A stretch of DNA of 57,345 bases from Pseudomonadota bacterium (GTDB lineage Bacteria > Desulfobacterota > Syntrophorhabdia > Syntrophorhabdales > Syntrophorhabdaceae). The notes below the pieces were generated by a model. It ran no database searches. It was not told where the DNA came from and saw only the letters and a list, made by a program, of their open reading frames with translations. The position numbers and the translations under genes are program-made. Every line of letters begins with the position of its first letter. Within the stretch, counting starts at the first letter, position 1. Positions 1 to 57,345 of the stretch are shown in pieces. The stretch is from assembly GCA_026388275.1 (NCBI GenBank), contig JAPLKB010000052.1, positions 1 through 57,345 on the forward strand. The letters are read 5' to 3'.

Positions 1-122
1 ATAATGTAACTATCATTGTTGAGCTTGTTACCCCCATTGCCCTTGAGAAAGAACTCCGTTTTGCTATAAGGGAAGGTGGAAAGACTGTTGGAGCCGGCGT
101 TGTCACTGAGATTATAGAGTAG
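1..122 (+). CDS. tuf: Elongation factor Tu, C-terminal end (partial)
   Basis: The window opens inside this gene: about 39 codons remain, ending at a TAG stop. The readable tail contains [20 protein letters not shown] and ends VVTEIIE, the conserved end of EF-Tu domain 3. EF-Tu is the GTPase that brings aminoacyl-tRNA to the ribosome. Its place 11 bp upstream of rpsJ is the classic str-S10 junction. The GTPase domain lies outside the window. Confidence 0.95.
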
Positions 123-133
123 AGGGGAAAAAG

Positions 134-439
134 ATGAGGCAGAGAATCAGGATATGCCTGAAGGCCTTTGATCATGGATTGCTTGATCAATCGGTAAAAG
201 AAATAGTGGATGCTGCAAAGAAAACCGGGGCACATGTTGTTGGACCTGTTCCATTGCCAACAAGAATACAAAAATTTTGTGTGTTACGTTCGCCGCATAT
301 TGATAAAAAATCGAGGGAACAGTTTGAAGTGAGAACACACAAAAGATTGATTGATATTGTTGATCCGACACAACAAACAGTAGATGCCCTGATGAAATTG
401 GAACTTGCAGCAGGTGTTGATGTGGAAATAAAGTCCTGA
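134..439 (+). CDS. rpsJ: 30S ribosomal protein S10 (NusE)
   Basis: This 101-aa protein has the full usual length of S10, with the typical start [14 protein letters not shown] and the motifs GPVPLPTR and [10 protein letters not shown]10 sits in the 30S head and, as NusE, takes part in antitermination and transcription-translation coupling. It is the first gene of the S10 cluster, preceded by aggggaaa as ribosome-binding site. The next gene, 10 bp downstream, is rplD and not the expected rplC, which is unusual. Confidence 0.97.
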
Positions 440-449
440 GGAGTTTATA

Positions 450-1073
450 ATGGCAACGGCAGATTTGCTTGATATAAAAGGCGAAAAAATAGGTGAAATT
501 GAGATAAAGGATGAAGTGTTTAATGTCGAGGTTAAAACCTATCTTATGCATGATGTTGTAAAAATGCAGCTTGCAGGGAGAAGAAGAGGGACAGCATCGA
601 CAAAAACACGAAAAGATGTAAAAGGAAGCGGAAGAAAACTTTTTAAACAAAAGGGAACCGGAAGAGCCAGACAGGGGAATATAAGGGCGCCTATTCAAGT
701 GGGTGGTGGTGTTGTATTCGGACCACATCAAAGAGATTACAGCTATTCTGTGCCTAAAAAAGTAAGACGAAGTGCATTAAGATCAGCTTTAACTGTAAGA
801 TATACAGAATCTAATATGAAGATACTTGATAAACTTGCCTTAGAAAATTTTAGTACAAAGACATTTAAAGGAATAGTTGATATTCTAAAACTTACAAAAC
901 CACTTTTTATTATTGACAAAAAAGATGAAATTATCGAAAAATCAGCGAGAAACATACCTTTTGTTAAAATACTAAGAACTGACGGTTTAAACGTATACGA
1001 TGTAATAAAACATGAACAGCTTATTTTTACGCTGGATGCTCTGCGGAAGGTTGAAGAGGTGCTGGTACAATGA
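450..1073 (+). CDS. rplD: 50S ribosomal protein L4
   Basis: L4 of 207 aa, a normal length. The conserved basic loop is present (GSGRKLFKQKGTGRARQG, about residues 59-76), followed by GGGVVFGP. This is the extended loop that lines the peptide exit tunnel. L4 also represses the S10 operon in enterobacteria; nothing here shows whether that holds in this organism. The start ATG has a gaggag site. It overlaps rplW by 4 bp. It directly follows rpsJ, with no rplC between. Confidence 0.97.
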   Translation: MATADLLDIKGEKIGEIEIKDEVFNVEVKTYLMHDVVKMQLAGRRRGTASTKTRKDVKGSGRKLFKQKGTGRARQGNIRAPIQVGGGVVFGPHQRDYSYSVPKKVRRSALRSALTVRYTESNMKILDKLALENFSTKTFKGIVDILKLTKPLFIIDKKDEIIEKSARNIPFVKILRTDGLNVYDVIKHEQLIFTLDALRKVEEVLVQ

Positions 1074-1357
1074 TTGAGTACGATATAATTATAAAACCTA
1101 TAATAACAGAAAAAAGTTCTTTTTTGAAAGAAACAGGAAATCAGTATGTTTTTGAAGTTCAAAGAGATACAAATAAAATAGAAATTAAAAAGGCAATAGA
1201 AAAACTTTTTAAGGTAAAGGTTGTTTCAGTGCAGGTAGCGAAAATGCAAGGCAAAACAAAAAGAGTTGGAAAGTTCTCAGGAAAAAAGCCTGACTGGAAA
1301 AAGGCAGTTGTTAAACTGAGTCCAAAAGACAAAATAGCTATTTTTGAGGGTGCATAA
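1070..1357 (+). CDS. rplW: 50S ribosomal protein L23
   Basis: A 95-aa L23 with the family opening [12 protein letters not shown] and the [17 protein letters not shown] stretch. L23 lies at the exit of the peptide tunnel and is the docking point for trigger factor and signal recognition particle. Its ATG overlaps the rplD stop (ATGA) and its stop overlaps the rplB start, so the three genes look translationally coupled. Confidence 0.96.
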
Positions 1358-2184
1358 TGGGTATACAGGAATATAAGCCAACATCTGCCGGTAGAAGATT
1401 CATGAGCATTAATACCTTTGAGGAGATTACAAAGGATAAACCGGAAAAATCTTTATTAGAACCTGTTAAAAGATCAGGCGGCAGAAATAATTATGGCAGG
1501 ATAACAACAAGACATATTGGCGGTGGACATAAAAGAAACTACAGAGTTATAGATTTCAAGCGGAATAAATATGAAATTCCCGGTAAAGTTGCAAGCATTG
1601 AGTATGACCCGAACAGATCTGCAAACATTGCACTTATAAATTATGTTGATGGTGAAAAAAGATATATTCTTGCACCGCTTAAGTTAAAAGTTGGTGCCGT
1701 GATTATTGCAAGTAAAAAATCGGATACCGAAATAAATGAGGGAAATGCGCTTCCTTTAAAATATATCCCAGCCGGAACATTTGTTCATAACGTAGAAATG
1801 AAGCCAGGAAAAGGTGGACAGATTGCACGAAGTGCAGGTAATTATGCACAGCTTGTGGCAAAAGAAGGTGCGTATGGACATGTAAGATTGCCATCCGGAG
1901 GAGTAAGGCTCATACTTTTAACTTGTATGGCGACAATTGGACAGGTAGGAAATATTGACCACGAGAATGTCACTATAGGCAAGGCTGGCAAAACAAGATG
2001 GAAAGGTACAAGACCTACTGTCAGAGGAACGGCTATGAACCCCGTAGATCATCCATTAGGTGGCGGCGAAGGAAGATCAAAGGGCGGAAGGCATCCATGT
2101 TCTCCCTGGGGGCAGTTATCTAAAGGCTTAAAAACAAGAAAAAATAAAAGAACTGATAAATATATAATAAAGCTAAGAGGTTAG
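1357..2184 (+). CDS. rplB: 50S ribosomal protein L2
   Basis: L2 of 275 aa, full length. Visible family motifs are [20 protein letters not shown] near the N-terminus, [15 protein letters not shown], and the highly conserved [15 protein letters not shown] near residues 227-241, which holds the histidine implicated in peptidyl-transferase centre function. The C-terminus is rich in Lys and Arg, as usual. L2 binds 23S rRNA and is needed for subunit association. Confidence 0.97.
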
Positions 2185-2194
2185 GGAGGTACAT

Positions 2195-2485
2195 GTGGCA
2201 AGGTCTTTAAAGAAAGGGCCATTCGTAAATGAAAAGTTAATTGAAAAGGCCTTAGCAGCAAAGGGGACGAAGAGCTCAAAGGTTATAAAAACATGGTACC
2301 GAAGTTCAACTATCACACCAGATTTTATTGGGCTGACTTTTGCAGTTCACAATGGGAAGAAATTTATACCAGTTTTTGTGACAGAGGAAATGGTTGGTCA
2401 TAAGCTTGGCGAATTTTCTCCGACGAGAATATTTCATAGCCATTCAGGAGACAGGAAAGCAAAAGTTGTGAAAAGGAAGGAATAA
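2195..2485 (+). CDS. rpsS: 30S ribosomal protein S19
   Basis: A 96-aa protein opening M(V)[10 protein letters not shown], the S19 signature, and carrying [14 protein letters not shown]19 binds 16S rRNA in the head of the small subunit with S13. The start is GTG at 2195, preceded by ggagg. The ATG two bases upstream is out of frame, so GTG is the only sensible start. Confidence 0.96.
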
Positions 2486-2490
2486 ATAAA

Positions 2491-2823
2491 ATGGAAATTG
2501 TGGCAAAAGCGAAAATGATAAGAATTTCTCCACGAAAAGTCAGAATTGTAGGAGAAGTTATAAAGAAGAAAAACGTCAATGATGCAACAGGTATTCTCAT
2601 GTATATGCCTCAAAAGGCGTCTTTTATCCTTAAAAAACTTCTTGATAGTGCGATTGCCAATGCAAAGCAAAAAAAGTATGTGGATATAGACAGTCTTTTT
2701 GTTAAGAATGTAATAGTCGATGGTGGACCAATGTTGAAACGGTTTTTACCGAGGGCTATGGGAAGGGCATCTAAGATAAGAAAGAGATTAAGCCACATCA
2801 CCTTGGTGCTGGATGAATCTTAA
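2491..2823 (+). CDS. rplV: 50S ribosomal protein L22
   Basis: L22 of 110 aa. The recognisable parts are ISPRKVRIVGEVI at the N-terminus, the loop region PMLKRFLPRAMGRASKIRKR, and the terminal HITLVL strand. The beta-hairpin loop of L22 reaches into the exit tunnel and is the usual site of macrolide-resistance changes. It follows rpsS by 5 bp and precedes rpsC by 13 bp. Confidence 0.96.
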   Translation: MEIVAKAKMIRISPRKVRIVGEVIKKKNVNDATGILMYMPQKASFILKKLLDSAIANAKQKKYVDIDSLFVKNVIVDGGPMLKRFLPRAMGRASKIRKRLSHITLVLDES

Positions 2824-2836
2824 TATTGGAGGTTAA

Positions 2837-3481
2837 ATGGGTCAAAAGACACATCCTTATGGTTTTAGACTGGGAGTAATTAAAACTTGGGATTCTAAAT
2901 GGTTTGCAGCAAAAAATTATGCAATTTTTTTGCATGAAGATATCAGAATCAAGAAGTTTCTGAAAGAAAAATTGCACCAGGCAGGTATATCCAGGGTTGA
3001 GATCGAAAGAGCGGCCAATAAAGATAAAAGAGTAAAGGTGAATATATTTACAGCCAGACCCGGGCTTGTTATCGGAAGAAAGGGTGCAGAAGTAGAAAAT
3101 CTTAAAAAGGAACTGCAGAGGATTACGGAGAAGGAAGTTATATTGAATATTACCGAAGTGAAAAGACCCGAGGTAGACGCTCAGCTTGTTGCAGAAAATG
3201 TAGCGTTGCAGCTTGAAAGAAGAGTATCCTTCAGAAGAGCGATGAAGAGAAATGTGTCTCAGGCCATGAAATTCGGCGCAAAAGGAATTAAGGCAATGTG
3301 TGCAGGCAGATTGGCAGGGGCAGAAATGGCACGTACAGAGTGGTATCGAGAGGGACGCGTTCCGCTTCAGACAATCAGGGCTGATATAGATTATGGTTTC
3401 GCAATATCGCAGACAAAATATGGTGTCATAGGCGTTAAGGTGTGGATTTTTAAAGGCGAAGTGTATCAGGAGGCAGTGTAA
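2837..3481 (+). CDS. rpsC: 30S ribosomal protein S3
   Basis: S3 of 214 aa. It opens [14 protein letters not shown], has the KH-domain GXXG-type motif in [14 protein letters not shown] (about residues 74-87), and the C-terminal domain includes [21 protein letters not shown]3 forms part of the mRNA entry channel with S4 and S5. The stop overlaps the first base of rplP. It lacks a long charged C-terminal tail. Confidence 0.97.
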
Positions 3482-3897
3482 TGCTTTCACCTAAGAGGGT
3501 CAGGTATAGAAAACAGCAAAAAGGAAGAATGACAGGTACTGCCAGCAGAGGCAACGAAGTAAGTTTCGGGGATTTTGGGTTGCAGGCAGTTGAATGCGGA
3601 AGAATTACGGCAAGACAGATTGAAGCAGCAAGGATTGCTCTTACAAGGTATGTAAAAAGAACAGGAAAAGTTTGGATACGCGTATTCCCTGATAAACCAA
3701 TAACAAAGAAACCCGCTGAAACGAGAATGGGAAAGGGCAAGGGCAGTACTGAAGGATGGGTGGCCGTTGTATTGCCTGGAAAAGTACTGTATGAAATAGA
3801 AGGCGTCCCTGAAGATAAGGCGAAAGAAGCCTTACGGATAGCATCATTTAAACTTCCAATAGGAACAAGATTTATTGCGAGAAGTGAGGAACAATGA
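3481..3897 (+). CDS. rplP: 50S ribosomal protein L16
   Basis: L16 of 138 aa. It begins [19 protein letters not shown] and has the conserved [13 protein letters not shown] and [16 protein letters not shown] segments, which contact the A-site tRNA region and the peptidyl-transferase centre. It overlaps rpsC by one base and rpmC by 4 bp (ATGA), as in most S10 operons. Confidence 0.97.
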
Positions 3898-4088
3898 AAG
3901 CTAAGGAACTGAGAGAGTTGACAACAGAGGAGCTCAAAAAAAGGAAAAAAGATTTTAAAGAGGAGCTTTTTAATTTAAGATTCCAGCATTCTACCGGTCA
4001 GCTTGAGAATAATGCAAGAATAGCTATAATAAAAAAAGATATTGCAAGAATAGAGACAGTTATCAGGTATAAGCAGATAAACAGTTAA
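3894..4088 (+). CDS. rpmC: 50S ribosomal protein L29
   Basis: A 64-aa coiled protein with [20 protein letters not shown] and [14 protein letters not shown], typical of L29. L29 sits near L23 at the tunnel exit. The gap to rpsQ is about 80 bp, long for this operon; apart from a 16-codon reading frame at 4095-4145 that I cannot support as a gene, nothing is visible in it. Confidence 0.94.
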
Positions 4089-4169
4089 TAATAAATGAAA
4101 GTTTGTTATTCGAAAAAGATAGCAGCAAAGAGGCAGTATTTATAAGCTTACTATAATTTGAGGTTAAGC

Positions 4170-4481
4170 ATGGAATTGAAAGCTGACGCAAACAAAAAGA
4201 AGATAACAGGTGTGGTAGTTAAAAATAAGATGGATAAAACGGTAATAGTAGAAGTTTCAAGATCATTTAAGCATTCGATGTACCACAAGTATATCAGTAC
4301 AAAAAAGAGATACAAAGCACATGATGAGGAGAACAGATGTTCAATGGGAGATAGAGTCTTGATTGTTGAATCAAGACCATTAAGCAAAGAGAAAAGATGG
4401 TTGGTAAAAGCGATTATTAAAAAAGTGGAGCCCATTCTTGTTCAGGAAGAGGTGGTGAAGGATGATTCAGGAGAGAACTAA
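4170..4481 (+). CDS. rpsQ: 30S ribosomal protein S17
   Basis: S17 with the core [38 protein letters not shown] and [13 protein letters not shown]. An in-frame TTG exists at 4158, but the ATG at 4170 has gagg 6 bp upstream and gives the normal N-terminus [11 protein letters not shown], so it is preferred. The protein is about 103 aa, slightly longer than the usual 80-90 because of an acidic C-terminal tail after PILVQEE. Its 3' end overlaps rplN by 20 bp. Confidence 0.94.
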
Positions 4482-4830
4482 ACTTGAGGTTGCGGATAAT
4501 TCAGGCGCTAAAAAATTAGGATGCATCAGGGTCCTTGGGGGTTCTAAAAAGAGATATGGAACCGTTGGGGATATTATTGTAGCCTCTGTAAAAGAAGTGA
4601 TCCCGAATTCAAAAGTTAAAAAAGGTGATGTTGTTAAAGCTGTGATAGTAAGAACAAAGAAAGAAATCAGAAGAGTAGATGGTTCGTATGTAAAGTTTGA
4701 CGACAACTCTGCTGTAATAATAAATCAATACAATGAACCGATAGGAACCAGGATTTTTGGACCAGTAGCAAGAGAGCTACGGGCAAAGAAATTCATGAAG
4801 ATCGTGTCGTTGGCACCCGAAGTAGTGTGA
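4462..4830 (+). CDS. rplN: 50S ribosomal protein L14
   Basis: L14 of 122 aa. It opens [20 protein letters not shown], the family signature, and has [14 protein letters not shown] and [13 protein letters not shown] further on. L14 is at the subunit interface and is the docking site for the silencing factor RsfS. The start lies inside the 3' end of rpsQ (20-bp overlap), an unusual degree of overlap for these two genes. Confidence 0.97.
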
Positions 4831-4837
4831 GGATAAT

Positions 4838-5161
4838 ATGGAAAAGCAATATCACGTAAAGAAAAATGATCTTGTTATGGTAAAGACAGGTAAGGATAAA
4901 GGAAAAACAGGAAAAGTATTAAGAATTGCCAAGAAAAAAGATAGATTGATTGTTGAAAAAGTAAACATGATAAAAAAACATGTGAAACCAAGCCAGAAAA
5001 CAAAAGGCGGAGTAATGGAGAAGGAGAGTCTAATCCATGTTTCAAATGTAATGATTTTTTGCGAAAAATGTTCCAAACCTGTAAGGATAGGCAAAAAGAT
5101 ACTTGAAGACGGGAAAAAAGTTAGATTCTGCAAGAAATGTAATGAGGTTATTGATAAGTAA
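4838..5161 (+). CDS. rplX: 50S ribosomal protein L24
   Basis: L24 of 107 aa with the KOW motif in MVKTGKDKGKTGKVLRI (about residues 14-30), the assembly-initiating fold. The C-terminal half carries two CXXC pairs (C75/C78 and C98/C101), a zinc-ribbon-like form retained in many bacterial L24 proteins but lost in enterobacteria. It follows rplN by 7 bp and precedes rplE by 14 bp. Confidence 0.96.
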   Translation: MEKQYHVKKNDLVMVKTGKDKGKTGKVLRIAKKKDRLIVEKVNMIKKHVKPSQKTKGGVMEKESLIHVSNVMIFCEKCSKPVRIGKKILEDGKKVRFCKKCNEVIDK

Positions 5162-5175
5162 GCAGGAGGCATTAG

Positions 5176-5718
5176 TTGAAAACGGCATATATGGATTTTT
5201 ATGAAAAGGAAGTAGTAACGGCGTTAATGCAAAGATTCAAATACAAAAATGTTATGCAATTGCCGAAAATTGAAAAGATTGTCATAAATATCGGTGTTGG
5301 CGAGGCAATTCAGAATGTAAAGACTCTTGATGCTGCTTCAGGTGATATTGCAATGATCTCAGGCCAGAAGCCGGTTATAACAAAAGCGAAAAAATCTATC
5401 GCTTCTTTTAAATTAAGAGCAGGTATGTCGATAGGTTGTATGGTAACACTCAGGCGGGAAAGGATGTATGAATTCCTTCATAAACTTGTCTATATTGTTC
5501 TTCCAAGAGTGAGGGATTTTAAAGGTGTTTCCCCAAAATCCTTTGATGGAAGAGGAAACTATACTCTTGGATTAAGAGAACAGACTATTTTTCCTGAAAT
5601 TGATTATGATAAAGTAGACAAGGCAAGGGGTATGAATATAACAATTGGTACAACAGCTAAAACAGATGAAGAGGGTTTTGAGCTTTTAAAGCTTATGGGT
5701 ATGCCCTTCAGGACTTGA
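5176..5718 (+). CDS. rplE: 50S ribosomal protein L5
   Basis: L5 of 180 aa. Recognisable stretches include [29 protein letters not shown], and [21 protein letters not shown]5 binds 5S rRNA and contacts the P-site tRNA. The likely start is TTG at 5176 ([13 protein letters not shown]), with aggagg ending 8 bp upstream. The next in-frame ATG would remove conserved residues. Confidence 0.96.
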
Positions 5719-5729
5719 TGGAGGAGTAG

Positions 5730-5915
5730 ATGGCAAGAAAGTCAATGATTGAGAAATGGAAAAAAACTCCTAAATATAGCACAAGATTCAGGAATAGATG
5801 TGCTATATGCGGCAGACCAAGGGGTTATCTGGGAAAATTTCATATGTGTAGAATATGTGTAAGGAATTATTCCTTAAGAGGAGAAGTTCCTGGAGTAACT
5901 AAATCAAGCTGGTAA
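5730..5915 (+). CDS. rpsN: 30S ribosomal protein S14, zinc-binding type
   Basis: The short 61-aa type Z form of S14. Four cysteines in two CXXC pairs (C24/C27 and C40/C43) form the zinc site, followed by the conserved [14 protein letters not shown] end. S14 assembles late in the 30S head. The longer zinc-free form is not present in the window. Confidence 0.96.
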
Positions 5916-5925
5916 GGGGGCATGT

Positions 5926-6327
5926 ATGTCAATGAGTGACACTATAGCTGATATGCTTACAAGGATAAGAAATTCGATAATGGCTCGCCATGAGTCGGTC
6001 GATATTCCTTATTCTAATATGAAGTTGGCTATATCTAAGATATTGAAAGAAGAAGGATATATTAAAAATTATAAAATATTTGTTGATGATATGAGGAAAA
6101 AGTTTTTGAAGATTTATATACACTATGATGCAAACAATCAAAGTGTGATTACAGGTTTGAAAAGAATCAGCAAACCAGGAAGAAGGGTATACTCAAAGGT
6201 CGATGAAATGCAAAAACTTTCAAAACGTTACGGTACTGTGATTCTTTCAACCTCGAAGGGGTTGATGACAAATAAAAATGCAAAGAAGAATAACACAGGT
6301 GGTGAACCCCTCCTGTTGGTATGGTGA
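5926..6327 (+). CDS. rpsH: 30S ribosomal protein S8
   Basis: S8 of 133 aa, with the N-terminal DTIADMLTRIRNSIMA and the C-terminal GTVILSTSKGLMTNKNAKK, followed by GGEPLLLVW. S8 binds helix 21 of 16S rRNA and in E. coli represses the spc operon. An ATG at 5926 with aaggggg 5 bp upstream is preferred; ATG 5932 is the alternative. It ends just before the rplF start. Confidence 0.96.
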   Translation: MSMSDTIADMLTRIRNSIMARHESVDIPYSNMKLAISKILKEEGYIKNYKIFVDDMRKKFLKIYIHYDANNQSVITGLKRISKPGRRVYSKVDEMQKLSKRYGTVILSTSKGLMTNKNAKKNNTGGEPLLLVW

Positions 6328-6335
6328 GGTGTGGT

Positions 6336-6875
6336 ATGTCAAGGATAGGTAAAAAACCTATTGTATTGCCTGATGATGCGAAACTGGTTTTTAAGGATGA
6401 TGAAATAACAGTATCAGGGCCAAAAGGGTCATTGAATAGAAAGCTGCTTGAAGGATTAGAGCTGTCCTTTGATGGAAACATTTTAACAGTTCTGAGAAAA
6501 AGTGAAGAAAAGAAAATAAAGGGATATCATGGCCTAATGAGAACCTTAATTTCAAATATGGTTGAAGGCGTTCATAATGGTTTTGAAAGAAAGCTTGAAA
6601 TAGCTGGTATTGGATATCGAGCTGAATTGCAGGGAAGTAACATTATATTTAACCTCGGATATTCACATCCAATAATATTTCCATTGCCAAATGGGATAAA
6701 TGCACAGGTTGATAAGCAGACATTAATAACAATAAAAGGTATAAATAAAGAGCTTGTTGGTGAAGTTGCAGCAAAAATAAGGGCTCTTAGAAAACCCGAT
6801 GTATATAAAAATAAGGGTGTAAAATATGCAGGTGAAGTATTAAGGAAGAAAGCAGGTAAAACAGGAAAGAAGTAA
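6336..6875 (+). CDS. rplF: 50S ribosomal protein L6
   Basis: L6 of 179 aa. It starts MSRIGKKPIVLPDDAKL and has the repeated beta domains with GPKGSLNRK and the C-terminal IKGINKELVGEVAAKIRALR. An in-frame ATG at 6321 lies inside rpsH; the ATG at 6336 gives the canonical N-terminus and is preferred. L6 lies near the factor-binding site of the large subunit. Confidence 0.96.
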   Translation: MSRIGKKPIVLPDDAKLVFKDDEITVSGPKGSLNRKLLEGLELSFDGNILTVLRKSEEKKIKGYHGLMRTLISNMVEGVHNGFERKLEIAGIGYRAELQGSNIIFNLGYSHPIIFPLPNGINAQVDKQTLITIKGINKELVGEVAAKIRALRKPDVYKNKGVKYAGEVLRKKAGKTGKK

Positions 6876-6885
6876 GGAGTAGAAA

Positions 6886-7251
6886 ATGCAGACAAAAGAT
6901 AAAGCCGAAGCAAGACTGAAAAGAAAAAAAAGAATTAGAAAGAAAGTAGCTGGAAGTCAGGAGAAGCCGAGGCTCTGTGTATATAAAAGCTTAAGCCAGA
7001 TTTACGTGCAATTGATTGATGATGTGCATGATAAGGTTGTGACCGGTGTTTCCACTCTGAATAAGGATGTGAAGGCACAGATCAAATATGGTGGCAACAT
7101 AGAGGCAGCTAAAAGAATTGGTGAAAGTATCGGTAAGAAGGCAATAGAAATGGGATTTACAAAAGTTGTTTTTGATAGAAACGGTTTTAAATATCATGGC
7201 AGAATAAAGGCACTTGCAGATGCGGCAAGAGAAGCCGGTCTAATATTTTAA
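6886..7251 (+). CDS. rplR: 50S ribosomal protein L18
   Basis: L18 of 121 aa. A basic N-terminus ([14 protein letters not shown]) leads to [18 protein letters not shown] and [26 protein letters not shown], the 5S rRNA-binding fold typical of the family. It lies between rplF and rpsE, with 10-14 bp gaps. Confidence 0.96.
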
Positions 7252-7265
7252 GAGGAGGCTTTCTA

Positions 7266-7772
7266 TTGGTTGAGAAAAGGCGCATAGAAGTGGATGGAAT
7301 TGAATTACAGGACAGGCTGGTATATATAAATCGTGTTGCTAAGGTTGTAAAAGGCGGCAGGCGTTTCAGTTTCAGCGCAATAGTTGTGGTTGGTGATGGT
7401 AATGGTCATGTAGGATATGGTTTGGGAAAGGCAAACGAAGTGCCTGATGCAATTCGTAAGGCAATAGAACGTGCAAAAAAGGATCTCGTAGAAGTTCCTG
7501 TTTCGAACGGTACGATTCCACATGAAGCCAAAGCGAAGTATGGTACAAGTCAAGTATTTATGAAACCTGCAAGTGCAGGAACAGGTGTTATCGCCGGAAG
7601 GGCGGTGAGGGCTGTAGTTGAGGTGGCGGGCATAACGAATATACTTACTAAGTGTTATGGTTCAAGAAACTATCATAATGTTGTGAAGGCCACAATAAAA
7701 GGCCTTTCTGAGTTAAAATCGCCTGAGATGTCGTTGAAGCAGCGAGGAAAAATTAAGGTTGAGGAGGCTTAA
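7266..7772 (+). CDS. rpsE: 30S ribosomal protein S5
   Basis: S5 of 168 aa with the double-stranded RNA-binding-like domain [20 protein letters not shown] and the conserved [18 protein letters not shown] and [15 protein letters not shown] stretches. S5 is a fidelity determinant near the mRNA entry. The start is TTG at 7266, placed 7 bp after aggagg. rpmD follows by 3 bp. Confidence 0.96.
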
Positions 7773-7775
7773 AAG

Positions 7776-7961
7776 GTGTCTTATCTCAAAGTAAAATGGA
7801 TACATAGCATTAACAGCTGTACTAAGGACATGAGGGCTACGGTAAAAAGTCTTGGTTTTAAAAGGCTTTATGAAGAAAAGGTTGTAAAAAATACGCCCGA
7901 GATAAGAGGAATGGTAAAAAAAGTAATACACCTTGTAAAGGTGTTGGAGGATGTTCGATAG
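7776..7961 (+). CDS. rpmD: 50S ribosomal protein L30
   Basis: A 61-aa L30. The family pattern is visible: VKWIHSINSCTKDMRATVKS, LGFKRLYEEKVVKNTPEIRG, then MVKKVIHLVKV. It starts at GTG 7776. L30 is missing in some lineages; here it lies in the standard rpsE-rpmD-rplO order and its stop abuts rplO. Confidence 0.93.
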   Translation: MSYLKVKWIHSINSCTKDMRATVKSLGFKRLYEEKVVKNTPEIRGMVKKVIHLVKVLEDVR

Positions 7962-8405
7962 ATGAAACTTTCAGATTTAAAACCATGTGAGGGATCAAAA
8001 AAGAAAAGAAAAAGAGTAGGAAGAGGCACAGGTTCCGGACACGGTACCACAGCTACCTATGGCAACAAGGGTCAGCGGGCAACTAGTGGAGGTACAAAGG
8101 GAAAATGGTTTGAGGGTGGCCAGATGCCTCTTACAAGGAGAATCCCAAAGAGAGGGTTCAGGAATCCTTTTAGAAAAGAGTATGCGCTCGTAAAAATAGT
8201 AGATCTTGAAATATTTAAGGGTAAAGAAAAGGTGGAAATTGAGGATTTTTTTACTACAGGATTAGTAAAGGAAATAAAATCAGGCATAAAGTTGTTATCT
8301 GATGGAAATATTGATTTTTCAATAAAAGTAGCTGTACATAAGGCATCTAAAAAAGCTATTGAAAAAATTCAGGCACAGGGCGGAGATGTGGAGGTATTGA
8401 TTTAA
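7962..8405 (+). CDS. rplO: 50S ribosomal protein L15
   Basis: L15 of 147 aa. The glycine/lysine-rich N-terminus (KRVGRGTGSGHGTTATYGNK) and GGQMPLTRRIPKRGF are diagnostic. The C-terminal globular domain ends KIQAQGGDVEVLI. It abuts rpmD with no gap and overlaps secY by one base, so translation is probably coupled. Confidence 0.96.
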   Translation: MKLSDLKPCEGSKKKRKRVGRGTGSGHGTTATYGNKGQRATSGGTKGKWFEGGQMPLTRRIPKRGFRNPFRKEYALVKIVDLEIFKGKEKVEIEDFFTTGLVKEIKSGIKLLSDGNIDFSIKVAVHKASKKAIEKIQAQGGDVEVLI

Positions 8406-9712
8406 TGGGAGGCTTCCAGAATATTGGCAAGATCCCGGAACTTAAGCGTAGAATTATAATTACACTTGCCTTGCTTGCGGTATACAGGATTGGAGTACAT
8501 ATACCTACGCCTGGCATAGATGGGCAGGTACTTGCAGGAATTTTTGAAAGGGCAAAGGGCACACTACTCGGTTTCTTTGATATGTTTGCCGGTGGAGGAT
8601 TAGAACGACTTTCTGTTTTTGCACTTGGGATTATGCCGTATATCAGTGCATCTATTATTTTACAGCTTTTAACAGTTGTGGTACCGACGCTTGAACGATT
8701 ATCAAAAGAGGGTGATGCCGGTAAAAAGAAAATAACTCAATATACAAGATATGGCACTGTTCTTATCGCTCTTATACAGGGTTTTGGAATCAGTATTGGG
8801 CTCGAGCAGATGCGCGGAGCAGCAGGAGAGCTTGTTGTGTATAATCCTGGTTGGGGCTTCAGACTTATGACCATGATTACACTTACCGGTGGAACATCTT
8901 TTATTATGTGGCTAGGCGAACAGATTACGGAAAAAGGTATAGGGAATGGTATATCCTTGATTATATTTGCCGGTATTGTTGCAAGGATGCCAAATGCAAT
9001 AGCCGGCACCATGAGCCTTGTAAATTCCGGTGAAATGAACTGGTTTGTTATTATTTTAATTGTTGCGATGATGCTGGCTGTCATCGCCTTTATTATTTTT
9101 ATGGAAACATCACAGAGGAGGATACCTGTTCAATATGCAAAAAGAGTTGTAGGAAGAAGGGTATACGGAGGACAGGCAACCCATTTGCCCTTGAAGGTGA
9201 ATACTGCCGGTGTTATACCGCCAATCTTTGCTTCATCTATACTTATGTTTCCTGCAACTATTGCAAGCTTTATAAATCATCCATATATGAAAAAATTTGC
9301 AGAACTACTCACTCCTGGTACTATATTGCATGAGTTTATGTATATAGGTTTTATAGTATTTTTCTGTTTTTTTTACACTGCAATTGTGTTTAATCCGGAT
9401 AATGTTGCAGATAACATGAAAAAATATGGAGGTTATTTACCTGGGATAAGGCCAGGCAAAAAAACGTCTGAATATATTGAGAAGGTGCTTTCAAGGATAA
9501 CTTTTGTTGGAGCGATATATATCTCTTTTGTCTGTGTTCTTCCAACCCTGCTTGTAAAAAAGTTTAATGTTCCTTTTTATTTTGGTGGTACAGCACTTCT
9601 TATTGTGGTCGGAGTTGCCCTTGATACTATTCAGCAGATTGAGTCCCACCTTATACTTAGGCATTATGATGGACTTGTCAAGAAATCTGCGCGTATTAAG
9701 GGAAGAAGATAA
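8405..9712 (+). CDS. secY: Protein translocase subunit SecY
   Basis: The 435-aa channel-forming subunit of the Sec translocon, an inner-membrane protein with about ten transmembrane helices. Visible family features are the N-terminal RRIIITLALLAVYRIGVHIP, the GGGLERLSVFALGIMPYISA plug and helix-2 region, and NPDNVADNMKKYGGYLPGIR in the large C-terminal cytosolic loop. It sits between rplO and map; adk, often found here, is missing. Confidence 0.97.
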   Translation: MGGFQNIGKIPELKRRIIITLALLAVYRIGVHIPTPGIDGQVLAGIFERAKGTLLGFFDMFAGGGLERLSVFALGIMPYISASIILQLLTVVVPTLERLSKEGDAGKKKITQYTRYGTVLIALIQGFGISIGLEQMRGAAGELVVYNPGWGFRLMTMITLTGGTSFIMWLGEQITEKGIGNGISLIIFAGIVARMPNAIAGTMSLVNSGEMNWFVIILIVAMMLAVIAFIIFMETSQRRIPVQYAKRVVGRRVYGGQATHLPLKVNTAGVIPPIFASSILMFPATIASFINHPYMKKFAELLTPGTILHEFMYIGFIVFFCFFYTAIVFNPDNVADNMKKYGGYLPGIRPGKKTSEYIEKVLSRITFVGAIYISFVCVLPTLLVKKFNVPFYFGGTALLIVVGVALDTIQQIESHLILRHYDGLVKKSARIKGRR

Positions 9713-9730
9713 GGTGCTGATAGTTGCAAC

Positions 9731-10480
9731 ATGATTTTATTGAAAAATGCTCAAGAAATCGAGAAGATACGAACAGCAAGCAAATATGCGATTGAAACAC
9801 TATTTTATTTAAAAGAGTTTATTAAAGAAGGGATTAAGACGCTAGAACTTGAAGCTTTATGCGAAAACAGAATAAAAAAATTAAAAAATGCAAAACCTGC
9901 TTTTAAAGGTTACAATGGTTATCCTTTTTGCCTTTGTGTTTCTGTAAATGATGAAGTTGTTCATGGGATGCCGGATGAACGTATAATAAAGGATGGAGAT
10001 ATTGTAAGTCTTGATTTTGGCATTTTTTATGATGGTTTTTGTGGTGACGTTGCATTGACTAAAGGTGTAGGAAAGATACCTTCAGTGGTAGAGAGGCTTC
10101 TTGAGGTAACAGAAGAATCTCTTTACAAGGGAATTAACGAGGCCAAGGAAGGAAATAGGTTACACGATATATCAAATGCTGTTCAAACATGTGTTGAAAA
10201 TGCGGGTTTTTCGGTAGTAAGAGAATTTGTTGGGCATGGGATTGGAAAAAATTTACACGAAGATCCACAAATACCCAATTTTGGCGAAAAAGATACAGGA
10301 ATCCGATTGAAAAAAGGAATGGTTTTGGCAATTGAACCGATGGTTAATATGGGTGAAAAAGAAGTCATTATAAAGAAGAATGGATGGACAGCAGCAACAA
10401 AGGATGGCTCGTTATCGGCCCATTTCGAACATACGGTTGCAATTACAGGAAATGGACCTGAAATATTGAGCAAAATATAG
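9731..10480 (+). CDS. map: Methionine aminopeptidase, type I
   Basis: A 249-aa enzyme that removes the initiator methionine from nascent proteins. The metal ligands of the pita-bread fold are visible: D in SLDFGIFYDGFCGDVALTKG (two Asp), H in EFVGHGIGKNLHEDPQIPNF, E in MVLAIEPMVNMG and the last E in HFEHTVAI. Length and motifs match type I MAP. It lies between secY and infA, as in many spc operons. Confidence 0.96.
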   Translation: MILLKNAQEIEKIRTASKYAIETLFYLKEFIKEGIKTLELEALCENRIKKLKNAKPAFKGYNGYPFCLCVSVNDEVVHGMPDERIIKDGDIVSLDFGIFYDGFCGDVALTKGVGKIPSVVERLLEVTEESLYKGINEAKEGNRLHDISNAVQTCVENAGFSVVREFVGHGIGKNLHEDPQIPNFGEKDTGIRLKKGMVLAIEPMVNMGEKEVIIKKNGWTAATKDGSLSAHFEHTVAITGNGPEILSKI

Positions 10481-10486
10481 GGGAAT

Positions 10487-10705
10487 ATGCCAAAAGGAGA
10501 AGGAATAGAAATAGAAGGAACAGTGATTGAACCATTGCCAAATGCGATGTTTCGGGTGGAACTGCCCAATGGACACAAAGTGCTTGCCCATGTATCTGGA
10601 AAAATGCGTATGCATTATATAAAAATATTGAGAGGTGATAAGGTAATCGTTGAATTGTCACCTTACGATTTAAGCAGGGGCAGGATTATATATAGAGCAA
10701 AATAG
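10487..10705 (+). CDS. infA: Translation initiation factor IF-1
   Basis: A 72-aa OB-fold protein with [20 protein letters not shown] and the end [18 protein letters not shown]-1 occupies the ribosomal A site during initiation. The last nine codons and stop lie in the first unit of a 28-bp tandem repeat, which repeats twice more past the stop. rpmJ follows after the repeats. Confidence 0.97.
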
Positions 10706-10759
10706 GGGCAGGATTATATATAGAGCAAAATAGGGGCAGGATTATATATAGAGTAAAAT
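10676..10759 (+). repeat. Three tandem 28-bp repeats copying the 3' end of infA
   Basis: Three adjacent units of 28 bp (10676-10703, 10704-10731, 10732-10759) begin aggggcaggattatatatag. Units 1 and 2 are identical; unit 3 differs at one base (gagt for gagc). Unit 1 encodes the C-terminus of IF-1, so units 2 and 3 are copies of coding sequence now sitting in the gap before the rpmJ ribosome-binding site. Slipped-strand duplication is the simplest origin. Confidence 0.95.
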
Positions 10760-10770
10760 AGGAGGTTGTT

Positions 10771-10884
10771 ATGAAGGTGAAACCTTCAGTCAAGAAGAGA
10801 TGTGATAAATGTAAAATTATTAAAAGAAAAGGTGTGGTTAGAGTAATATGCGATAATCCTAAGCATAAACAGAGACAAGGGTAA
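10771..10884 (+). CDS. rpmJ: 50S ribosomal protein L36, zinc-binding type
   Basis: A 37-aa protein, the usual length of L36. It reads [20 protein letters not shown], and the zinc ligands are C11, C14, C27 and H32. The start ATG at 10771 has aggagg 5 bp upstream. Position between infA and rpsM is canonical. Confidence 0.95.
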
Positions 10885-10895
10885 GGAGGTAAAAC

Positions 10896-11264
10896 TTGGC
10901 AAGAATCGCTGGTGTTGACATACCGAGAGATAAAAGGATAGAAGTTGCTCTGACCTATATATTTGGTATAGGTAGGCATTTGTCCAGTAAAATACTCTCA
11001 GAAGCAACTATTGATCCGAATAAAAGAACCAATGTGTTAACTGAAGAAGAGGTAGCAAAAATAAGGGATATAATCGAGAGAGATTATAAAGTTGAGGGCG
11101 ATTTACGAAAAGAAGTAAGTGTAAATATAAAAAGACTTATGGATATAGGTTGTTATAGAGGGTTGAGACACAGAAAAGGCTTGCCGGTGAGGGGTCAAAG
11201 AACAAGAACAAATTCAAGAACACGAAAAGGCCCCAGAAAAACGTCTATGAAAAAAAAGAAATGA
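10896..11264 (+). CDS. rpsM: 30S ribosomal protein S13
   Basis: S13 of 122 aa. It begins [20 protein letters not shown] and includes the conserved [20 protein letters not shown] and the basic C-terminal tail that contacts tRNA. The start is TTG at 10896 after aaggagg. S13 forms intersubunit bridges and binds 16S rRNA in the head. Confidence 0.96.
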
Positions 11265-11275
11265 GGTGAGCACAT

Positions 11276-11665
11276 ATGGCCAAAATCAAAAAAAGTACTA
11301 AAAAAAAGGTTAAAAAGAATATTCCGATTGGTGAAGCATACATCCAGTCGAGTTTTAATAATACAATTATAACTATTACAGACCCACAGGGAAATGTTGT
11401 TTCATGGTCGAGTGGAGGTGTTGTAGGTTTTAAGGGCTCGAGAAAAAGCACACCTTTTGCAGCTCAGCTTGCAGCAGAAAATGCTGCGAAGAAGGCAATG
11501 GAAAACGGATTGAAAACGGTAGATGTGTTTATAAAAGGGCCTGGTGCCGGCAGGGAAGCTGCATTGCGAGCACTTCAAGGTGCAGGGTTAAAGATACATC
11601 TGATAAGAGATGTTACGCCGATTCCACATAACGGTTGCAGACCACCAAAAAGAAGAAGAGTGTAA
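11276..11665 (+). CDS. rpsK: 30S ribosomal protein S11
   Basis: S11 of 129 aa. Motifs: [40 protein letters not shown], and the end [18 protein letters not shown]11 lies on the 30S platform next to the Shine-Dalgarno helix. It starts at an ATG 11 bp after rpsM and precedes rpsD by 11 bp. Confidence 0.97.
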
Positions 11666-11676
11666 GGAGGAAAACC

Positions 11677-12297
11677 TTGTCAAGATATGTTGGACCATCA
11701 TGCAGGTTATGTAGAAGAGAAGCTAGTAAGTTATTTCTCAAAGGTGAAAGATGTTATACAGAAAAGTGTGCAATGGAAAAGAGAAATTATCCGCCAGGTG
11801 CCCATGCTGAAACAAGGAGTAAAACACTTGAATATGGTATCCGTTTAAGAGAAAAACAGAAAGTGAGAAAAATATATGGCCTTGGTGAAAAGCAATTTAA
11901 AAGATTTTTTACAATTGCAGAGAGAAAGCCGGGAATAACAGGAACTAATTTTCTTATACTACTTGAAAGAAGACTAGATAATATGGTTTATAGACTTGGA
12001 TTTGCTACGTCGAGGAAAGAAGCGAGACAAATTGTATCGCATAATCATATATCCGTTAATGGAAAAAAAGTAAACATCCCCTCGTATTTTGTGAAGGAAG
12101 GTGATGAAATAGGAATAAGAAATAAAGATCTCCAGAGTGTAAAAAACGCCCTTGAATCTGTTGTGAGGAGGGGAGTTCCTTCCTGGTTGGAATTAGATAA
12201 AGACGGTGTGAAGGGAATAGTAAGACTGTTGCCTTCAAGAGAAGATATTACAATGCCTATTAAGGAACAGCTTGTAGTAGAGTACTATTCAAGGTAG
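11677..12297 (+). CDS. rpsD: 30S ribosomal protein S4, zinc-binding type
   Basis: S4 of 206 aa. The N-terminus MSRYVGPSCRLCRREASK carries cysteines C9, C12, C26 and C31, the zinc-binding form. The S4 RNA-binding domain is visible at RRLDNMVYRLGFATSRKEAR, ending in NHISVNGKKVNIPS. The start is TTG at 11677 after aaggagg; the frame is open 42 bp further upstream into rpsK, which would give a non-family N-terminus. S4 nucleates 30S assembly. Confidence 0.96.
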   Translation: MSRYVGPSCRLCRREASKLFLKGERCYTEKCAMEKRNYPPGAHAETRSKTLEYGIRLREKQKVRKIYGLGEKQFKRFFTIAERKPGITGTNFLILLERRLDNMVYRLGFATSRKEARQIVSHNHISVNGKKVNIPSYFVKEGDEIGIRNKDLQSVKNALESVVRRGVPSWLELDKDGVKGIVRLLPSREDITMPIKEQLVVEYYSR

Positions 12298-12326
12298 TTT
12301 TATACCCCCAAAGGAGGGTGCTGCAT

Positions 12327-13346
12327 ATGTTTGAAAAAAATTGGCAGGAATTGATAAAGCCAACAAAGATTGAAATAGAAAAAAAAGAGAGTGATTATGT
12401 AAAGTTTTCTTCAGAGCCCTTTGAGCGAGGCTATGGCGTAACCATAGGAAATTCGTTGAGGAGAATACTACTCTCATCTATTATGGGTGGCGCTATAACT
12501 TCAGTATGGATTGATGGTGTTGACCACGAATTTTCTACAATCAGAGGTGTCAAAGAGGATGTTACTGAGATAATACTTAACCTTAAAAGGGTAATTTTAA
12601 GGATAAGCGATGATAAGCCGAAAGAAATGAAGATCGATATTGCAGAAAAAAGGGAAATTAGAGCGAGAGATATAATTCATGACAGCAGTGTAGAAATCAT
12701 GAACCCTGACCATTATATTGCCGTACTAAGTGATGAAGCAAAATTATATATGACCATGAAAGCAAGAATTGGGAGGGGCTATGTGCATGCGGAGTCGAAT
12801 TATAGTGAAAATGAACCAATTGGAACAATACCGATAGATGCAGTATTCTCGCCAATAAAAAAGGTAAGTTATAATGTTACCCCAGCAAGGGTCGGAGAAA
12901 GAACCGATTATGACAAATTGACTATGGAAATCTGGACGAATGGAAGCGTGGATCCCCTGGATGCACTCTCTTTTGCGGCGAAGATTTTAAAGGAACAGAT
13001 GCGCATATTTATAAACTTTGAAGATGTAGAGGATTTGAACGGAGTAGAAGGAAAGCAGATTGAAAAACAGGATTTTAATGAGAACCTGTATAGAAGTGTA
13101 GAAGAACTGGAGCTTTCTGTTAGAAGTGCAAATTGTTTAAAGAACGCAGATATTAAATATATTGGTGAACTTGTTCAGAAGACAGAGCAGGAAATATTAA
13201 CAACTAAAAATTTTGGAAGGAAGTCCCTGAATGAGATAAAGGAAATTCTTTCCTATATGGGATTGAGGCTTGGAATTAAGCTTGAGAGTTTCCCGTCACG
13301 GGACGAACTGGATGAGATGGCACTGAAAAGAAAAGATCATATATAA
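12327..13346 (+). CDS. rpoA: DNA-directed RNA polymerase subunit alpha
   Basis: A 339-aa alpha subunit. The N-terminal domain has FERGYGVTIGNSLRRILLSS, which drives dimer formation and polymerase assembly. The C-terminal domain (alpha-CTD) has ELSVRSANCLKNADIKYIGE and NFGRKSLNEIKEILSYMGL, contacting UP elements and activators. The ATG at 12327 is placed 9 bp after aaggagg; a GTG 9 bp upstream overlaps that site and is less likely. Confidence 0.97.
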   Translation: MFEKNWQELIKPTKIEIEKKESDYVKFSSEPFERGYGVTIGNSLRRILLSSIMGGAITSVWIDGVDHEFSTIRGVKEDVTEIILNLKRVILRISDDKPKEMKIDIAEKREIRARDIIHDSSVEIMNPDHYIAVLSDEAKLYMTMKARIGRGYVHAESNYSENEPIGTIPIDAVFSPIKKVSYNVTPARVGERTDYDKLTMEIWTNGSVDPLDALSFAAKILKEQMRIFINFEDVEDLNGVEGKQIEKQDFNENLYRSVEELELSVRSANCLKNADIKYIGELVQKTEQEILTTKNFGRKSLNEIKEILSYMGLRLGIKLESFPSRDELDEMALKRKDHI

Positions 13347-13361
13347 TAGAGGATTATAACC

Positions 13362-13838
13362 ATGAGGCATTTGAGAACTGTAAGCAAATTAAGTAGGAAT
13401 AAAAGCCACAGAAGAGCATTATTAATGAATATGGCAAATTCTCTGTTTCAGCACGAGAGTATAAAGACCACGGATACTAAAGCTATGGAGTTAAGAAGAG
13501 TAGCGGACAGGCTTATTACATTAGCAAAAAGAAAAGATCTCCACTCCATGAGACTTGCCTTTGCTTTTTTGCGTGATAAGGAAATGGTAAGGAAGCTATT
13601 CACCGATATCGGAGACAGATATGTATCAATAAACGGCGGATACACAAGAGTACTTAAGATTGGAAGGAGAAAGGGCGACGCAGCTCCTATGGCTCTTATT
13701 GAACTAACCCAGAAGAAAGAGAAAGAAGAAACAGAAAAGGAAGTAAAGAAAGAAAAACAAGAAAAAGAAAAGAAAGTGAAACAAGAAAAAGAAAAGAAAG
13801 TAAAGAAATTAAAGAAAGAGAAACAAGAGAACAAGTAA
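13362..13838 (+). CDS. rplQ: 50S ribosomal protein L17 with a Lys/Glu-rich tail
   Basis: The first ~117 residues are ordinary L17: [40 protein letters not shown], and the end APMALIEL. After that comes a ~40-residue tail made almost only of Lys, Glu, Gln and Val. Part of the tail is two copies of a 24-bp DNA repeat (13755-13778 and 13779-13802) encoding an eight-residue unit. The tail is probably disordered or helical; no function is evident. This is the last protein gene of the ribosomal cluster. Confidence 0.95.
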
Positions 13839-13854
13839 TCTTTCAGTATTCTAC

Positions 13855-13925
13855 TGGGAGATCGTTCAACGGCAGGACAACGGACTCTGACTCCGTGAAT
13901 CAAGGTTCAAATCCTTGTCTCCCAG
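13855..13925 (+). tRNA. tRNA-Gln (anticodon CTG)
   Basis: A 71-nt cloverleaf: acceptor stem tgggaga/tctccca, D arm gttc/ggac, anticodon stem acgga/tccgt with loop ctctgac (anticodon CTG), and T arm caagg/ccttg with loop ttcaaat. The U1-A72 end pair is typical of tRNA-Gln. CCA is not encoded. It lies 16 bp after rplQ and may be read through from the ribosomal operon. Confidence 0.93.
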
Positions 13926-13942
13926 CTTAACAATATTAAGGA

Positions 13943-13969
13943 GATAACCGAATGAGGTTATCCTTTTTA
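13943..13969 (+). terminator. Rho-independent terminator after the ribosomal cluster and tRNA-Gln
   Basis: A perfect 7-bp stem gataacc/ggttatc with a 6-nt loop is followed by ctttttat. It lies 18 bp downstream of the tRNA and is the only clear terminator of the ribosomal supercluster in the window. Confidence 0.8.
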
Positions 13970-14109
13970 TTGTGCGAGTAAAATAGTCCATCATCTGTTC
14001 ATCAATTTTAAAATTACAGCTTAATAAATTCATGTTAAATCCGAATATACTTGTGTAGTATGAAATCACTTCACAAAGTGTGATTCACGAGCGAGGTAAT
14101 GTAGGATTT

Positions 14110-15948
14110 ATGAAAAATGTAAAGATCGGCGCTGCGATTATTGTCATTTTATTGTTAGCCACCACTCTTTCCGCATTTCTTCTGACCAGCTATGAGAAAA
14201 AGAGACAAGTTCAGGACATTAAGGATAAAGGCACCTATCTGGTGAACCTTATCTCTCTCTATCCCATCAAAGACTTCTCTTCCGAAAGGAGGGATTTTTT
14301 CCTGAGAACACTCATGGAATCCACAATGAGCCAGGGGATCTTATACCTCATCATCCACAACGAGACCGGGCAGTCGTTTATCTCACTGGTTCCGGCTGAA
14401 ATATCATCCCAGATTCCTGAAAATATTCAAACCGCATCTGTTCAAGCGACAACGCTGACAACGCAGATATATCGCCCACAGGGCTTACCATACACCGTCT
14501 ACGAATTTGCCAAATCCATTTTCAGTGGCGGCCAGAAAATAGGCATTGTTCGTCTCGGACTAAGACTGCCATCGATAACAATGCTTTCCAAGGAACGAGC
14601 CAGCCTCATAACAATGATCGCATTCTTCATTTTCATTGCTCTGCTCGTGGCCTATTATGGTATGAATTCAGCCCTCAGGTCGTTGAAAGAAATGATGAAT
14701 AGGAGAAATCATGGTCAGGATATGGATGCCGGCCACATGCCTATCGACCAGTCATCCTCAAAGGGGGAGCAGGTTATTCCCATTTTGAGAGATCTTGAAC
14801 GGTCGCTTGCCGGCATGGATTACAGACTAAGTACAATGACTGAGGACAACCTTAAGCTAATATCGAAACTCGGGGCCAGCAGTTTTGAGAAAAACCAAAT
14901 TATTAACGTCCTTGATTCAATAAACTTTGGCATAGTGGTAACCGATTTTCAGGATCATGTAACCTTAATAAATGAATACATGCTCAAACTTATAAACAAA
15001 AGCCGCGAAAACATTATCAATAGCACTCTGGAGCATATTTTTCCACAGAAGGAAGTCATTGAATTTATATCACGCAATGAGATGGGGGAGTCCACTATGG
15101 GAAGAAATGCAATTGAAACGGAATTTCCAGATCATGCAGCCGGGGAGAACTTTCAGATTTCCCTATCGCGGCTTGCCTCCGGAGAAAGGACTGCCATAGG
15201 GAAAATGATCTCCGTGAGAAACATCACTGGCATAAACATTGCGAAGAGGGCACAGCAGGAGTTTATAGCTCACGTGGCCCATGAATTGAGAACCCCCTTG
15301 ACAAATATCAGGGCCTACACGGAAATGCTCATGGATGGGGAGGTGGATAATCCAGAGATGCAGAAAGAGTTTTATAACACCATCAGTCTGGAAACGAATC
15401 GCTTGACCAGCCTAATCGAAAACCTGCTCAATATGTCAAGAATGGAAATGGGGAATATTACACTTAACAAAGGTCTTTTAAGGACAGAATGGCTTGTCAG
15501 TGATTGCTTCACAACAATTGAAGTTTCAGCTCAGAGCAAAGGTATTACGTTTGAAAAGCAGTTACCCGATAACCTGCCAAATTTTATTGCAGATAAGGAA
15601 CTTATTAAAACGGCGATTATTAATATCCTTGGAAATGCCGTCAAATATACCCCGGAGAACGGTAATATCCGATTTTCCATGGAAGAACTTGGTGGTTCTA
15701 TTATTTTCGACATCGAAGATTCAGGATATGGAATGTCTCAAGAGGATATTCCGCATGTCTTTGAAAAATTCTATCGCTCGGGCAATTCAGAAATAACTGC
15801 CCAGACTGGTAGCGGCCTGGGTCTTGCTATCGCCCATGAAATTATCCATCTTCATGACGGAGAAATAGAGGTTCAGAGCAAGCTTGGAGAGGGAAGCCGT
15901 TTTACCATCCGACTCCCGAAGGAGGAGTATATTGTTGGCAAAGCCTAA
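14110..15948 (+). CDS. Membrane sensor histidine kinase with PAS domain
   Basis: A 612-aa kinase. A first membrane helix near residues 5-25, a presumably periplasmic segment of ~140 residues, and a second helix near 165-185 are followed by a PAS-like region (roughly 265-380). The core is complete: phospho-acceptor H391 in HVAHELRTPLTNIRAY, N box NILGNAVKYTP, G1 DIEDSGYGMS, F box FEKFYRSG and G2 GSGLGLAIAHE. The ATG at 14110 begins directly before the first helix; an in-frame GTG at 14080 is an alternative. It overlaps the receiver gene that follows, its likely partner. The signal it senses cannot be read. Confidence 0.9.
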   Translation: MKNVKIGAAIIVILLLATTLSAFLLTSYEKKRQVQDIKDKGTYLVNLISLYPIKDFSSERRDFFLRTLMESTMSQGILYLIIHNETGQSFISLVPAEISSQIPENIQTASVQATTLTTQIYRPQGLPYTVYEFAKSIFSGGQKIGIVRLGLRLPSITMLSKERASLITMIAFFIFIALLVAYYGMNSALRSLKEMMNRRNHGQDMDAGHMPIDQSSSKGEQVIPILRDLERSLAGMDYRLSTMTEDNLKLISKLGASSFEKNQIINVLDSINFGIVVTDFQDHVTLINEYMLKLINKSRENIINSTLEHIFPQKEVIEFISRNEMGESTMGRNAIETEFPDHAAGENFQISLSRLASGERTAIGKMISVRNITGINIAKRAQQEFIAHVAHELRTPLTNIRAYTEMLMDGEVDNPEMQKEFYNTISLETNRLTSLIENLLNMSRMEMGNITLNKGLLRTEWLVSDCFTTIEVSAQSKGITFEKQLPDNLPNFIADKELIKTAIINILGNAVKYTPENGNIRFSMEELGGSIIFDIEDSGYGMSQEDIPHVFEKFYRSGNSEITAQTGSGLGLAIAHEIIHLHDGEIEVQSKLGEGSRFTIRLPKEEYIVGKA

Positions 15949-16315
15949 AACTGTTCTGGTTATTGATGATGATGTACACATCAGGCGAATTATCGAGCTT
16001 AAGTTGACAAGAAGCGGATACCGCGTTCTTACTGCCCCGGACGGTGTGGACGGCTTGGAACTGGTTTATAGCATGAAGCCCGATGTTGTGATCACAGACA
16101 TCAATATGCCGAGACTCAACGGGGAAGCTTTGTGCAGAAAGACGAACCTATTAAAAAAGGAAACCAGTTTCCTGACGGTTGTCATGACGGCCCGGATCAA
16201 CCCCGAGGATCAAAACTGGCTGGCGGAAATGGATGATACGCGCTTCTTCGAGAAGCCCTTCAGTCCGACGCGTTTGGTTGCCTGTATAGACGAATATTTC
16301 CTCAATGTGAGCTGA
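15932..16315 (+). CDS. Stand-alone receiver-domain response regulator
   Basis: A CheY-like receiver of about 127 aa with no output domain. The acidic pair is in TVLVIDDDVHIRRI, the phospho-acceptor Asp is D56 in DVVITDINMPRLNG, the switch Thr is in VVMTAR, and the conserved Lys is in FFEKPFSP. Tandem TTG codons at 15932 and 15935 are the only sensible starts, following ggagg at 15921; the gene overlaps the kinase end by 17 bp. It probably relays phosphate from that kinase to a protein target, perhaps the HD-GYP or STAS protein just downstream (inference). Confidence 0.88.
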   Translation: MLAKPKTVLVIDDDVHIRRIIELKLTRSGYRVLTAPDGVDGLELVYSMKPDVVITDINMPRLNGEALCRKTNLLKKETSFLTVVMTARINPEDQNWLAEMDDTRFFEKPFSPTRLVACIDEYFLNVS

Positions 16316-16320
16316 AAGCA

Positions 16321-17826
16321 ATGGAGCGATTCAAAGACTTATTGAAGAATTTTTCGGAGATCTCCCAGGTCTACTTTGCAATAGGCGATGGGAACGAGCT
16401 TATGGTGACTGTTCAACCTGAACAGAATAACGGTCATTTTCAAGAATCCATAAGGAGGTTCTCCGCAGGAGTTCTCGATGGGGATAGATTAAAGTCCGGG
16501 CTAATGGGCCAATATGACATTTACGGCATACCAGTAAAGACAGGCGACTCCTCGGCTGTTGCTCTTATTGCATACAAAGGCAAGGATTCGGACCAGGTCA
16601 ATGGCTCTGAGCCTGAGAAAATGAGAAACCTTGTCCATGGCTTGGCTGGGATAATGGAAGACTATTATGCTGCCCGGAGAGAATCAGAGGAGTTAGCCGA
16701 TGAATTGGCTCAGGGATTTGAGACAATATCCCTTTACTCCCGAATCACTCCTCAGATCACGGCTTTCGGCTTTTCCGATAATATGCTTAGTAGCCTTACC
16801 CAGGATCTCCTTGAAACAATGCGGGCGGACCTTGTTTTCACGAATATATCTGCGCGGGAAAGATACAACCAACTGGCGGTAAACGGGCGTTTTTCAGGGG
16901 GAGTGGCAGATTTGCGGAGATTCATTGAAAACCTTATTGATGCTATTCCCTCAGATGCTTCAAGCTTGAAAAACAAGTATTTCGTTGTCAATGATTCTAA
17001 ATCCGATGGGGCCTATGAAAAACTTCATCAGGTACCGTACCGCTTTCTGGCAGCTTCGATTGAACACCAGAGTAATTTTTATGGCTGGCTCGGTGTAGTA
17101 TCCTTTAACATGGAAGAAATCTTTCGTCTCAGTGAACTGAGAATGTTGACTACCGTGGCGAAACAGATAGCAATTACCTTATCCAACATCGACCTTTACA
17201 ATGAACTGGACCGGTTTGTTGTCAATGTCGTCAGATCCCTCGTCTATGCCATTGAGGCCAAAGACACATATACAATGGGTCATTCGGAAAGGGTAAATCA
17301 GTACTGTATGAAAATGGCCTACAAACTTCGTCTGAGCAAAGAGGAAAGGAGGACCCTGTTCTGGTCGTCCATTCTGCATGACGTGGGCAAAATAGGAATT
17401 TCCGAAAGAGTACTGAATAAGCCTGGGTCCCTGACGGATGAAGAATACGAGGAGATCAAGACACACCCGGAGAAGGGTTATAAAATTCTCAATCCCTTGA
17501 ATCAGTTGCAGGAATCTCTCCAGGCTATCCTCCACCATCATGAGCGGTATGACGGGACAGGATATCCGGGCAGGCTTAAAGAAAATGAGATTCCCCTGCA
17601 ATCCCGGATTATTGCAGTGGCCGATACCTTCGATGCTATCACGTCCGATCGATCCTACCGCTCTCACAAAACGGCCGAGCAAGCTTTAGCCATTTTGGAT
17701 GACGTGGCAGGCAGGCAGCTTGACCCTGAAATAGTTCAGGTATTCAAAACCGTGTATGATAACGGAATTGTGTCTGAGACCGATGAAATTCTTTTCGAAG
17801 AGATGAGACAGGGTAAGGCAAAATGA
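16321..17826 (+). CDS. HD-GYP domain phosphodiesterase
   Basis: A 501-aa protein. The first ~300 residues resemble a degenerate sensory/GAF-like region without clear motifs. The C-terminal part is a full HD-GYP domain: MGHSERVNQYCMKMAYKL, H353-D354 in ILHDVGKIG, HHERYDGTGYPG with the GYP triplet at 414-416, and VADTFDAITSDRSYR. Such enzymes hydrolyse cyclic di-GMP. It begins 5 bp after the receiver gene and its stop overlaps the STAS gene start (ATGA). That places c-di-GMP turnover in the same transcript as the secretion ATPase. Confidence 0.9.
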   Translation: MERFKDLLKNFSEISQVYFAIGDGNELMVTVQPEQNNGHFQESIRRFSAGVLDGDRLKSGLMGQYDIYGIPVKTGDSSAVALIAYKGKDSDQVNGSEPEKMRNLVHGLAGIMEDYYAARRESEELADELAQGFETISLYSRITPQITAFGFSDNMLSSLTQDLLETMRADLVFTNISARERYNQLAVNGRFSGGVADLRRFIENLIDAIPSDASSLKNKYFVVNDSKSDGAYEKLHQVPYRFLAASIEHQSNFYGWLGVVSFNMEEIFRLSELRMLTTVAKQIAITLSNIDLYNELDRFVVNVVRSLVYAIEAKDTYTMGHSERVNQYCMKMAYKLRLSKEERRTLFWSSILHDVGKIGISERVLNKPGSLTDEEYEEIKTHPEKGYKILNPLNQLQESLQAILHHHERYDGTGYPGRLKENEIPLQSRIIAVADTFDAITSDRSYRSHKTAEQALAILDDVAGRQLDPEIVQVFKTVYDNGIVSETDEILFEEMRQGKAK

Positions 17827-18170
17827 CATCACCAAAAATTCAGACGACGACGGTCGGCATCAATGTGGTTGTGACAATAAAAGAATCCCTGACATTTAAG
17901 ACCTGTGAAGAGCTGGAAACGATATTTAATCAGCTGATCAGGCAAAACAAAAACAGAATTGTGCTTGAATTCGGAGATGTAAACTTTATGGACAGTCAGG
18001 CTCTGGAACTCTTATTAACTATGCACGAGTCGTTGATGAATTCCGGTGGAATTCTAAAAATATTCGGTCTGAACGGGGTCTGTCGCGATATTCTTGTTAC
18101 GACCCGGCTGATCAATCTTCTTAACATATATTGGGATATGCAGGAAGCACTCCGAGAGGAGTCTCCATGA
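17823..18170 (+). CDS. STAS-domain protein (anti-sigma factor antagonist-like)
   Basis: A 115-aa single-domain STAS protein. The core strand and helix read NRIVLEFGDVNFMDSQALEL, where the serine in MDSQAL is at the position phosphorylated in SpoIIAA-type proteins. It overlaps the HD-GYP gene at its start and the GspE-like gene at its end (both ATGA). It may be a phospho-switch binding a kinase or the ATPase; no anti-sigma kinase gene is nearby, so the partner is unknown. Confidence 0.83.
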   Translation: MTSPKIQTTTVGINVVVTIKESLTFKTCEELETIFNQLIRQNKNRIVLEFGDVNFMDSQALELLLTMHESLMNSGGILKIFGLNGVCRDILVTTRLINLLNIYWDMQEALREESP

Positions 18171-19876
18171 CCTTTCGTTTCCCCACAAGAAAGAAGCTTG
18201 GAGAAATTCTTGTAAGACGGGGAACTATAACCCCCGAGCAGATGAACGAGTATCTCCGGATGCAGAAGGAGGTCAAAAAACCTCTGGGAGAACTACTTGT
18301 CGAGCAGGGGGTAATAACGAGCCAGGAACTGACGGGATTTCTCGGGGAACAGCTCGGAATTCCCCATGTGTGGCTGCGAAAGGGCCTCGTTGATCCCAGG
18401 ATAGTACATATCGTTCCAAAAGAGAAAGCTTCTCAGTTCCAGGTGGTTCCCATGTTCCGCGTGAGAAACATATTAACCTTGGCCACTGCAGACCCGCACG
18501 CCATCTTTGTGTTTGATGAAATAGCCAAAATTACGGGATTGAAAGTCCAGCCGGTTCTTTGCCGTTCTGATGATATTCTGGAAGCAATTCGCGAATGCTA
18601 CAATGAAGAGGTGAGCATCGATGAGGTGATGACCAGCATCGATGAAGCGGCCATTGAGGTGGTCCGGTCCTCACCGGAACGGGCTGTCAGTGAAATAGCA
18701 GAAATGGCGGAAGGGAGCCCCGTCATCAAGCTGACGAACATGATCATCATGAAGGCCATACGAGACGGCGCAAGCGATATCCACATCGAACCGCAGGTTG
18801 ATCAGTTCCGGGTCAGAATCAGGATCGACGGACTCCTGTATGAGCTTATGTCGCCTAAACAGGAGATGCATCCAGCCATTGTTTCAAGGTTGAAGGTTAT
18901 GGCCAATCTCGATATTTCAGAAAGGCGGATTCCTCAAGATGGCCGAATTCAAGTGATGCTTGACGGGAATACCATCGACCTGCGGTTTTCCTCATTACCC
19001 TCCATTCATGGTGAAAAAATTGTCTTAAGAATTCTCGATCAGAGGAAAGCGATACTGGACATTAACAAGCTAGGTTTTGAAGAGGATATTCTGACGAGGT
19101 TCAAGTCTCTTTTGAAGCGGCCTCATGGCTTGGTTCTGGTTTGTGGCCCCACAGGAAGCGGTAAGACTTCTACACTCTATTCGGCAATATCTCTCCTCAA
19201 CACGCAAGAGAAAAACATTGTCACGATTGAAGACCCGGTGGAGTATCAACTTAAAGGCGTCAACCAGAATCAGGTAAGGGAAGCTATAGGCCTGACATTT
19301 GCTAAGTTCTTGAAACATACCCTGCGTCAGGACCCGGACATCATTCTCGTTGGTGAAATCAGAGACCGTGAGACAGCGGAGATTGCTATTCAGGCTTCCC
19401 TTACCGGCCACCTGGTGCTCTCCACAATACATACAAATGACAGCATCAGCGTAATTACACGCCTTCTCGAAATGGGTATAGAACCGTATCTTATTTCTTC
19501 CGCCCTTCTTGCCTCCATGTCACAGCGTCTGGTCAGGATGACATGCCGGGACTGCGAAACCGGCTATTTTCCTCCGGCCACGGTGCTTAAAGAGCTGGGC
19601 GTTGATGAAGGTAAGCAGATGAGACTGTCAAAAGGCAAAGGGTGTGCCAGTTGTTATGATTCAGGATATAAGGGACGGACGGCTATTTACGAGCTTCTGG
19701 AAATGGATGATGGATTGCAGGCCCTGATTCTGAGCAACCCCACTACCGATGCCCTGCGGCGGTATACCAGAGAAAAGGGTTTCAAGACGCTGAAGCAGGA
19801 TGGCTACAGAAAGGTCTTGCAGGGTATAACGACCATTGAAGAGGTCGCGCGGGCAGCTTCTACGGAAACATGGTGA
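18167..19876 (+). CDS. gspE: Type II secretion/type IV pilus assembly ATPase (GspE/PilB family)
   Basis: A 569-aa hexameric ATPase that powers pseudopilus extension at the inner membrane. The N-terminus has two MshEN-like motifs (KLGEILVRRGTITPEQMNEY and PLGELLVEQGVITSQELTGF), the type that binds c-di-GMP in MshE. The core has Walker A GPTGSGKTS (327-335), Walker B IILVGEIRD, and a zinc site of two CXXC pairs (460/463 and 493/496). ATG 18167 overlaps the STAS stop; a longer in-frame start lies inside that gene. It is followed by gspF. Confidence 0.93.
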   Translation: MTFRFPTRKKLGEILVRRGTITPEQMNEYLRMQKEVKKPLGELLVEQGVITSQELTGFLGEQLGIPHVWLRKGLVDPRIVHIVPKEKASQFQVVPMFRVRNILTLATADPHAIFVFDEIAKITGLKVQPVLCRSDDILEAIRECYNEEVSIDEVMTSIDEAAIEVVRSSPERAVSEIAEMAEGSPVIKLTNMIIMKAIRDGASDIHIEPQVDQFRVRIRIDGLLYELMSPKQEMHPAIVSRLKVMANLDISERRIPQDGRIQVMLDGNTIDLRFSSLPSIHGEKIVLRILDQRKAILDINKLGFEEDILTRFKSLLKRPHGLVLVCGPTGSGKTSTLYSAISLLNTQEKNIVTIEDPVEYQLKGVNQNQVREAIGLTFAKFLKHTLRQDPDIILVGEIRDRETAEIAIQASLTGHLVLSTIHTNDSISVITRLLEMGIEPYLISSALLASMSQRLVRMTCRDCETGYFPPATVLKELGVDEGKQMRLSKGKGCASCYDSGYKGRTAIYELLEMDDGLQALILSNPTTDALRRYTREKGFKTLKQDGYRKVLQGITTIEEVARAASTETW

Positions 19877-19889
19877 GGGGGAAACCTCT

Positions 19890-21035
19890 ATGGCAATTAC
19901 TCTGACGCGAAGCACCCCTGCTCCTGCAGTAAATGGAGCGACGGGATCCTCGGCGGCTTCAACCGCTTGGAAGAAGAGCCTCTTTAGCGTTTTTAGCAAG
20001 CCCGTCAGTACGAGCGAACTGATTTTTTTCAATTCCCAGCTTTCACTCATGATGGAAATAGGCATATCTCTGCCAAACGCTCTGAGAGCTGTTAGCGATC
20101 AGACTAACAATGCTGCATTCCAGGAAATAGTTCTCGCCATGCTCAAAGATCTTGAGGAAGGGAAACAGTTATCGGATGCCATGAACAGCTATCCCGAAAT
20201 ATTCAGTGCCGTTTATGTCAGTATGGTAAGGGCGGGAGAAGCGGGTGGCTTTTTGAAGAAAACCCTTGACGGTATTATCGTAATGCAAGAAAAAAGACAG
20301 GCCCTCATTGCCCAGTTACGTTCAGCTCTCACCTACCCGGTCATGCTTTCTATTATGTCTATTGCAGTCATAATTTTTGTCCTGGTGGGAATTCTGCCAA
20401 AATTTGCCGTGCTGTTTTCAGGCAAGGAGACTCTCCTGCCTTGGACCACGAAGTTCCTGATAGCTGCCAGTAATTCTCTCAGGGGATACTGGTGGGGATA
20501 TATCGCCGGCATCGCCGCAATTTGTACAGGTTTTTACTGCATCCTTCGTACCTCCTGGGCGCAGTCGTTTATTGACCGGGTTCTTGTGACCGCTCCCATT
20601 ATCGGGAAGCTGACGAATAAGATATATACCTGCCAGTTGTTGAGGACAATTGGTCACCTGCTTGAAAGCAGTGTTACCATCGTGGACGCTTTGGCTGTGA
20701 CAGGAGCCACATTCAGAAATCGTTATTATGTCGAATTTGTAGATCAATTGAGGCAGCATGTTGTGGAGGGGGGGCAGTTCTCCCGTCTCTTTGCCACTAA
20801 TCCCTACATAATGGAATCGGTGAAGCAGATGATCCATACAGGCGAAGAAGTGGGAGATCTCCCGCGGGTGATGCTACGTCTGGCTCACTTCTATGACGGT
20901 GAAGTGGAGCGGGAACTGAAGACCGTAGGCTCATTGATTGAGCCTCTGGCTTTGGTGTTTCTCGGGGTGGTGGTTGCCATCATTGTTTCCTCGGTGATCC
21001 TGCCAGTTTTCAGAATAGCCGGCGCTGTTCAATGA
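19890..21035 (+). CDS. gspF: Type II secretion/type IV pilus inner-membrane platform protein (GspF/PilC family)
   Basis: A 381-aa protein with the duplicated GspF domain: first copy near ELIFFNSQLSLMMEIGISLP with YVSMVRAGEAGGFL, second copy near LLRTIGHLLESSVTIVDAL with MIHTGEEVGDLPRVM. Three membrane helices are visible, the last near the C-terminus (LALVFLGVVVAIIVSSVIL). It anchors the ATPase and pseudopilus base. The start ATG 19890 follows gaggggg; the frame is open further upstream into gspE without a better start. Confidence 0.92.
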   Translation: MAITLTRSTPAPAVNGATGSSAASTAWKKSLFSVFSKPVSTSELIFFNSQLSLMMEIGISLPNALRAVSDQTNNAAFQEIVLAMLKDLEEGKQLSDAMNSYPEIFSAVYVSMVRAGEAGGFLKKTLDGIIVMQEKRQALIAQLRSALTYPVMLSIMSIAVIIFVLVGILPKFAVLFSGKETLLPWTTKFLIAASNSLRGYWWGYIAGIAAICTGFYCILRTSWAQSFIDRVLVTAPIIGKLTNKIYTCQLLRTIGHLLESSVTIVDALAVTGATFRNRYYVEFVDQLRQHVVEGGQFSRLFATNPYIMESVKQMIHTGEEVGDLPRVMLRLAHFYDGEVERELKTVGSLIEPLALVFLGVVVAIIVSSVILPVFRIAGAVQ

Positions 21036-21191
21036 GGTACCTGACCCAAATGAATCCTGATTTTCAAAGCAGGTTAATAATTAAAAAAACTATTTGGTTT
21101 TTGGGACTTAAGCAAATCTTTTTTTTTCCGATATTATATTATATATTCTGATATGTAAGAAGCGTTTAAGAATATAAGACAGGAGGTCTAT
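21036..21191 (+). promoter_or_regulatory. AT-rich gap before the major pseudopilin; possible internal promoter
   Basis: This 156-bp gap is the longest in the secretion operon. It holds a very AT-rich tract (atattatattatatattctg near 21131-21150) and a strong aggagg site just before the pseudopilin start. An internal promoter or processing site raising major pseudopilin output would fit, but I found no convincing -35/-10 pair or sigma-54 GG/GC pair at the right spacing. Confidence 0.3.
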
Positions 21192-21758
21192 ATGACAAAA
21201 TGCAGGGATCAGTTCTACAAGGTAAAGGATCAGGGAGGGTTTACTCTTCTGGAAATGTTAATAGCGATCGTTATCCTCGGAATTCTCGCAGCTATCATCA
21301 TTCCGCAAATCACCACGTCATCCGATGATGCCAAGGTTAGTGCAACCAAGTCCAATCTGGCAGCTATGCGGGGCGCAATCGAGCAATACTATGTGCAGCA
21401 CAATCAAACATATCCCGGTGCCAAGGATAATGCCGGGGTTGCTACCACAGACCCCACGGTCTGCGCAACGGCTTTCGTGGATCAGTTGGCAAAATACTCA
21501 CAGGCTGACGGCAAAGCAGCTTCCGACCAGGCAAGTCTGACCGCGCCTATCTTCGGACCTTACATGAAGGGTGCGGCATTGCCGGTCAATTCCTTCAGCA
21601 ATCTGGCTACAATTGCCTGTGATACCACTACCACTGACATTACCACGAGGACTGTAGGCGGCGGAACAGGCTGGAAATTCAACGTCAAGACTGGCGTATT
21701 GTTCGCCAACGATGGTGGCAGCACTGGTTCACCGTCAGTTGCACATAAGGATTATTAG
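21192..21758 (+). CDS. gspG: Major pseudopilin-like protein (GspG/PilA type)
   Basis: A 188-aa protein with a class III prepilin signal: a ~16-residue leader ending QGG, then FTLLEMLIAIVILGILAAII with the invariant Glu at +5. The mature part has a long hydrophobic helix and a C-terminal domain rich in Thr, Asp and Gly (YVQHNQTYPGA early on). It is longer than the usual 130-150 aa GspG. Being first of five pseudopilin-like genes and preceded by the strongest ribosome-binding site, it is the probable major subunit. No prepilin peptidase gene is in the window. Confidence 0.88.
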   Translation: MTKCRDQFYKVKDQGGFTLLEMLIAIVILGILAAIIIPQITTSSDDAKVSATKSNLAAMRGAIEQYYVQHNQTYPGAKDNAGVATTDPTVCATAFVDQLAKYSQADGKAASDQASLTAPIFGPYMKGAALPVNSFSNLATIACDTTTTDITTRTVGGGTGWKFNVKTGVLFANDGGSTGSPSVAHKDY

Positions 21759-21790
21759 ACAGGGTCTTTCACGTGAATGGTGTCTGCGGA

Positions 21791-21813
21791 GCCTCCTATG
21801 GGCTTCTGGAGGC
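21791..21813 (+). other. GC-rich hairpin between the pseudopilin genes
   Basis: A 6-bp perfect stem gcctcc/ggaggc with an 11-nt loop lies 33 bp after the major pseudopilin gene. There is no T run after it. It could act as an mRNA-stabilising or attenuating structure limiting read-through to the minor pseudopilins; this is inference. Confidence 0.45.
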
Positions 21814-21839
21814 ACCTTCATAAGTAGCAGAGTAAAATA

Positions 21840-22394
21840 GTGAAGAACTCTCTCCCATGCAAACTGTTTATTGACAGAAAAGGGGTAATACTCCTTGATC
21901 TTCTCATAGTGGCAATAATTCTGGCTATCCTGGGAATGGTTGCAATACCCATTTTTTCCTCCTTTATTGCTGACAATAAATTAGAAGGATCGGCGGGAGA
22001 ATTGGTGGCCGGTCTACAGTATGCCGGAAATCTGGCAGTGCAGTATCAGAGACCCTTCGGTCTTTGTGCCGATGTGGCAGGGAACTGGTTCAAGGTCTTT
22101 GATACGAGTCCTTCGCCAAACCCGACGCCCCCGGCAAGACCGGACAATATACCTCCCGTTGACGAGAATGGTATCGTACTCAATCCATTTGACAAGACCT
22201 GGTATGTAAAGGACTTTGACACGATGGACATCTATAAGGGAGTTCAGATCACTTCGATTCCTTCGGGGGGTACGGTTCAATTCTATCCCGACGGCCATTC
22301 CGGTTTTACTGACAGCGTTTTTTCAATCAGCTATGGAGGAAAGCAGAAGACCATAACGGTAAACGGCACAACAGGTCTGATTACGGTGCAGTGA
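21840..22394 (+). CDS. Minor pseudopilin-like protein (GspH-like)
   Basis: A 184-aa protein beginning at GTG 21840. The prepilin-like segment reads KGVILLDLLIVAIILAILGM, so cleavage after Gly would leave Val at +1 and Asp, not Glu, at +5. The body has GELVAGLQYAGNLAVQYQRP, the region following the first helix that resembles GspH/FimT proteins. Its stop overlaps the next gene. Substitution of the invariant Glu could affect its place in the pseudopilus. Confidence 0.78.
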   Translation: MKNSLPCKLFIDRKGVILLDLLIVAIILAILGMVAIPIFSSFIADNKLEGSAGELVAGLQYAGNLAVQYQRPFGLCADVAGNWFKVFDTSPSPNPTPPARPDNIPPVDENGIVLNPFDKTWYVKDFDTMDIYKGVQITSIPSGGTVQFYPDGHSGFTDSVFSISYGGKQKTITVNGTTGLITVQ

Positions 22395-22849
22395 TGTCGA
22401 GGACGGCAACAGGAATGAAAAGAAGAGTCCCTGATCCATTTGTTAAGGGTATGTCTAAGACGGCCGGCTTTACGCTCTTCGAGGTGGTTCTTGCCATCTT
22501 CATACTTCTTACAGCTATTGTCCCCATGATAAACGCCTTTGGACCCTCTCTTTTTGCCACAGTTTCCGAAGAAGCTACCATTGTCTTCACCAATTACGCG
22601 AGACAGACGCTCAACCGGGTTGCCGTTCTTGATTTCAAAATACTCAACAACCTTGTTCTGAACAATCAGGCAAACCCTGTTAATCTGAATATTCTTTTTG
22701 CAGACGGAAAAGAAGCCTTTTCCCTCAGAGGCACGAACTATATTCCGACGGTAATAATCACCGATGCCAGCGCAGGAGCCGGCGGTTTGCTTGAAATAAC
22801 TGTCACACTGAATCAGGTCGTCCTGAAGACCCTGAAGGCGGATTACTGA
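22394..22849 (+). CDS. Minor pseudopilin-like protein (GspI-like)
   Basis: A pseudopilin with AGFTLFEVVLAIFILLTAIV, Phe at +1 and Glu at +5. The frame opens at GTG 22391/ATG 22394, overlapping the previous stop, giving a ~25-residue leader. An ATG at 22451 would give the compact leader MSKTAG before the cleavage site and is a plausible alternative start. Total length is about 151 aa, close to GspI. No other domains are visible. Confidence 0.78.
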   Translation: MSRTATGMKRRVPDPFVKGMSKTAGFTLFEVVLAIFILLTAIVPMINAFGPSLFATVSEEATIVFTNYARQTLNRVAVLDFKILNNLVLNNQANPVNLNILFADGKEAFSLRGTNYIPTVIITDASAGAGGLLEITVTLNQVVLKTLKADY

Positions 22850-22851
22850 GA

Positions 22852-23463
22852 ATGGATATGGACCGAAAAACAGGCGGTTTCACTTTGATGGAAATGCTCA
22901 TCAGTATCGTTCTTCTCGGGATTATCATGTTCGGTCTGGAAGGGCCGCTAAGCACTGCCCTCTCCTCTTACAAGGGCACGAAGGGAAAACAGGATTTGCT
23001 CGTAAAAGCTCGTTTGGCCACAGAGCGCATGGTCATGTTCGTCCAAAAAACAGACCGAATCGAGAATCCCACAGGAACAAATGAAGAAGTTCTCAAGATC
23101 AGCGAACGACTGCTTGACACGTACAATAACAACAGCCATGCCTATATAGTCGCGGGAGACGGAAAGCTGGACGCCGACAACAATGGCGATGGAATCGTAA
23201 ATGTCGGCACCGACGATTCCGTAGAGTACATCACATATGATCTTGATAAATCTGACAGCGCCAACTGGAAACTGATGGAACAGTTGCCCGATTACAGCTC
23301 TGCCCCGAGCGGACTGCTCACGAAGAAAGTGGTCTGTGAGCATGTGACCGAGTTCAAGGTGAGTCGTTTCTCAAACAGCCTTGTCGAAATCCGTCTGTCC
23401 GTTAATGAAGGAAATACGGGCTTGAGCCTTCAAACGAGAGCGCGCGCGAGGCTCATGGAATGA
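22852..23463 (+). CDS. Minor pseudopilin-like protein (GspJ-like)
   Basis: A 203-aa protein with leader MDMDRKTGG followed by FTLMEMLISIVLLGIIMFGL, with the canonical Glu at +5. Length and the Asp-rich middle (DNNGDGIVN, a possible calcium-binding loop) fit GspJ-type minor pseudopilins. It starts 2 bp after the previous gene and ends 4 bp before the next one. Confidence 0.8.
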   Translation: MDMDRKTGGFTLMEMLISIVLLGIIMFGLEGPLSTALSSYKGTKGKQDLLVKARLATERMVMFVQKTDRIENPTGTNEEVLKISERLLDTYNNNSHAYIVAGDGKLDADNNGDGIVNVGTDDSVEYITYDLDKSDSANWKLMEQLPDYSSAPSGLLTKKVVCEHVTEFKVSRFSNSLVEIRLSVNEGNTGLSLQTRARARLME

Positions 23464-23467
23464 TGGC

Positions 23468-25834
23468 ATGAGAAACGATAAAGGATTTATCCTGATTACG
23501 CTTCTCTTCATGCTTCTTCTTCTTTCCGTTACGGCCTTTATGCTCAACTCACGTTCAGGGCTACAATCGCGGATGGCGTATAACCAGACGCAGGCTGTTC
23601 AAACGCACCTGGGCCAGGTGTCGGTCCTTGAAAAAACTATCTGGAAGTTAAACCAGAGCCCTGGATGGCGGACCCTGAATGAAAGTTTCCCTTATAATGG
23701 CACGGCTTATACCGGCACGGTCCTGGACAGTTCAGGCGTAGCAGGATACTCCGATGCTGTTACCATATCCGTAAAGGCGCCGGGAGGAGCGGGTCCTCTG
23801 AAGGAGTCGTTTCGCTACTACATGGATACACTCCCTCCCTTCATTAACAAAAAACCCTACCGTCTGAGAGCAGACGCGGCGGGTACCCTTTATTTTGCTG
23901 ACACCGACAGCAACTCAATATGGAGAATAAATGCTGCTTCAGGGGCGATCATCCGGGTGGTGGGCAATGACAACAGCGGATTCAGCGGCGACGGAGGGCA
24001 AGCAATTCTGGCCCAGTTGAACGGGCCCCAAGGTCTTTGTATCAGTTCAACCGGAGAGATGTATATTGCTGATACAAGGAATCACCGCATCAGAAAAGTA
24101 AGTTTCGGGGGTATAAGCACTTATGCCGGGAATGGCACGAACGGTTACGGCGGAGACGGTGGTTCCGCCCTGAATGCAGCCCTGTCGAACCCGAAGAGCT
24201 GTGCTGTTGATTCTACGGGAAACCTTTATATTGCCGACAGCGGCAACTGCATGATCCGTAAGATTGATGCCACCACGAAAATTATTACTCTTGTGGCAGG
24301 CAGAGTAGGCGAAGATGGACATCCTGATTGCGGTTTTAGCGAAGGTCTGGCAACCAAAGCCAAATTGAATAATCCGAGTGACCTCTACAAGACCAGTTCA
24401 GGCGATATCTATGTTGCCGACACGGAGAACAACAGGATCCGCAAATTCAAGGAAGGAGGGAATATGTCGACGGTTGCCGGTAGCGCAGGGTCGGGATATT
24501 CCGGAGACTATGGGCCGGCAACGGCGGCACTACTGAATGGTTCCGCCGGGATTTTTGTTGACTCTGCAAATAATATCTATATTGCCGATACAGGTAATCA
24601 CTGCATCAGAAAAGTCTCTGCCGAAACAGGGACCATCACCACTGTGGCTGGTACAGGATGGGCAGGGTATTACGGGGATGGTTTATTTGCATGGTGGGCT
24701 AGACTGGATAGTCCAGCTGGTGTGTATGTGAATAGTACAGGAGATATGATCATCTCGGATACGATGAACTCTACCCTCCGAAAAGTGGCAGCCTCCACCG
24801 GGATTATTTCCACTATGGCCATTACCGCCTCGTCCGGTCTGAATGCACCCCGTGGGATGGTGACCTATTATGACCGTAACGAAGGCAAAATGTACCTCTA
24901 TATCGTTGATATGAAGAATCACCGTGTCCGTAAGCTGGACATCCTGACAAACAAGCTGACGACAGTAGCCGGTACAGGAACTGCGGGTTTTTCAGGCGAT
25001 GGCGGGGCAGCGACCGGCGCCACACTCGATACACCCGGCGGCATTGCAGTGGACAGTTCGGGCAATCTCTTTATTGCCGACACCAATAACAGCAGAATCC
25101 GCAAAGTAGATTTCCTGACAGGGATCATTATAACCGTTGCAGGCAAGAACATTAGTGGTTATGATCAAGATGAACATGCAGCTACAAGTGCCAAATTAAA
25201 TAAACCTTCCGACGTTTTTGTTGATGCTTCGGGAACGTTTTTCATCGCCGACACACAGAATCATCTGATTCGCAAGGTAGATACTTCCGGTACGATTCAC
25301 ACTGTTGCAGGCACAGCCCGGATTGCGGGATATTCGGGAGATGGAGGGTCGGCAACATCGGCACAGATAAGCTCGCCGGGCGGAGTTTTCGTGGATGTTT
25401 CAGGAAATGTCTACTTTGCGGATACCGGCAATAATAGTGTACGAAAGGTAAATACCTCCGCCATTATCTCCACTGTTGCCGGAACTGGATTGGCCGGGTA
25501 CTTGGGCGACGGCGGTGCAGCCACAAGTGCGACGCTCACCAGTCCCACAGATGTGAGGGTCGACGGTTCAGGCAGTCTCTTTATCGCTGACAGCGGAAAC
25601 CATGCCGTGAGGGTTGTGACCGGCTATGATGGTAAGATCAAGACCTTTGCCGGGGTCTTTCCAAAAAGCAGCGGTTTTAACGGCGACAATCAACCTGCTG
25701 TCGCAGCAAAGATGAACGGGCCGAGCGGCGTAGTACTGTCCGGGACAAATGGAAACGGGAAGATTTACATTTCCGACACGGTCAACAACAAAATACGCGT
25801 GCTTATGCTCAGGAAAGTGAAGGAACTCTATTGA
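23468..25834 (+). CDS. GspK/PilX-like pseudopilin fused to NHL beta-propeller repeats
   Basis: A 788-aa protein. The N-terminus is a prepilin-like segment without Glu at +5 (KGFILITLLFMLLLLSVTAF), the arrangement typical of the tip subunit GspK. From about residue 130 to the end there are about twelve NHL-type repeats, each with a core like GNLYIADSGNCMIRK and then TVAGTGTAGFSGDGG. Twelve blades would make two six-bladed propellers. NHL propellers bind protein or carbohydrate ligands. Here they would be displayed at the tip of the pseudopilus, perhaps as an adhesin or substrate-recruiting module. The usual GspK middle domain is not evident. Confidence 0.85.
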   Translation: MRNDKGFILITLLFMLLLLSVTAFMLNSRSGLQSRMAYNQTQAVQTHLGQVSVLEKTIWKLNQSPGWRTLNESFPYNGTAYTGTVLDSSGVAGYSDAVTISVKAPGGAGPLKESFRYYMDTLPPFINKKPYRLRADAAGTLYFADTDSNSIWRINAASGAIIRVVGNDNSGFSGDGGQAILAQLNGPQGLCISSTGEMYIADTRNHRIRKVSFGGISTYAGNGTNGYGGDGGSALNAALSNPKSCAVDSTGNLYIADSGNCMIRKIDATTKIITLVAGRVGEDGHPDCGFSEGLATKAKLNNPSDLYKTSSGDIYVADTENNRIRKFKEGGNMSTVAGSAGSGYSGDYGPATAALLNGSAGIFVDSANNIYIADTGNHCIRKVSAETGTITTVAGTGWAGYYGDGLFAWWARLDSPAGVYVNSTGDMIISDTMNSTLRKVAASTGIISTMAITASSGLNAPRGMVTYYDRNEGKMYLYIVDMKNHRVRKLDILTNKLTTVAGTGTAGFSGDGGAATGATLDTPGGIAVDSSGNLFIADTNNSRIRKVDFLTGIIITVAGKNISGYDQDEHAATSAKLNKPSDVFVDASGTFFIADTQNHLIRKVDTSGTIHTVAGTARIAGYSGDGGSATSAQISSPGGVFVDVSGNVYFADTGNNSVRKVNTSAIISTVAGTGLAGYLGDGGAATSATLTSPTDVRVDGSGSLFIADSGNHAVRVVTGYDGKIKTFAGVFPKSSGFNGDNQPAVAAKMNGPSGVVLSGTNGNGKIYISDTVNNKIRVLMLRKVKELY

Positions 25835-25886
25835 TTTTTGAGGAGTATTTGACAATTTCTATGTAATAGGATATGGTTAACCATAC

Positions 25887-26981
25887 ATGATATTCGACAT
25901 TGAGTCACGCTATCCCATCGGTATCGACATCGGTGCAAAATATATTGCTGCGGCACAGTTGCGTGACGAAAAGGGAAAGAAGGTCCTTCGTGGCTTACAT
26001 TACAGGAAGCTTGATGCAGGCACTGAAAACGATGATATTCTCGTTTCTGCCCTGAGAGAAATCACAAAGAGCAAGGTCTTTGCAGGCCGCCGGGTAGTAC
26101 TGAGTATCCCGTCAAAAAATCTATCCATTTTTCCTATCCATTTTCAGATAGAGAAGACAGGCTCACTTGAAGAAGCTATTCTCAGAGAATCGGAAAAATA
26201 TCTTCCTTTTCCTCTTGAGGATGCTGTTATCGACTACCCTTCTCTCCTGTCGGAGGAGAGCGGTGATTTCAACCAATATAAGGCTTTAATTGTGGCAGCC
26301 CGGCGTGAGGACCTGAAGAAGTACATGGCTCTCCTGAAAGATGCAGGTTTGCACGTTGACGTATTCGATTTTTCCGTGTCGGCCCTGATCCGCTTGCATT
26401 ACTATCTTTATCAGAAGGGGCCGAATCCCGTTATCCTCGGCCATATCGGCCTTTCAAAAAGCCTCTTTGCAGTTGCTTCCCAGGAAAGTATCGTTGTTCA
26501 ACGCGATGTAGGTTGGGGCTCAGAGGTCATGCTTGAAGAATTTCTATCCAGTATTGATATTTCCCACGATAACGGCAGTGCGAAGGCGATTTTGAAGCGG
26601 CATGGGCTTTCCTATGAGGACCATGATCCTGCTAAAGCCGATCAGGAGAAAGATTCAGACACAATCGGTATAGAGCGTGCCGTTTATCAGATTATCACAC
26701 CTCACATTGATGAGTTTCTCCACGAAATGGATAAAGGCATAAGTTACGCAAGGGTTGAAGCACGAAGCCCTGAGTTTGAAGGGATCTATCTCTACGGCCA
26801 GGCGGGCATTGTCTCCTCACTTGATAAATACATCGAAAGGCGAATGAACATAAGAACTGAAATTGTGAACCCTCTGGATAGAATTCCCCTGTCGGATAAG
26901 CGGCTGCTTGCTGCTATACCGGATGACGCACCCCTCGCACTGGCCCTGGGTTTATCAATGAGGAGGGTCCCCTGGCTTTAA
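25887..26981 (+). CDS. pilM: PilM/GspL-like cytoplasmic assembly protein
   Basis: A 364-aa protein of the actin-like ATPase fold: YPIGIDIGAKYIAAAQLRD at the N-terminus (phosphate-1-like loop) and ESEKYLPFPLEDAVIDY, the stretch conserved in PilM. It has no membrane helix, as in PilM and unlike full-length GspL. With the next three genes it would form the PilMNOP alignment complex linking the inner-membrane platform to the secretin. Its 3' end overlaps pilN. Confidence 0.87.
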   Translation: MIFDIESRYPIGIDIGAKYIAAAQLRDEKGKKVLRGLHYRKLDAGTENDDILVSALREITKSKVFAGRRVVLSIPSKNLSIFPIHFQIEKTGSLEEAILRESEKYLPFPLEDAVIDYPSLLSEESGDFNQYKALIVAARREDLKKYMALLKDAGLHVDVFDFSVSALIRLHYYLYQKGPNPVILGHIGLSKSLFAVASQESIVVQRDVGWGSEVMLEEFLSSIDISHDNGSAKAILKRHGLSYEDHDPAKADQEKDSDTIGIERAVYQIITPHIDEFLHEMDKGISYARVEARSPEFEGIYLYGQAGIVSSLDKYIERRMNIRTEIVNPLDRIPLSDKRLLAAIPDDAPLALALGLSMRRVPWL

Positions 26982-27562
26982 GAGAGATCAATCTCATTCC
27001 TCCTGATATTTCCTCAAACCGTGCTGTAAAAAGGCACATTGTTCTTTGGGCCGCATGTTTGATCCTCTCATTAGGCATCCTTTCCGGCCTCTTTGTGATT
27101 CATGGTTATGTAATCAATGTGCAAACGCAAACATTGAAAGAAAACAAAGATATAGCCGGTCGGTTGGCAGCCAGAAATGATGAACTGAAACGCTTACAGA
27201 GCGATCAGGAAAAACTTGATCAGAAACAATCGGCTCTCGCAGCCGTGAAATCAAAGAATCCGCCTGTCACTCAGGTTATTTCCAAATTGTCGGCCATTAT
27301 GAACGATGAAACCTGGCTGTCGCAACTGGTCATAGATCCCGGAGAGGAACAGGATAAAGAAGCCCGGCTGGTTCTCACGGGCTTTTCAATGTCTAACGAG
27401 CGCCTGGGAGATTTCTTGAGCCGATTGTCCACGGAGCGGCCCTTTAAAACAGTGGTTCTCAAATTTGCAAGCGAATCCGAAGGCGATGAGCCGGGTCAAA
27501 AGGCCACATCCGGCAAGGGCAGGATCAGGTTTCAGATCATATGTCAAATAGGCAAAGGATGA
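26972..27562 (+). CDS. pilN: PilN-like inner-membrane assembly protein, probable CTG start
   Basis: The first ATG/GTG/TTG in this frame is TTG 27059, inside the membrane helix. The reading frame extends upstream and encodes REINLIPPDISSNRAVKRHI, the conserved cytoplasmic PilN motif (INLLPP type) that binds PilM. The stretch back to the previous in-frame stop has no ATG, GTG or TTG. CTG at 26972, just after gaggaggg, is therefore the likely start. The resulting ~196-aa protein has one membrane helix, a coiled coil (LAARNDELKRLQSDQEKLDQ) and a small C-terminal domain. Overlap with pilM suggests coupling. Confidence 0.8.
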   Translation: MALREINLIPPDISSNRAVKRHIVLWAACLILSLGILSGLFVIHGYVINVQTQTLKENKDIAGRLAARNDELKRLQSDQEKLDQKQSALAAVKSKNPPVTQVISKLSAIMNDETWLSQLVIDPGEEQDKEARLVLTGFSMSNERLGDFLSRLSTERPFKTVVLKFASESEGDEPGQKATSGKGRIRFQIICQIGKG

Positions 27563-27565
27563 ACG

Positions 27566-28117
27566 ATGAAGGTAACTGTGAAGGCAATTGACAGATTCTG
27601 CCTTGCAGCAGCTATTCTGGTTCTGATATTATGTGGCTACTGGTTCTTCACCAAGAGTCTTGGACAGGAAAGGTTATATCATCAGGAAAAAGACAGCCTG
27701 ACAAAACAGGTGAATGACGTGGGGGTTGCGGAAAAGAACATAGAACGGCTGAAGGCATCCACCAGATCGACGACGGAAGAGTTAAGAACCCTGGATAGAC
27801 AGATCCCGGAAGATGCTCAGATCGGCCTGTTCCTCAAACAACTGGACGGACTGATGAAGAAAAGAGAGGTCGACCTGATTTTGGTCCAGCCCCAGCCCAT
27901 CCTCAAGGAAAAACTGTACCAGAGGATCCCCATTAAGGTGAGCTGCAAGGGACTTTTTGTCAATATTTATCATCTTCTTCAGGATTTTGACACCCTGGAT
28001 CGTTTCATTGTTGTAGATAGAATGACTTTAGGAAAAGCAGAGCGTGCAGGATATTGCCAGCTTGACTTGACTGCTCTTATTTTTATGAGAGAGTCTAAAT
28101 TATCCGCTATAAGGTAG
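27566..28117 (+). CDS. pilO: PilO-like inner-membrane assembly protein
   Basis: A 183-aa bitopic protein: membrane helix near residues 11-29 (CLAAAILVLILCGYWFF), coiled coil (~35-75), then a ferredoxin-like C-terminal domain with QIPEDAQIGLFLKQLDGLMK and HLLQDFDTLDRFIVV, the conserved PilO pattern. PilO pairs with PilN in the periplasm. It starts 3 bp after pilN. Confidence 0.87.
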   Translation: MKVTVKAIDRFCLAAAILVLILCGYWFFTKSLGQERLYHQEKDSLTKQVNDVGVAEKNIERLKASTRSTTEELRTLDRQIPEDAQIGLFLKQLDGLMKKREVDLILVQPQPILKEKLYQRIPIKVSCKGLFVNIYHLLQDFDTLDRFIVVDRMTLGKAERAGYCQLDLTALIFMRESKLSAIR

Positions 28118-28121
28118 GGTT

Positions 28122-28628
28122 ATGACCGTCAGGAAAGGTGAGAATAAACAGTTAAAAATAATCATTATAGCAGTCCTGTTGGTCATCCTTTGCATTGTCG
28201 GTTATTTCCGCTTTTTTTCTAAAAAATCTACGGGCACCATTGATGAGAAACCCTTGATTGCACCTGCTGTCTCCCCTTCTGTTGCACCGGCGAATAGTGC
28301 GTCTCCTCAAAAGACTGATACGCAGGAAGCGCTTTCGCAGACATCGGCTCCTGACATTGTCAGGGATGTTTTTGAGCCGGGAAAGTCGGCAAGATTGGCA
28401 GAAACGAAGCGTAAGGAGTCGGGAGAGATTCCGCCGCCGGTACAGCTTGTACTGAATGGCATGATTTATAGCGGGAAGAATCCCGTTGCGATTATTAACG
28501 GTCAGTTACAGCATGTTGGAGATCAGATTGGCGAGTACAGGATTATCCGCATCGGGCCAAAGGAGGTACTGTTGAAAGGGGAGGAAAGAGAAATCACATT
28601 GAGGGTTATTGATTATGGGAAGAAATAG
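28122..28628 (+). CDS. PilP/GspC-like periplasmic linker protein
   Basis: A 168-aa protein with an N-terminal membrane helix (KIIIIAVLLVILCIVGYF), a low-complexity Ser/Ala/Pro-rich linker, and a C-terminal beta domain (VQLVLNGMIYSGKNPVAIIN, then GDQIGEYRIIRIGPKEVLL) like the HR domain of GspC and the core of PilP. This domain contacts the secretin N-domains. There is no lipobox, so it is closer to GspC in topology. Its end overlaps the secretin gene. Confidence 0.83.
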   Translation: MTVRKGENKQLKIIIIAVLLVILCIVGYFRFFSKKSTGTIDEKPLIAPAVSPSVAPANSASPQKTDTQEALSQTSAPDIVRDVFEPGKSARLAETKRKESGEIPPPVQLVLNGMIYSGKNPVAIINGQLQHVGDQIGEYRIIRIGPKEVLLKGEEREITLRVIDYGKK

Positions 28629-30303
28629 ACGGATTTGTTGGATCATAGGCATAGTATTCTTTTCGATGCTCATCATCACAGGACATGCGACTGTTGCACA
28701 GGACGTGCCCGGGAAGAGCCTGCCGAGACCAAAGCCTCTCCTTCAGAATATCGAGGCCCAGCAGCATGATGATAATGTATCGATTGTCCTTACATTCAAA
28801 GGTAATCCCGAGGTCGAGAAACCCGTAATAACGAAGGACAGGATTAAGTTATATTGCAGAGACACGGAGACCAGACTTGCCCACTATCAGCCCTTCAAAA
28901 GTTTCAAGTCCTGGGTCAGGTTAAAAAAAGCGGACAACAAATTGAATATAGAGTTGGCTATTCCGCCGGATCTCCCTGTGGTTCAGTACTCTCCGCCCGA
29001 CGACTCGGGAAAGCTCATTGTTACTTTTCGTAAGACCAGTCAGGAACCTTCCAGTCCGGAGAGGAAAGAAGTTGCTACTGCCACGGACCTGCTTAGCCTT
29101 AACTTTTACGAAAGTGACATCAGACAAGTTCTCCTTGGAATAGCGATGAGCAGAAGTCTCAATGTGGTCATGTCCACGGAGGTGGTGGGAAAAGTTACCG
29201 TTAACCTCGACAAGGTGTCTCTCGACGAGGCTATTTCATCGATTGCTCTGGCAGGGGGGTTCAGTTGCAGGCAGGAAAAGGGCGTATACTTTATCTTTAA
29301 GCCGAAGGACAAACCGGACTCACAGACGGACAGACTCCAGGTGAGGGTCTTCAAACTCAATTTTGCCAGAACGGACAAGGTTCAGGAAATCCTCTCGGCC
29401 ATTCCGGGAATACGGATAGTAAGAATCCATGAAGACACAAAAACCATCGTTGTTGAAGATACGCCTGAGAACATAGCCAAAATCGAGACGATAATCAATG
29501 CCTGGGACGAATCACCGAAACAGGTCCTCATTGAAGCAACGATACTGGAAGTTCAGCTCACCGATGATATGAAATTGGGCGTGGACTGGAAGGCTGTCAT
29601 GGGGACTGTAACCCTCAATACCGGGACAAATTTCAGCGGCCCGGCGGCAAAGGGTATAGCAGGCGTAGTTACTTCAGGCGTGGGCAGCCTGCATGAGTTT
29701 ACCAGTGCTATAAACGCTTTGCAGAGTATAACAAAAGTGAATACCCTGTCAACGCCAAAAATTCTGGCAGTTCACGGGAAGCCTGCCAGAGTGCAGGTCG
29801 GCGGAAAGCAGGGCTATAAAACGACTGTGACTAATCTGGGAGTGACGACGGAGCAGATCCAGTTCCTTGACACCGGCACTATTCTGGACATAACCGCCTA
29901 TATAGGCGATGAGAATAATATCCTCCTGTCCGTGCAGCCTCAATCAAACAGCGTGGCTATCGACGCGGTAACTCAAATTCCCACGGTCAGCACAACAACA
30001 GTATCAACGACCCTGCTCGCTAAAAGCAACCAGACGGTATTCATCGGCGGCCTCATCCAGGATTCTGTTACTAATACCCGTACGATGATCCCCTTCCTTG
30101 GGAAGATTCCGGTTCTTGGACACCTTTTTGGTTATACCAACCCGAATATACAGAAAAAGGAACTCGTTGTTCTCATCACCCCTCGACTTATGGAGAATGA
30201 AATAAACCGGGCGACCGACGAAGCAGAGCAGAAGATCGAAGGAGTGGATAACCAGTACCGGAAGAAACCTCCAAGCGCGTACAGGGAGTTTTTCAAGAAT
30301 TGA
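28615..30303 (+). CDS. Secretin of type II secretion/type IV pilus type (GspD/PilQ family)
   Basis: An outer-membrane channel of 562 aa. A signal peptide (WIIGIVFFSMLIITGHATVA) is followed by an AMIN-like domain (~40-130), a secretin/TonB N-domain (LSLNFYESDIRQVLLGIAMS), a further N-domain with a VFKLNFARTDKVQEILSAI core, and the C-terminal secretin domain with the signature VFIGGLIQDSVTNTRTMIPF and LGKIPVLGHLFG. The AMIN domain favours PilQ. ATG 28615 follows gagg by 10 bp; TTG 28609 is an alternative. It closes the operon. No pilotin gene is visible. Confidence 0.9.
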   Translation: MGRNRRICWIIGIVFFSMLIITGHATVAQDVPGKSLPRPKPLLQNIEAQQHDDNVSIVLTFKGNPEVEKPVITKDRIKLYCRDTETRLAHYQPFKSFKSWVRLKKADNKLNIELAIPPDLPVVQYSPPDDSGKLIVTFRKTSQEPSSPERKEVATATDLLSLNFYESDIRQVLLGIAMSRSLNVVMSTEVVGKVTVNLDKVSLDEAISSIALAGGFSCRQEKGVYFIFKPKDKPDSQTDRLQVRVFKLNFARTDKVQEILSAIPGIRIVRIHEDTKTIVVEDTPENIAKIETIINAWDESPKQVLIEATILEVQLTDDMKLGVDWKAVMGTVTLNTGTNFSGPAAKGIAGVVTSGVGSLHEFTSAINALQSITKVNTLSTPKILAVHGKPARVQVGGKQGYKTTVTNLGVTTEQIQFLDTGTILDITAYIGDENNILLSVQPQSNSVAIDAVTQIPTVSTTTVSTTLLAKSNQTVFIGGLIQDSVTNTRTMIPFLGKIPVLGHLFGYTNPNIQKKELVVLITPRLMENEINRATDEAEQKIEGVDNQYRKKPPSAYREFFKN

Positions 30304-30604
30304 CCGGACTTGGAGTTTTACATAATGATACGAGTAACCCTTCCATGCGCACCCATTTTCGCATAGGTAATACCAATGTTGGCGAGAGCATTGCCTTTGC
30401 CTCGTACAAAGGCGTAACCGGAAGTGCCCCGCTACCGCTTTATTCTTGAGTTAAACATCTCCCGCAGCCTGGAAAAGGATCACCTATTTTGTCCTAAAAC
30501 TAACATAACCATTAAATTTCATTGACAAAACAGGTTCATAGAGATAGGATTTTAAAAATCACATTATATAATATAGACTTGCTGTCCATCACAAGGGGAG
30601 AGAT
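30304..30604 (+). promoter_or_regulatory. Intergenic region with promoter for the helicase-GHKL-SIR2 operon
   Basis: No gene is supported in this 301-bp gap. Near its end are a consensus -35 TTGACA (30522-30527) and, after a 17-bp spacer, TAGGAT (30545-30550), a good sigma-70-type promoter. A perfect TATAAT at 30567-30572 has no good -35 partner. The helicase gene starts at 30605 after aagggga. No terminator for the secretion operon is visible at the left end. Confidence 0.6.
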
Positions 30605-33600
30605 ATGGATAATGACCTGCCTGGATATTTGCAAAAGGTGTCTGTCGGTTTATCGGGTTATCTGGAGAAGGTTCTTCCCGCAATTTACGATGATTGGTGG
30701 CAGGATGGGGTATTATCGTCCCTTTCCTTCAATCAACGACGCCGCCTTGAGCAGCAAGGACCAAATTCCCTTTCCTCTCTGGACCTGGCTGCCCTGCTGC
30801 GCATACTGGATCAGAATTGGTATCAGGTTTCTGAAAAAAAGTGTCTTTCTCCCGAAGCCCGCCATTTCCTCAAGGAGATGCAAACAATTCGCAACCGGTG
30901 GGCACACAAAGGGACGGATGGGTTCCCAGCCGATGATATATACCGGGATTTGGACACATTGCAACGTTTTACCGTAATTATTGAAGCAAACCCTGACCTG
31001 ATTCAGCAAATAGCCACTGCAAAACGTTCCCTGCTGGTTGAACAACCTTCTCCTACCGGCGCTGCAGAAAATTCCTCCTTAGTAACAGTACAATCTGCCT
31101 CAGATATCAAAGTGGGTCACATTGTCTGCCTGAAGACTGACCCCTCTGTCCGTGGAGCTGTGATTGAGGTATTGTCGGGTGAACCCGAACCTCGTTACCG
31201 AGTCTTTGTAGATAGGGAAATCAGGGTTTTTTATGCTTCACAGATAACACCTGAAACGCAGACCGACAGTTCTTTCCATATTTTGACGAATAAACAGTTT
31301 CGTTGCTATCTCACCGCCTTACAGCTTCGCCACCCAAGTGTATCTACTCTCTACTCGATGAATTCCGCTCGTGTTGATTTCATTCCTTATCAATTTCGCC
31401 CTGTCCTCAAATTTATCCGATCCGACCGCCCTCGTTTGCTTATTGCCGATGGCGTTGGTGTGGGTAAGACCATTGAGGCTGGTTTGATCCTTCGTGAACT
31501 CCAGGCACGCCGCGACATCCGGTCGGTGCTTATAATATGTCCCCGACCCATGGTTACCGAACGTAAGTGGGAAATTGAAATGAAACGTTTCGAAGAAGAA
31601 TTCGTCCATCTGGATAGTAAAACACTGCATTATTGTATTACAGAGATGGACCGTGACGGTGTATGGCCTACCCGTTATGAAAAAGTAATCGTGCCTTATT
31701 CACTTTTTGACAAAGGCTTACTTGAAGGAACTGAACCAAAAACCCGTAGCAAAAGGAAAAAGGGACTGGAAGGTCTTGACCCGCTCCCGAAATTCGATCT
31801 TGTGATTGTTGACGAAGCCCATCATATCAGAAACGAAGCAACCTATAGTTACAAGGCTGTAAAGTTTTTCTGCGACCATGCCGAAGCTGTTGTTTTTCTC
31901 ACGGCAACCCCTATCCAGATGGGCAGCAACGATCTTTACGTATTGCTTAATGTTCTCCGTCCCGATCTCATTATTGACAAGGAAGCATTCAGACACATGT
32001 CTGAACCTAACCCCTATATTAACGAGGCTGTTGCGGCAGTTCGCAGCCAACAGCCGGGATGGACTGAGATTGCCTCCGGGGCATTGGAACAAGCAACTAA
32101 TACACCATGGGGCCATGCGATTCTTTCCGATGATCCTGAATTCAATTCAGTGCAAAATAAGCTTTTACAGGATCATTTAAGCGCAGAAGACAGGATCACC
32201 TTGATTCACAAAATAGAGTCCTTTCACACCTTTTCAGGTATTATTAACCGTACCAGAAGAAGGGATATCGGTGATTTCACTATAAGAAAACCTCAAACAG
32301 TTGAAGTGCCTTTCACAGATGAACAAAAAGAGTTGCATGACCGTATACTGGAGGTCCAGGCAGATATCTTTAGACGACTCCACGGGGACATAAATGTTCG
32401 ATTCATGATGACAACAATCTGTAGGCAGGCAGCGAGCTGTCTCTTCGGGCTGGCTCCTCTGCTTAAGGATATACTCGGCAGGCACATTGACGAACTGTTA
32501 TGGGATGAAGCCGATGATATGTATGAGCCCACTTCTGCCATAAAACCGGAAAAAATTAAAACTGAAATTTTTACAATACTGGATCTTGCGAAGAATCTTG
32601 AACCGATTGATCCTAAGCTACAAGCTCTCAAAAACATCCTCGACGGCAAACAACGGACGGCAAACAACAAAGTAATGGTTTTCAGTTGCTTTCGGCATAC
32701 GCTCAATTATCTCCATACTGCATTGCTAAATGAAGGATTCCGTGTTGGTTTGATTCATGGAGGAACGCCGGATTCTGATCGTGTTGATATGCGTGAACGT
32801 TTTGAGCGTTCTCTGGAAGACAATGATGCCTTTGATGTGCTTCTTTTTTCAGAGGTCGGGTGCGAGGGTCTGGATTACCAGTTCTGCGACTGCATCGTCA
32901 ACTATGATCTGCCTTGGAACCCGATGCGGGTGGAGCAGAGAATCGGGAGAATAGACCGAAGAGGCCAGTGCAGCGAAAGCGTGGTAATATTCAACCTTGT
33001 AACGCCTGGCACCATAGATGCAGATATTTACGAACGCTGTTTGCTTCGTATTGGTGTATTTAACAATGCCCTTGGCAGTTGCGAGGAGATACTTGGTGAA
33101 ATAGCCCATGAAATAAATAATATAGCTCAAAATTTTTTGCTTACTGAGGAAGACCGTAAAAATAAGTTCCAACAGCTTGCCGACAACAAAATCAGATTAA
33201 TACAGGAGCAGGAAGAATTGGAACAGGAACAGATTGAGCTTTTCGGTATAAGGTTGCCTGAAGATCAGTTGAAAAAGGAGATTTCCGATGCAACAAGTTT
33301 CTGGCTTTCCCAGGATTCTATACATGATCTTGTACTCTCCTATTTGCAGGAGACCCTTGGAACTGGTAAAGACTTCATTCTTGGAGAAAAGGTTCTTAAG
33401 AACCTTCGTCTTTCCCGGGAAGACCGTGACAGATTATTGAAAGACTTTCAGAGACTGCCAAAACCGACCCCTGCATTTTACCGATCCTGGGAAACATGGC
33501 TGAAAGGTGACAGCCCTTACCTTGAAGTGACCTTTGATGCTGCTGCAGCATCAGGTCATTCGAAGGCCGCTTTTATTATGCCTCTCCACCCTCTGGCAAG

Positions 33601-34168
33601 ACAGGCTGTGCTTGCCATGAAAATAGAAGAGAAAATGTTCACAACGTTGAAAGTGATTGAGCCTGCAATTAGTCCGGGTATTTACCCCTTTGCAGTTTAC
33701 CAGTGGCATATCCGTGGTATCCGGGATGACCTGCACCTCCAGGTTATTGCTGAATCGGACGAACTTGCCCGGTTATTGCCTGAACTTCTTGAAAGAGCTG
33801 AAGATGATAAAATCAATAATGAAGCTATTGCCGATGTTTCAATCTGGACAAAACTCGACAACCGACATTATCATCAATGGTCTGCTGCCAGAGATGAACA
33901 CATTAGACAGACTCAGGAAATAGCCCGATTTCGGCGCGAAAGTCTTTCTTCCAGCCATAAAGCAAGAATTGCACTTCTCATAGAACAGTTGGACACAGTA
34001 AGTAATGAAAATATACAACGGATGCGGCAGTCGCAGATAGTCACAGCCGAGGCGGACTATGCCCGGAGAAGCCAGGAGATTGATATAGCTATGGAACGAG
34101 CAGATATAACCGCCCAGCCAGTGGTGCATGGGGTTATAAGAATTTGTAAATATGAGGGAGGTCTATAA
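30605..34168 (+). CDS. SNF2/SWI2-type helicase with N-terminal HEPN-like domain (candidate defence protein)
   Basis: A 1187-aa protein. Residues 1-125 resemble the Swt1-type HEPN domain; RNRWAH at 96-101 is an RX4H motif as in HEPN ribonucleases. The helicase core has Walker A DGVGVGKT (282-289), DEAHH (403-407), TATP (433-436), and motif VI QRIGRIDRRGQ (778-788), the SNF2-like arrangement of RapA- and DrmD-type proteins. The last ~350 residues are helical and unrecognised. It is the first gene of an operon; the next gene starts at the base after its stop. A role in detecting or translocating on foreign DNA is inferred from the family and context. Confidence 0.85.
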   Translation: MDNDLPGYLQKVSVGLSGYLEKVLPAIYDDWWQDGVLSSLSFNQRRRLEQQGPNSLSSLDLAALLRILDQNWYQVSEKKCLSPEARHFLKEMQTIRNRWAHKGTDGFPADDIYRDLDTLQRFTVIIEANPDLIQQIATAKRSLLVEQPSPTGAAENSSLVTVQSASDIKVGHIVCLKTDPSVRGAVIEVLSGEPEPRYRVFVDREIRVFYASQITPETQTDSSFHILTNKQFRCYLTALQLRHPSVSTLYSMNSARVDFIPYQFRPVLKFIRSDRPRLLIADGVGVGKTIEAGLILRELQARRDIRSVLIICPRPMVTERKWEIEMKRFEEEFVHLDSKTLHYCITEMDRDGVWPTRYEKVIVPYSLFDKGLLEGTEPKTRSKRKKGLEGLDPLPKFDLVIVDEAHHIRNEATYSYKAVKFFCDHAEAVVFLTATPIQMGSNDLYVLLNVLRPDLIIDKEAFRHMSEPNPYINEAVAAVRSQQPGWTEIASGALEQATNTPWGHAILSDDPEFNSVQNKLLQDHLSAEDRITLIHKIESFHTFSGIINRTRRRDIGDFTIRKPQTVEVPFTDEQKELHDRILEVQADIFRRLHGDINVRFMMTTICRQAASCLFGLAPLLKDILGRHIDELLWDEADDMYEPTSAIKPEKIKTEIFTILDLAKNLEPIDPKLQALKNILDGKQRTANNKVMVFSCFRHTLNYLHTALLNEGFRVGLIHGGTPDSDRVDMRERFERSLEDNDAFDVLLFSEVGCEGLDYQFCDCIVNYDLPWNPMRVEQRIGRIDRRGQCSESVVIFNLVTPGTIDADIYERCLLRIGVFNNALGSCEEILGEIAHEINNIAQNFLLTEEDRKNKFQQLADNKIRLIQEQEELEQEQIELFGIRLPEDQLKKEISDATSFWLSQDSIHDLVLSYLQETLGTGKDFILGEKVLKNLRLSREDRDRLLKDFQRLPKPTPAFYRSWETWLKGDSPYLEVTFDAAAASGHSKAAFIMPLHPLARQAVLAMKIEEKMFTTLKVIEPAISPGIYPFAVYQWHIRGIRDDLHLQVIAESDELARLLPELLERAEDDKINNEAIADVSIWTKLDNRHYHQWSAARDEHIRQTQEIARFRRESLSSSHKARIALLIEQLDTVSNENIQRMRQSQIVTAEADYARRSQEIDIAMERADITAQPVVHGVIRICKYEGGL

Positions 34169-37100
34169 ATGCCGAGTGCCTATGACAAAATCAGAGAAGA
34201 TAACATCTTGGAATACGGCCAGGGGACTCGCCATCTGTCCTTTCTTGGCAGGCTCTATACTGACAGGACTCACTTTGTCTTTGAACTCTTGCAGAACGCT
34301 GAGGATGCCGGAGCTTCCCGAATCCTGTTTAGACTTTTTAATGATAGACTGGAAGTGACTCACGATGGTCGTCCCTTCAATGAGCTCGACGTCAGAGGCG
34401 TGTGCGGTGTCGGTGAGGGCACGAAGGCGGATGACCTAACACAAATCGGGAAATTTGGAATCGGTTTCAAATCTGTTTACGCCTATACGTCCAAGCCGGA
34501 AGTTCACTCGGGGGCTGAAAGCTTTAGAATCGAGAGTTACGTTCGTCCTTATCCTGTAGAACCAAGAAGAACTGGAGATTCATGGACTACCCTCTTTGTT
34601 TTCGCCTTTGATGCAGTTGGCATCGATCCGGAAACAGCATGCCGCGAGATCAGCGCGCGTCTACGCAACTTAAGCGCCAGAACTCTCCTGTTTCTCCGAA
34701 AAATCAACGAAATTGAATATAAATTGCCGGACCTGACAGATGGTGTTTATTTGCGTGAGGAAGTAGTTAGGGGCCCTGCGAGGCAGGTTACCGTTATCGG
34801 TCAAAATAACGGTTTGGATGAGGATGAGGACTGGCTTGTCTTCGAACGGCCAGTACCGGTCCCTGATGGCAGCTATCAGGTTCTGGTTGAGATCGGTTTC
34901 CAGCTTAAAACCAGTACTAAAAATGAAGCAGAAATTATTTCAGGGATGAAAGATGTACCGCTGGTGGTCTATTTCCCGACCGAGAAGCCGACCAGATTCA
35001 GTTTCCTTATTCAGGGCCCGTACAGAACAACTCCCTCGCGTGACAATATTCCCAAAGAGGATGATTGGAATAAAACTCTTGTGCAAGAGACAGCTCATTT
35101 ACTTACTGATGCATTACCAAAACTAAAGGATTTAGGGCTAATATCTGTCTCTCTTTTAGAAGCGTTGCCTGTAAGGATAAATGATTTCCCAAAAGATAGC
35201 ATGTTTTATCCGATTGTCGATGCTGTTCGGAACGCGCTCATTAACGAAGACTTACTCCCAGCAGATGATGGAACCTTTGTATCCGCGCAAAACGCAAAGC
35301 TATCTCGCGGTGCTGATCTGAGGAAGCTTTTGAATCAGGACCAACTTTACCAACTGTTCCAGTCAAAGAATATGATCAAATGGTTGGTAGGGGAAATAAC
35401 GCAGGACCGTACACCCGACCTCCGCACTTACCTGCTGAACGAGCTTCATATCGAGGAGGTCACTCCAGACAGTTTTGCAAGGAAGATTACCCAATCGTTC
35501 CTGGCGAATCAGGGTGACAATTGGTTTGTAGACTTCTATGAATATCTTTCCGGTCAAGAGGGTCTCTGGCGTCCTTCCCGCTGGGCTGGGGATGCGGCAG
35601 GGCTTCTCCGATCCAAGCCTATCTTGCGGCTCCAAGACAACAGTCAAGTTGTGCCTTTTCGGTCCGATGGTGTAACACTAAATGCTTTCTTGCCTCCTCC
35701 GGAAGAGACTGATTTCCCTATTGTAAAGCGGACAATTGCCAACCATGGAAAAGTAAAGGATTTCCTTGAGCGACTAAAATTAAAGGAGCCTGATGTTTTT
35801 GATGACATCGTGAGACAGGTTCTACCCAAATACACGGGACCAGATATGTCGTCTATTTCATCAAGCGAACATGTGTCCGACATTCAAAAGATCCTGCGCG
35901 CGTTGAAGGCAGACTCAGAAGCTGGAAAAAGGAAAGTGACACAGGCCGCAAGTCGGACGCCGTTTTTAAAAGCTGTCGATCAGAATGGTAAAGTATCATT
36001 CAAAAAACCGGTGGATATATATTTTCCAACGCAAGAGCTTTTGGACTATTTCCTCGGAAATCCTGATGTGTGGTTCTTAGACGAAATCGAGGGTGGAGAG
36101 GAGTGGTGTGAGATTGGAGTCGAGAACAAGCCACGCTTTATGAAAATTAGGATTGCCCTGCCTTGGGACGAAAAAATAAGGCTAATGGGCAACCAAGGAC
36201 ATACAAGGGACATCGAAACAACCGATTACACACTCGATGGGATAGAAAATTTCTTGTTGAGATTTTCGGAAGGGAAGAATCAGTTTGATATATATTCACT
36301 AATTTTGTGGAATTTCCTCTTGCAGCATCTCAAAAAAAGTTCTCATTACCGATTCTATGAAGGTGAATACAAATGGTTTTATTATCAAGAACGATCCGTC
36401 ATATTTGATGCTACCTGGAAAAAACAACTTTACAACAATGCGTGGTTGCCAAAAGATGGCGATGATGTTCCTCATTTACCAAGCGAACTGCGTTTAGTTG
36501 ACCTTCCAGATTCATTCAATCGTGACGAGAAACTGGCAAATCTGTTAGGGATGAAAGAGGATGTTGTTGCTATCCTCGCGGAAGAGGCCGGTGTTAAAGC
36601 TGATGATATTGAGCTTATGAGGCAACATCCAGAGGAATTCCAAAGATGGAAAGATGCGATTGTGGCACGGAATAACAAGTCGATATTCCCTACAAGGCCG
36701 GTATCTAACCCGGAGCGGCGACGCGAAGCACTTGTCGAAGAGCTTACCGAAGCCCCTGAGAAGGAATACAAGCTACGAACAAGATCAGTTCGGGTTACCG
36801 AGGCAACTTCATATACACGTAAGTGGCTTAACGAGCAGTACAGAAACGACGACACAGACGAGATGTTTTGTCAAATATGCCAGAAAGAGATGCCCTTCAA
36901 AAAGCACAATGGTGAATATTATTTTGAAGCTATTGAAGCACTTTCTAGAGATTATTTCACTAAAGAACACGAAGCCCAGTTTCTTGCCCTTTGCCCAGTG
37001 TGTGCAGCCATGTACAAAGAATTCATCACGAGCGAAAAGCTACAAAAGGAGCTTCTGAAAGAATTGTTGCTTAATTCAGAAGAGCTCGAAATCCCGCTTC

Positions 37101-37195
37101 AACTTGGTGAGCTAAGCACATCCATCAGATTTGTCGAAACCCATCGAGAGGATTTAAGAACCATCATTCAAAAGTATTCTGAAAAGGATGATTGA
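34169..37195 (+). CDS. Sacsin/Hsp90-type GHKL ATPase, large, with C-terminal four-cysteine module
   Basis: A 1008-aa protein. The N-terminal Hsp90-like ATPase is clear: E39-N43-D46 in FELLQNAEDAGAS, D66-G67 in THDGRPF, and the glycine-rich lid IGKFGIGFKSVY (93-104). The middle ~650 residues have no motif I recognise. The C-terminus has CXXC pairs at 901/904 and 942/945 around YFEAIEALS, a layout resembling an HNH/treble-clef module but without the usual DH or HH catalytic pair. It abuts the helicase gene (zero gap) and precedes the SIR2-like gene. Sacsin-type ATPases occur in several defence loci; the function here is unknown. Confidence 0.82.
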   Translation: MPSAYDKIREDNILEYGQGTRHLSFLGRLYTDRTHFVFELLQNAEDAGASRILFRLFNDRLEVTHDGRPFNELDVRGVCGVGEGTKADDLTQIGKFGIGFKSVYAYTSKPEVHSGAESFRIESYVRPYPVEPRRTGDSWTTLFVFAFDAVGIDPETACREISARLRNLSARTLLFLRKINEIEYKLPDLTDGVYLREEVVRGPARQVTVIGQNNGLDEDEDWLVFERPVPVPDGSYQVLVEIGFQLKTSTKNEAEIISGMKDVPLVVYFPTEKPTRFSFLIQGPYRTTPSRDNIPKEDDWNKTLVQETAHLLTDALPKLKDLGLISVSLLEALPVRINDFPKDSMFYPIVDAVRNALINEDLLPADDGTFVSAQNAKLSRGADLRKLLNQDQLYQLFQSKNMIKWLVGEITQDRTPDLRTYLLNELHIEEVTPDSFARKITQSFLANQGDNWFVDFYEYLSGQEGLWRPSRWAGDAAGLLRSKPILRLQDNSQVVPFRSDGVTLNAFLPPPEETDFPIVKRTIANHGKVKDFLERLKLKEPDVFDDIVRQVLPKYTGPDMSSISSSEHVSDIQKILRALKADSEAGKRKVTQAASRTPFLKAVDQNGKVSFKKPVDIYFPTQELLDYFLGNPDVWFLDEIEGGEEWCEIGVENKPRFMKIRIALPWDEKIRLMGNQGHTRDIETTDYTLDGIENFLLRFSEGKNQFDIYSLILWNFLLQHLKKSSHYRFYEGEYKWFYYQERSVIFDATWKKQLYNNAWLPKDGDDVPHLPSELRLVDLPDSFNRDEKLANLLGMKEDVVAILAEEAGVKADDIELMRQHPEEFQRWKDAIVARNNKSIFPTRPVSNPERRREALVEELTEAPEKEYKLRTRSVRVTEATSYTRKWLNEQYRNDDTDEMFCQICQKEMPFKKHNGEYYFEAIEALSRDYFTKEHEAQFLALCPVCAAMYKEFITSEKLQKELLKELLLNSEELEIPLQLGELSTSIRFVETHREDLRTIIQKYSEKDD

Positions 37196-37250
37196 TATGT
37201 CCGCCAAGAAGATAATCTACTTTAAATTTTCCTAAGACGAGGAACAGACA

Positions 37251-38204
37251 ATGAAAATGAAAAAAACTCTTATAGTTTTGGGTGCTGGAGCCAGTAAGGA
37301 TATACATGAACCCTTCCCTACAGGATACGAATTAATTAAAGAAATCAATTACCACCTGACAACAGATTGGATTTGCCCACCTGAGACAGATAAAGGTCCT
37401 TACCTGTCTGCCCTGATGAATGAAATCAATAAGGTTTTTACATATAATATAATGAGTTCTGTTCATGTTTTAAGAAGTAAACTTTGGGAAGTAGTACTAC
37501 ACTATGAACATGAATATTTAAGATCTTTGAACATTTCTGGGCCAACAATAGATCACTTTATCTACGAAAAAATCCAAAATGGTAAATTGGATAATAATGC
37601 AAGAAATGTGGCTCGATTTGCTATAGCATATTTGATTAAAGGATTGGAACTAGCTTTATTCGAAAAAAATATGCCGATTCAAAAGGAAAACTGGATTGAA
37701 GAACTATTTAAAAAGCTGAGCAAGTATCCGTTCGACGAGGTTCTGGAAAAACTAAATGTTGTAACCTTCAATTATGATCGTGTTTTTGAATATTTTGCCT
37801 CGGAGTATATTAAGAAATATTATCCCGGCGAGTCAGATAGTCGAGGACAGCAGTTCATAAGATCAAAAGTATGCCATGTTTACGGATCGTTAGGAACATT
37901 CACTGAGACTCCCTTCGAGCTCAAAAATAATGAGACAGACAAGATGAAAACTGCATATACAAACTGCAACCTTATGGATTACAGCGGAAAGCCGATACAG
38001 TGGCCAGCAGGTACAGATTTTGAAAATATCTATTTCCTCGGTTTTGGGTATGATAAGGAGAACCTAAAGCGGATTAATTTGGACGGTTTCATAACGGCAA
38101 TTAAAAAAGGTACAGGCAAGGCAAATATCACAAATCCCTATTTGATAGAGGTAGTTCCTAACAAAAAATGTTTTCAATTCTGCAAAGAGGATATAAATGT
38201 ATGA
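37251..38204 (+). CDS. SIR2-like protein (candidate NAD-consuming effector)
   Basis: A 317-aa protein with the SIR2-like Rossmann motif VLGAGASKD (residues 9-17), then PTGYELI, NYD in TFNYDRVFEYF (N174-Y175-D176), H209 in CHVYGSLG, and GFGY at 264-267. This pattern is that of defence-type SIR2 proteins, in which the Asn and His support NAD hydrolysis, and not of protein deacetylases (no zinc cysteines). It lies 55 bp after the GHKL gene with gagga before the start, probably in the same operon. It ends at the right border of the three-gene unit. Confidence 0.82.
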   Translation: MKMKKTLIVLGAGASKDIHEPFPTGYELIKEINYHLTTDWICPPETDKGPYLSALMNEINKVFTYNIMSSVHVLRSKLWEVVLHYEHEYLRSLNISGPTIDHFIYEKIQNGKLDNNARNVARFAIAYLIKGLELALFEKNMPIQKENWIEELFKKLSKYPFDEVLEKLNVVTFNYDRVFEYFASEYIKKYYPGESDSRGQQFIRSKVCHVYGSLGTFTETPFELKNNETDKMKTAYTNCNLMDYSGKPIQWPAGTDFENIYFLGFGYDKENLKRINLDGFITAIKKGTGKANITNPYLIEVVPNKKCFQFCKEDINV

Positions 38205-38571
38205 ATCCATCATCTCGAGGAAAAAGAGAAAGGGGTCGCGCCTTGACACGGGACAGGAAAGGTGATTAGCATCGCGATTGTGGAGGGGAGAGATGTTTAA
38301 ACCGAAATATACCATAACTTCCGAAATTCCTAATAATCTCACAAAGACAGTAGAGGCAAAGGCAATGTTTGAAAACGCTTACCTCATTCCCATCCGGTCA
38401 GCATCACCATGAAAAAGATGCAGGACATCCCGGAAGTGAAGTACCCCGCGGCAATGGCAGGACAAGACCGCGCTAACTTTCTCAGAGGAAACTCCGAGGT
38501 ATTGACCCGCGGGGCAATACGCATCATCGAGGGGGTCGATCAACGGTAGATAAAAAAGGAGATGAATAGCA
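38205..38571 (+). other. Degraded segment between the SIR2-like gene and Bro-N gene
   Basis: A 367-bp stretch with the fic remnant at 38293-38412. From 38409 to 38549 a 46-codon frame overlaps it in another phase (MKKMQDIPEVKYPAAMAGQD at its start); it matches nothing I know and may be part of another broken gene. The rest shows no gene, terminator or clear repeat. Confidence 0.5.
38293..38412 (+). pseudogene. Remnant of a Fic/DOC-family gene (N-terminus only)
   Basis: Thirty-nine codons read MFKPKYTITSEIPNNLTKTV, then EAKAMFENAYLIP, close to the start of Fic-family proteins (MFKPKYTIT...NAPLIP type). The frame then loses similarity and stops. The Fic core motif HPFXXGNG is not found downstream. 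Fic proteins transfer AMP or related groups and often act as toxins. A deletion during turnover of the island is the likely cause. Confidence 0.55.
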
Positions 38572-39075
38572 ATGACAGAGAAATCATTAGCTGTTTTTGA
38601 AGGAAAACAAATCCGCCGCCACTATGATGAGAATACCGAAACATGGTATTTCTCAGTGGTTGATATTTTGCAGGTTCTAATACAGCAATCTGATTATCAG
38701 GCGGCTCGAAACTACTGGAAAGTTTTAAAAAACCGTTTAAAAAAAGAAGGCAGTGAGTCGGTTACAAAATGTAACCAACTGAAAATGGAATCTGCAGACG
38801 GAAAAAAATACCTGACCGATGCTGCTGATCCGGAAACATTGTTACGGCTTATTCAGTCTGTTCCAAGTCCCAAAGCAGAACCGATAAAACTATGGTTGGC
38901 AAAGGTGGGATACGAACGGTTACGGGACATGAGCGATCCTGCGCGCTCACTCGACCACGCCCGTGAATACTGGCAACAGATGAAGGGGATATGGGGTAAG
39001 GTCTTGTTTTTTGCATTCGAATGGGCGATGGACAGCCATAAGGATATAAATAACTCAGCAGATGCAGGTGAGTGA
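38572..39075 (+). CDS. Bro-N domain protein (phage antirepressor-like), probably truncated
   Basis: A 167-aa protein with a Bro-N domain: IRRHYDENTETWYFSVVDIL, then NYWKVLKNRLKKEGSE and the conserved LIQSVPSPKAEPIKLWLAKV. Related chromosomal proteins run to roughly 270 aa with a second domain after SLDHAREYW. Here the sequence turns to unrelated residues at that point and stops. It is probably a remnant of a DinD/antirepressor-like gene, and may still yield a stable DNA-binding domain. Confidence 0.72.
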   Translation: MTEKSLAVFEGKQIRRHYDENTETWYFSVVDILQVLIQQSDYQAARNYWKVLKNRLKKEGSESVTKCNQLKMESADGKKYLTDAADPETLLRLIQSVPSPKAEPIKLWLAKVGYERLRDMSDPARSLDHAREYWQQMKGIWGKVLFFAFEWAMDSHKDINNSADAGE

Positions 39076-39281
39076 AAAGGTAAGGCTGGGAAGAAACATA
39101 AAAGGGGATAGCTCAGAACGATGAAAGTCAAGGAATCTGAAAAACATAAACTGAAACAATGAATTACCACGAGGCAAGTCCATGGGTATCAAAGGTAAAA
39201 TAGTGACGGCCTCTTATACGAAGCAAGTTTCCGGGAATGGATCCGAGGGCATTCAATTTGTTTGAAATTATGCAAGGGAAA

Positions 39282-39305
39282 GTATAAACTCTATATCATT
39301 TATAC
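39282..39305 (+). promoter_or_regulatory. Inverted repeat in the promoter of the PIN toxin-antitoxin pair
   Basis: Seven-base arms gtataaa/tttatac separated by 10 bp lie 30 bp upstream of the antitoxin start. The left arm overlaps a possible -10 (TATAAA) 15 bp after TTGAAA (39262-39267). Autorepression by the antitoxin or complex is common in such modules, so this is a candidate operator. Confidence 0.5.
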
Positions 39306-39334
39306 TTGTAACCCCAGGAAGTAAGGAGGTTTTT

Positions 39335-39577
39335 ATGGCTACGAGAACTCTAAAACTCGACATTTCTTTTCAGGAACTTCTTGCTGTTGTGGATCAGCTT
39401 GAATTGGATGAAAAAATGTTTCTCAGGAGAAAGCTGGACAAGGAAAAGGTCCCTTCCTGGCAGGAGCGTTTTGGAAGAGCACTTCAACAGCTCGGCAATA
39501 AAAATAAAAGGTTCACAGCAAAGGAAGTGCTAACCGATGTCGAACAGGCCATTTCCGATGTAAGAAAAAATGCATAG
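39335..39577 (+). CDS. Putative antitoxin of the PIN toxin
   Basis: An 80-aa protein, charged and mostly helical (FQELLAVVDQLELDEKMFLR, RFTAKEVLTDVEQAISDVRK). I see no named DNA-binding fold, but size, order and an 8-bp overlap with the PIN gene fit the antitoxin role. aaggagg precedes the ATG. Confidence 0.68.
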   Translation: MATRTLKLDISFQELLAVVDQLELDEKMFLRRKLDKEKVPSWQERFGRALQQLGNKNKRFTAKEVLTDVEQAISDVRKNA

Positions 39578-40001
39578 AATTAAGGCTGTTTTAGACACCA
39601 ATATTATTGTCAGTGGTATCGTATCACCAAAGGGCTCAACAAGAAAACTTCTTGAACTATCAAAGGAAGAAACATTCAAAGTTGTGACCTCGATTTTGAT
39701 AAATCGGGAAATCCTTGAAGTTCTCCATAGGAATAGCATATACACGAAATATGGCCTCAATGAAGCTATCATAGATGACATCGCTTCTTTTCTTTATGAG
39801 GGTACAATTTTAACAGAAGATTCGTACGAAATTATGAAAATCAAGAAAGATCCGGAAGATGATAAATTTATCAACTGTGCCGTTGAAGGGGAAGCAGACT
39901 ACATAGTTTCCGGCGATAAACATCTGCTTGATCTGAAACATTATAGCGGTATACAGATTGTTAATGCAACCAGCTTTTTGAGAATCCTGCAAAAAGCATG
40001 A
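39570..40001 (+). CDS. PIN-domain toxin, putative ribonuclease
   Basis: A 143-aa PIN protein of the COG1569 type. The acidic residues expected in the metal site are visible: D in AVLDTNIIVSGIVSP, E in INREILEVL, D in KIKKDPEDDKFINCAVEG and D in YIVSGDKHLLDL. PIN toxins cleave RNA, often tRNA or rRNA. The start overlaps the antitoxin gene by 8 bp, so translation is coupled. Confidence 0.82.
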   Translation: MHRIKAVLDTNIIVSGIVSPKGSTRKLLELSKEETFKVVTSILINREILEVLHRNSIYTKYGLNEAIIDDIASFLYEGTILTEDSYEIMKIKKDPEDDKFINCAVEGEADYIVSGDKHLLDLKHYSGIQIVNATSFLRILQKA

Positions 40002-40042
40002 CGCTAATTCCAATAAGGAACGGCATCACGGGGGATTAAAGG

Positions 40043-40242
40043 CAGTGAATAGTGTGCGGTTTAATCCCGCTTTATGCGGGACATAGTATATAGTGAACAG
40101 TGGTAAGGGCGCTAAACGGGTTATGACTTCTTGGTATCTCAACCTTTTCTGTAAAGTTACTCCTTGATAAATAACCCCAGCAAAGGGTGTGTGTGTTGCT
40201 ATTCACTATGTCCCGCATTAAGCGGGATGAAACCGTTCACTG
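40043..40242. repeat. Imperfect inverted repeat, ~200 bp, between the PIN toxin and parB-like genes
   Basis: The left arm (about 40043-40090) and right arm (about 40199-40242) are reverse complements with a few differences. Each contains a small hairpin, cccgctttatgcggg on the left and cccgcattaagcggg on the right, flanked by words of the gtgaatagtg type. The span between the arms has no open reading frame. It has the shape of a non-autonomous mobile element or recombination scar. Confidence 0.65.
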
Positions 40243-40264
40243 AATTTCAAAAAGGGGGAACTAT

Positions 40265-41191
40265 ATGGCAACTAAGAAAACAGTTGAAAGTACGGAATTT
40301 ATGTACCTGTCTCTGGAAAGCATTATAGTGGAAGAACAGGTTCGTTCAGGGATCGATACGGAGAGTGATTCCTTCAAGGCACTCATGGAATCGATTAAAG
40401 ACCGGGGTGTATTAGAACCTGTCCTTGTAACACCAAAAGACGGCAAATACCTGCTGCTATGCGGGGAACGCCGTTATCTTGCAGCCCAAAAGCTTGATCT
40501 GGAATCCATCCCTGCTCGTATCGTCAATACGATCACCCAGAAGGATGAGATACTGGCTTATCAGTTGACGGAGAACCTTCAGCGGGAAGACCTGAATCCC
40601 ATCGATCAGGCAAAAGGGATACTTACATATATTCAGGCAAAACATCCCGATAAGGGATTCGATGTGAACGGGGTGATGAACGAATTAGTAAGCTATGATA
40701 GAAGACCTGACGGAGTATCTGCCGAAATTGCCGCAACGTTTGCGGCAATTCTTGAAATCTCCGGAAAGTCAACAAAGACGCTGTTCAACGGACTATCACT
40801 TTTAAAACTTTCTCCTGAAATTCAGGCCGAAATCAGGTCAGGAAACCTGCCTGTTTCCCAGGGGTATCTCTTTGCCGCCAACCTTGATTGCCCGGATCTT
40901 ATGACGATATTTACCGACATTTTGAAGACGCCGGTTACTTACATTACCTTGGAAAGAATGCTCACTGCATACAAAAAAGTCAAACCTGAACCGACTAAAA
41001 CAAAACCCATACCTGTAAAGAAACAGGTTAAAAGTATTGCATCAATAAAAACAGTCTTTGAAAAGGGTATTGGAACCTATATACGGGAAGACGTTGAAAC
41101 ATATCTCTATGAACTACAGGTTTTCTGTAATTTTGTACAGCAACAGAGTTTTATAACCCCATACGGCAAGAAAAGACCGCCACAGGTGTGA
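40265..41191 (+). CDS. Orphan ParB/RepB/Spo0J-family protein
   Basis: A 308-aa protein. The N-terminal ParB domain spans about residues 17-125 with LCGERRYLAAQKL (the GERRxxA nucleotide-binding motif) and NLQREDLNPIDQAKG. A helix-turn-helix region follows (~130-205, KSTKTLFNGLSLLKLSPEIQ), then a basic linker and a short C-terminal part. No parA is adjacent and parS was not recognised. A second gene with nearly the same start begins at 57262. It may be a plasmid- or island-derived DNA-binding clamp. Confidence 0.85.
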   Translation: MATKKTVESTEFMYLSLESIIVEEQVRSGIDTESDSFKALMESIKDRGVLEPVLVTPKDGKYLLLCGERRYLAAQKLDLESIPARIVNTITQKDEILAYQLTENLQREDLNPIDQAKGILTYIQAKHPDKGFDVNGVMNELVSYDRRPDGVSAEIAATFAAILEISGKSTKTLFNGLSLLKLSPEIQAEIRSGNLPVSQGYLFAANLDCPDLMTIFTDILKTPVTYITLERMLTAYKKVKPEPTKTKPIPVKKQVKSIASIKTVFEKGIGTYIREDVETYLYELQVFCNFVQQQSFITPYGKKRPPQV

Positions 41192-41227
41192 GCAGGGAGA
41201 AAAGGGCAGGTGAATCGAAACAGCTCT

Positions 41228-41590
41228 TTAATGCTCACGGTGTTTGTTCTGACTTATGTCTGCCAATTCCCGTTCGATTGCTTTTTTGATAAAATGGTTC
41301 AGTGATATTCCTGCTGTCGTGGCCTGGATAAGAGCGTTGATATGCAATTCCGGCGGTATGCGGACGTTAAAGCTGCCCTTACATGATTTTAACGGTTCTT
41401 TTCCAGTTTCCTTGCATAGAAGGATATAGTCTTCAACAGCCTCAATAAAAGCCTCTTTCAATTCCTTTACGCTGTTACCTTCAAAGGCAATGAGGTCATT
41501 GACGCCTTCAATCCTGCCATGGAATATCTCGTCATCAGCATTATAATGGACTGTTCCGATAAAATCTTTGTGCATCATAATATCTTTCAT
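41228..41590 (-). CDS. hicB: HicB-family antitoxin
   Basis: A 120-aa antitoxin. The N-terminal HicB domain has GTVHYNADDEIFHGRIEGVN and the C-terminal part a ribbon-helix-helix (FNVRIPPELHINALIQATTA, then GISLNHFIKKAI). It neutralises HicA and represses the operon. Its ATG overlaps the hicA stop (ATGA). The order hicA-hicB is standard. Confidence 0.88.
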   Translation of the reverse strand: MKDIMMHKDFIGTVHYNADDEIFHGRIEGVNDLIAFEGNSVKELKEAFIEAVEDYILLCKETGKEPLKSCKGSFNVRIPPELHINALIQATTAGISLNHFIKKAIERELADISQNKHREH

Positions 41591-41847
41591 TGTAGTATCC
41601 CCTGTCTTTTCAATTCTTCAAGAATAGCATCAATCTGGTACTGCTTAAGCTCAGGATGAGGATGTGGTTTATGTAGCCTGATAATATGCTGTGTTGCATG
41701 ATCTATAAATGCAATCCTCGATCCTGATGTCTTACCTGTTTTGGCCTCCTTATATCCATATACCGATAACAATCGTTTCAACTCATCGTAAGTGAAATCT
41801 TTTGGTTTAGAAATTAACCTTTTCAGGAGCTTATCAGCTTTTCCCAT
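41587..41847 (-). CDS. hicA: HicA-family mRNA interferase toxin
   Basis: An 86-aa HicA. It has KPKDFTYDELKRLLSVYGY, KTSGSRIAFIDHATQHIIRL and HKPHPHPELKQYQIDAIL, the longer HicA subgroup with the RLHKPHP motif. HicA has a double-stranded-RNA-binding-like fold and cleaves mRNA in a translation-independent way. It is preceded by a near-consensus promoter so close that the mRNA may have almost no leader. Confidence 0.87.
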   Translation of the reverse strand: MGKADKLLKRLISKPKDFTYDELKRLLSVYGYKEAKTGKTSGSRIAFIDHATQHIIRLHKPHPHPELKQYQIDAILEELKRQGILQ

Positions 41848-41855
41848 GATTTATA

Positions 41856-41883
41856 ATTATAGCAAATGTTTTAAAATATGCAA
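41856..41883 (-). promoter_or_regulatory. Promoter of hicAB
   Basis: Read on the minus strand: -35 TTGCAT (41883-41878), 16-bp spacer, -10 TATAAT (41861-41856). The predicted start of transcription is about 41849, only a few bases before the hicA ATG at 41847. No ribosome-binding site is visible between them. Confidence 0.65.
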
Positions 41884-41906
41884 CCGATAATGTGTTACAA
41901 ATAAAT

Positions 41907-44900
41907 TTATTTGAAATAATCTTGCAGTGCTTTGACCTGAAGTCCGCCTTTTTTAATGTGTTCTATGGCATTAACCATGGCCTGTGCACCGGAAAGGGTT
42001 GTTGTGTATGGGATTTTGTACTGGACTGCGTTTGCCCGTATACTTACTTCATCCTGCATCGGATTTCTGCCGCTTGGTGTATTAATGATAAATTGAAGCT
42101 CACCATTCTTGATCATGTCAACGATATGTGGTCTACCTTCAGATACCTTATTGACGAAAGCTACATCGATCCCGTTGTTTGCGAGGACTTTTCCGGTTCC
42201 TTTTGTGGTAAATATCTTAAAACCCAGGTCGGACAGCTTCTTTGCGATGAATACTACATTCCTCTTATCCTTGTTTTTTACACTCAGGAGCACGTTTCCG
42301 GAAGCAGGGAGGTCCTGGCCTGCGCCGAGTTGTGCCTTGAGAAAGGCAGCGCCGAAATTCATGTCTATTCCCATGACCTCACCGGTAGACTTCATTTCAG
42401 GCCCGAGGATCGTATCAACCCCGTAAAACTTATTGAAAGGGAAGACTGATTCTTTCACGGCTACATGCGTTATCTCAACCTCTTTATCAATTCCAAGGTC
42501 TTTCAATTTTAGCCCTACCATCAGTTTGACAGCTACCTTGGCCCACTGGATGCCGGTGGCTTTGCTGACAAATGGAATGGTTCTGCTTGCACGGGGATTT
42601 ACCTCAAGTACATAAATCACATCATTTCTTACGGCGTACTGGATATTCATGAGGCCTATAACGTTGAGTTTCTTAGCAAGCATATATGTGTATGTCTTTA
42701 TTTTGTCGATCACCTTGTCATCGAGAGAGTAGGGCGGCAATGCACAGGCGCTGTCTCCCGAATGGATGCCGGCTTCTTCGATATGTTCCATGATGCCTGC
42801 AACTACGCAGGTTTCGCCGTCGGCAACGGCATCTACGTCTATTTCTATGGCATCTTCAAGAAACTTGTCTATCAGGATCGGTTTATCCGGTGACGCTTCG
42901 GCTGCCTTTTCCATGAAGTTCATAAGGTCGCCGTCTGTATAAACGATTTCCATGGCCCTGCCGCCAAGCACATAGGACGGCCGCACCACAACAGGATATC
43001 CTATCGTGTTTGCTACTTCTTTTGCTTCTTCAAATGATATGGCTATGCCGTTTTCGGGCTGGGTGAGGTCCAGTTCTTTAAGCAAAGTCTTGAACTTGTC
43101 CCTGTCTTCTGCCATGTCTATACTTTCCGGTGTTGTTCCTATTATGGGTACGCCTGATTTCTGCAAGGCCACTGCAAGGTTGAGCGGCGTCTGTCCGCCG
43201 AACTGAACGACTACGCCATCCGGTTTTTCACGTTCTGCAATATCAAGCACATTTTCAAAGGTAAGAGGCTCAAAATACAATTTGTCTGATGTGTCATAAT
43301 CTGTGCTTACAGTCTCAGGGTTGCTGTTTACCATGATAGTTTCATAACCGAGTGCTTTCAGCGCAAAAGCGGCATGGACGCAGCAGTAATCGAATTCTAT
43401 ACCCTGGCCGATTCTGTTTGGCCCGCCGCCCAGGATCATGATCTTTTTTTTGTCAGAGATCCTTGATTCGTCTTCTTTTTCATAGGTGGAATAGTAATAA
43501 GGGGTATATGCCTCAAATTCGGCGGCGCATGTGTCAACAAGCTTAAAAACGCTTTTAATGCCCATACTGATTCTTGCTGCACGTATCTCTTCTTCGTTTT
43601 TGCCGATAAGAGTGCCTATCTGCCTGTCGGAAAATCCAAATCTTTTTGCCCTGAGCATAAGTTCTTCAGATAAATCATCCTGCCCGGCTATTTCTGCTTC
43701 AAACTGCACAATCTCTTCAATATTCTTCAGAAACCACCTGTCTATGCCTGTGAGCTCATAAATTTCGTTAATATCGATGCCTGCCTTTAATGCGTGGCGA
43801 ATATAGAATACCCTGTCTTTGTTCGGGGTAATCAGTTTTTGTTTTATAAACAGCGGGTCATGTATACCCGGAAGTCTCTCGTCCATGATTCCGTAAACAC
43901 CAACTTCAAGCGACCTGAAGCCCTTTTGCAGCGCCTCCTTAAAGGTTCTTCCAATGGCCATTGCCTCCCCTACGGATTTCATCTGCACGGTCAGAGTCTC
44001 ATCCGCCCCTTTAAACTTTTCAAAGGTAAACCTTGGAACCTTGACAACACAATAGTCTATGGTCGGCTCGAACGATGCCGGGGTCTTTTTTGTTATATCA
44101 TTGGGGATTTCGTCCAGGGTGTATCCTACTGCAAGCTTTGCAGCGATCTTTGCAATAGGGAATCCTGTAGCCTTTGACGCAAGGGCTGAGCTCCGGGAAA
44201 CCCTGGGATTCATCTCAATGATTGTCATCCTGCCTGTATCCGGATGTACGGCAAACTGGATATTGGAACCTCCCGTTTCAACGCCTATTTCCCTTATGAT
44301 CTTGATAGCGGCGTCCCTCATGGCCTGGTATTCTTTATCTGTCAGGGTCTGTGCCGGCGCCACAGTGACGCTGTCGCCTGTGTGCACGCCCATGGCGTCA
44401 AAGTTCTCAATGGAACAAATAATGACAACGTTGTCTTTTTTGTCCCTCATAACCTCAAGTTCATATTCCTTCCAGCCTATGACGGATTCCTCGATGAGGA
44501 TTTCTGTGGTCATGCTGCTCTCAAGGCCTCTTAAGGCGAGGACTTTAAATTCTTCTATATTGTATGCAACCGCCGCACCTGTGCCTCCGAGGGTATAACT
44601 TGGCCTTATGATGAGCGGAAAGCCTATTTCTTTAGCCACCCACTTTGCATCATCCATATTGTGGGCAAGGCCGCTTCTGGGCACTTCGAGACCGATATTT
44701 TCCATAGCAGCCTTGAACTCTTCCCTGTCCTCAGCCTTTCTAATCGCTTTGTAATCAGCGCCTATCAGCTCTACATTATATTTATCGAGGATGCCCCTCT
44801 CTGAAATGATTGTGGCAAGGTTAAGGGCTGTCTGACCGCCGATAGTGGGAAGGATCGTATCGGGCCTTTCAACTTTAATGATCTCTTCAAGTATTTCGGG

Positions 44901-45110
44901 TGTAAGGGGCTCAATATAAACCCGGTCTGCCATATCAGGGTCTGTCATGATCGTTGCAGGGTTGCTGTTAACAAGGATTACCCTGAAGCCTTCCTCTCTC
45001 AGCGCCTTGCATGCCTGACTTCCTGAATAATCGAATTCACAGGCCTGGCCGATCACAATCGGGCCGGAGCCTATGATAAGTATGCTATTTATGTCTGTTC
45101 GTTTCGGCAT
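41907..45110 (-). CDS. carB: Carbamoyl-phosphate synthase, large subunit
   Basis: A 1067-aa enzyme subunit, full length. It makes carbamoyl phosphate from ammonia (from CarA), bicarbonate and two ATP, for arginine and pyrimidine synthesis. The duplicated ATP-grasp halves are visible: [20 protein letters not shown] at the start of the first and [20 protein letters not shown] at the second, with [20 protein letters not shown] and [20 protein letters not shown] in each. The C-terminal allosteric domain is present (FIINTPSGR). It lies downstream of carA with a 93-bp gap. Confidence 0.97.
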
Positions 45111-45203
45111 ATTGATCCTTTTTCGGCATTTAGCTCATTGCTCCTGGCTGATTTATGCGAATTTTCTTTGCCATGAACTATGAGCTATGAACCACGAACT
45201 GGT
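45111..45203 (-). repeat. carA-carB gap with short word repeats
   Basis: Near the carA side this 93-bp gap contains atgaactatgagctatgaac, a run of near-identical 7-8-mers (atgaact/atgagct/atgaacc). It resembles the word-type repeats at 45782-45809 and near 47264-47290. The RBS of carB is not strong. No terminator is seen, so carA and carB are probably co-transcribed. Confidence 0.45.
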
Positions 45204-46370
45204 TCATATTTTTTTCTTCCTGAACTCCTTCATCATATCGGTGAATTTTGCAAACAGTCCGTATGCATCATGTGGTCCCGGTGATGCTTCAGGGTGGTAC
45301 TGGACAGAGAAAACAGGGTAAGTCTCATGTTCCAGTCCTTCAATTGTATTATCGTTCAGGTTGATATGTGTTGCCTTTACTGATTCTGTTTTTATTGAAT
45401 CAATGTCTACGGCAAAGCCATGATTTTCTGAAACTATATAGACCTTTCCCGTTGCCAGGTCTTTTATGGGCTGATTTGCCCCGCGGTGGCCGAACTTGAG
45501 TTTATATGTTCTTCCTCCATATGCGAGGCCAAGTAATTGTTGACCGAGACAGATACCGAAGACAGGGATTTTGCCGATAAGTTTCTTTATTTCTTCTATG
45601 GCATAAGGCACGCCTTCAGGGTCGCCGGGACCGTTAGAAAGGAGCACTCCATCGGCTTGCATTGCAAATATATTTTCTGCAGATGTACTTGCAGGAACAA
45701 CCGTTACATGGCAGCCGGACTTATTGAGCATTCTAAGAATGTTCATCTTCACCCCGAAATCCATGACAATAACCTTTAATAGTGAATGGTGAATAGTGAA
45801 TGGTGAATAGTCCGGACGGTTAATCCTGGACTGCGAACCCCGATCTTCTTCTCTGTTGCTCCAAATATAGGGTTCCGTGCAGGTTACTTCCTTAACAAGG
45901 TCTCTGCCGATAATGCCCTTCGATGCCTTTGCTTTCTTTACAAGACTTTCGGGATCCGAATCTATCGTGGAGATGATGCCTTTCATTGCGCCCTGAACCC
46001 TTATATGCCTCGTAAGGGCTCGTGTATCAACCTCTTCTATGGCTAATATGTTATGCCTGTGAAGGTAATTGACAATATCGTCCTGAGACCTGTAGTTGCT
46101 TGCAATCTTGCTTAATTCTCTGACAATGAATCCTTCTACCTTCGGATTGACTGATTCAATATCGTCTTCGTTTACGCCGTAGTTGCCGATGAGGGGGTAA
46201 GTCATTGTAACAATCTGTCCTTTATATGAGGGGTCTGTCATAATTTCCTGATAGCCGGTCATGCTGGTGTTAAAAACTATTTCCCCTTCCCTTTCACCCT
46301 CTATCCCGCAGCTTTTCCCCTCAAATATAGCTCCGTCCTCAAGGGCAATGAATGCCTTTGCTGCTTTCAT
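45204..46370 (-). CDS. carA: Carbamoyl-phosphate synthase, small (glutaminase) subunit
   Basis: A 388-aa glutaminase that feeds ammonia to CarB. The N-terminal domain has MTGYQEIMTDPSYKGQIVTM. The class I amidotransferase domain has the nucleophile Cys in GICLGQQLLGLAYGG and the catalytic His-Glu in QYHPEASPGP. The linker between the domains (about residues 165-200) contains SPFTIHHSLL, encoded by a 14-bp tandem repeat. ATG 46370 gives the usual MKAAKAFIALEDG start; an upstream ATG lies inside the previous gene. It overlaps that gene by 4 bp. Confidence 0.95.
   Translation of the reverse strand: MKAAKAFIALEDGAIFEGKSCGIEGEREGEIVFNTSMTGYQEIMTDPSYKGQIVTMTYPLIGNYGVNEDDIESVNPKVEGFIVRELSKIASNYRSQDDIVNYLHRHNILAIEEVDTRALTRHIRVQGAMKGIISTIDSDPESLVKKAKASKGIIGRDLVKEVTCTEPYIWSNREEDRGSQSRINRPDYSPFTIHHSLLKVIVMDFGVKMNILRMLNKSGCHVTVVPASTSAENIFAMQADGVLLSNGPGDPEGVPYAIEEIKKLIGKIPVFGICLGQQLLGLAYGGRTYKLKFGHRGANQPIKDLATGKVYIVSENHGFAVDIDSIKTESVKATHINLNDNTIEGLEHETYPVFSVQYHPEASPGPHDAYGLFAKFTDMMKEFRKKKI
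45782..45809 (-). repeat. Two 14-bp tandem repeats inside the carA linker
   Basis: The unit gtgaatggtgaata occurs twice in a row (plus-strand reading), itself built of gtgaatg/gtgaata heptamers. It encodes part of the CarA interdomain linker in frame. The same kind of words occur in the non-coding inverted repeat at 40043-40242, so this looks like repeat sequence that entered a coding gene and is tolerated in a flexible linker. Confidence 0.75.
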
Positions 46371-47035
46371 TCGCCTCCCTTGCAAGCTTCTATGCATATG
46401 CCGCAGATATGATGGCCGAGGTTCCTTTTATTTTTGAATTGGGTAATCATGTCGTAACATCCTTTATGGTCAAATAAGGATTGAGTATCTTTTATCGATC
46501 CGGCCGGACATTTGTCGATACATGCCATGCAAGCCCCGCAATCTCCGTCAAACGGTTTGTCCGGTATAAGCGGCATATCTGTAAGGACTGCATTGTATCT
46601 GACTCTGGCTCCCAAAACAGGGTGTACCAGGAGATTGTTTCTGCCTATCCATCCTATACCTGATAAAACCCCTATATGTTTATGGGAAATATGCCCTTTC
46701 TGGTTACGCCAGTCTATAACCTGGGAGGCGCCGAAGGGTAAAGCTCTGTAGCCTTTTTTTTCAATTTCCTTTGAGAGCAGATATGCTATCATGTCGAGCC
46801 TGTAGTTCAACTGCCTGTAATGATGAAGATAGAGGGGGTTGGGCCCGTCCATTACAGTATCCAGAATACCTTTTGACAATACAAGACCAAAAGAGACGGC
46901 GAATGGTAACCTCTGTTTTATTGAATCTTCCAGGCCTACCAGTTCTTTTTCATATAGTGACATATCACCGATACCCGAAGTATCAACTCCGAAATCGGCT
47001 AACCAGATTTTAATAATGCTGTTGTTATCTTCCAC
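46367..47035 (-). CDS. Short QueG-related double 4Fe-4S protein
   Basis: A 222-aa protein. It has the QueG-like middle (HISHKHIGVLSGIGWIGRNN, then NAVLTDMPLIPD) and a double-cluster ferredoxin part: CGACMACIDKCPAGSI and GCYDM with HHICGICIEACKG, giving eight cysteines in two sets. Epoxyqueuosine reductase is usually 300-380 aa and has extra domains that are missing here, so the substrate may differ. It overlaps carA by 4 bp, an unusual partner for it. Member of the COG1600-like group by motif; exact role unknown. Confidence 0.72.
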   Translation of the reverse strand: MEDNNSIIKIWLADFGVDTSGIGDMSLYEKELVGLEDSIKQRLPFAVSFGLVLSKGILDTVMDGPNPLYLHHYRQLNYRLDMIAYLLSKEIEKKGYRALPFGASQVIDWRNQKGHISHKHIGVLSGIGWIGRNNLLVHPVLGARVRYNAVLTDMPLIPDKPFDGDCGACMACIDKCPAGSIKDTQSLFDHKGCYDMITQFKNKRNLGHHICGICIEACKGGE

Positions 47036-47290
47036 TATGTCCTCAATTACTGGGGCTCACGTCGCCCCCTCCGCCTTTCCGTATGCACGAAGGATGTCCG
47101 CTCACTTATGTTCGCTTGGACGTCCGCTTGCGCTGGGACGCAAGTAAATGCATTTACGTCCTACGTCCGAAGGAGTATAGCGACTGAACGTCCTTCGTCC
47201 CTCGGGTAAATTGTCGCCCCTCCACCAGCCAGGCTGTCGGCTTTTTGACTCTTCAATTCAACATTCAAAATTCAACATTCAACATTTTAT
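47036..47290. repeat. Gap filled with nested palindromes and word repeats
   Basis: Arms cgaaggatgt (47088-47097) and acgtccttcg (47188-47197) enclose a hairpin cttgcg/cgcaag (47127-47144) and a perfect 14-nt palindrome gtaaatgcatttac (47144-47157). At 47264-47287 follow words of the type attcaacattcaaaattc. No gene is seen. It lies between mnmG and the QueG-related gene, both minus strand. Confidence 0.6.
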
Positions 47291-49153
47291 TTACAGTGTT
47301 CCTGTTTTTTTCAAATGTATCATCAATGCTGTTATGGCTGCCGGTGTAATACCCGGAATTCTGGATGCCTGACCTATGGTAAAAGGCCTGATCTTTGATA
47401 ATCTTTCCACTACCTCCAGCGACAAGCCGGAAATGTCAATGTATGGGGTTTCAGAGGGAATTTTCATATTTTCAAGTCTTTTTGTCTTCTCTATCATCTC
47501 AAGTTGTCTTTCAGTGTAGCCCCGGTATTTTATATCTAACTCCACCTGATATGCAATATTTTCTTCCAGGTCGTTGAAGCTTGGTTCTATCCGTTTTATG
47601 CTGTCCATGGTCACTTCCGGTTTTTTGAGAAGTTCTTCAAGCGTGACAGGGTTTTTTATGCCTTCAAAACCGTTGTTTTTTAACATTTCAATCGTTTCAG
47701 CATTAGGCTTAAGTCTTATCGACTGCAACATCTCATGCGTCCTGGCGATCTTCTTCTTTTTTTCCACTACCTTCTCGTAACGTTCTTTGCTCACAATACC
47801 GGCGACATAACCTTTTTCCGTGAGTCTCAGGTCTGCATTGTCTTCCCGAAGCAGGAGCCGGTATTCAGCCCTTGATGTAAACATCCTGTATGGTTCGTCA
47901 ACCCCTTTTGTAACCAGGTCATCTATCATAACGCCAATGTATGCCTCATCCCTGCCAAGGCAGAATATCCCCTTATCTATAACCTTTAATGCAGCGTTAA
48001 TGCCTGCCATCATGCCCTGAGCTGCTGCTTCTTCATAGCCTGTTGTCCCGTTTATCTGTCCTGCGTGGAAAAGATTGCTTATCAGTTTAGTTTCAAGGGT
48101 GGCATATAGTTGTGTGGGATATACAAAGTCATATTCTATCGCATAACCCGGTCGTGTAATCTCCACATGTTCGAGACCGTTGATACTTCTGAGCATCTTT
48201 AACTGTATATCAAGGGGAAGGCTCGTGGAAAGCCCGTTCGGGTAATATTCTATAGTGTCGAGACCCTCAGGTTCGATAAATATACGGTGTCGTTCTTTAT
48301 CCTGAAATCGTACTATTTTGTCTTCAATAGACGGGCAGTACCTGACTCCGGTACCTTTTATTTTCCCTGTATAGAGGGGTGATCTGTCGAATCCCGACCT
48401 GATTGCATCATGGGTTTTTTTGTTTGTATATGTAAGCCAGCAAGGAACAAGTTTATTATGGACTGTCCCTGTCAGGAAAGAAAAAGGTTGTGGCGGGTCA
48501 TCGCTGTGCTGTGGCTCAAGCTTTGAAAAGTCTATTGTCCTTCCGTCAAGCCGGGGGCATGTCCCTGTTTTGAGACGACCTATATCAAAACCGAGTTCTT
48601 TGAGACACAGGGAGAGGCCGACAGAGGGTGCATCCCCCATCCTTCCTCCCTCGAAATGTTCCAGACCCACATGAATAAGCCCTCTTAAAAATGTTCCTGT
48701 TGTTATAATAACACATTTTCCAAAGAACTTTTCTCCCCACTGTGTTTCGACGCCGATAACCGTGTTGTTGTTAATCAGAAGTTTTTCTACTATGCCCTGC
48801 CGTAAGGAGAGATTTTTCTGATCCTCCAGTACTTTCTTCATTCTCAGAGCATATTTCATTTTGTCTGCCTGGATGCGGGTAGCGCGAACAGCAGGTCCTT
48901 TTTTCATATTAAGGATGCGGAACTGAATACCTGTGGCATCGATATTCTTACCCATTTCGCCATCCAGTGCATCCAGTTCTTTTACAAGATGCCCCTTGCC
49001 AAGCCCTCCTACAGCAGGGTTGCATGACATGAATGCTATATGATCCAGATTGGTTGTCAGAAGAAGGGTTTTTACGCCTATACGTGCAGCAGCAAGCGCA
49101 GCCTCACAGCCTGCATGACCTGCACCAATTACTATAACATCAAGATTGTCCAT
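47291..49153 (-). CDS. mnmG: tRNA uridine-5-carboxymethylaminomethyl modification enzyme MnmG
   Basis: A 620-aa FAD enzyme that with MnmE modifies the wobble uridine of several tRNAs. The dinucleotide-binding start is DVIVIGAGHAGCEAALAAAR, followed by FMSCNPAVGGLGKGHLVKEL and LKTGTCPRLDG. The second signature is FHAGQINGTTGYEEAAAQG. The C-terminal helical domain ends GITPAAITALMIHLKK. ATG 49153 gives the family N-terminus; the frame is open 60 bp further upstream with no homology. mnmE is not nearby. Confidence 0.96.
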   Translation of the reverse strand: MDNLDVIVIGAGHAGCEAALAAARIGVKTLLLTTNLDHIAFMSCNPAVGGLGKGHLVKELDALDGEMGKNIDATGIQFRILNMKKGPAVRATRIQADKMKYALRMKKVLEDQKNLSLRQGIVEKLLINNNTVIGVETQWGEKFFGKCVIITTGTFLRGLIHVGLEHFEGGRMGDAPSVGLSLCLKELGFDIGRLKTGTCPRLDGRTIDFSKLEPQHSDDPPQPFSFLTGTVHNKLVPCWLTYTNKKTHDAIRSGFDRSPLYTGKIKGTGVRYCPSIEDKIVRFQDKERHRIFIEPEGLDTIEYYPNGLSTSLPLDIQLKMLRSINGLEHVEITRPGYAIEYDFVYPTQLYATLETKLISNLFHAGQINGTTGYEEAAAQGMMAGINAALKVIDKGIFCLGRDEAYIGVMIDDLVTKGVDEPYRMFTSRAEYRLLLREDNADLRLTEKGYVAGIVSKERYEKVVEKKKKIARTHEMLQSIRLKPNAETIEMLKNNGFEGIKNPVTLEELLKKPEVTMDSIKRIEPSFNDLEENIAYQVELDIKYRGYTERQLEMIEKTKRLENMKIPSETPYIDISGLSLEVVERLSKIRPFTIGQASRIPGITPAAITALMIHLKKTGTL

Positions 49154-49546
49154 GGTATCCCAAGGTAAAACTCCCGTAAGATTAAAACCGCCATAGCTTA
49201 GCAGAAATAGCACGTTTTTTCCACTTTATCGAACGGGCCCATTACCGTTTTCTTGTATTTTGGGGATATTCCTTTAAACTAAATTATGGATTATGCGGCT
49301 GAATCTTATGGATTGCAGGGAAGGTTTTATACCAATTCGCCTTCAATCATATAACTTTGTTGCCTCCTCCTCGCACTCCTCGACGTGCTGGTAGTACGCC
49401 TGCGTCGGCTCGTCGTCGTCGCCTCGTTCTATGCATGAATCCGAATTGGTATTAGCCCTGGCGCAGACAAGACATATATTTTTGTATATAGGAGACAATT
49501 ATTATTCTTGAATATTTAAACTCAATAAGCATTAAATAATATTTCA
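49154..49546. other. Intergenic region between divergent mnmG and the CDF gene
   Basis: A 393-bp gap between divergent genes. It holds the palindromic element at 49329-49452. On both sides are AT-rich stretches that could carry the two promoters, but I could not assign -35/-10 pairs with confidence. Confidence 0.5.
49329..49452. repeat. Palindromic element with 11-bp terminal inverted repeats
   Basis: The ends ataccaattcg and cgaattggtat are perfect inverted repeats. The middle (near 49381-49410) has cgacgtgctggtagtacgcc, an imperfect palindrome, and a run of cgtcgtcgtc. The element near 56877-57018 has a similar core (gacgtac...gtacgtc followed by tgcgg), so both may belong to one dispersed family. 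No reading frame is supported. Confidence 0.7.
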
Positions 49547-50464
49547 ATGGATATAAAACAAAAAGCCTCTTTATTCGCGATCGTGTCTGCAGCAATCCTT
49601 GCAACAGGTAAGTTTTCCGTAGGGTTGATCTCAGGGTCTATGGCAGTGATGTCCTCAGGCCTTGACAGTTTGCTGGACGTGTTCATGTCCGGCATGAACT
49701 TTTTTGCCATAAAGAAGGCTGCAAAACCGGCAGATCATGAACATCAGTACGGTCATGGAAAAGCAGAAGATCTGGCTGCAATAATTCAATCTCTTGTTAT
49801 TGTCTTTAGCGGGGCTGCAATAATCTATACAGCTATTGAAAAATTCATCGATAAAGAAGCAATTACCTATTCAAAATTCGATATCGGGGTCATGGTTTTT
49901 TCCCTTGTTTTTACTATTGCCATTTCAACTGTTCTGAAAGTGGTCGGAAAGAAAACCGGCTCGCATGCGCTCATGGCTGATGCCCTCCATTATACGAGTG
50001 ACTTCTATTCCAACTCTGCTGCTATTGTTGCGATTGTTCTTGCCTATTACACGGGCAAAACGTATTTTGACTTGTTGTTTGCGGTCATAATCGGCTTAAT
50101 TATTATCTTTTCCGCGATAAAGATATTCAGGGACGGGCTCTCAGGACTTATGGACACCAGCATTCCTGAAAAGATAGAAATAGAAATTCGAGACATTATT
50201 AATGCTATGCCCTTCCCCTATGCCGGGCACCACAAACTGAGAAGCCGTCTGGCAGGCAACAAAAAATATCTGGATTTCCATTTATTGATATGCAGGAAGG
50301 CGCTAATTGAAGAAGCACACAATCTGGCTGAAGCAATAGAAACGAAGATGATTAAAAAGATACAGAATATAGATGTTACAATACATATCGAACCATGCCC
50401 TAATAAATGTGAATTAACCGATGAAACGTGCGTTGTCCTGAAAATGAAGCTCCAGAAAAAATAA
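49547..50464 (+). CDS. Cation diffusion facilitator family transporter
   Basis: A 305-aa inner-membrane metal/proton antiporter with about six helices. It has VGLISGSMAVMSSGLDSLLD (first metal site region), a HEHQYGHGKAEDLAA motif after helix 2, and HALMADALHYTSDFYSNSA (HXXXD site in helix 5). The C-terminal cytosolic domain (DIINAMPFPYAGHHKLRSRL, ending in ECPNKC-like cysteines) is the typical metal-sensing fold. The likely substrates are Zn, Fe, Mn or Co; the sequence does not decide. Confidence 0.9.
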   Translation: MDIKQKASLFAIVSAAILATGKFSVGLISGSMAVMSSGLDSLLDVFMSGMNFFAIKKAAKPADHEHQYGHGKAEDLAAIIQSLVIVFSGAAIIYTAIEKFIDKEAITYSKFDIGVMVFSLVFTIAISTVLKVVGKKTGSHALMADALHYTSDFYSNSAAIVAIVLAYYTGKTYFDLLFAVIIGLIIIFSAIKIFRDGLSGLMDTSIPEKIEIEIRDIINAMPFPYAGHHKLRSRLAGNKKYLDFHLLICRKALIEEAHNLAEAIETKMIKKIQNIDVTIHIEPCPNKCELTDETCVVLKMKLQKK

Positions 50465-50750
50465 AATCAAAGATGACATAATCCTCTGAGGAAATCACTG
50501 TCGTAGAGGAAATAGGGGCAGGCGAGGATTTGGAGTTGGCAGGAAATCAGTAGAAAAAAGTAAATGTTTTCCAAATAAATACCGTATAAAAATAAAGCTT
50601 AATATCTGTTGTTTTTTAACCGAAAACCATAATATGGAAAATAAGGAACATGAAATGTAAGATGGTTAATTTCGACCAATCAGAATTACTCCGGATACTA
50701 TTCTATTCATTCCACATTAAGATGTTATTTTTACTGTGAGGCAGATAAAT
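50465..50750 (+). other. Gap before cheR
   Basis: A 286-bp gap. It is AT-rich on its right side. I see no gene, no clear terminator for the CDF gene and no flagellar sigma-28 promoter at the right spacing. gagg at 50738-50741 is the cheR ribosome-binding site. Confidence 0.4.
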
Positions 50751-51602
50751 ATGATCAGTAACGAGCATTCACAGAGTTCAACGGTCATCATGTCCGGCAA
50801 GGACTTTTCACGTCTTAAGGATTTTATTTACAACGAGTGCGGTATAAATATCGTTGATTCAAAAAAGACTATGCTGGAGGCTCGGCTTCAGAAGAGACTG
50901 AGGAAACTGAACCTTACATCCTTTTCCAATTATTGTGATTATCTCTTCAGCCCGGAAGGCATACAGGAAGAAATGACGGACATGATAGACCAGATTACCA
51001 CGAACAAGACAGATTTTTTCCGGGAGCCTGCCCATTTTGAATATCTCAGCCGCAGTGTCCTCCCGCATCTTGCCGGTACCAGAAGAAATATTTTTGTATG
51101 GAGTGCAGGCTGTTCAAGCGGTGAGGAGCCTTACACGCTGGCTATGGTGTTAAGTGATTTCGCAAATATTAACAGGGGTTTTAACTTCCTTATCCTTGCG
51201 ACGGACATTTCTACGAGAGTTCTTGATAAGGCGAAGTATGCCGTTTACGATGAGGAACGAATAAACCCTGTTCCTTATGACATGAGAAAAAAGTACCTAC
51301 TGAAAAGTAAGGATATGACAAAAAAAATATACCGTATTGTGCCGGCACTGCGTGAGCAGGTCAGGTTCAGACGATTAAACTTTATGGACAGAGACTTTGG
51401 CTTTCGTGAACCAATGGATGTGATCTTCTGCCGGAATGTTATCATATACTTTGATAAACCGACGCAGGAGAAACTTTTAAATAAATTTTGCCAGTATTTA
51501 TCTCCTGATGGCTATCTCTTTATGGGACATTCTGAAACACTTTTCGGTATGGATGTACCCTTGACTCAGGTAGCGCCAACAATATACAGGAGAATTGCTT
51601 GA
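50751..51602 (+). CDS. cheR: Chemotaxis protein methyltransferase CheR
   Basis: A 283-aa SAM-dependent enzyme that methylates glutamates of chemoreceptors. The N-terminal helical domain (FSRLKDFIYNECGINI) is followed by the methyltransferase core: NKTDFFREPAHFEYL, WSAGCSSGEEPYTLAM (SAM site), ATDISTRVLDKAKYAVY, and DVIFCRNVIIYFDKP. ATG 50751 follows gagg by 9 bp; GTG 50736 is an alternative. No C-terminal TPR or pentapeptide-binding extension is seen. It overlaps cheD. Confidence 0.94.
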   Translation: MISNEHSQSSTVIMSGKDFSRLKDFIYNECGINIVDSKKTMLEARLQKRLRKLNLTSFSNYCDYLFSPEGIQEEMTDMIDQITTNKTDFFREPAHFEYLSRSVLPHLAGTRRNIFVWSAGCSSGEEPYTLAMVLSDFANINRGFNFLILATDISTRVLDKAKYAVYDEERINPVPYDMRKKYLLKSKDMTKKIYRIVPALREQVRFRRLNFMDRDFGFREPMDVIFCRNVIIYFDKPTQEKLLNKFCQYLSPDGYLFMGHSETLFGMDVPLTQVAPTIYRRIA

Positions 51603-52078
51603 GAGTCTTCCTGAAGCCTGGAGAACTATATATCTCAGACATTCCAACCGTGGTTTCCACAATCCTCGGTTCATGTATTGCTGTGACGATATTTAACAAA
51701 AGGCTAAAGACAGGCGGTATCTGCCATGCAATGCTGCCAAAAAGTCCTTATTCAAAAGGACACGGCGTATTTCGCTATGTTGACAGTGCTATTTCTTATA
51801 TGCTCAACAAATTTGAAACAATGGGCGTCAAGAAAAATGAGATTGAGGTAAAACTCCTGGGTGGTGCGGATGTAATTGACCGTCTGAATGAAGATACGGC
51901 ATCAATAGGACATAAGAATATAGAAGCTGCGTTGGAGATTATCAGAAGTGAGAATCTTAAGCTTGTAGTGTCCGATGTGGGGGGTAAAATGGGTAGAAAG
52001 TTGCACTTCTATACTCACACGGGCAAGGTGTTGCTAAAACGTATAAACTCGGTCCAAAGTTCATTGTCCAAGAAATGA
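51599..52078 (+). CDS. cheD: Chemoreceptor glutamine deamidase CheD
   Basis: A 159-aa CheD. The catalytic Cys is in STILGSCIAVTIFNKRLKTG and the His in GGICHAMLPKSP; VKLLGGADVID and NLKLVVSDVGGKMGRKLHFY are also typical. CheD deamidates receptor glutamines and can stimulate a CheC phosphatase. It starts at TTG 51599, overlapping the cheR stop. No receptor or cheC gene is nearby. Confidence 0.92.
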   Translation: MRVFLKPGELYISDIPTVVSTILGSCIAVTIFNKRLKTGGICHAMLPKSPYSKGHGVFRYVDSAISYMLNKFETMGVKKNEIEVKLLGGADVIDRLNEDTASIGHKNIEAALEIIRSENLKLVVSDVGGKMGRKLHFYTHTGKVLLKRINSVQSSLSKK

Positions 52079-52141
52079 CCGTATACAAACCAAAAAAAGG
52101 TTTGGATTACCCGGAAATGATGAATTAATTGAGAGGTACAT

Positions 52142-53203
52142 ATGAACAGAATCAAAGTCCTTATCATTGATGACTCGGCAGTAGTCCGTCAGGCGATGAC
52201 GGAAATCCTTTCGTCCGATCCATCGATTGAGGTAATAGGTGCTGCCAGAGACCCATATCTTGCTGCAGAGAAAATGAAAGAGGTGGTCCCGGATGTGATC
52301 ACTCTTGATGTAGAGATGCCCCGGATGGACGGTATTACCTTTCTCCAGAAGATCATGTCGCAGCACCCGATTCCGGTTGTAATGTGTTCAAGCCTGACCG
52401 ACAGTGGTTCGGAAACAGCTCTAAAAGCCCTTGAATATGGTGCTGTTGAGATTATCCAGAAACCCAAAATGGGAGTTAAGCAGTTCCTGGAGGAATCGAA
52501 GATACTTATTTGCGATGTTGTAAAAGCCGCTGCAAGGGTCCGTACAAAAAAGAGCATCACGAAACCTATTCATGTAGAGCCTAAACTTACGGCAGATGCG
52601 GTTATCCCGAAAGAGATGAGTAAGGCAATGATCCAGACCACGGAGAAGGTTGTGGTCATAGGGGCGTCTACAGGAGGAACAGAGGCATTGAAGATCTTTC
52701 TGGAAGCTCTCCCCGAAGATGCAGCCGGTATGGTCATTGTACAACACATGCCGGAGAACTTCACCCGTGCCTTTGCAAACCGTCTTAACGGCCTCTGTAG
52801 GGTGTCTGTCAAAGAAGCAGAGGATAACGATACGGTTATAAGAGGACGTGCGCTCATTGCCCCGGGAAACAAGCATACCCTTTTAAAAAGAAGCGGTGCC
52901 CGATATTTCGTAGAAGTAAAGGACGGACCGTTAGTATGTCGTCACAGACCATCTGTAGATGTGCTCTTCCGTTCAGCATCCCGTTATGCAGGAAAGAATG
53001 CAGTAGGGGTGATTATGACCGGTATGGGAGATGATGGAGCAAAAGGTATGCGAGAAATGAAAGATGCAGGAGCATTCAATATTGCCCAGGATGAGTCATC
53101 CTGTGTTGTTTTCGGTATGCCGAAAGAGGCAATTAAACTTGAAGCAGTAGACAAGATAGTACCGCTGGAAGGAATTGTGCAGCTTGTCTTAAATAATACA
53201 TGA
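52142..53203 (+). CDS. cheB: Chemotaxis response regulator/protein-glutamate methylesterase CheB
   Basis: A 353-aa CheB with an N-terminal receiver ([20 protein letters not shown], phospho-Asp in [13 protein letters not shown]) and a C-terminal methylesterase with the catalytic triad: Ser in [13 protein letters not shown], His in [18 protein letters not shown], Asp in [13 protein letters not shown]. It removes receptor methyl groups when phosphorylated by CheA. It follows cheD by 63 bp. cheA and cheW are not in the window. Confidence 0.95.
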
Positions 53204-53307
53204 TAGTTTACACAAAAAGTCCGGAATGCAGGGAATGACCTGTTGCCTGTATGCTGCCGGATAAGCCTTGTGTGCTCGATCGTGTTAATTGCTACACTGG
53301 AAAAATT

Positions 53308-54522
53308 ATGAGTGACAAGAAAAACATCCTGATTGTAGAAGACAGCAAGTCACAGGCAGAGATCCTTAATAAAATCCTCTCACAGGAAGGTTATGTTGTA
53401 ACTTCAGCAAAAGATGGACTTGAAGGACTCTATGTCCTCATGAATTTAAGGCCTGATCTTATTATCAGCGATGTCTGGATGCCTAATATGAACGGCTATA
53501 AATTCTGCCGCACATTAAAGGATGATGTTAAACTTCAGGATATTCCCGTCGTATTGCTAACATCACTATCCGATACAGGATATATTGTTCAAGGGCTTGT
53601 TGCAGGAGCCGATTATTATCTCACAAAACCTTACAGCGAAAACCTCCTGCTGTCAACGGTGGATTCAATACTCTCAAACCCTGAAATGTATACAGGGGGC
53701 AAAGGGCAAGAAATATTTGAAATCAAGACAAAAGATAAAATAGTCAAAGCCTCAATAGATCCTCAGCATATATTGAACTTCCTTTTTTCAACATATGAAA
53801 ATCTCCGGTATGAGAACCGGAGTCTTGTTAAAACAAAAGATGAATTAAGAATGCTTAATAACAATCTTGAAGCGAAGATAAAAGAAAAAACATACTCCCT
53901 CGAGATGGAAGTTGAACAGCGAAAATATACCCAGGAAACCCTTCATAGGGCATTGAACGGAACTGTGGCTGCTTTGTCTACAGCCGTAGAAATGAGGGAT
54001 CCATATACGGCAGGTCATCAGTTGAGGGTATCACGGCTCGGATGTGCCATTGCAGCGGAATTGGGTTTGCCTGAAGAACAGATCGAAGGGATGCGGGTTA
54101 TGGGGTTTCTCCATGATATAGGCAAGATCATTGTCCCTGCAGAGATTCTGAGCAAACCGAGCAAGCTTACGGATTATGAGTTTCGTTTCATTAAAGAACA
54201 TTCCCAGGCCGGTTACGACATATTGAAAGGTATAGCGTTCCCGTGGCCTGTTGCGACTGCTGTTGTTCAGCATCATGAAAGACTAAACGGCTCCGGTTAC
54301 CCTTCAGGTCTTGCCGGGGATAAGATCATCCTTGAGGCGAGGATAATAGGTGTCGCAGACGTTATAGAATCAATGGCATCACACAGACCCTACAGACCTG
54401 CTCTTGGTATTGGCAAAGCATTGGATGAAGTTGTGCAAAACAAGGGGATTCTTTATGACCCCGATGTGGTGAACTCATCGCTAAAATTGTTTCAAGAGAA
54501 AAGATTCAGTTTTGAAGAATGA
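53308..54522 (+). CDS. RpfG-like response regulator with HD-GYP output domain
   Basis: A 404-aa protein. Receiver at the N-terminus (NILIVEDSKSQAEILNKIL, phospho-Asp in DLIISDVWMPNMNG, Lys in YLTKPYSENL), a coiled-coil linker (~165-215), and HD-GYP at the C-terminus (AGHQLRVSRLG, FLHDIGKIIVP, HHERLNGSGYPSGL). The GYP triplet is intact. It likely hydrolyses c-di-GMP under control of phosphorylation. ATG 53308 is preferred; an in-frame upstream ATG at 53251 adds a non-conserved 19 residues. It follows cheB and may link the chemosensory input to c-di-GMP. Confidence 0.9.
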   Translation: MSDKKNILIVEDSKSQAEILNKILSQEGYVVTSAKDGLEGLYVLMNLRPDLIISDVWMPNMNGYKFCRTLKDDVKLQDIPVVLLTSLSDTGYIVQGLVAGADYYLTKPYSENLLLSTVDSILSNPEMYTGGKGQEIFEIKTKDKIVKASIDPQHILNFLFSTYENLRYENRSLVKTKDELRMLNNNLEAKIKEKTYSLEMEVEQRKYTQETLHRALNGTVAALSTAVEMRDPYTAGHQLRVSRLGCAIAAELGLPEEQIEGMRVMGFLHDIGKIIVPAEILSKPSKLTDYEFRFIKEHSQAGYDILKGIAFPWPVATAVVQHHERLNGSGYPSGLAGDKIILEARIIGVADVIESMASHRPYRPALGIGKALDEVVQNKGILYDPDVVNSSLKLFQEKRFSFEE

Positions 54523-54574
54523 AAACTGCAATAATTATTACGAGGCAGTATGTTTCAGGGCACAGCATGGATTA

Positions 54575-54600
54575 CCGGGTGCCTGTATACCGGCACCCGG
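54575..54600. terminator. Hairpin between convergent genes (bidirectional terminator candidate)
   Basis: A perfect 9-bp GC-rich stem ccgggtgcc/ggcacccgg with an 8-nt loop sits between the RpfG-like gene (plus) and eno (minus). T runs beside it are weak in both directions (ttttc a little further on the plus side), so termination may be partial or assisted by Rho. Confidence 0.6.
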
Positions 54601-54613
54601 CTTACCGTATTTT

Positions 54614-55924
<1,311 letters not shown>

Positions 55925-56053
55925 CTAAGTGCGTAGACGGTGTCTGAAAAGTCGAACACTTAAAACTCATAGCTTTGTTTCCTGCAATTTTGAGAATAAC
56001 ACAGTACAAAAAGGTCGTCAAATACTTTATATTATACTGCAAGGAGGAATGGT

Positions 56054-56806
56054 ATGCTGAGAAGACTGATAACTGTTGTGTTCTTTTTATTTATTATTTT
56101 GGCGGGTTTTTCAATGTTAACGTTTGCACAGACCGATGTGGATGCAACAAAGGTAATGGAAAAATTTAAACAAGCCTTTCCGGAGATTAAGGCCGAAAGT
56201 ATACGGAAAGCAGATATTGAGGGTATGTATGAGATAAGTACGCCGGGAAAAATATTATATTATTTTCCCGAAAAAAATTATCTGTTTACCGGTTCCATAT
56301 GGAATTCAGAAGGTAAAAATCTGACGAGTGAGAGTAAGAGTGCTATTATAACGGAAAAAGTCAAAAAAATATCTCTTGAAAAAGCTTTAAAATTCGGAAA
56401 GGGTGAACGTATTATCATTGAATTTACCGATCCGGATTGTCCGTATTGCAGGGATGCATCAAAATATCTTTCAAAACAGGAAAATATTGTAAGATATGTG
56501 TTTTTTCTCCCGCTTCCAATGCATAAAAATGCGGAGCAGAAAATAAGGTATATATTTTGCGAGAAGGATAAGGAAAAGGCATACAAAGATGCGATGAACG
56601 GTCAACTTGACAATATGAAATTTACTGTATGTAAAAATGAAAAAGTGGAAGCGCTTATCAATGAGCATAAACATATTGCAGCCACAACGGGCATTAACAG
56701 TACTCCCCAGTTCTGGATAGACGGAAGGCACGTTGAAGGAGCAGACATACCGTTGATTGAAAAGCTTCTTGGCGGCGGTGCTAAAGAGCCGGTGAAAAAT
56801 CAGTAA
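56054..56806 (+). CDS. DsbC/DsbG-like periplasmic thiol-disulfide oxidoreductase
   Basis: A 250-aa exported protein. A signal peptide (residues ~1-25, VVFFLFIILAGFSMLTFAQ) is followed by an N-terminal dimerisation-like region (AFPEIKAESIRKADIEGMYE) and a thioredoxin-fold domain with the CXXC motif C129-P-Y-C132 in FTDPDCPYCRDA, and the cis-Pro loop TGINSTPQFWIDG. It would isomerise or reduce disulfides in exported proteins. aaggagg precedes the ATG. dsbD is not in the window. Confidence 0.88.
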   Translation: MLRRLITVVFFLFIILAGFSMLTFAQTDVDATKVMEKFKQAFPEIKAESIRKADIEGMYEISTPGKILYYFPEKNYLFTGSIWNSEGKNLTSESKSAIITEKVKKISLEKALKFGKGERIIIEFTDPDCPYCRDASKYLSKQENIVRYVFFLPLPMHKNAEQKIRYIFCEKDKEKAYKDAMNGQLDNMKFTVCKNEKVEALINEHKHIAATTGINSTPQFWIDGRHVEGADIPLIEKLLGGGAKEPVKNQ

Positions 56807-56876
56807 GCTGTTTTGTCTTGTCAAAAGTTTTCATAATATTGTTTTGTTTCTTGAGTATTTATTAACTTTTTCTCCT

Positions 56877-57018
56877 GGTCGGTAAGCGGCATGATTGGGA
56901 TATTCATCTTCGGCGCTCTGCTTCGACTTGCGATCCTCCGACGTACATTGAGTACGTCTGCGGCCTGCAAATCTCACAGCCCATCCGAATCTGAAACATC
57001 CCTGCCATGCCGCTGACC
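56877..57018. repeat. Palindromic element with terminal inverted repeats and a GTAC core
   Basis: Ends ggtcggtaagcggcatg and catgccgctgacc pair over most of their length, with agcggcatg/catgccgct perfect. In the middle gacgtac/gtacgtc (56940-56958) form a 7-bp stem with a 5-nt loop. The central core resembles that of the element at 49329-49452. MITE-like or REP-like; no coding capacity. Confidence 0.68.
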
Positions 57019-57024
57019 ACCCAA

Positions 57025-57086
57025 GCCTGATTCACATACACGTTTATGTGAATCAGGCGGAAATGAAGAAATCTTTCTTCATTTCC
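57025..57086. repeat. Two abutting perfect hairpins
   Basis: The first (57025-57058) has a perfect 14-bp stem gcctgattcacata/tatgtgaatcaggc with a 6-nt loop. The second (57059-57086) starts at the next base and has a perfect 12-bp stem ggaaatgaagaa/ttcttcatttcc with a 4-nt loop. There is no T run. They could be part of a structured RNA, a cruciform or a recombination site. Confidence 0.75.
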
Positions 57087-57261
57087 CATACTTCCTGTTG
57101 CCTCCCCCTTATTATGACTTTTAAGGGCATATCTTTACTCAACCTTCTTATCAATTTTTCATTCAGATTTTGACAATACCATATCATCATGATTTGTTTG
57201 ATTTATTTATTTTCATCGGGTAATATTTTGTATATAAAAAAATAAAATAGGGGGATAAAAA

Positions 57262-57345
57262 ATGGCAACAAAGAAAATAATGGAAAGCCCGGAATTTCTG
57301 TACCTGCCTCTGGGAAGCATTATAGTGGAAGAACAGATTCGTTCA
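57262..57345 (+). CDS. Second ParB-family gene, N-terminus only (cut by window end)
   Basis: The 28 visible codons begin MATKKIMESPEFLYLPLGSI and match the start of the gene at 40265 at 21 of 28 residues (74 of 84 bases). It is a close paralogue. It follows aggggggat-type ribosome-binding sequence and a gap with repeats, as the first copy also follows repeats. Confidence 0.8.
   Translation, partial: MATKKIMESPEFLYLPLGSIIVEEQIRS

Follow-up and report, generated by a model that had tools for sequence, protein, structure and literature searches.

A minor pilin with NHL beta-propellers in the K slot of a type IV filament operon from Syntrophorhabdaceae, a probable filament-tip subunit

Gene content of the locus

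The analyzed stretch of DNA (57,345 bp; hereafter, the window) belongs to a bacterium of the family Syntrophorhabdaceae. The window contains a complete operon on the plus strand with the gene order E-F-G-H-I-J-K-PilM-N-O-P-Q (Table 1), and its K slot is filled by the gene of a pilin-like protein that carries beta-propellers of the NHL family. This ORF starts with ATG 5 bases past the end of the GspJ-like gene and has no internal stop codon.

Table 1. Positions of the propeller pilin, its parts and the neighboring genes in the window
Feature	Position	Strand	Basis
Upstream sensor histidine kinase, also present in L053 and L055	14080-15948	+	Profile match
Response regulator	15884-16315	+	Profile match
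HD-GYP-type protein, probable c-di-GMP phosphodiesterase	16321-17826	+	PF13487
STAS-domain protein	17823-18170	+	PF01740
GspE/PilB-type assembly ATPase; MshEN domain for c-di-GMP binding; start codon uncertain	18131-19876	+	Pfam; NF053729 (58.3 bits, cut-off 38)
Platform protein GspF/PilC; start codon uncertain	19836-21035	+	PF00482, two stretches
GspG-like major pseudopilin, Glu5	21192-21758	+	Pfam, NCBIfam, residue-5 reading
GspH-like minor pilin, Asp5	21840-22394	+	PF12019, residue-5 reading
GspI/PilV-like minor pilin, Glu5	22391-22849	+	Pfam, NCBIfam, residue-5 reading
GspJ/PilW-like minor pilin, Glu5, conserved GDG..DAD..DG calcium-loop-like insert	22852-23463	+	Pfam, residue-5 reading
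Modular minor pseudopilin of the K slot (788 aa) with two NHL propellers	23468-25834	+	ORF, Pfam, AlphaFold2, blade profile
Prepilin leader MRNDKG, predicted cleavage after Gly6	23468-23485	+	Sequence; cleavage inferred
Pilin module, residues 7-121: a long helix plus four strands; mature residue 5 is Thr	23486-23830	+	AlphaFold2, PDB comparison
First NHL propeller, residues about 124-454, six blades	23837-24829	+	AlphaFold2, PDB superposition, blade profile
Second NHL propeller, residues about 455-788, six blades, VKEL(Y)-type tail	24830-25831	+	AlphaFold2, blade profile
PilM	25887-26981	+	PF11104
PilN-like protein	27059-27562	+	Position and sequence
PilO/GspM-like protein	27566-28117	+	NF040576, below cut-off
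PilP/GspC-like periplasmic protein	28122-28628	+	T2SSB, weak
Secretin PilQ/GspD-like	28609-30303	+	Pfam, NCBIfam

The ATPase and the secretin of the machine were compared with NCBIfam models and their curated cut-offs. The ATPase scored 588 bits against GspE (cut-off 630) and 610 bits against PilB (cut-off 676), and the secretin scored 184 bits against GspD (cut-off 351) and 181 bits against PilQ (cut-off 284), each below the respective cut-off. Within the overall explanation given below, this is probably a type IV filament machine standing between type II secretion systems and type IVa pili. The MshEN domain of the ATPase, together with the gene for an HD-GYP protein a short way upstream, suggests that the machine is under c-di-GMP control. 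The operon of a distant relative, genome G112, is preceded by genes that resemble the kinase, HD-GYP and STAS genes when read by eye. No retraction ATPase is encoded in the operon, which speaks neither for nor against an adhesive pilus.

The host genome encodes six assembly ATPases. Because it also contains two ordinary GspK genes (T2SSK over the cut-off) on other contigs, adjoining ordinary J genes, the propeller pilin is not simply the host's way of making GspK. No PilY1 above the curated cut-off was found in the host genome. One frame of 1343 codons (L084, G000:C7:24580-25065) gave a sub-threshold PilY1 match (E 7e-4); it shares its contig with a fragment of a prepilin peptidase gene. Two such fragments, L072 (G000:C7:29975-30166) and L073 (G000:C55:28732-28923), have near-identical starts and are both shortened, apparently at contig ends; they are probably duplicated peptidases broken by assembly.

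Several side observations concern the neighboring genes. The J pilin (22852-23463 in the window; L065 7580-8497) contains a conserved GDGxxDADxDxDG insert that resembles a calcium loop; in G112 it is expanded to a run of DxDxDG units, and the J genes adjoining the two ordinary GspK genes of the host do not have it. In the H-type pilin, mature residue 5 is Asp and not Glu in four of five operons with a readable H protein. Downstream of the operon, at positions 30605-39075, there is a possible defence cassette with an HEPN-Swt1/SNF2 helicase (DrmD-like), a Sacsin-domain protein (TmtA-like), a weak SIR2-like match and a PDC-S13 candidate.

Structure of the pilin module

The initial annotation, made from the sequence, had described a GspK-like pseudopilin with a prepilin-like start lacking Glu at +5 and with about twelve NHL repeats, the number that two six-bladed propellers would require. 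The start and the repeats were confirmed. The N-terminus reads MRNDKG/FILITLLFMLLLLSVTAF, with Gly at position -1 and Thr in place of Glu at mature position 5. Modeling of the full protein using AlphaFold2 (eight sequences, mean pLDDT 82.5) led to a helix at residues 4-63 and strands at 72-76, 79-86, 97-103 and 111-121, followed by 12 blades, nearly all of them four-stranded; residues of about 122-129 form the linker between the pilin module and the propellers.

When the pilin module was folded alone, the helix and the four strands were retained with moderate confidence (pLDDT 71, seven sequences). Comparison of this module with the PDB gave nine top matches, each of them a pilin or pseudopilin with Z 6.0-8.6 (among them EpsI, GspI and XcpV), the best being of the GspI type; the first unrelated row had Z 5.5. 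The margin is modest, and the list is consistent. The sequence and the models combine the features of the type IV pilin superfamily, namely a class III leader, a long N-terminal helix and a small beta-sheet.

In the window protein, no PilX_N, N_methyl or T2SSK (PF03934) match was found in Pfam at E<0.1, and the N-terminal domain did not match any family in Pfam, NCBIfam or PHROGs. PilX_N (PF14341) was above the cut-off in the divergent homologue from G112 (28.7 vs. 25.5 bits) and matched weakly in L055 (E 0.0083). An inserted helical domain of the GspK kind is not present in the AlphaFold2 models, in which only the helix 4-63 precedes the strands. Because of the missing inserted domain, the missing PF03934 match and the PilX_N score of the G112 protein, the window protein (window K) is best described, on sequence and model data, as a minor pilin that fills the K slot and belongs to the PilX/GspK class, and not as GspK. 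The term GspK-like is valid for the K slot after gspI/J-like genes and for the missing Glu5; it does not hold for the alpha domain, the family match or the GspI-type structural neighbors, nor for a machine that misses the GspE/GspD as well as the PilB/PilQ cut-offs.

NHL propellers

The C-terminal part of the protein matched NHL (PF01436, E=6.4e-59) and TEN_NHL (PF25021, E=8.2e-60) above the cut-off; PF05567, the PilY1 domain, was absent among the Pfam matches. A blade profile built from the protein itself revealed 12 consecutive repeats at residues 118-785, which fits two six-bladed propellers, as modeled. The first of them could be superposed on the solved NHL propellers of NHLRC2 and SOQ1 (Z about 43; rmsd 1.7-2.0 over about 316 residues), in agreement with a six-bladed NHL fold. 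The structural match ranges of Pizza and PknD begin near residues 116-118, which hints that the strand after the pilin module may close the second propeller.

Blade number varies among the relatives. The same profile gave 12 blades for the window and L055, 11 for L053, and, for G044, G118 and G112, about five complete blades between one partial blade and a second, closing one. The latter pattern corresponds to the usual closure of one six-bladed propeller, and a single propeller is accordingly assigned to three of the six other genomes. The VKEL(Y)-type tail is common to the fusion proteins with 11-12 blades, and blade-by-blade orthology between genomes holds only partly.

Every NHL-family match in the host genome falls within the single K gene. 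None of the 15 other NHL ORFs with a readable N-terminus, among the best matches in the phylum, has a prepilin-like start, and the matches listed from the plasmid collection are NHL proteins only, aligned from residue 128 onward.

Recurrence of the fusion in other genomes

Other prepilin-NHL fusions beside gspG/I/J genes, a search for which had been suggested by the initial annotation, were found in the same slot in six other genomes, one of them very divergent. The search with the full protein or the pilin module yielded G041, G044, G118, L053 and L055, and the carriers include Desulfobacterales, Syntrophobacterales and Deltaproteobacteria MAGs. J precedes the K gene and PilM follows it in each of the seven loci. 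Pilin-module identity among the seven genomes, which represent several families, is 40-55%, and 19% in the most divergent one. In four other genomes, the fusion is whole on single contigs (L052/L029, L053, L055 and L065); in G041 and G044 it is split at contig ends, and in G044 the two ends overlap in sequence.

A separate search with PilM as the query revealed G112, whose PilM is 24% identical to that of the window and whose pilin-NHL fusion lies between J and PilM. As this search made no use of the fusion, it provides what we consider, at the sequence level, the strongest evidence for recurrence. All five genomes of the closest PilM group carry the fusion; the next nearest PilM matches (G386, G165 and G136) come from ordinary pilMNOPQ loci that have no pilin genes close by. 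The fusion was present in 4 of 395 sampled genomes of the phylum, hence rare, and was absent from the one other species of the same genus that was examined.

Its presence at the corresponding operon position in six other genomes makes the fusion a real, conserved variant of the modular pilins already known. Neither chance nor an assembly error can be its source because it recurs in other genomes, whole on single contigs in four of them.

Residue 5 and relation to the neighboring pilins

Each operon encodes five pilins, and in all seven related operons, only the K protein has no acidic residue at mature position 5 (T, T, G, G, G, I and L). All the G, I and J proteins that were read have Glu5, including the J protein of the window (GG/FTLME), and all the H proteins have Asp or Glu. 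The minor-pilin complex at the tip of known type 4 filaments has as its cap a subunit without Glu5 (PMC10191384), and the lack of this residue is common to PilX and GspK (PMC7541494).

The distances between K pilin modules were compared with those of the neighboring proteins using Mantel tests on seven taxa. The correlation was r=0.90 with J (6 of 5040 permutations), r=0.90 with I (59 of 5040) and r=0.78 with PilM (30 of 5040); these values are partly driven by G112, without which r = 0.47-0.73. Such tracking would be as expected for parts of one machine.

Comparison with known systems

The protein consists of a pilin module, a short linker and a domain that is not specific to pili, which is the structure of a modular pilin. 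Modular pilins are a described class with more than 1,200 members and 264 architectures, which were surveyed using the motif IPR012902 (PMC8179133). Such a survey would probably miss window K because N_methyl, the Pfam counterpart of this motif, gives no match. In PilB of Streptococcus sanguinis, an adhesive module is grafted onto the pilin by a nine-residue loop (PMC8179133). PilB and PilC of this species resemble window K in having a small pilin module, a short linker and a bulky C-terminal ligand-binding module expected at the tip; however, these modules are of the vWA or lectin type, and Glu5 is present in PilB (PMC8179133).

The statement of the initial annotation that no system of this type was described proved too strong. 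PilX2 of Saccharibacteria (Nanosynbacter lyticus TM7x), described in 2025, is a minor pilin that ends in a beta-propeller and has been proposed to be an adhesin, and its deletion about halves host binding (PMC12206443). In contrast to window K, PilX2 has a single seven-bladed RCC1 propeller and is reported to have no predicted PilD signal, and it belongs to a Patescibacteria pilus and not to a secretin machine of Desulfobacterota (PMC12206443). No description of a pilin- or pseudopilin-NHL fusion was found in the open-access full-text literature.

In type IVa pili, PilX, likewise without Glu5, is topped by PilY1, a protein with a modified beta-propeller (PMC7541494); these are, however, two proteins, of which PilY1 is not a pilin, whereas window K unites a pilin and NHL propellers in one chain. 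ComZ of Thermus thermophilus, a large minor pilin too, has an extra domain rich in beta structure (PMC8179133), but this domain is a beta-solenoid inserted into the pilin sheet, and DNA binding has been proposed for it. GspK/XcpX of type II secretion is, like window K, encoded by the fifth pilin gene after J, has no Glu5, carries an extra domain and is a proposed tip. GspK has calcium sites, binds calcium (PMC6211770) and has an inserted helical domain (PMC8179133); this alpha-helical domain lies in the pilin sheet, whereas the propellers of window K follow the sheet. The alpha domain of GspK is missing in window K, and the J protein of the operon has the calcium-loop-like insert.

Proposed function and alternative explanations

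The explanation that we favor, and regard as reasonably probable, is that a modular minor pilin, occupying the K position (that of GspK/PilX), caps the filament and presents the propellers as a binding head. The prepilin peptidase (PilD) would remove the leader, and the pilin module would join the I, J and H minor pilins in the initiation complex at the start of assembly. Because it has no acidic residue 5, the K protein would be the first subunit, located at the distal end and capping the filament, and its one or two propellers would be carried in front, reaching the secretin or passing through it. As propellers often serve as binding scaffolds, the head would probably bind a surface, another cell or an exported protein, and the job of PilX and PilY1 would be done by a single chain. 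Leader cleavage, tip location, exposure and binding are what we infer for this protein, with an adhesin or ligand-binding tip as its most likely function; extracellular adhesion or ligand capture is preferred over periplasmic recruitment of secretion substrates.

A more far-reaching proposal is that the operon represents a distinct subtype of filament machine, neither a type II secretion system nor a type IVa pilus, in which K is a PilX-type cap with one or two NHL propellers, J has the calcium-loop-like insert, control is by c-di-GMP, and a six- or twelve-bladed receptor is displayed at the tip. We consider this proposal tentative.

The machine could instead be a secretion system in which the propellers bind periplasmic exoproteins and push them through the secretin, as has been proposed for the GspK-containing tip of the type II system. 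The G-H-I-J-K gene order with a GspH-family member fits this explanation, and the tip complex of the type II system has been described as critical for substrate recognition and binding (PMC6211770). However, the base is of the PilM/N/O/P/Q type, the ATPase and the secretin score about equally on the pilus and secretion models without passing either cut-off, and no candidate substrate was found. Recruitment of secretion substrates is rather unlikely, but it is the one alternative that carries appreciable weight.

It is very unlikely that the protein is a membrane-anchored or periplasmic accessory, such as a plug or a sensor, and not a filament subunit. The N-terminal motif without Glu5 and without an N_methyl match would suit such a role, in which the N-terminus is a plain anchor, the alternative that the initial annotation had set against its own reading. 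A plain anchor was rejected on the basis of the pilin-fold match in the PDB comparison and the operon context, with the gene directly following gspI/J-like genes in 7 of 7 loci. The Gly -1 motif, the continuous 60-residue helix, the four-stranded sheet with its pseudopilin matches and the PilX_N score of G112 also argue against an accessory, the fusion operons encode no other K subunit, and the missing Glu5 is itself a hallmark of the K position.

A lineage-specific fusion or assembly artefact without function, for which only the rarity of the fusion speaks, is scarcely credible given the same slot in seven genomes of several families at the identities given above, the frames open without stops and the overlapping contig ends in G044; an assembly artefact is ruled out by the recurrence on the single contigs L052, L053, L055 and L065.

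These results bear on what the tips of type II pseudopili and related filaments touch. The probable tip subunit described here, the K-slot pilin, carries a recognizable binding scaffold in one chain, with one- and two-propeller versions, which makes ligand binding testable on a soluble domain. The comparison suggests that a beta-propeller at the tip of a filament has seemingly been reached in several ways, namely as the separate protein PilY1, as the RCC1 propeller on PilX2 of Saccharibacteria and as the NHL propellers on the K pilin.
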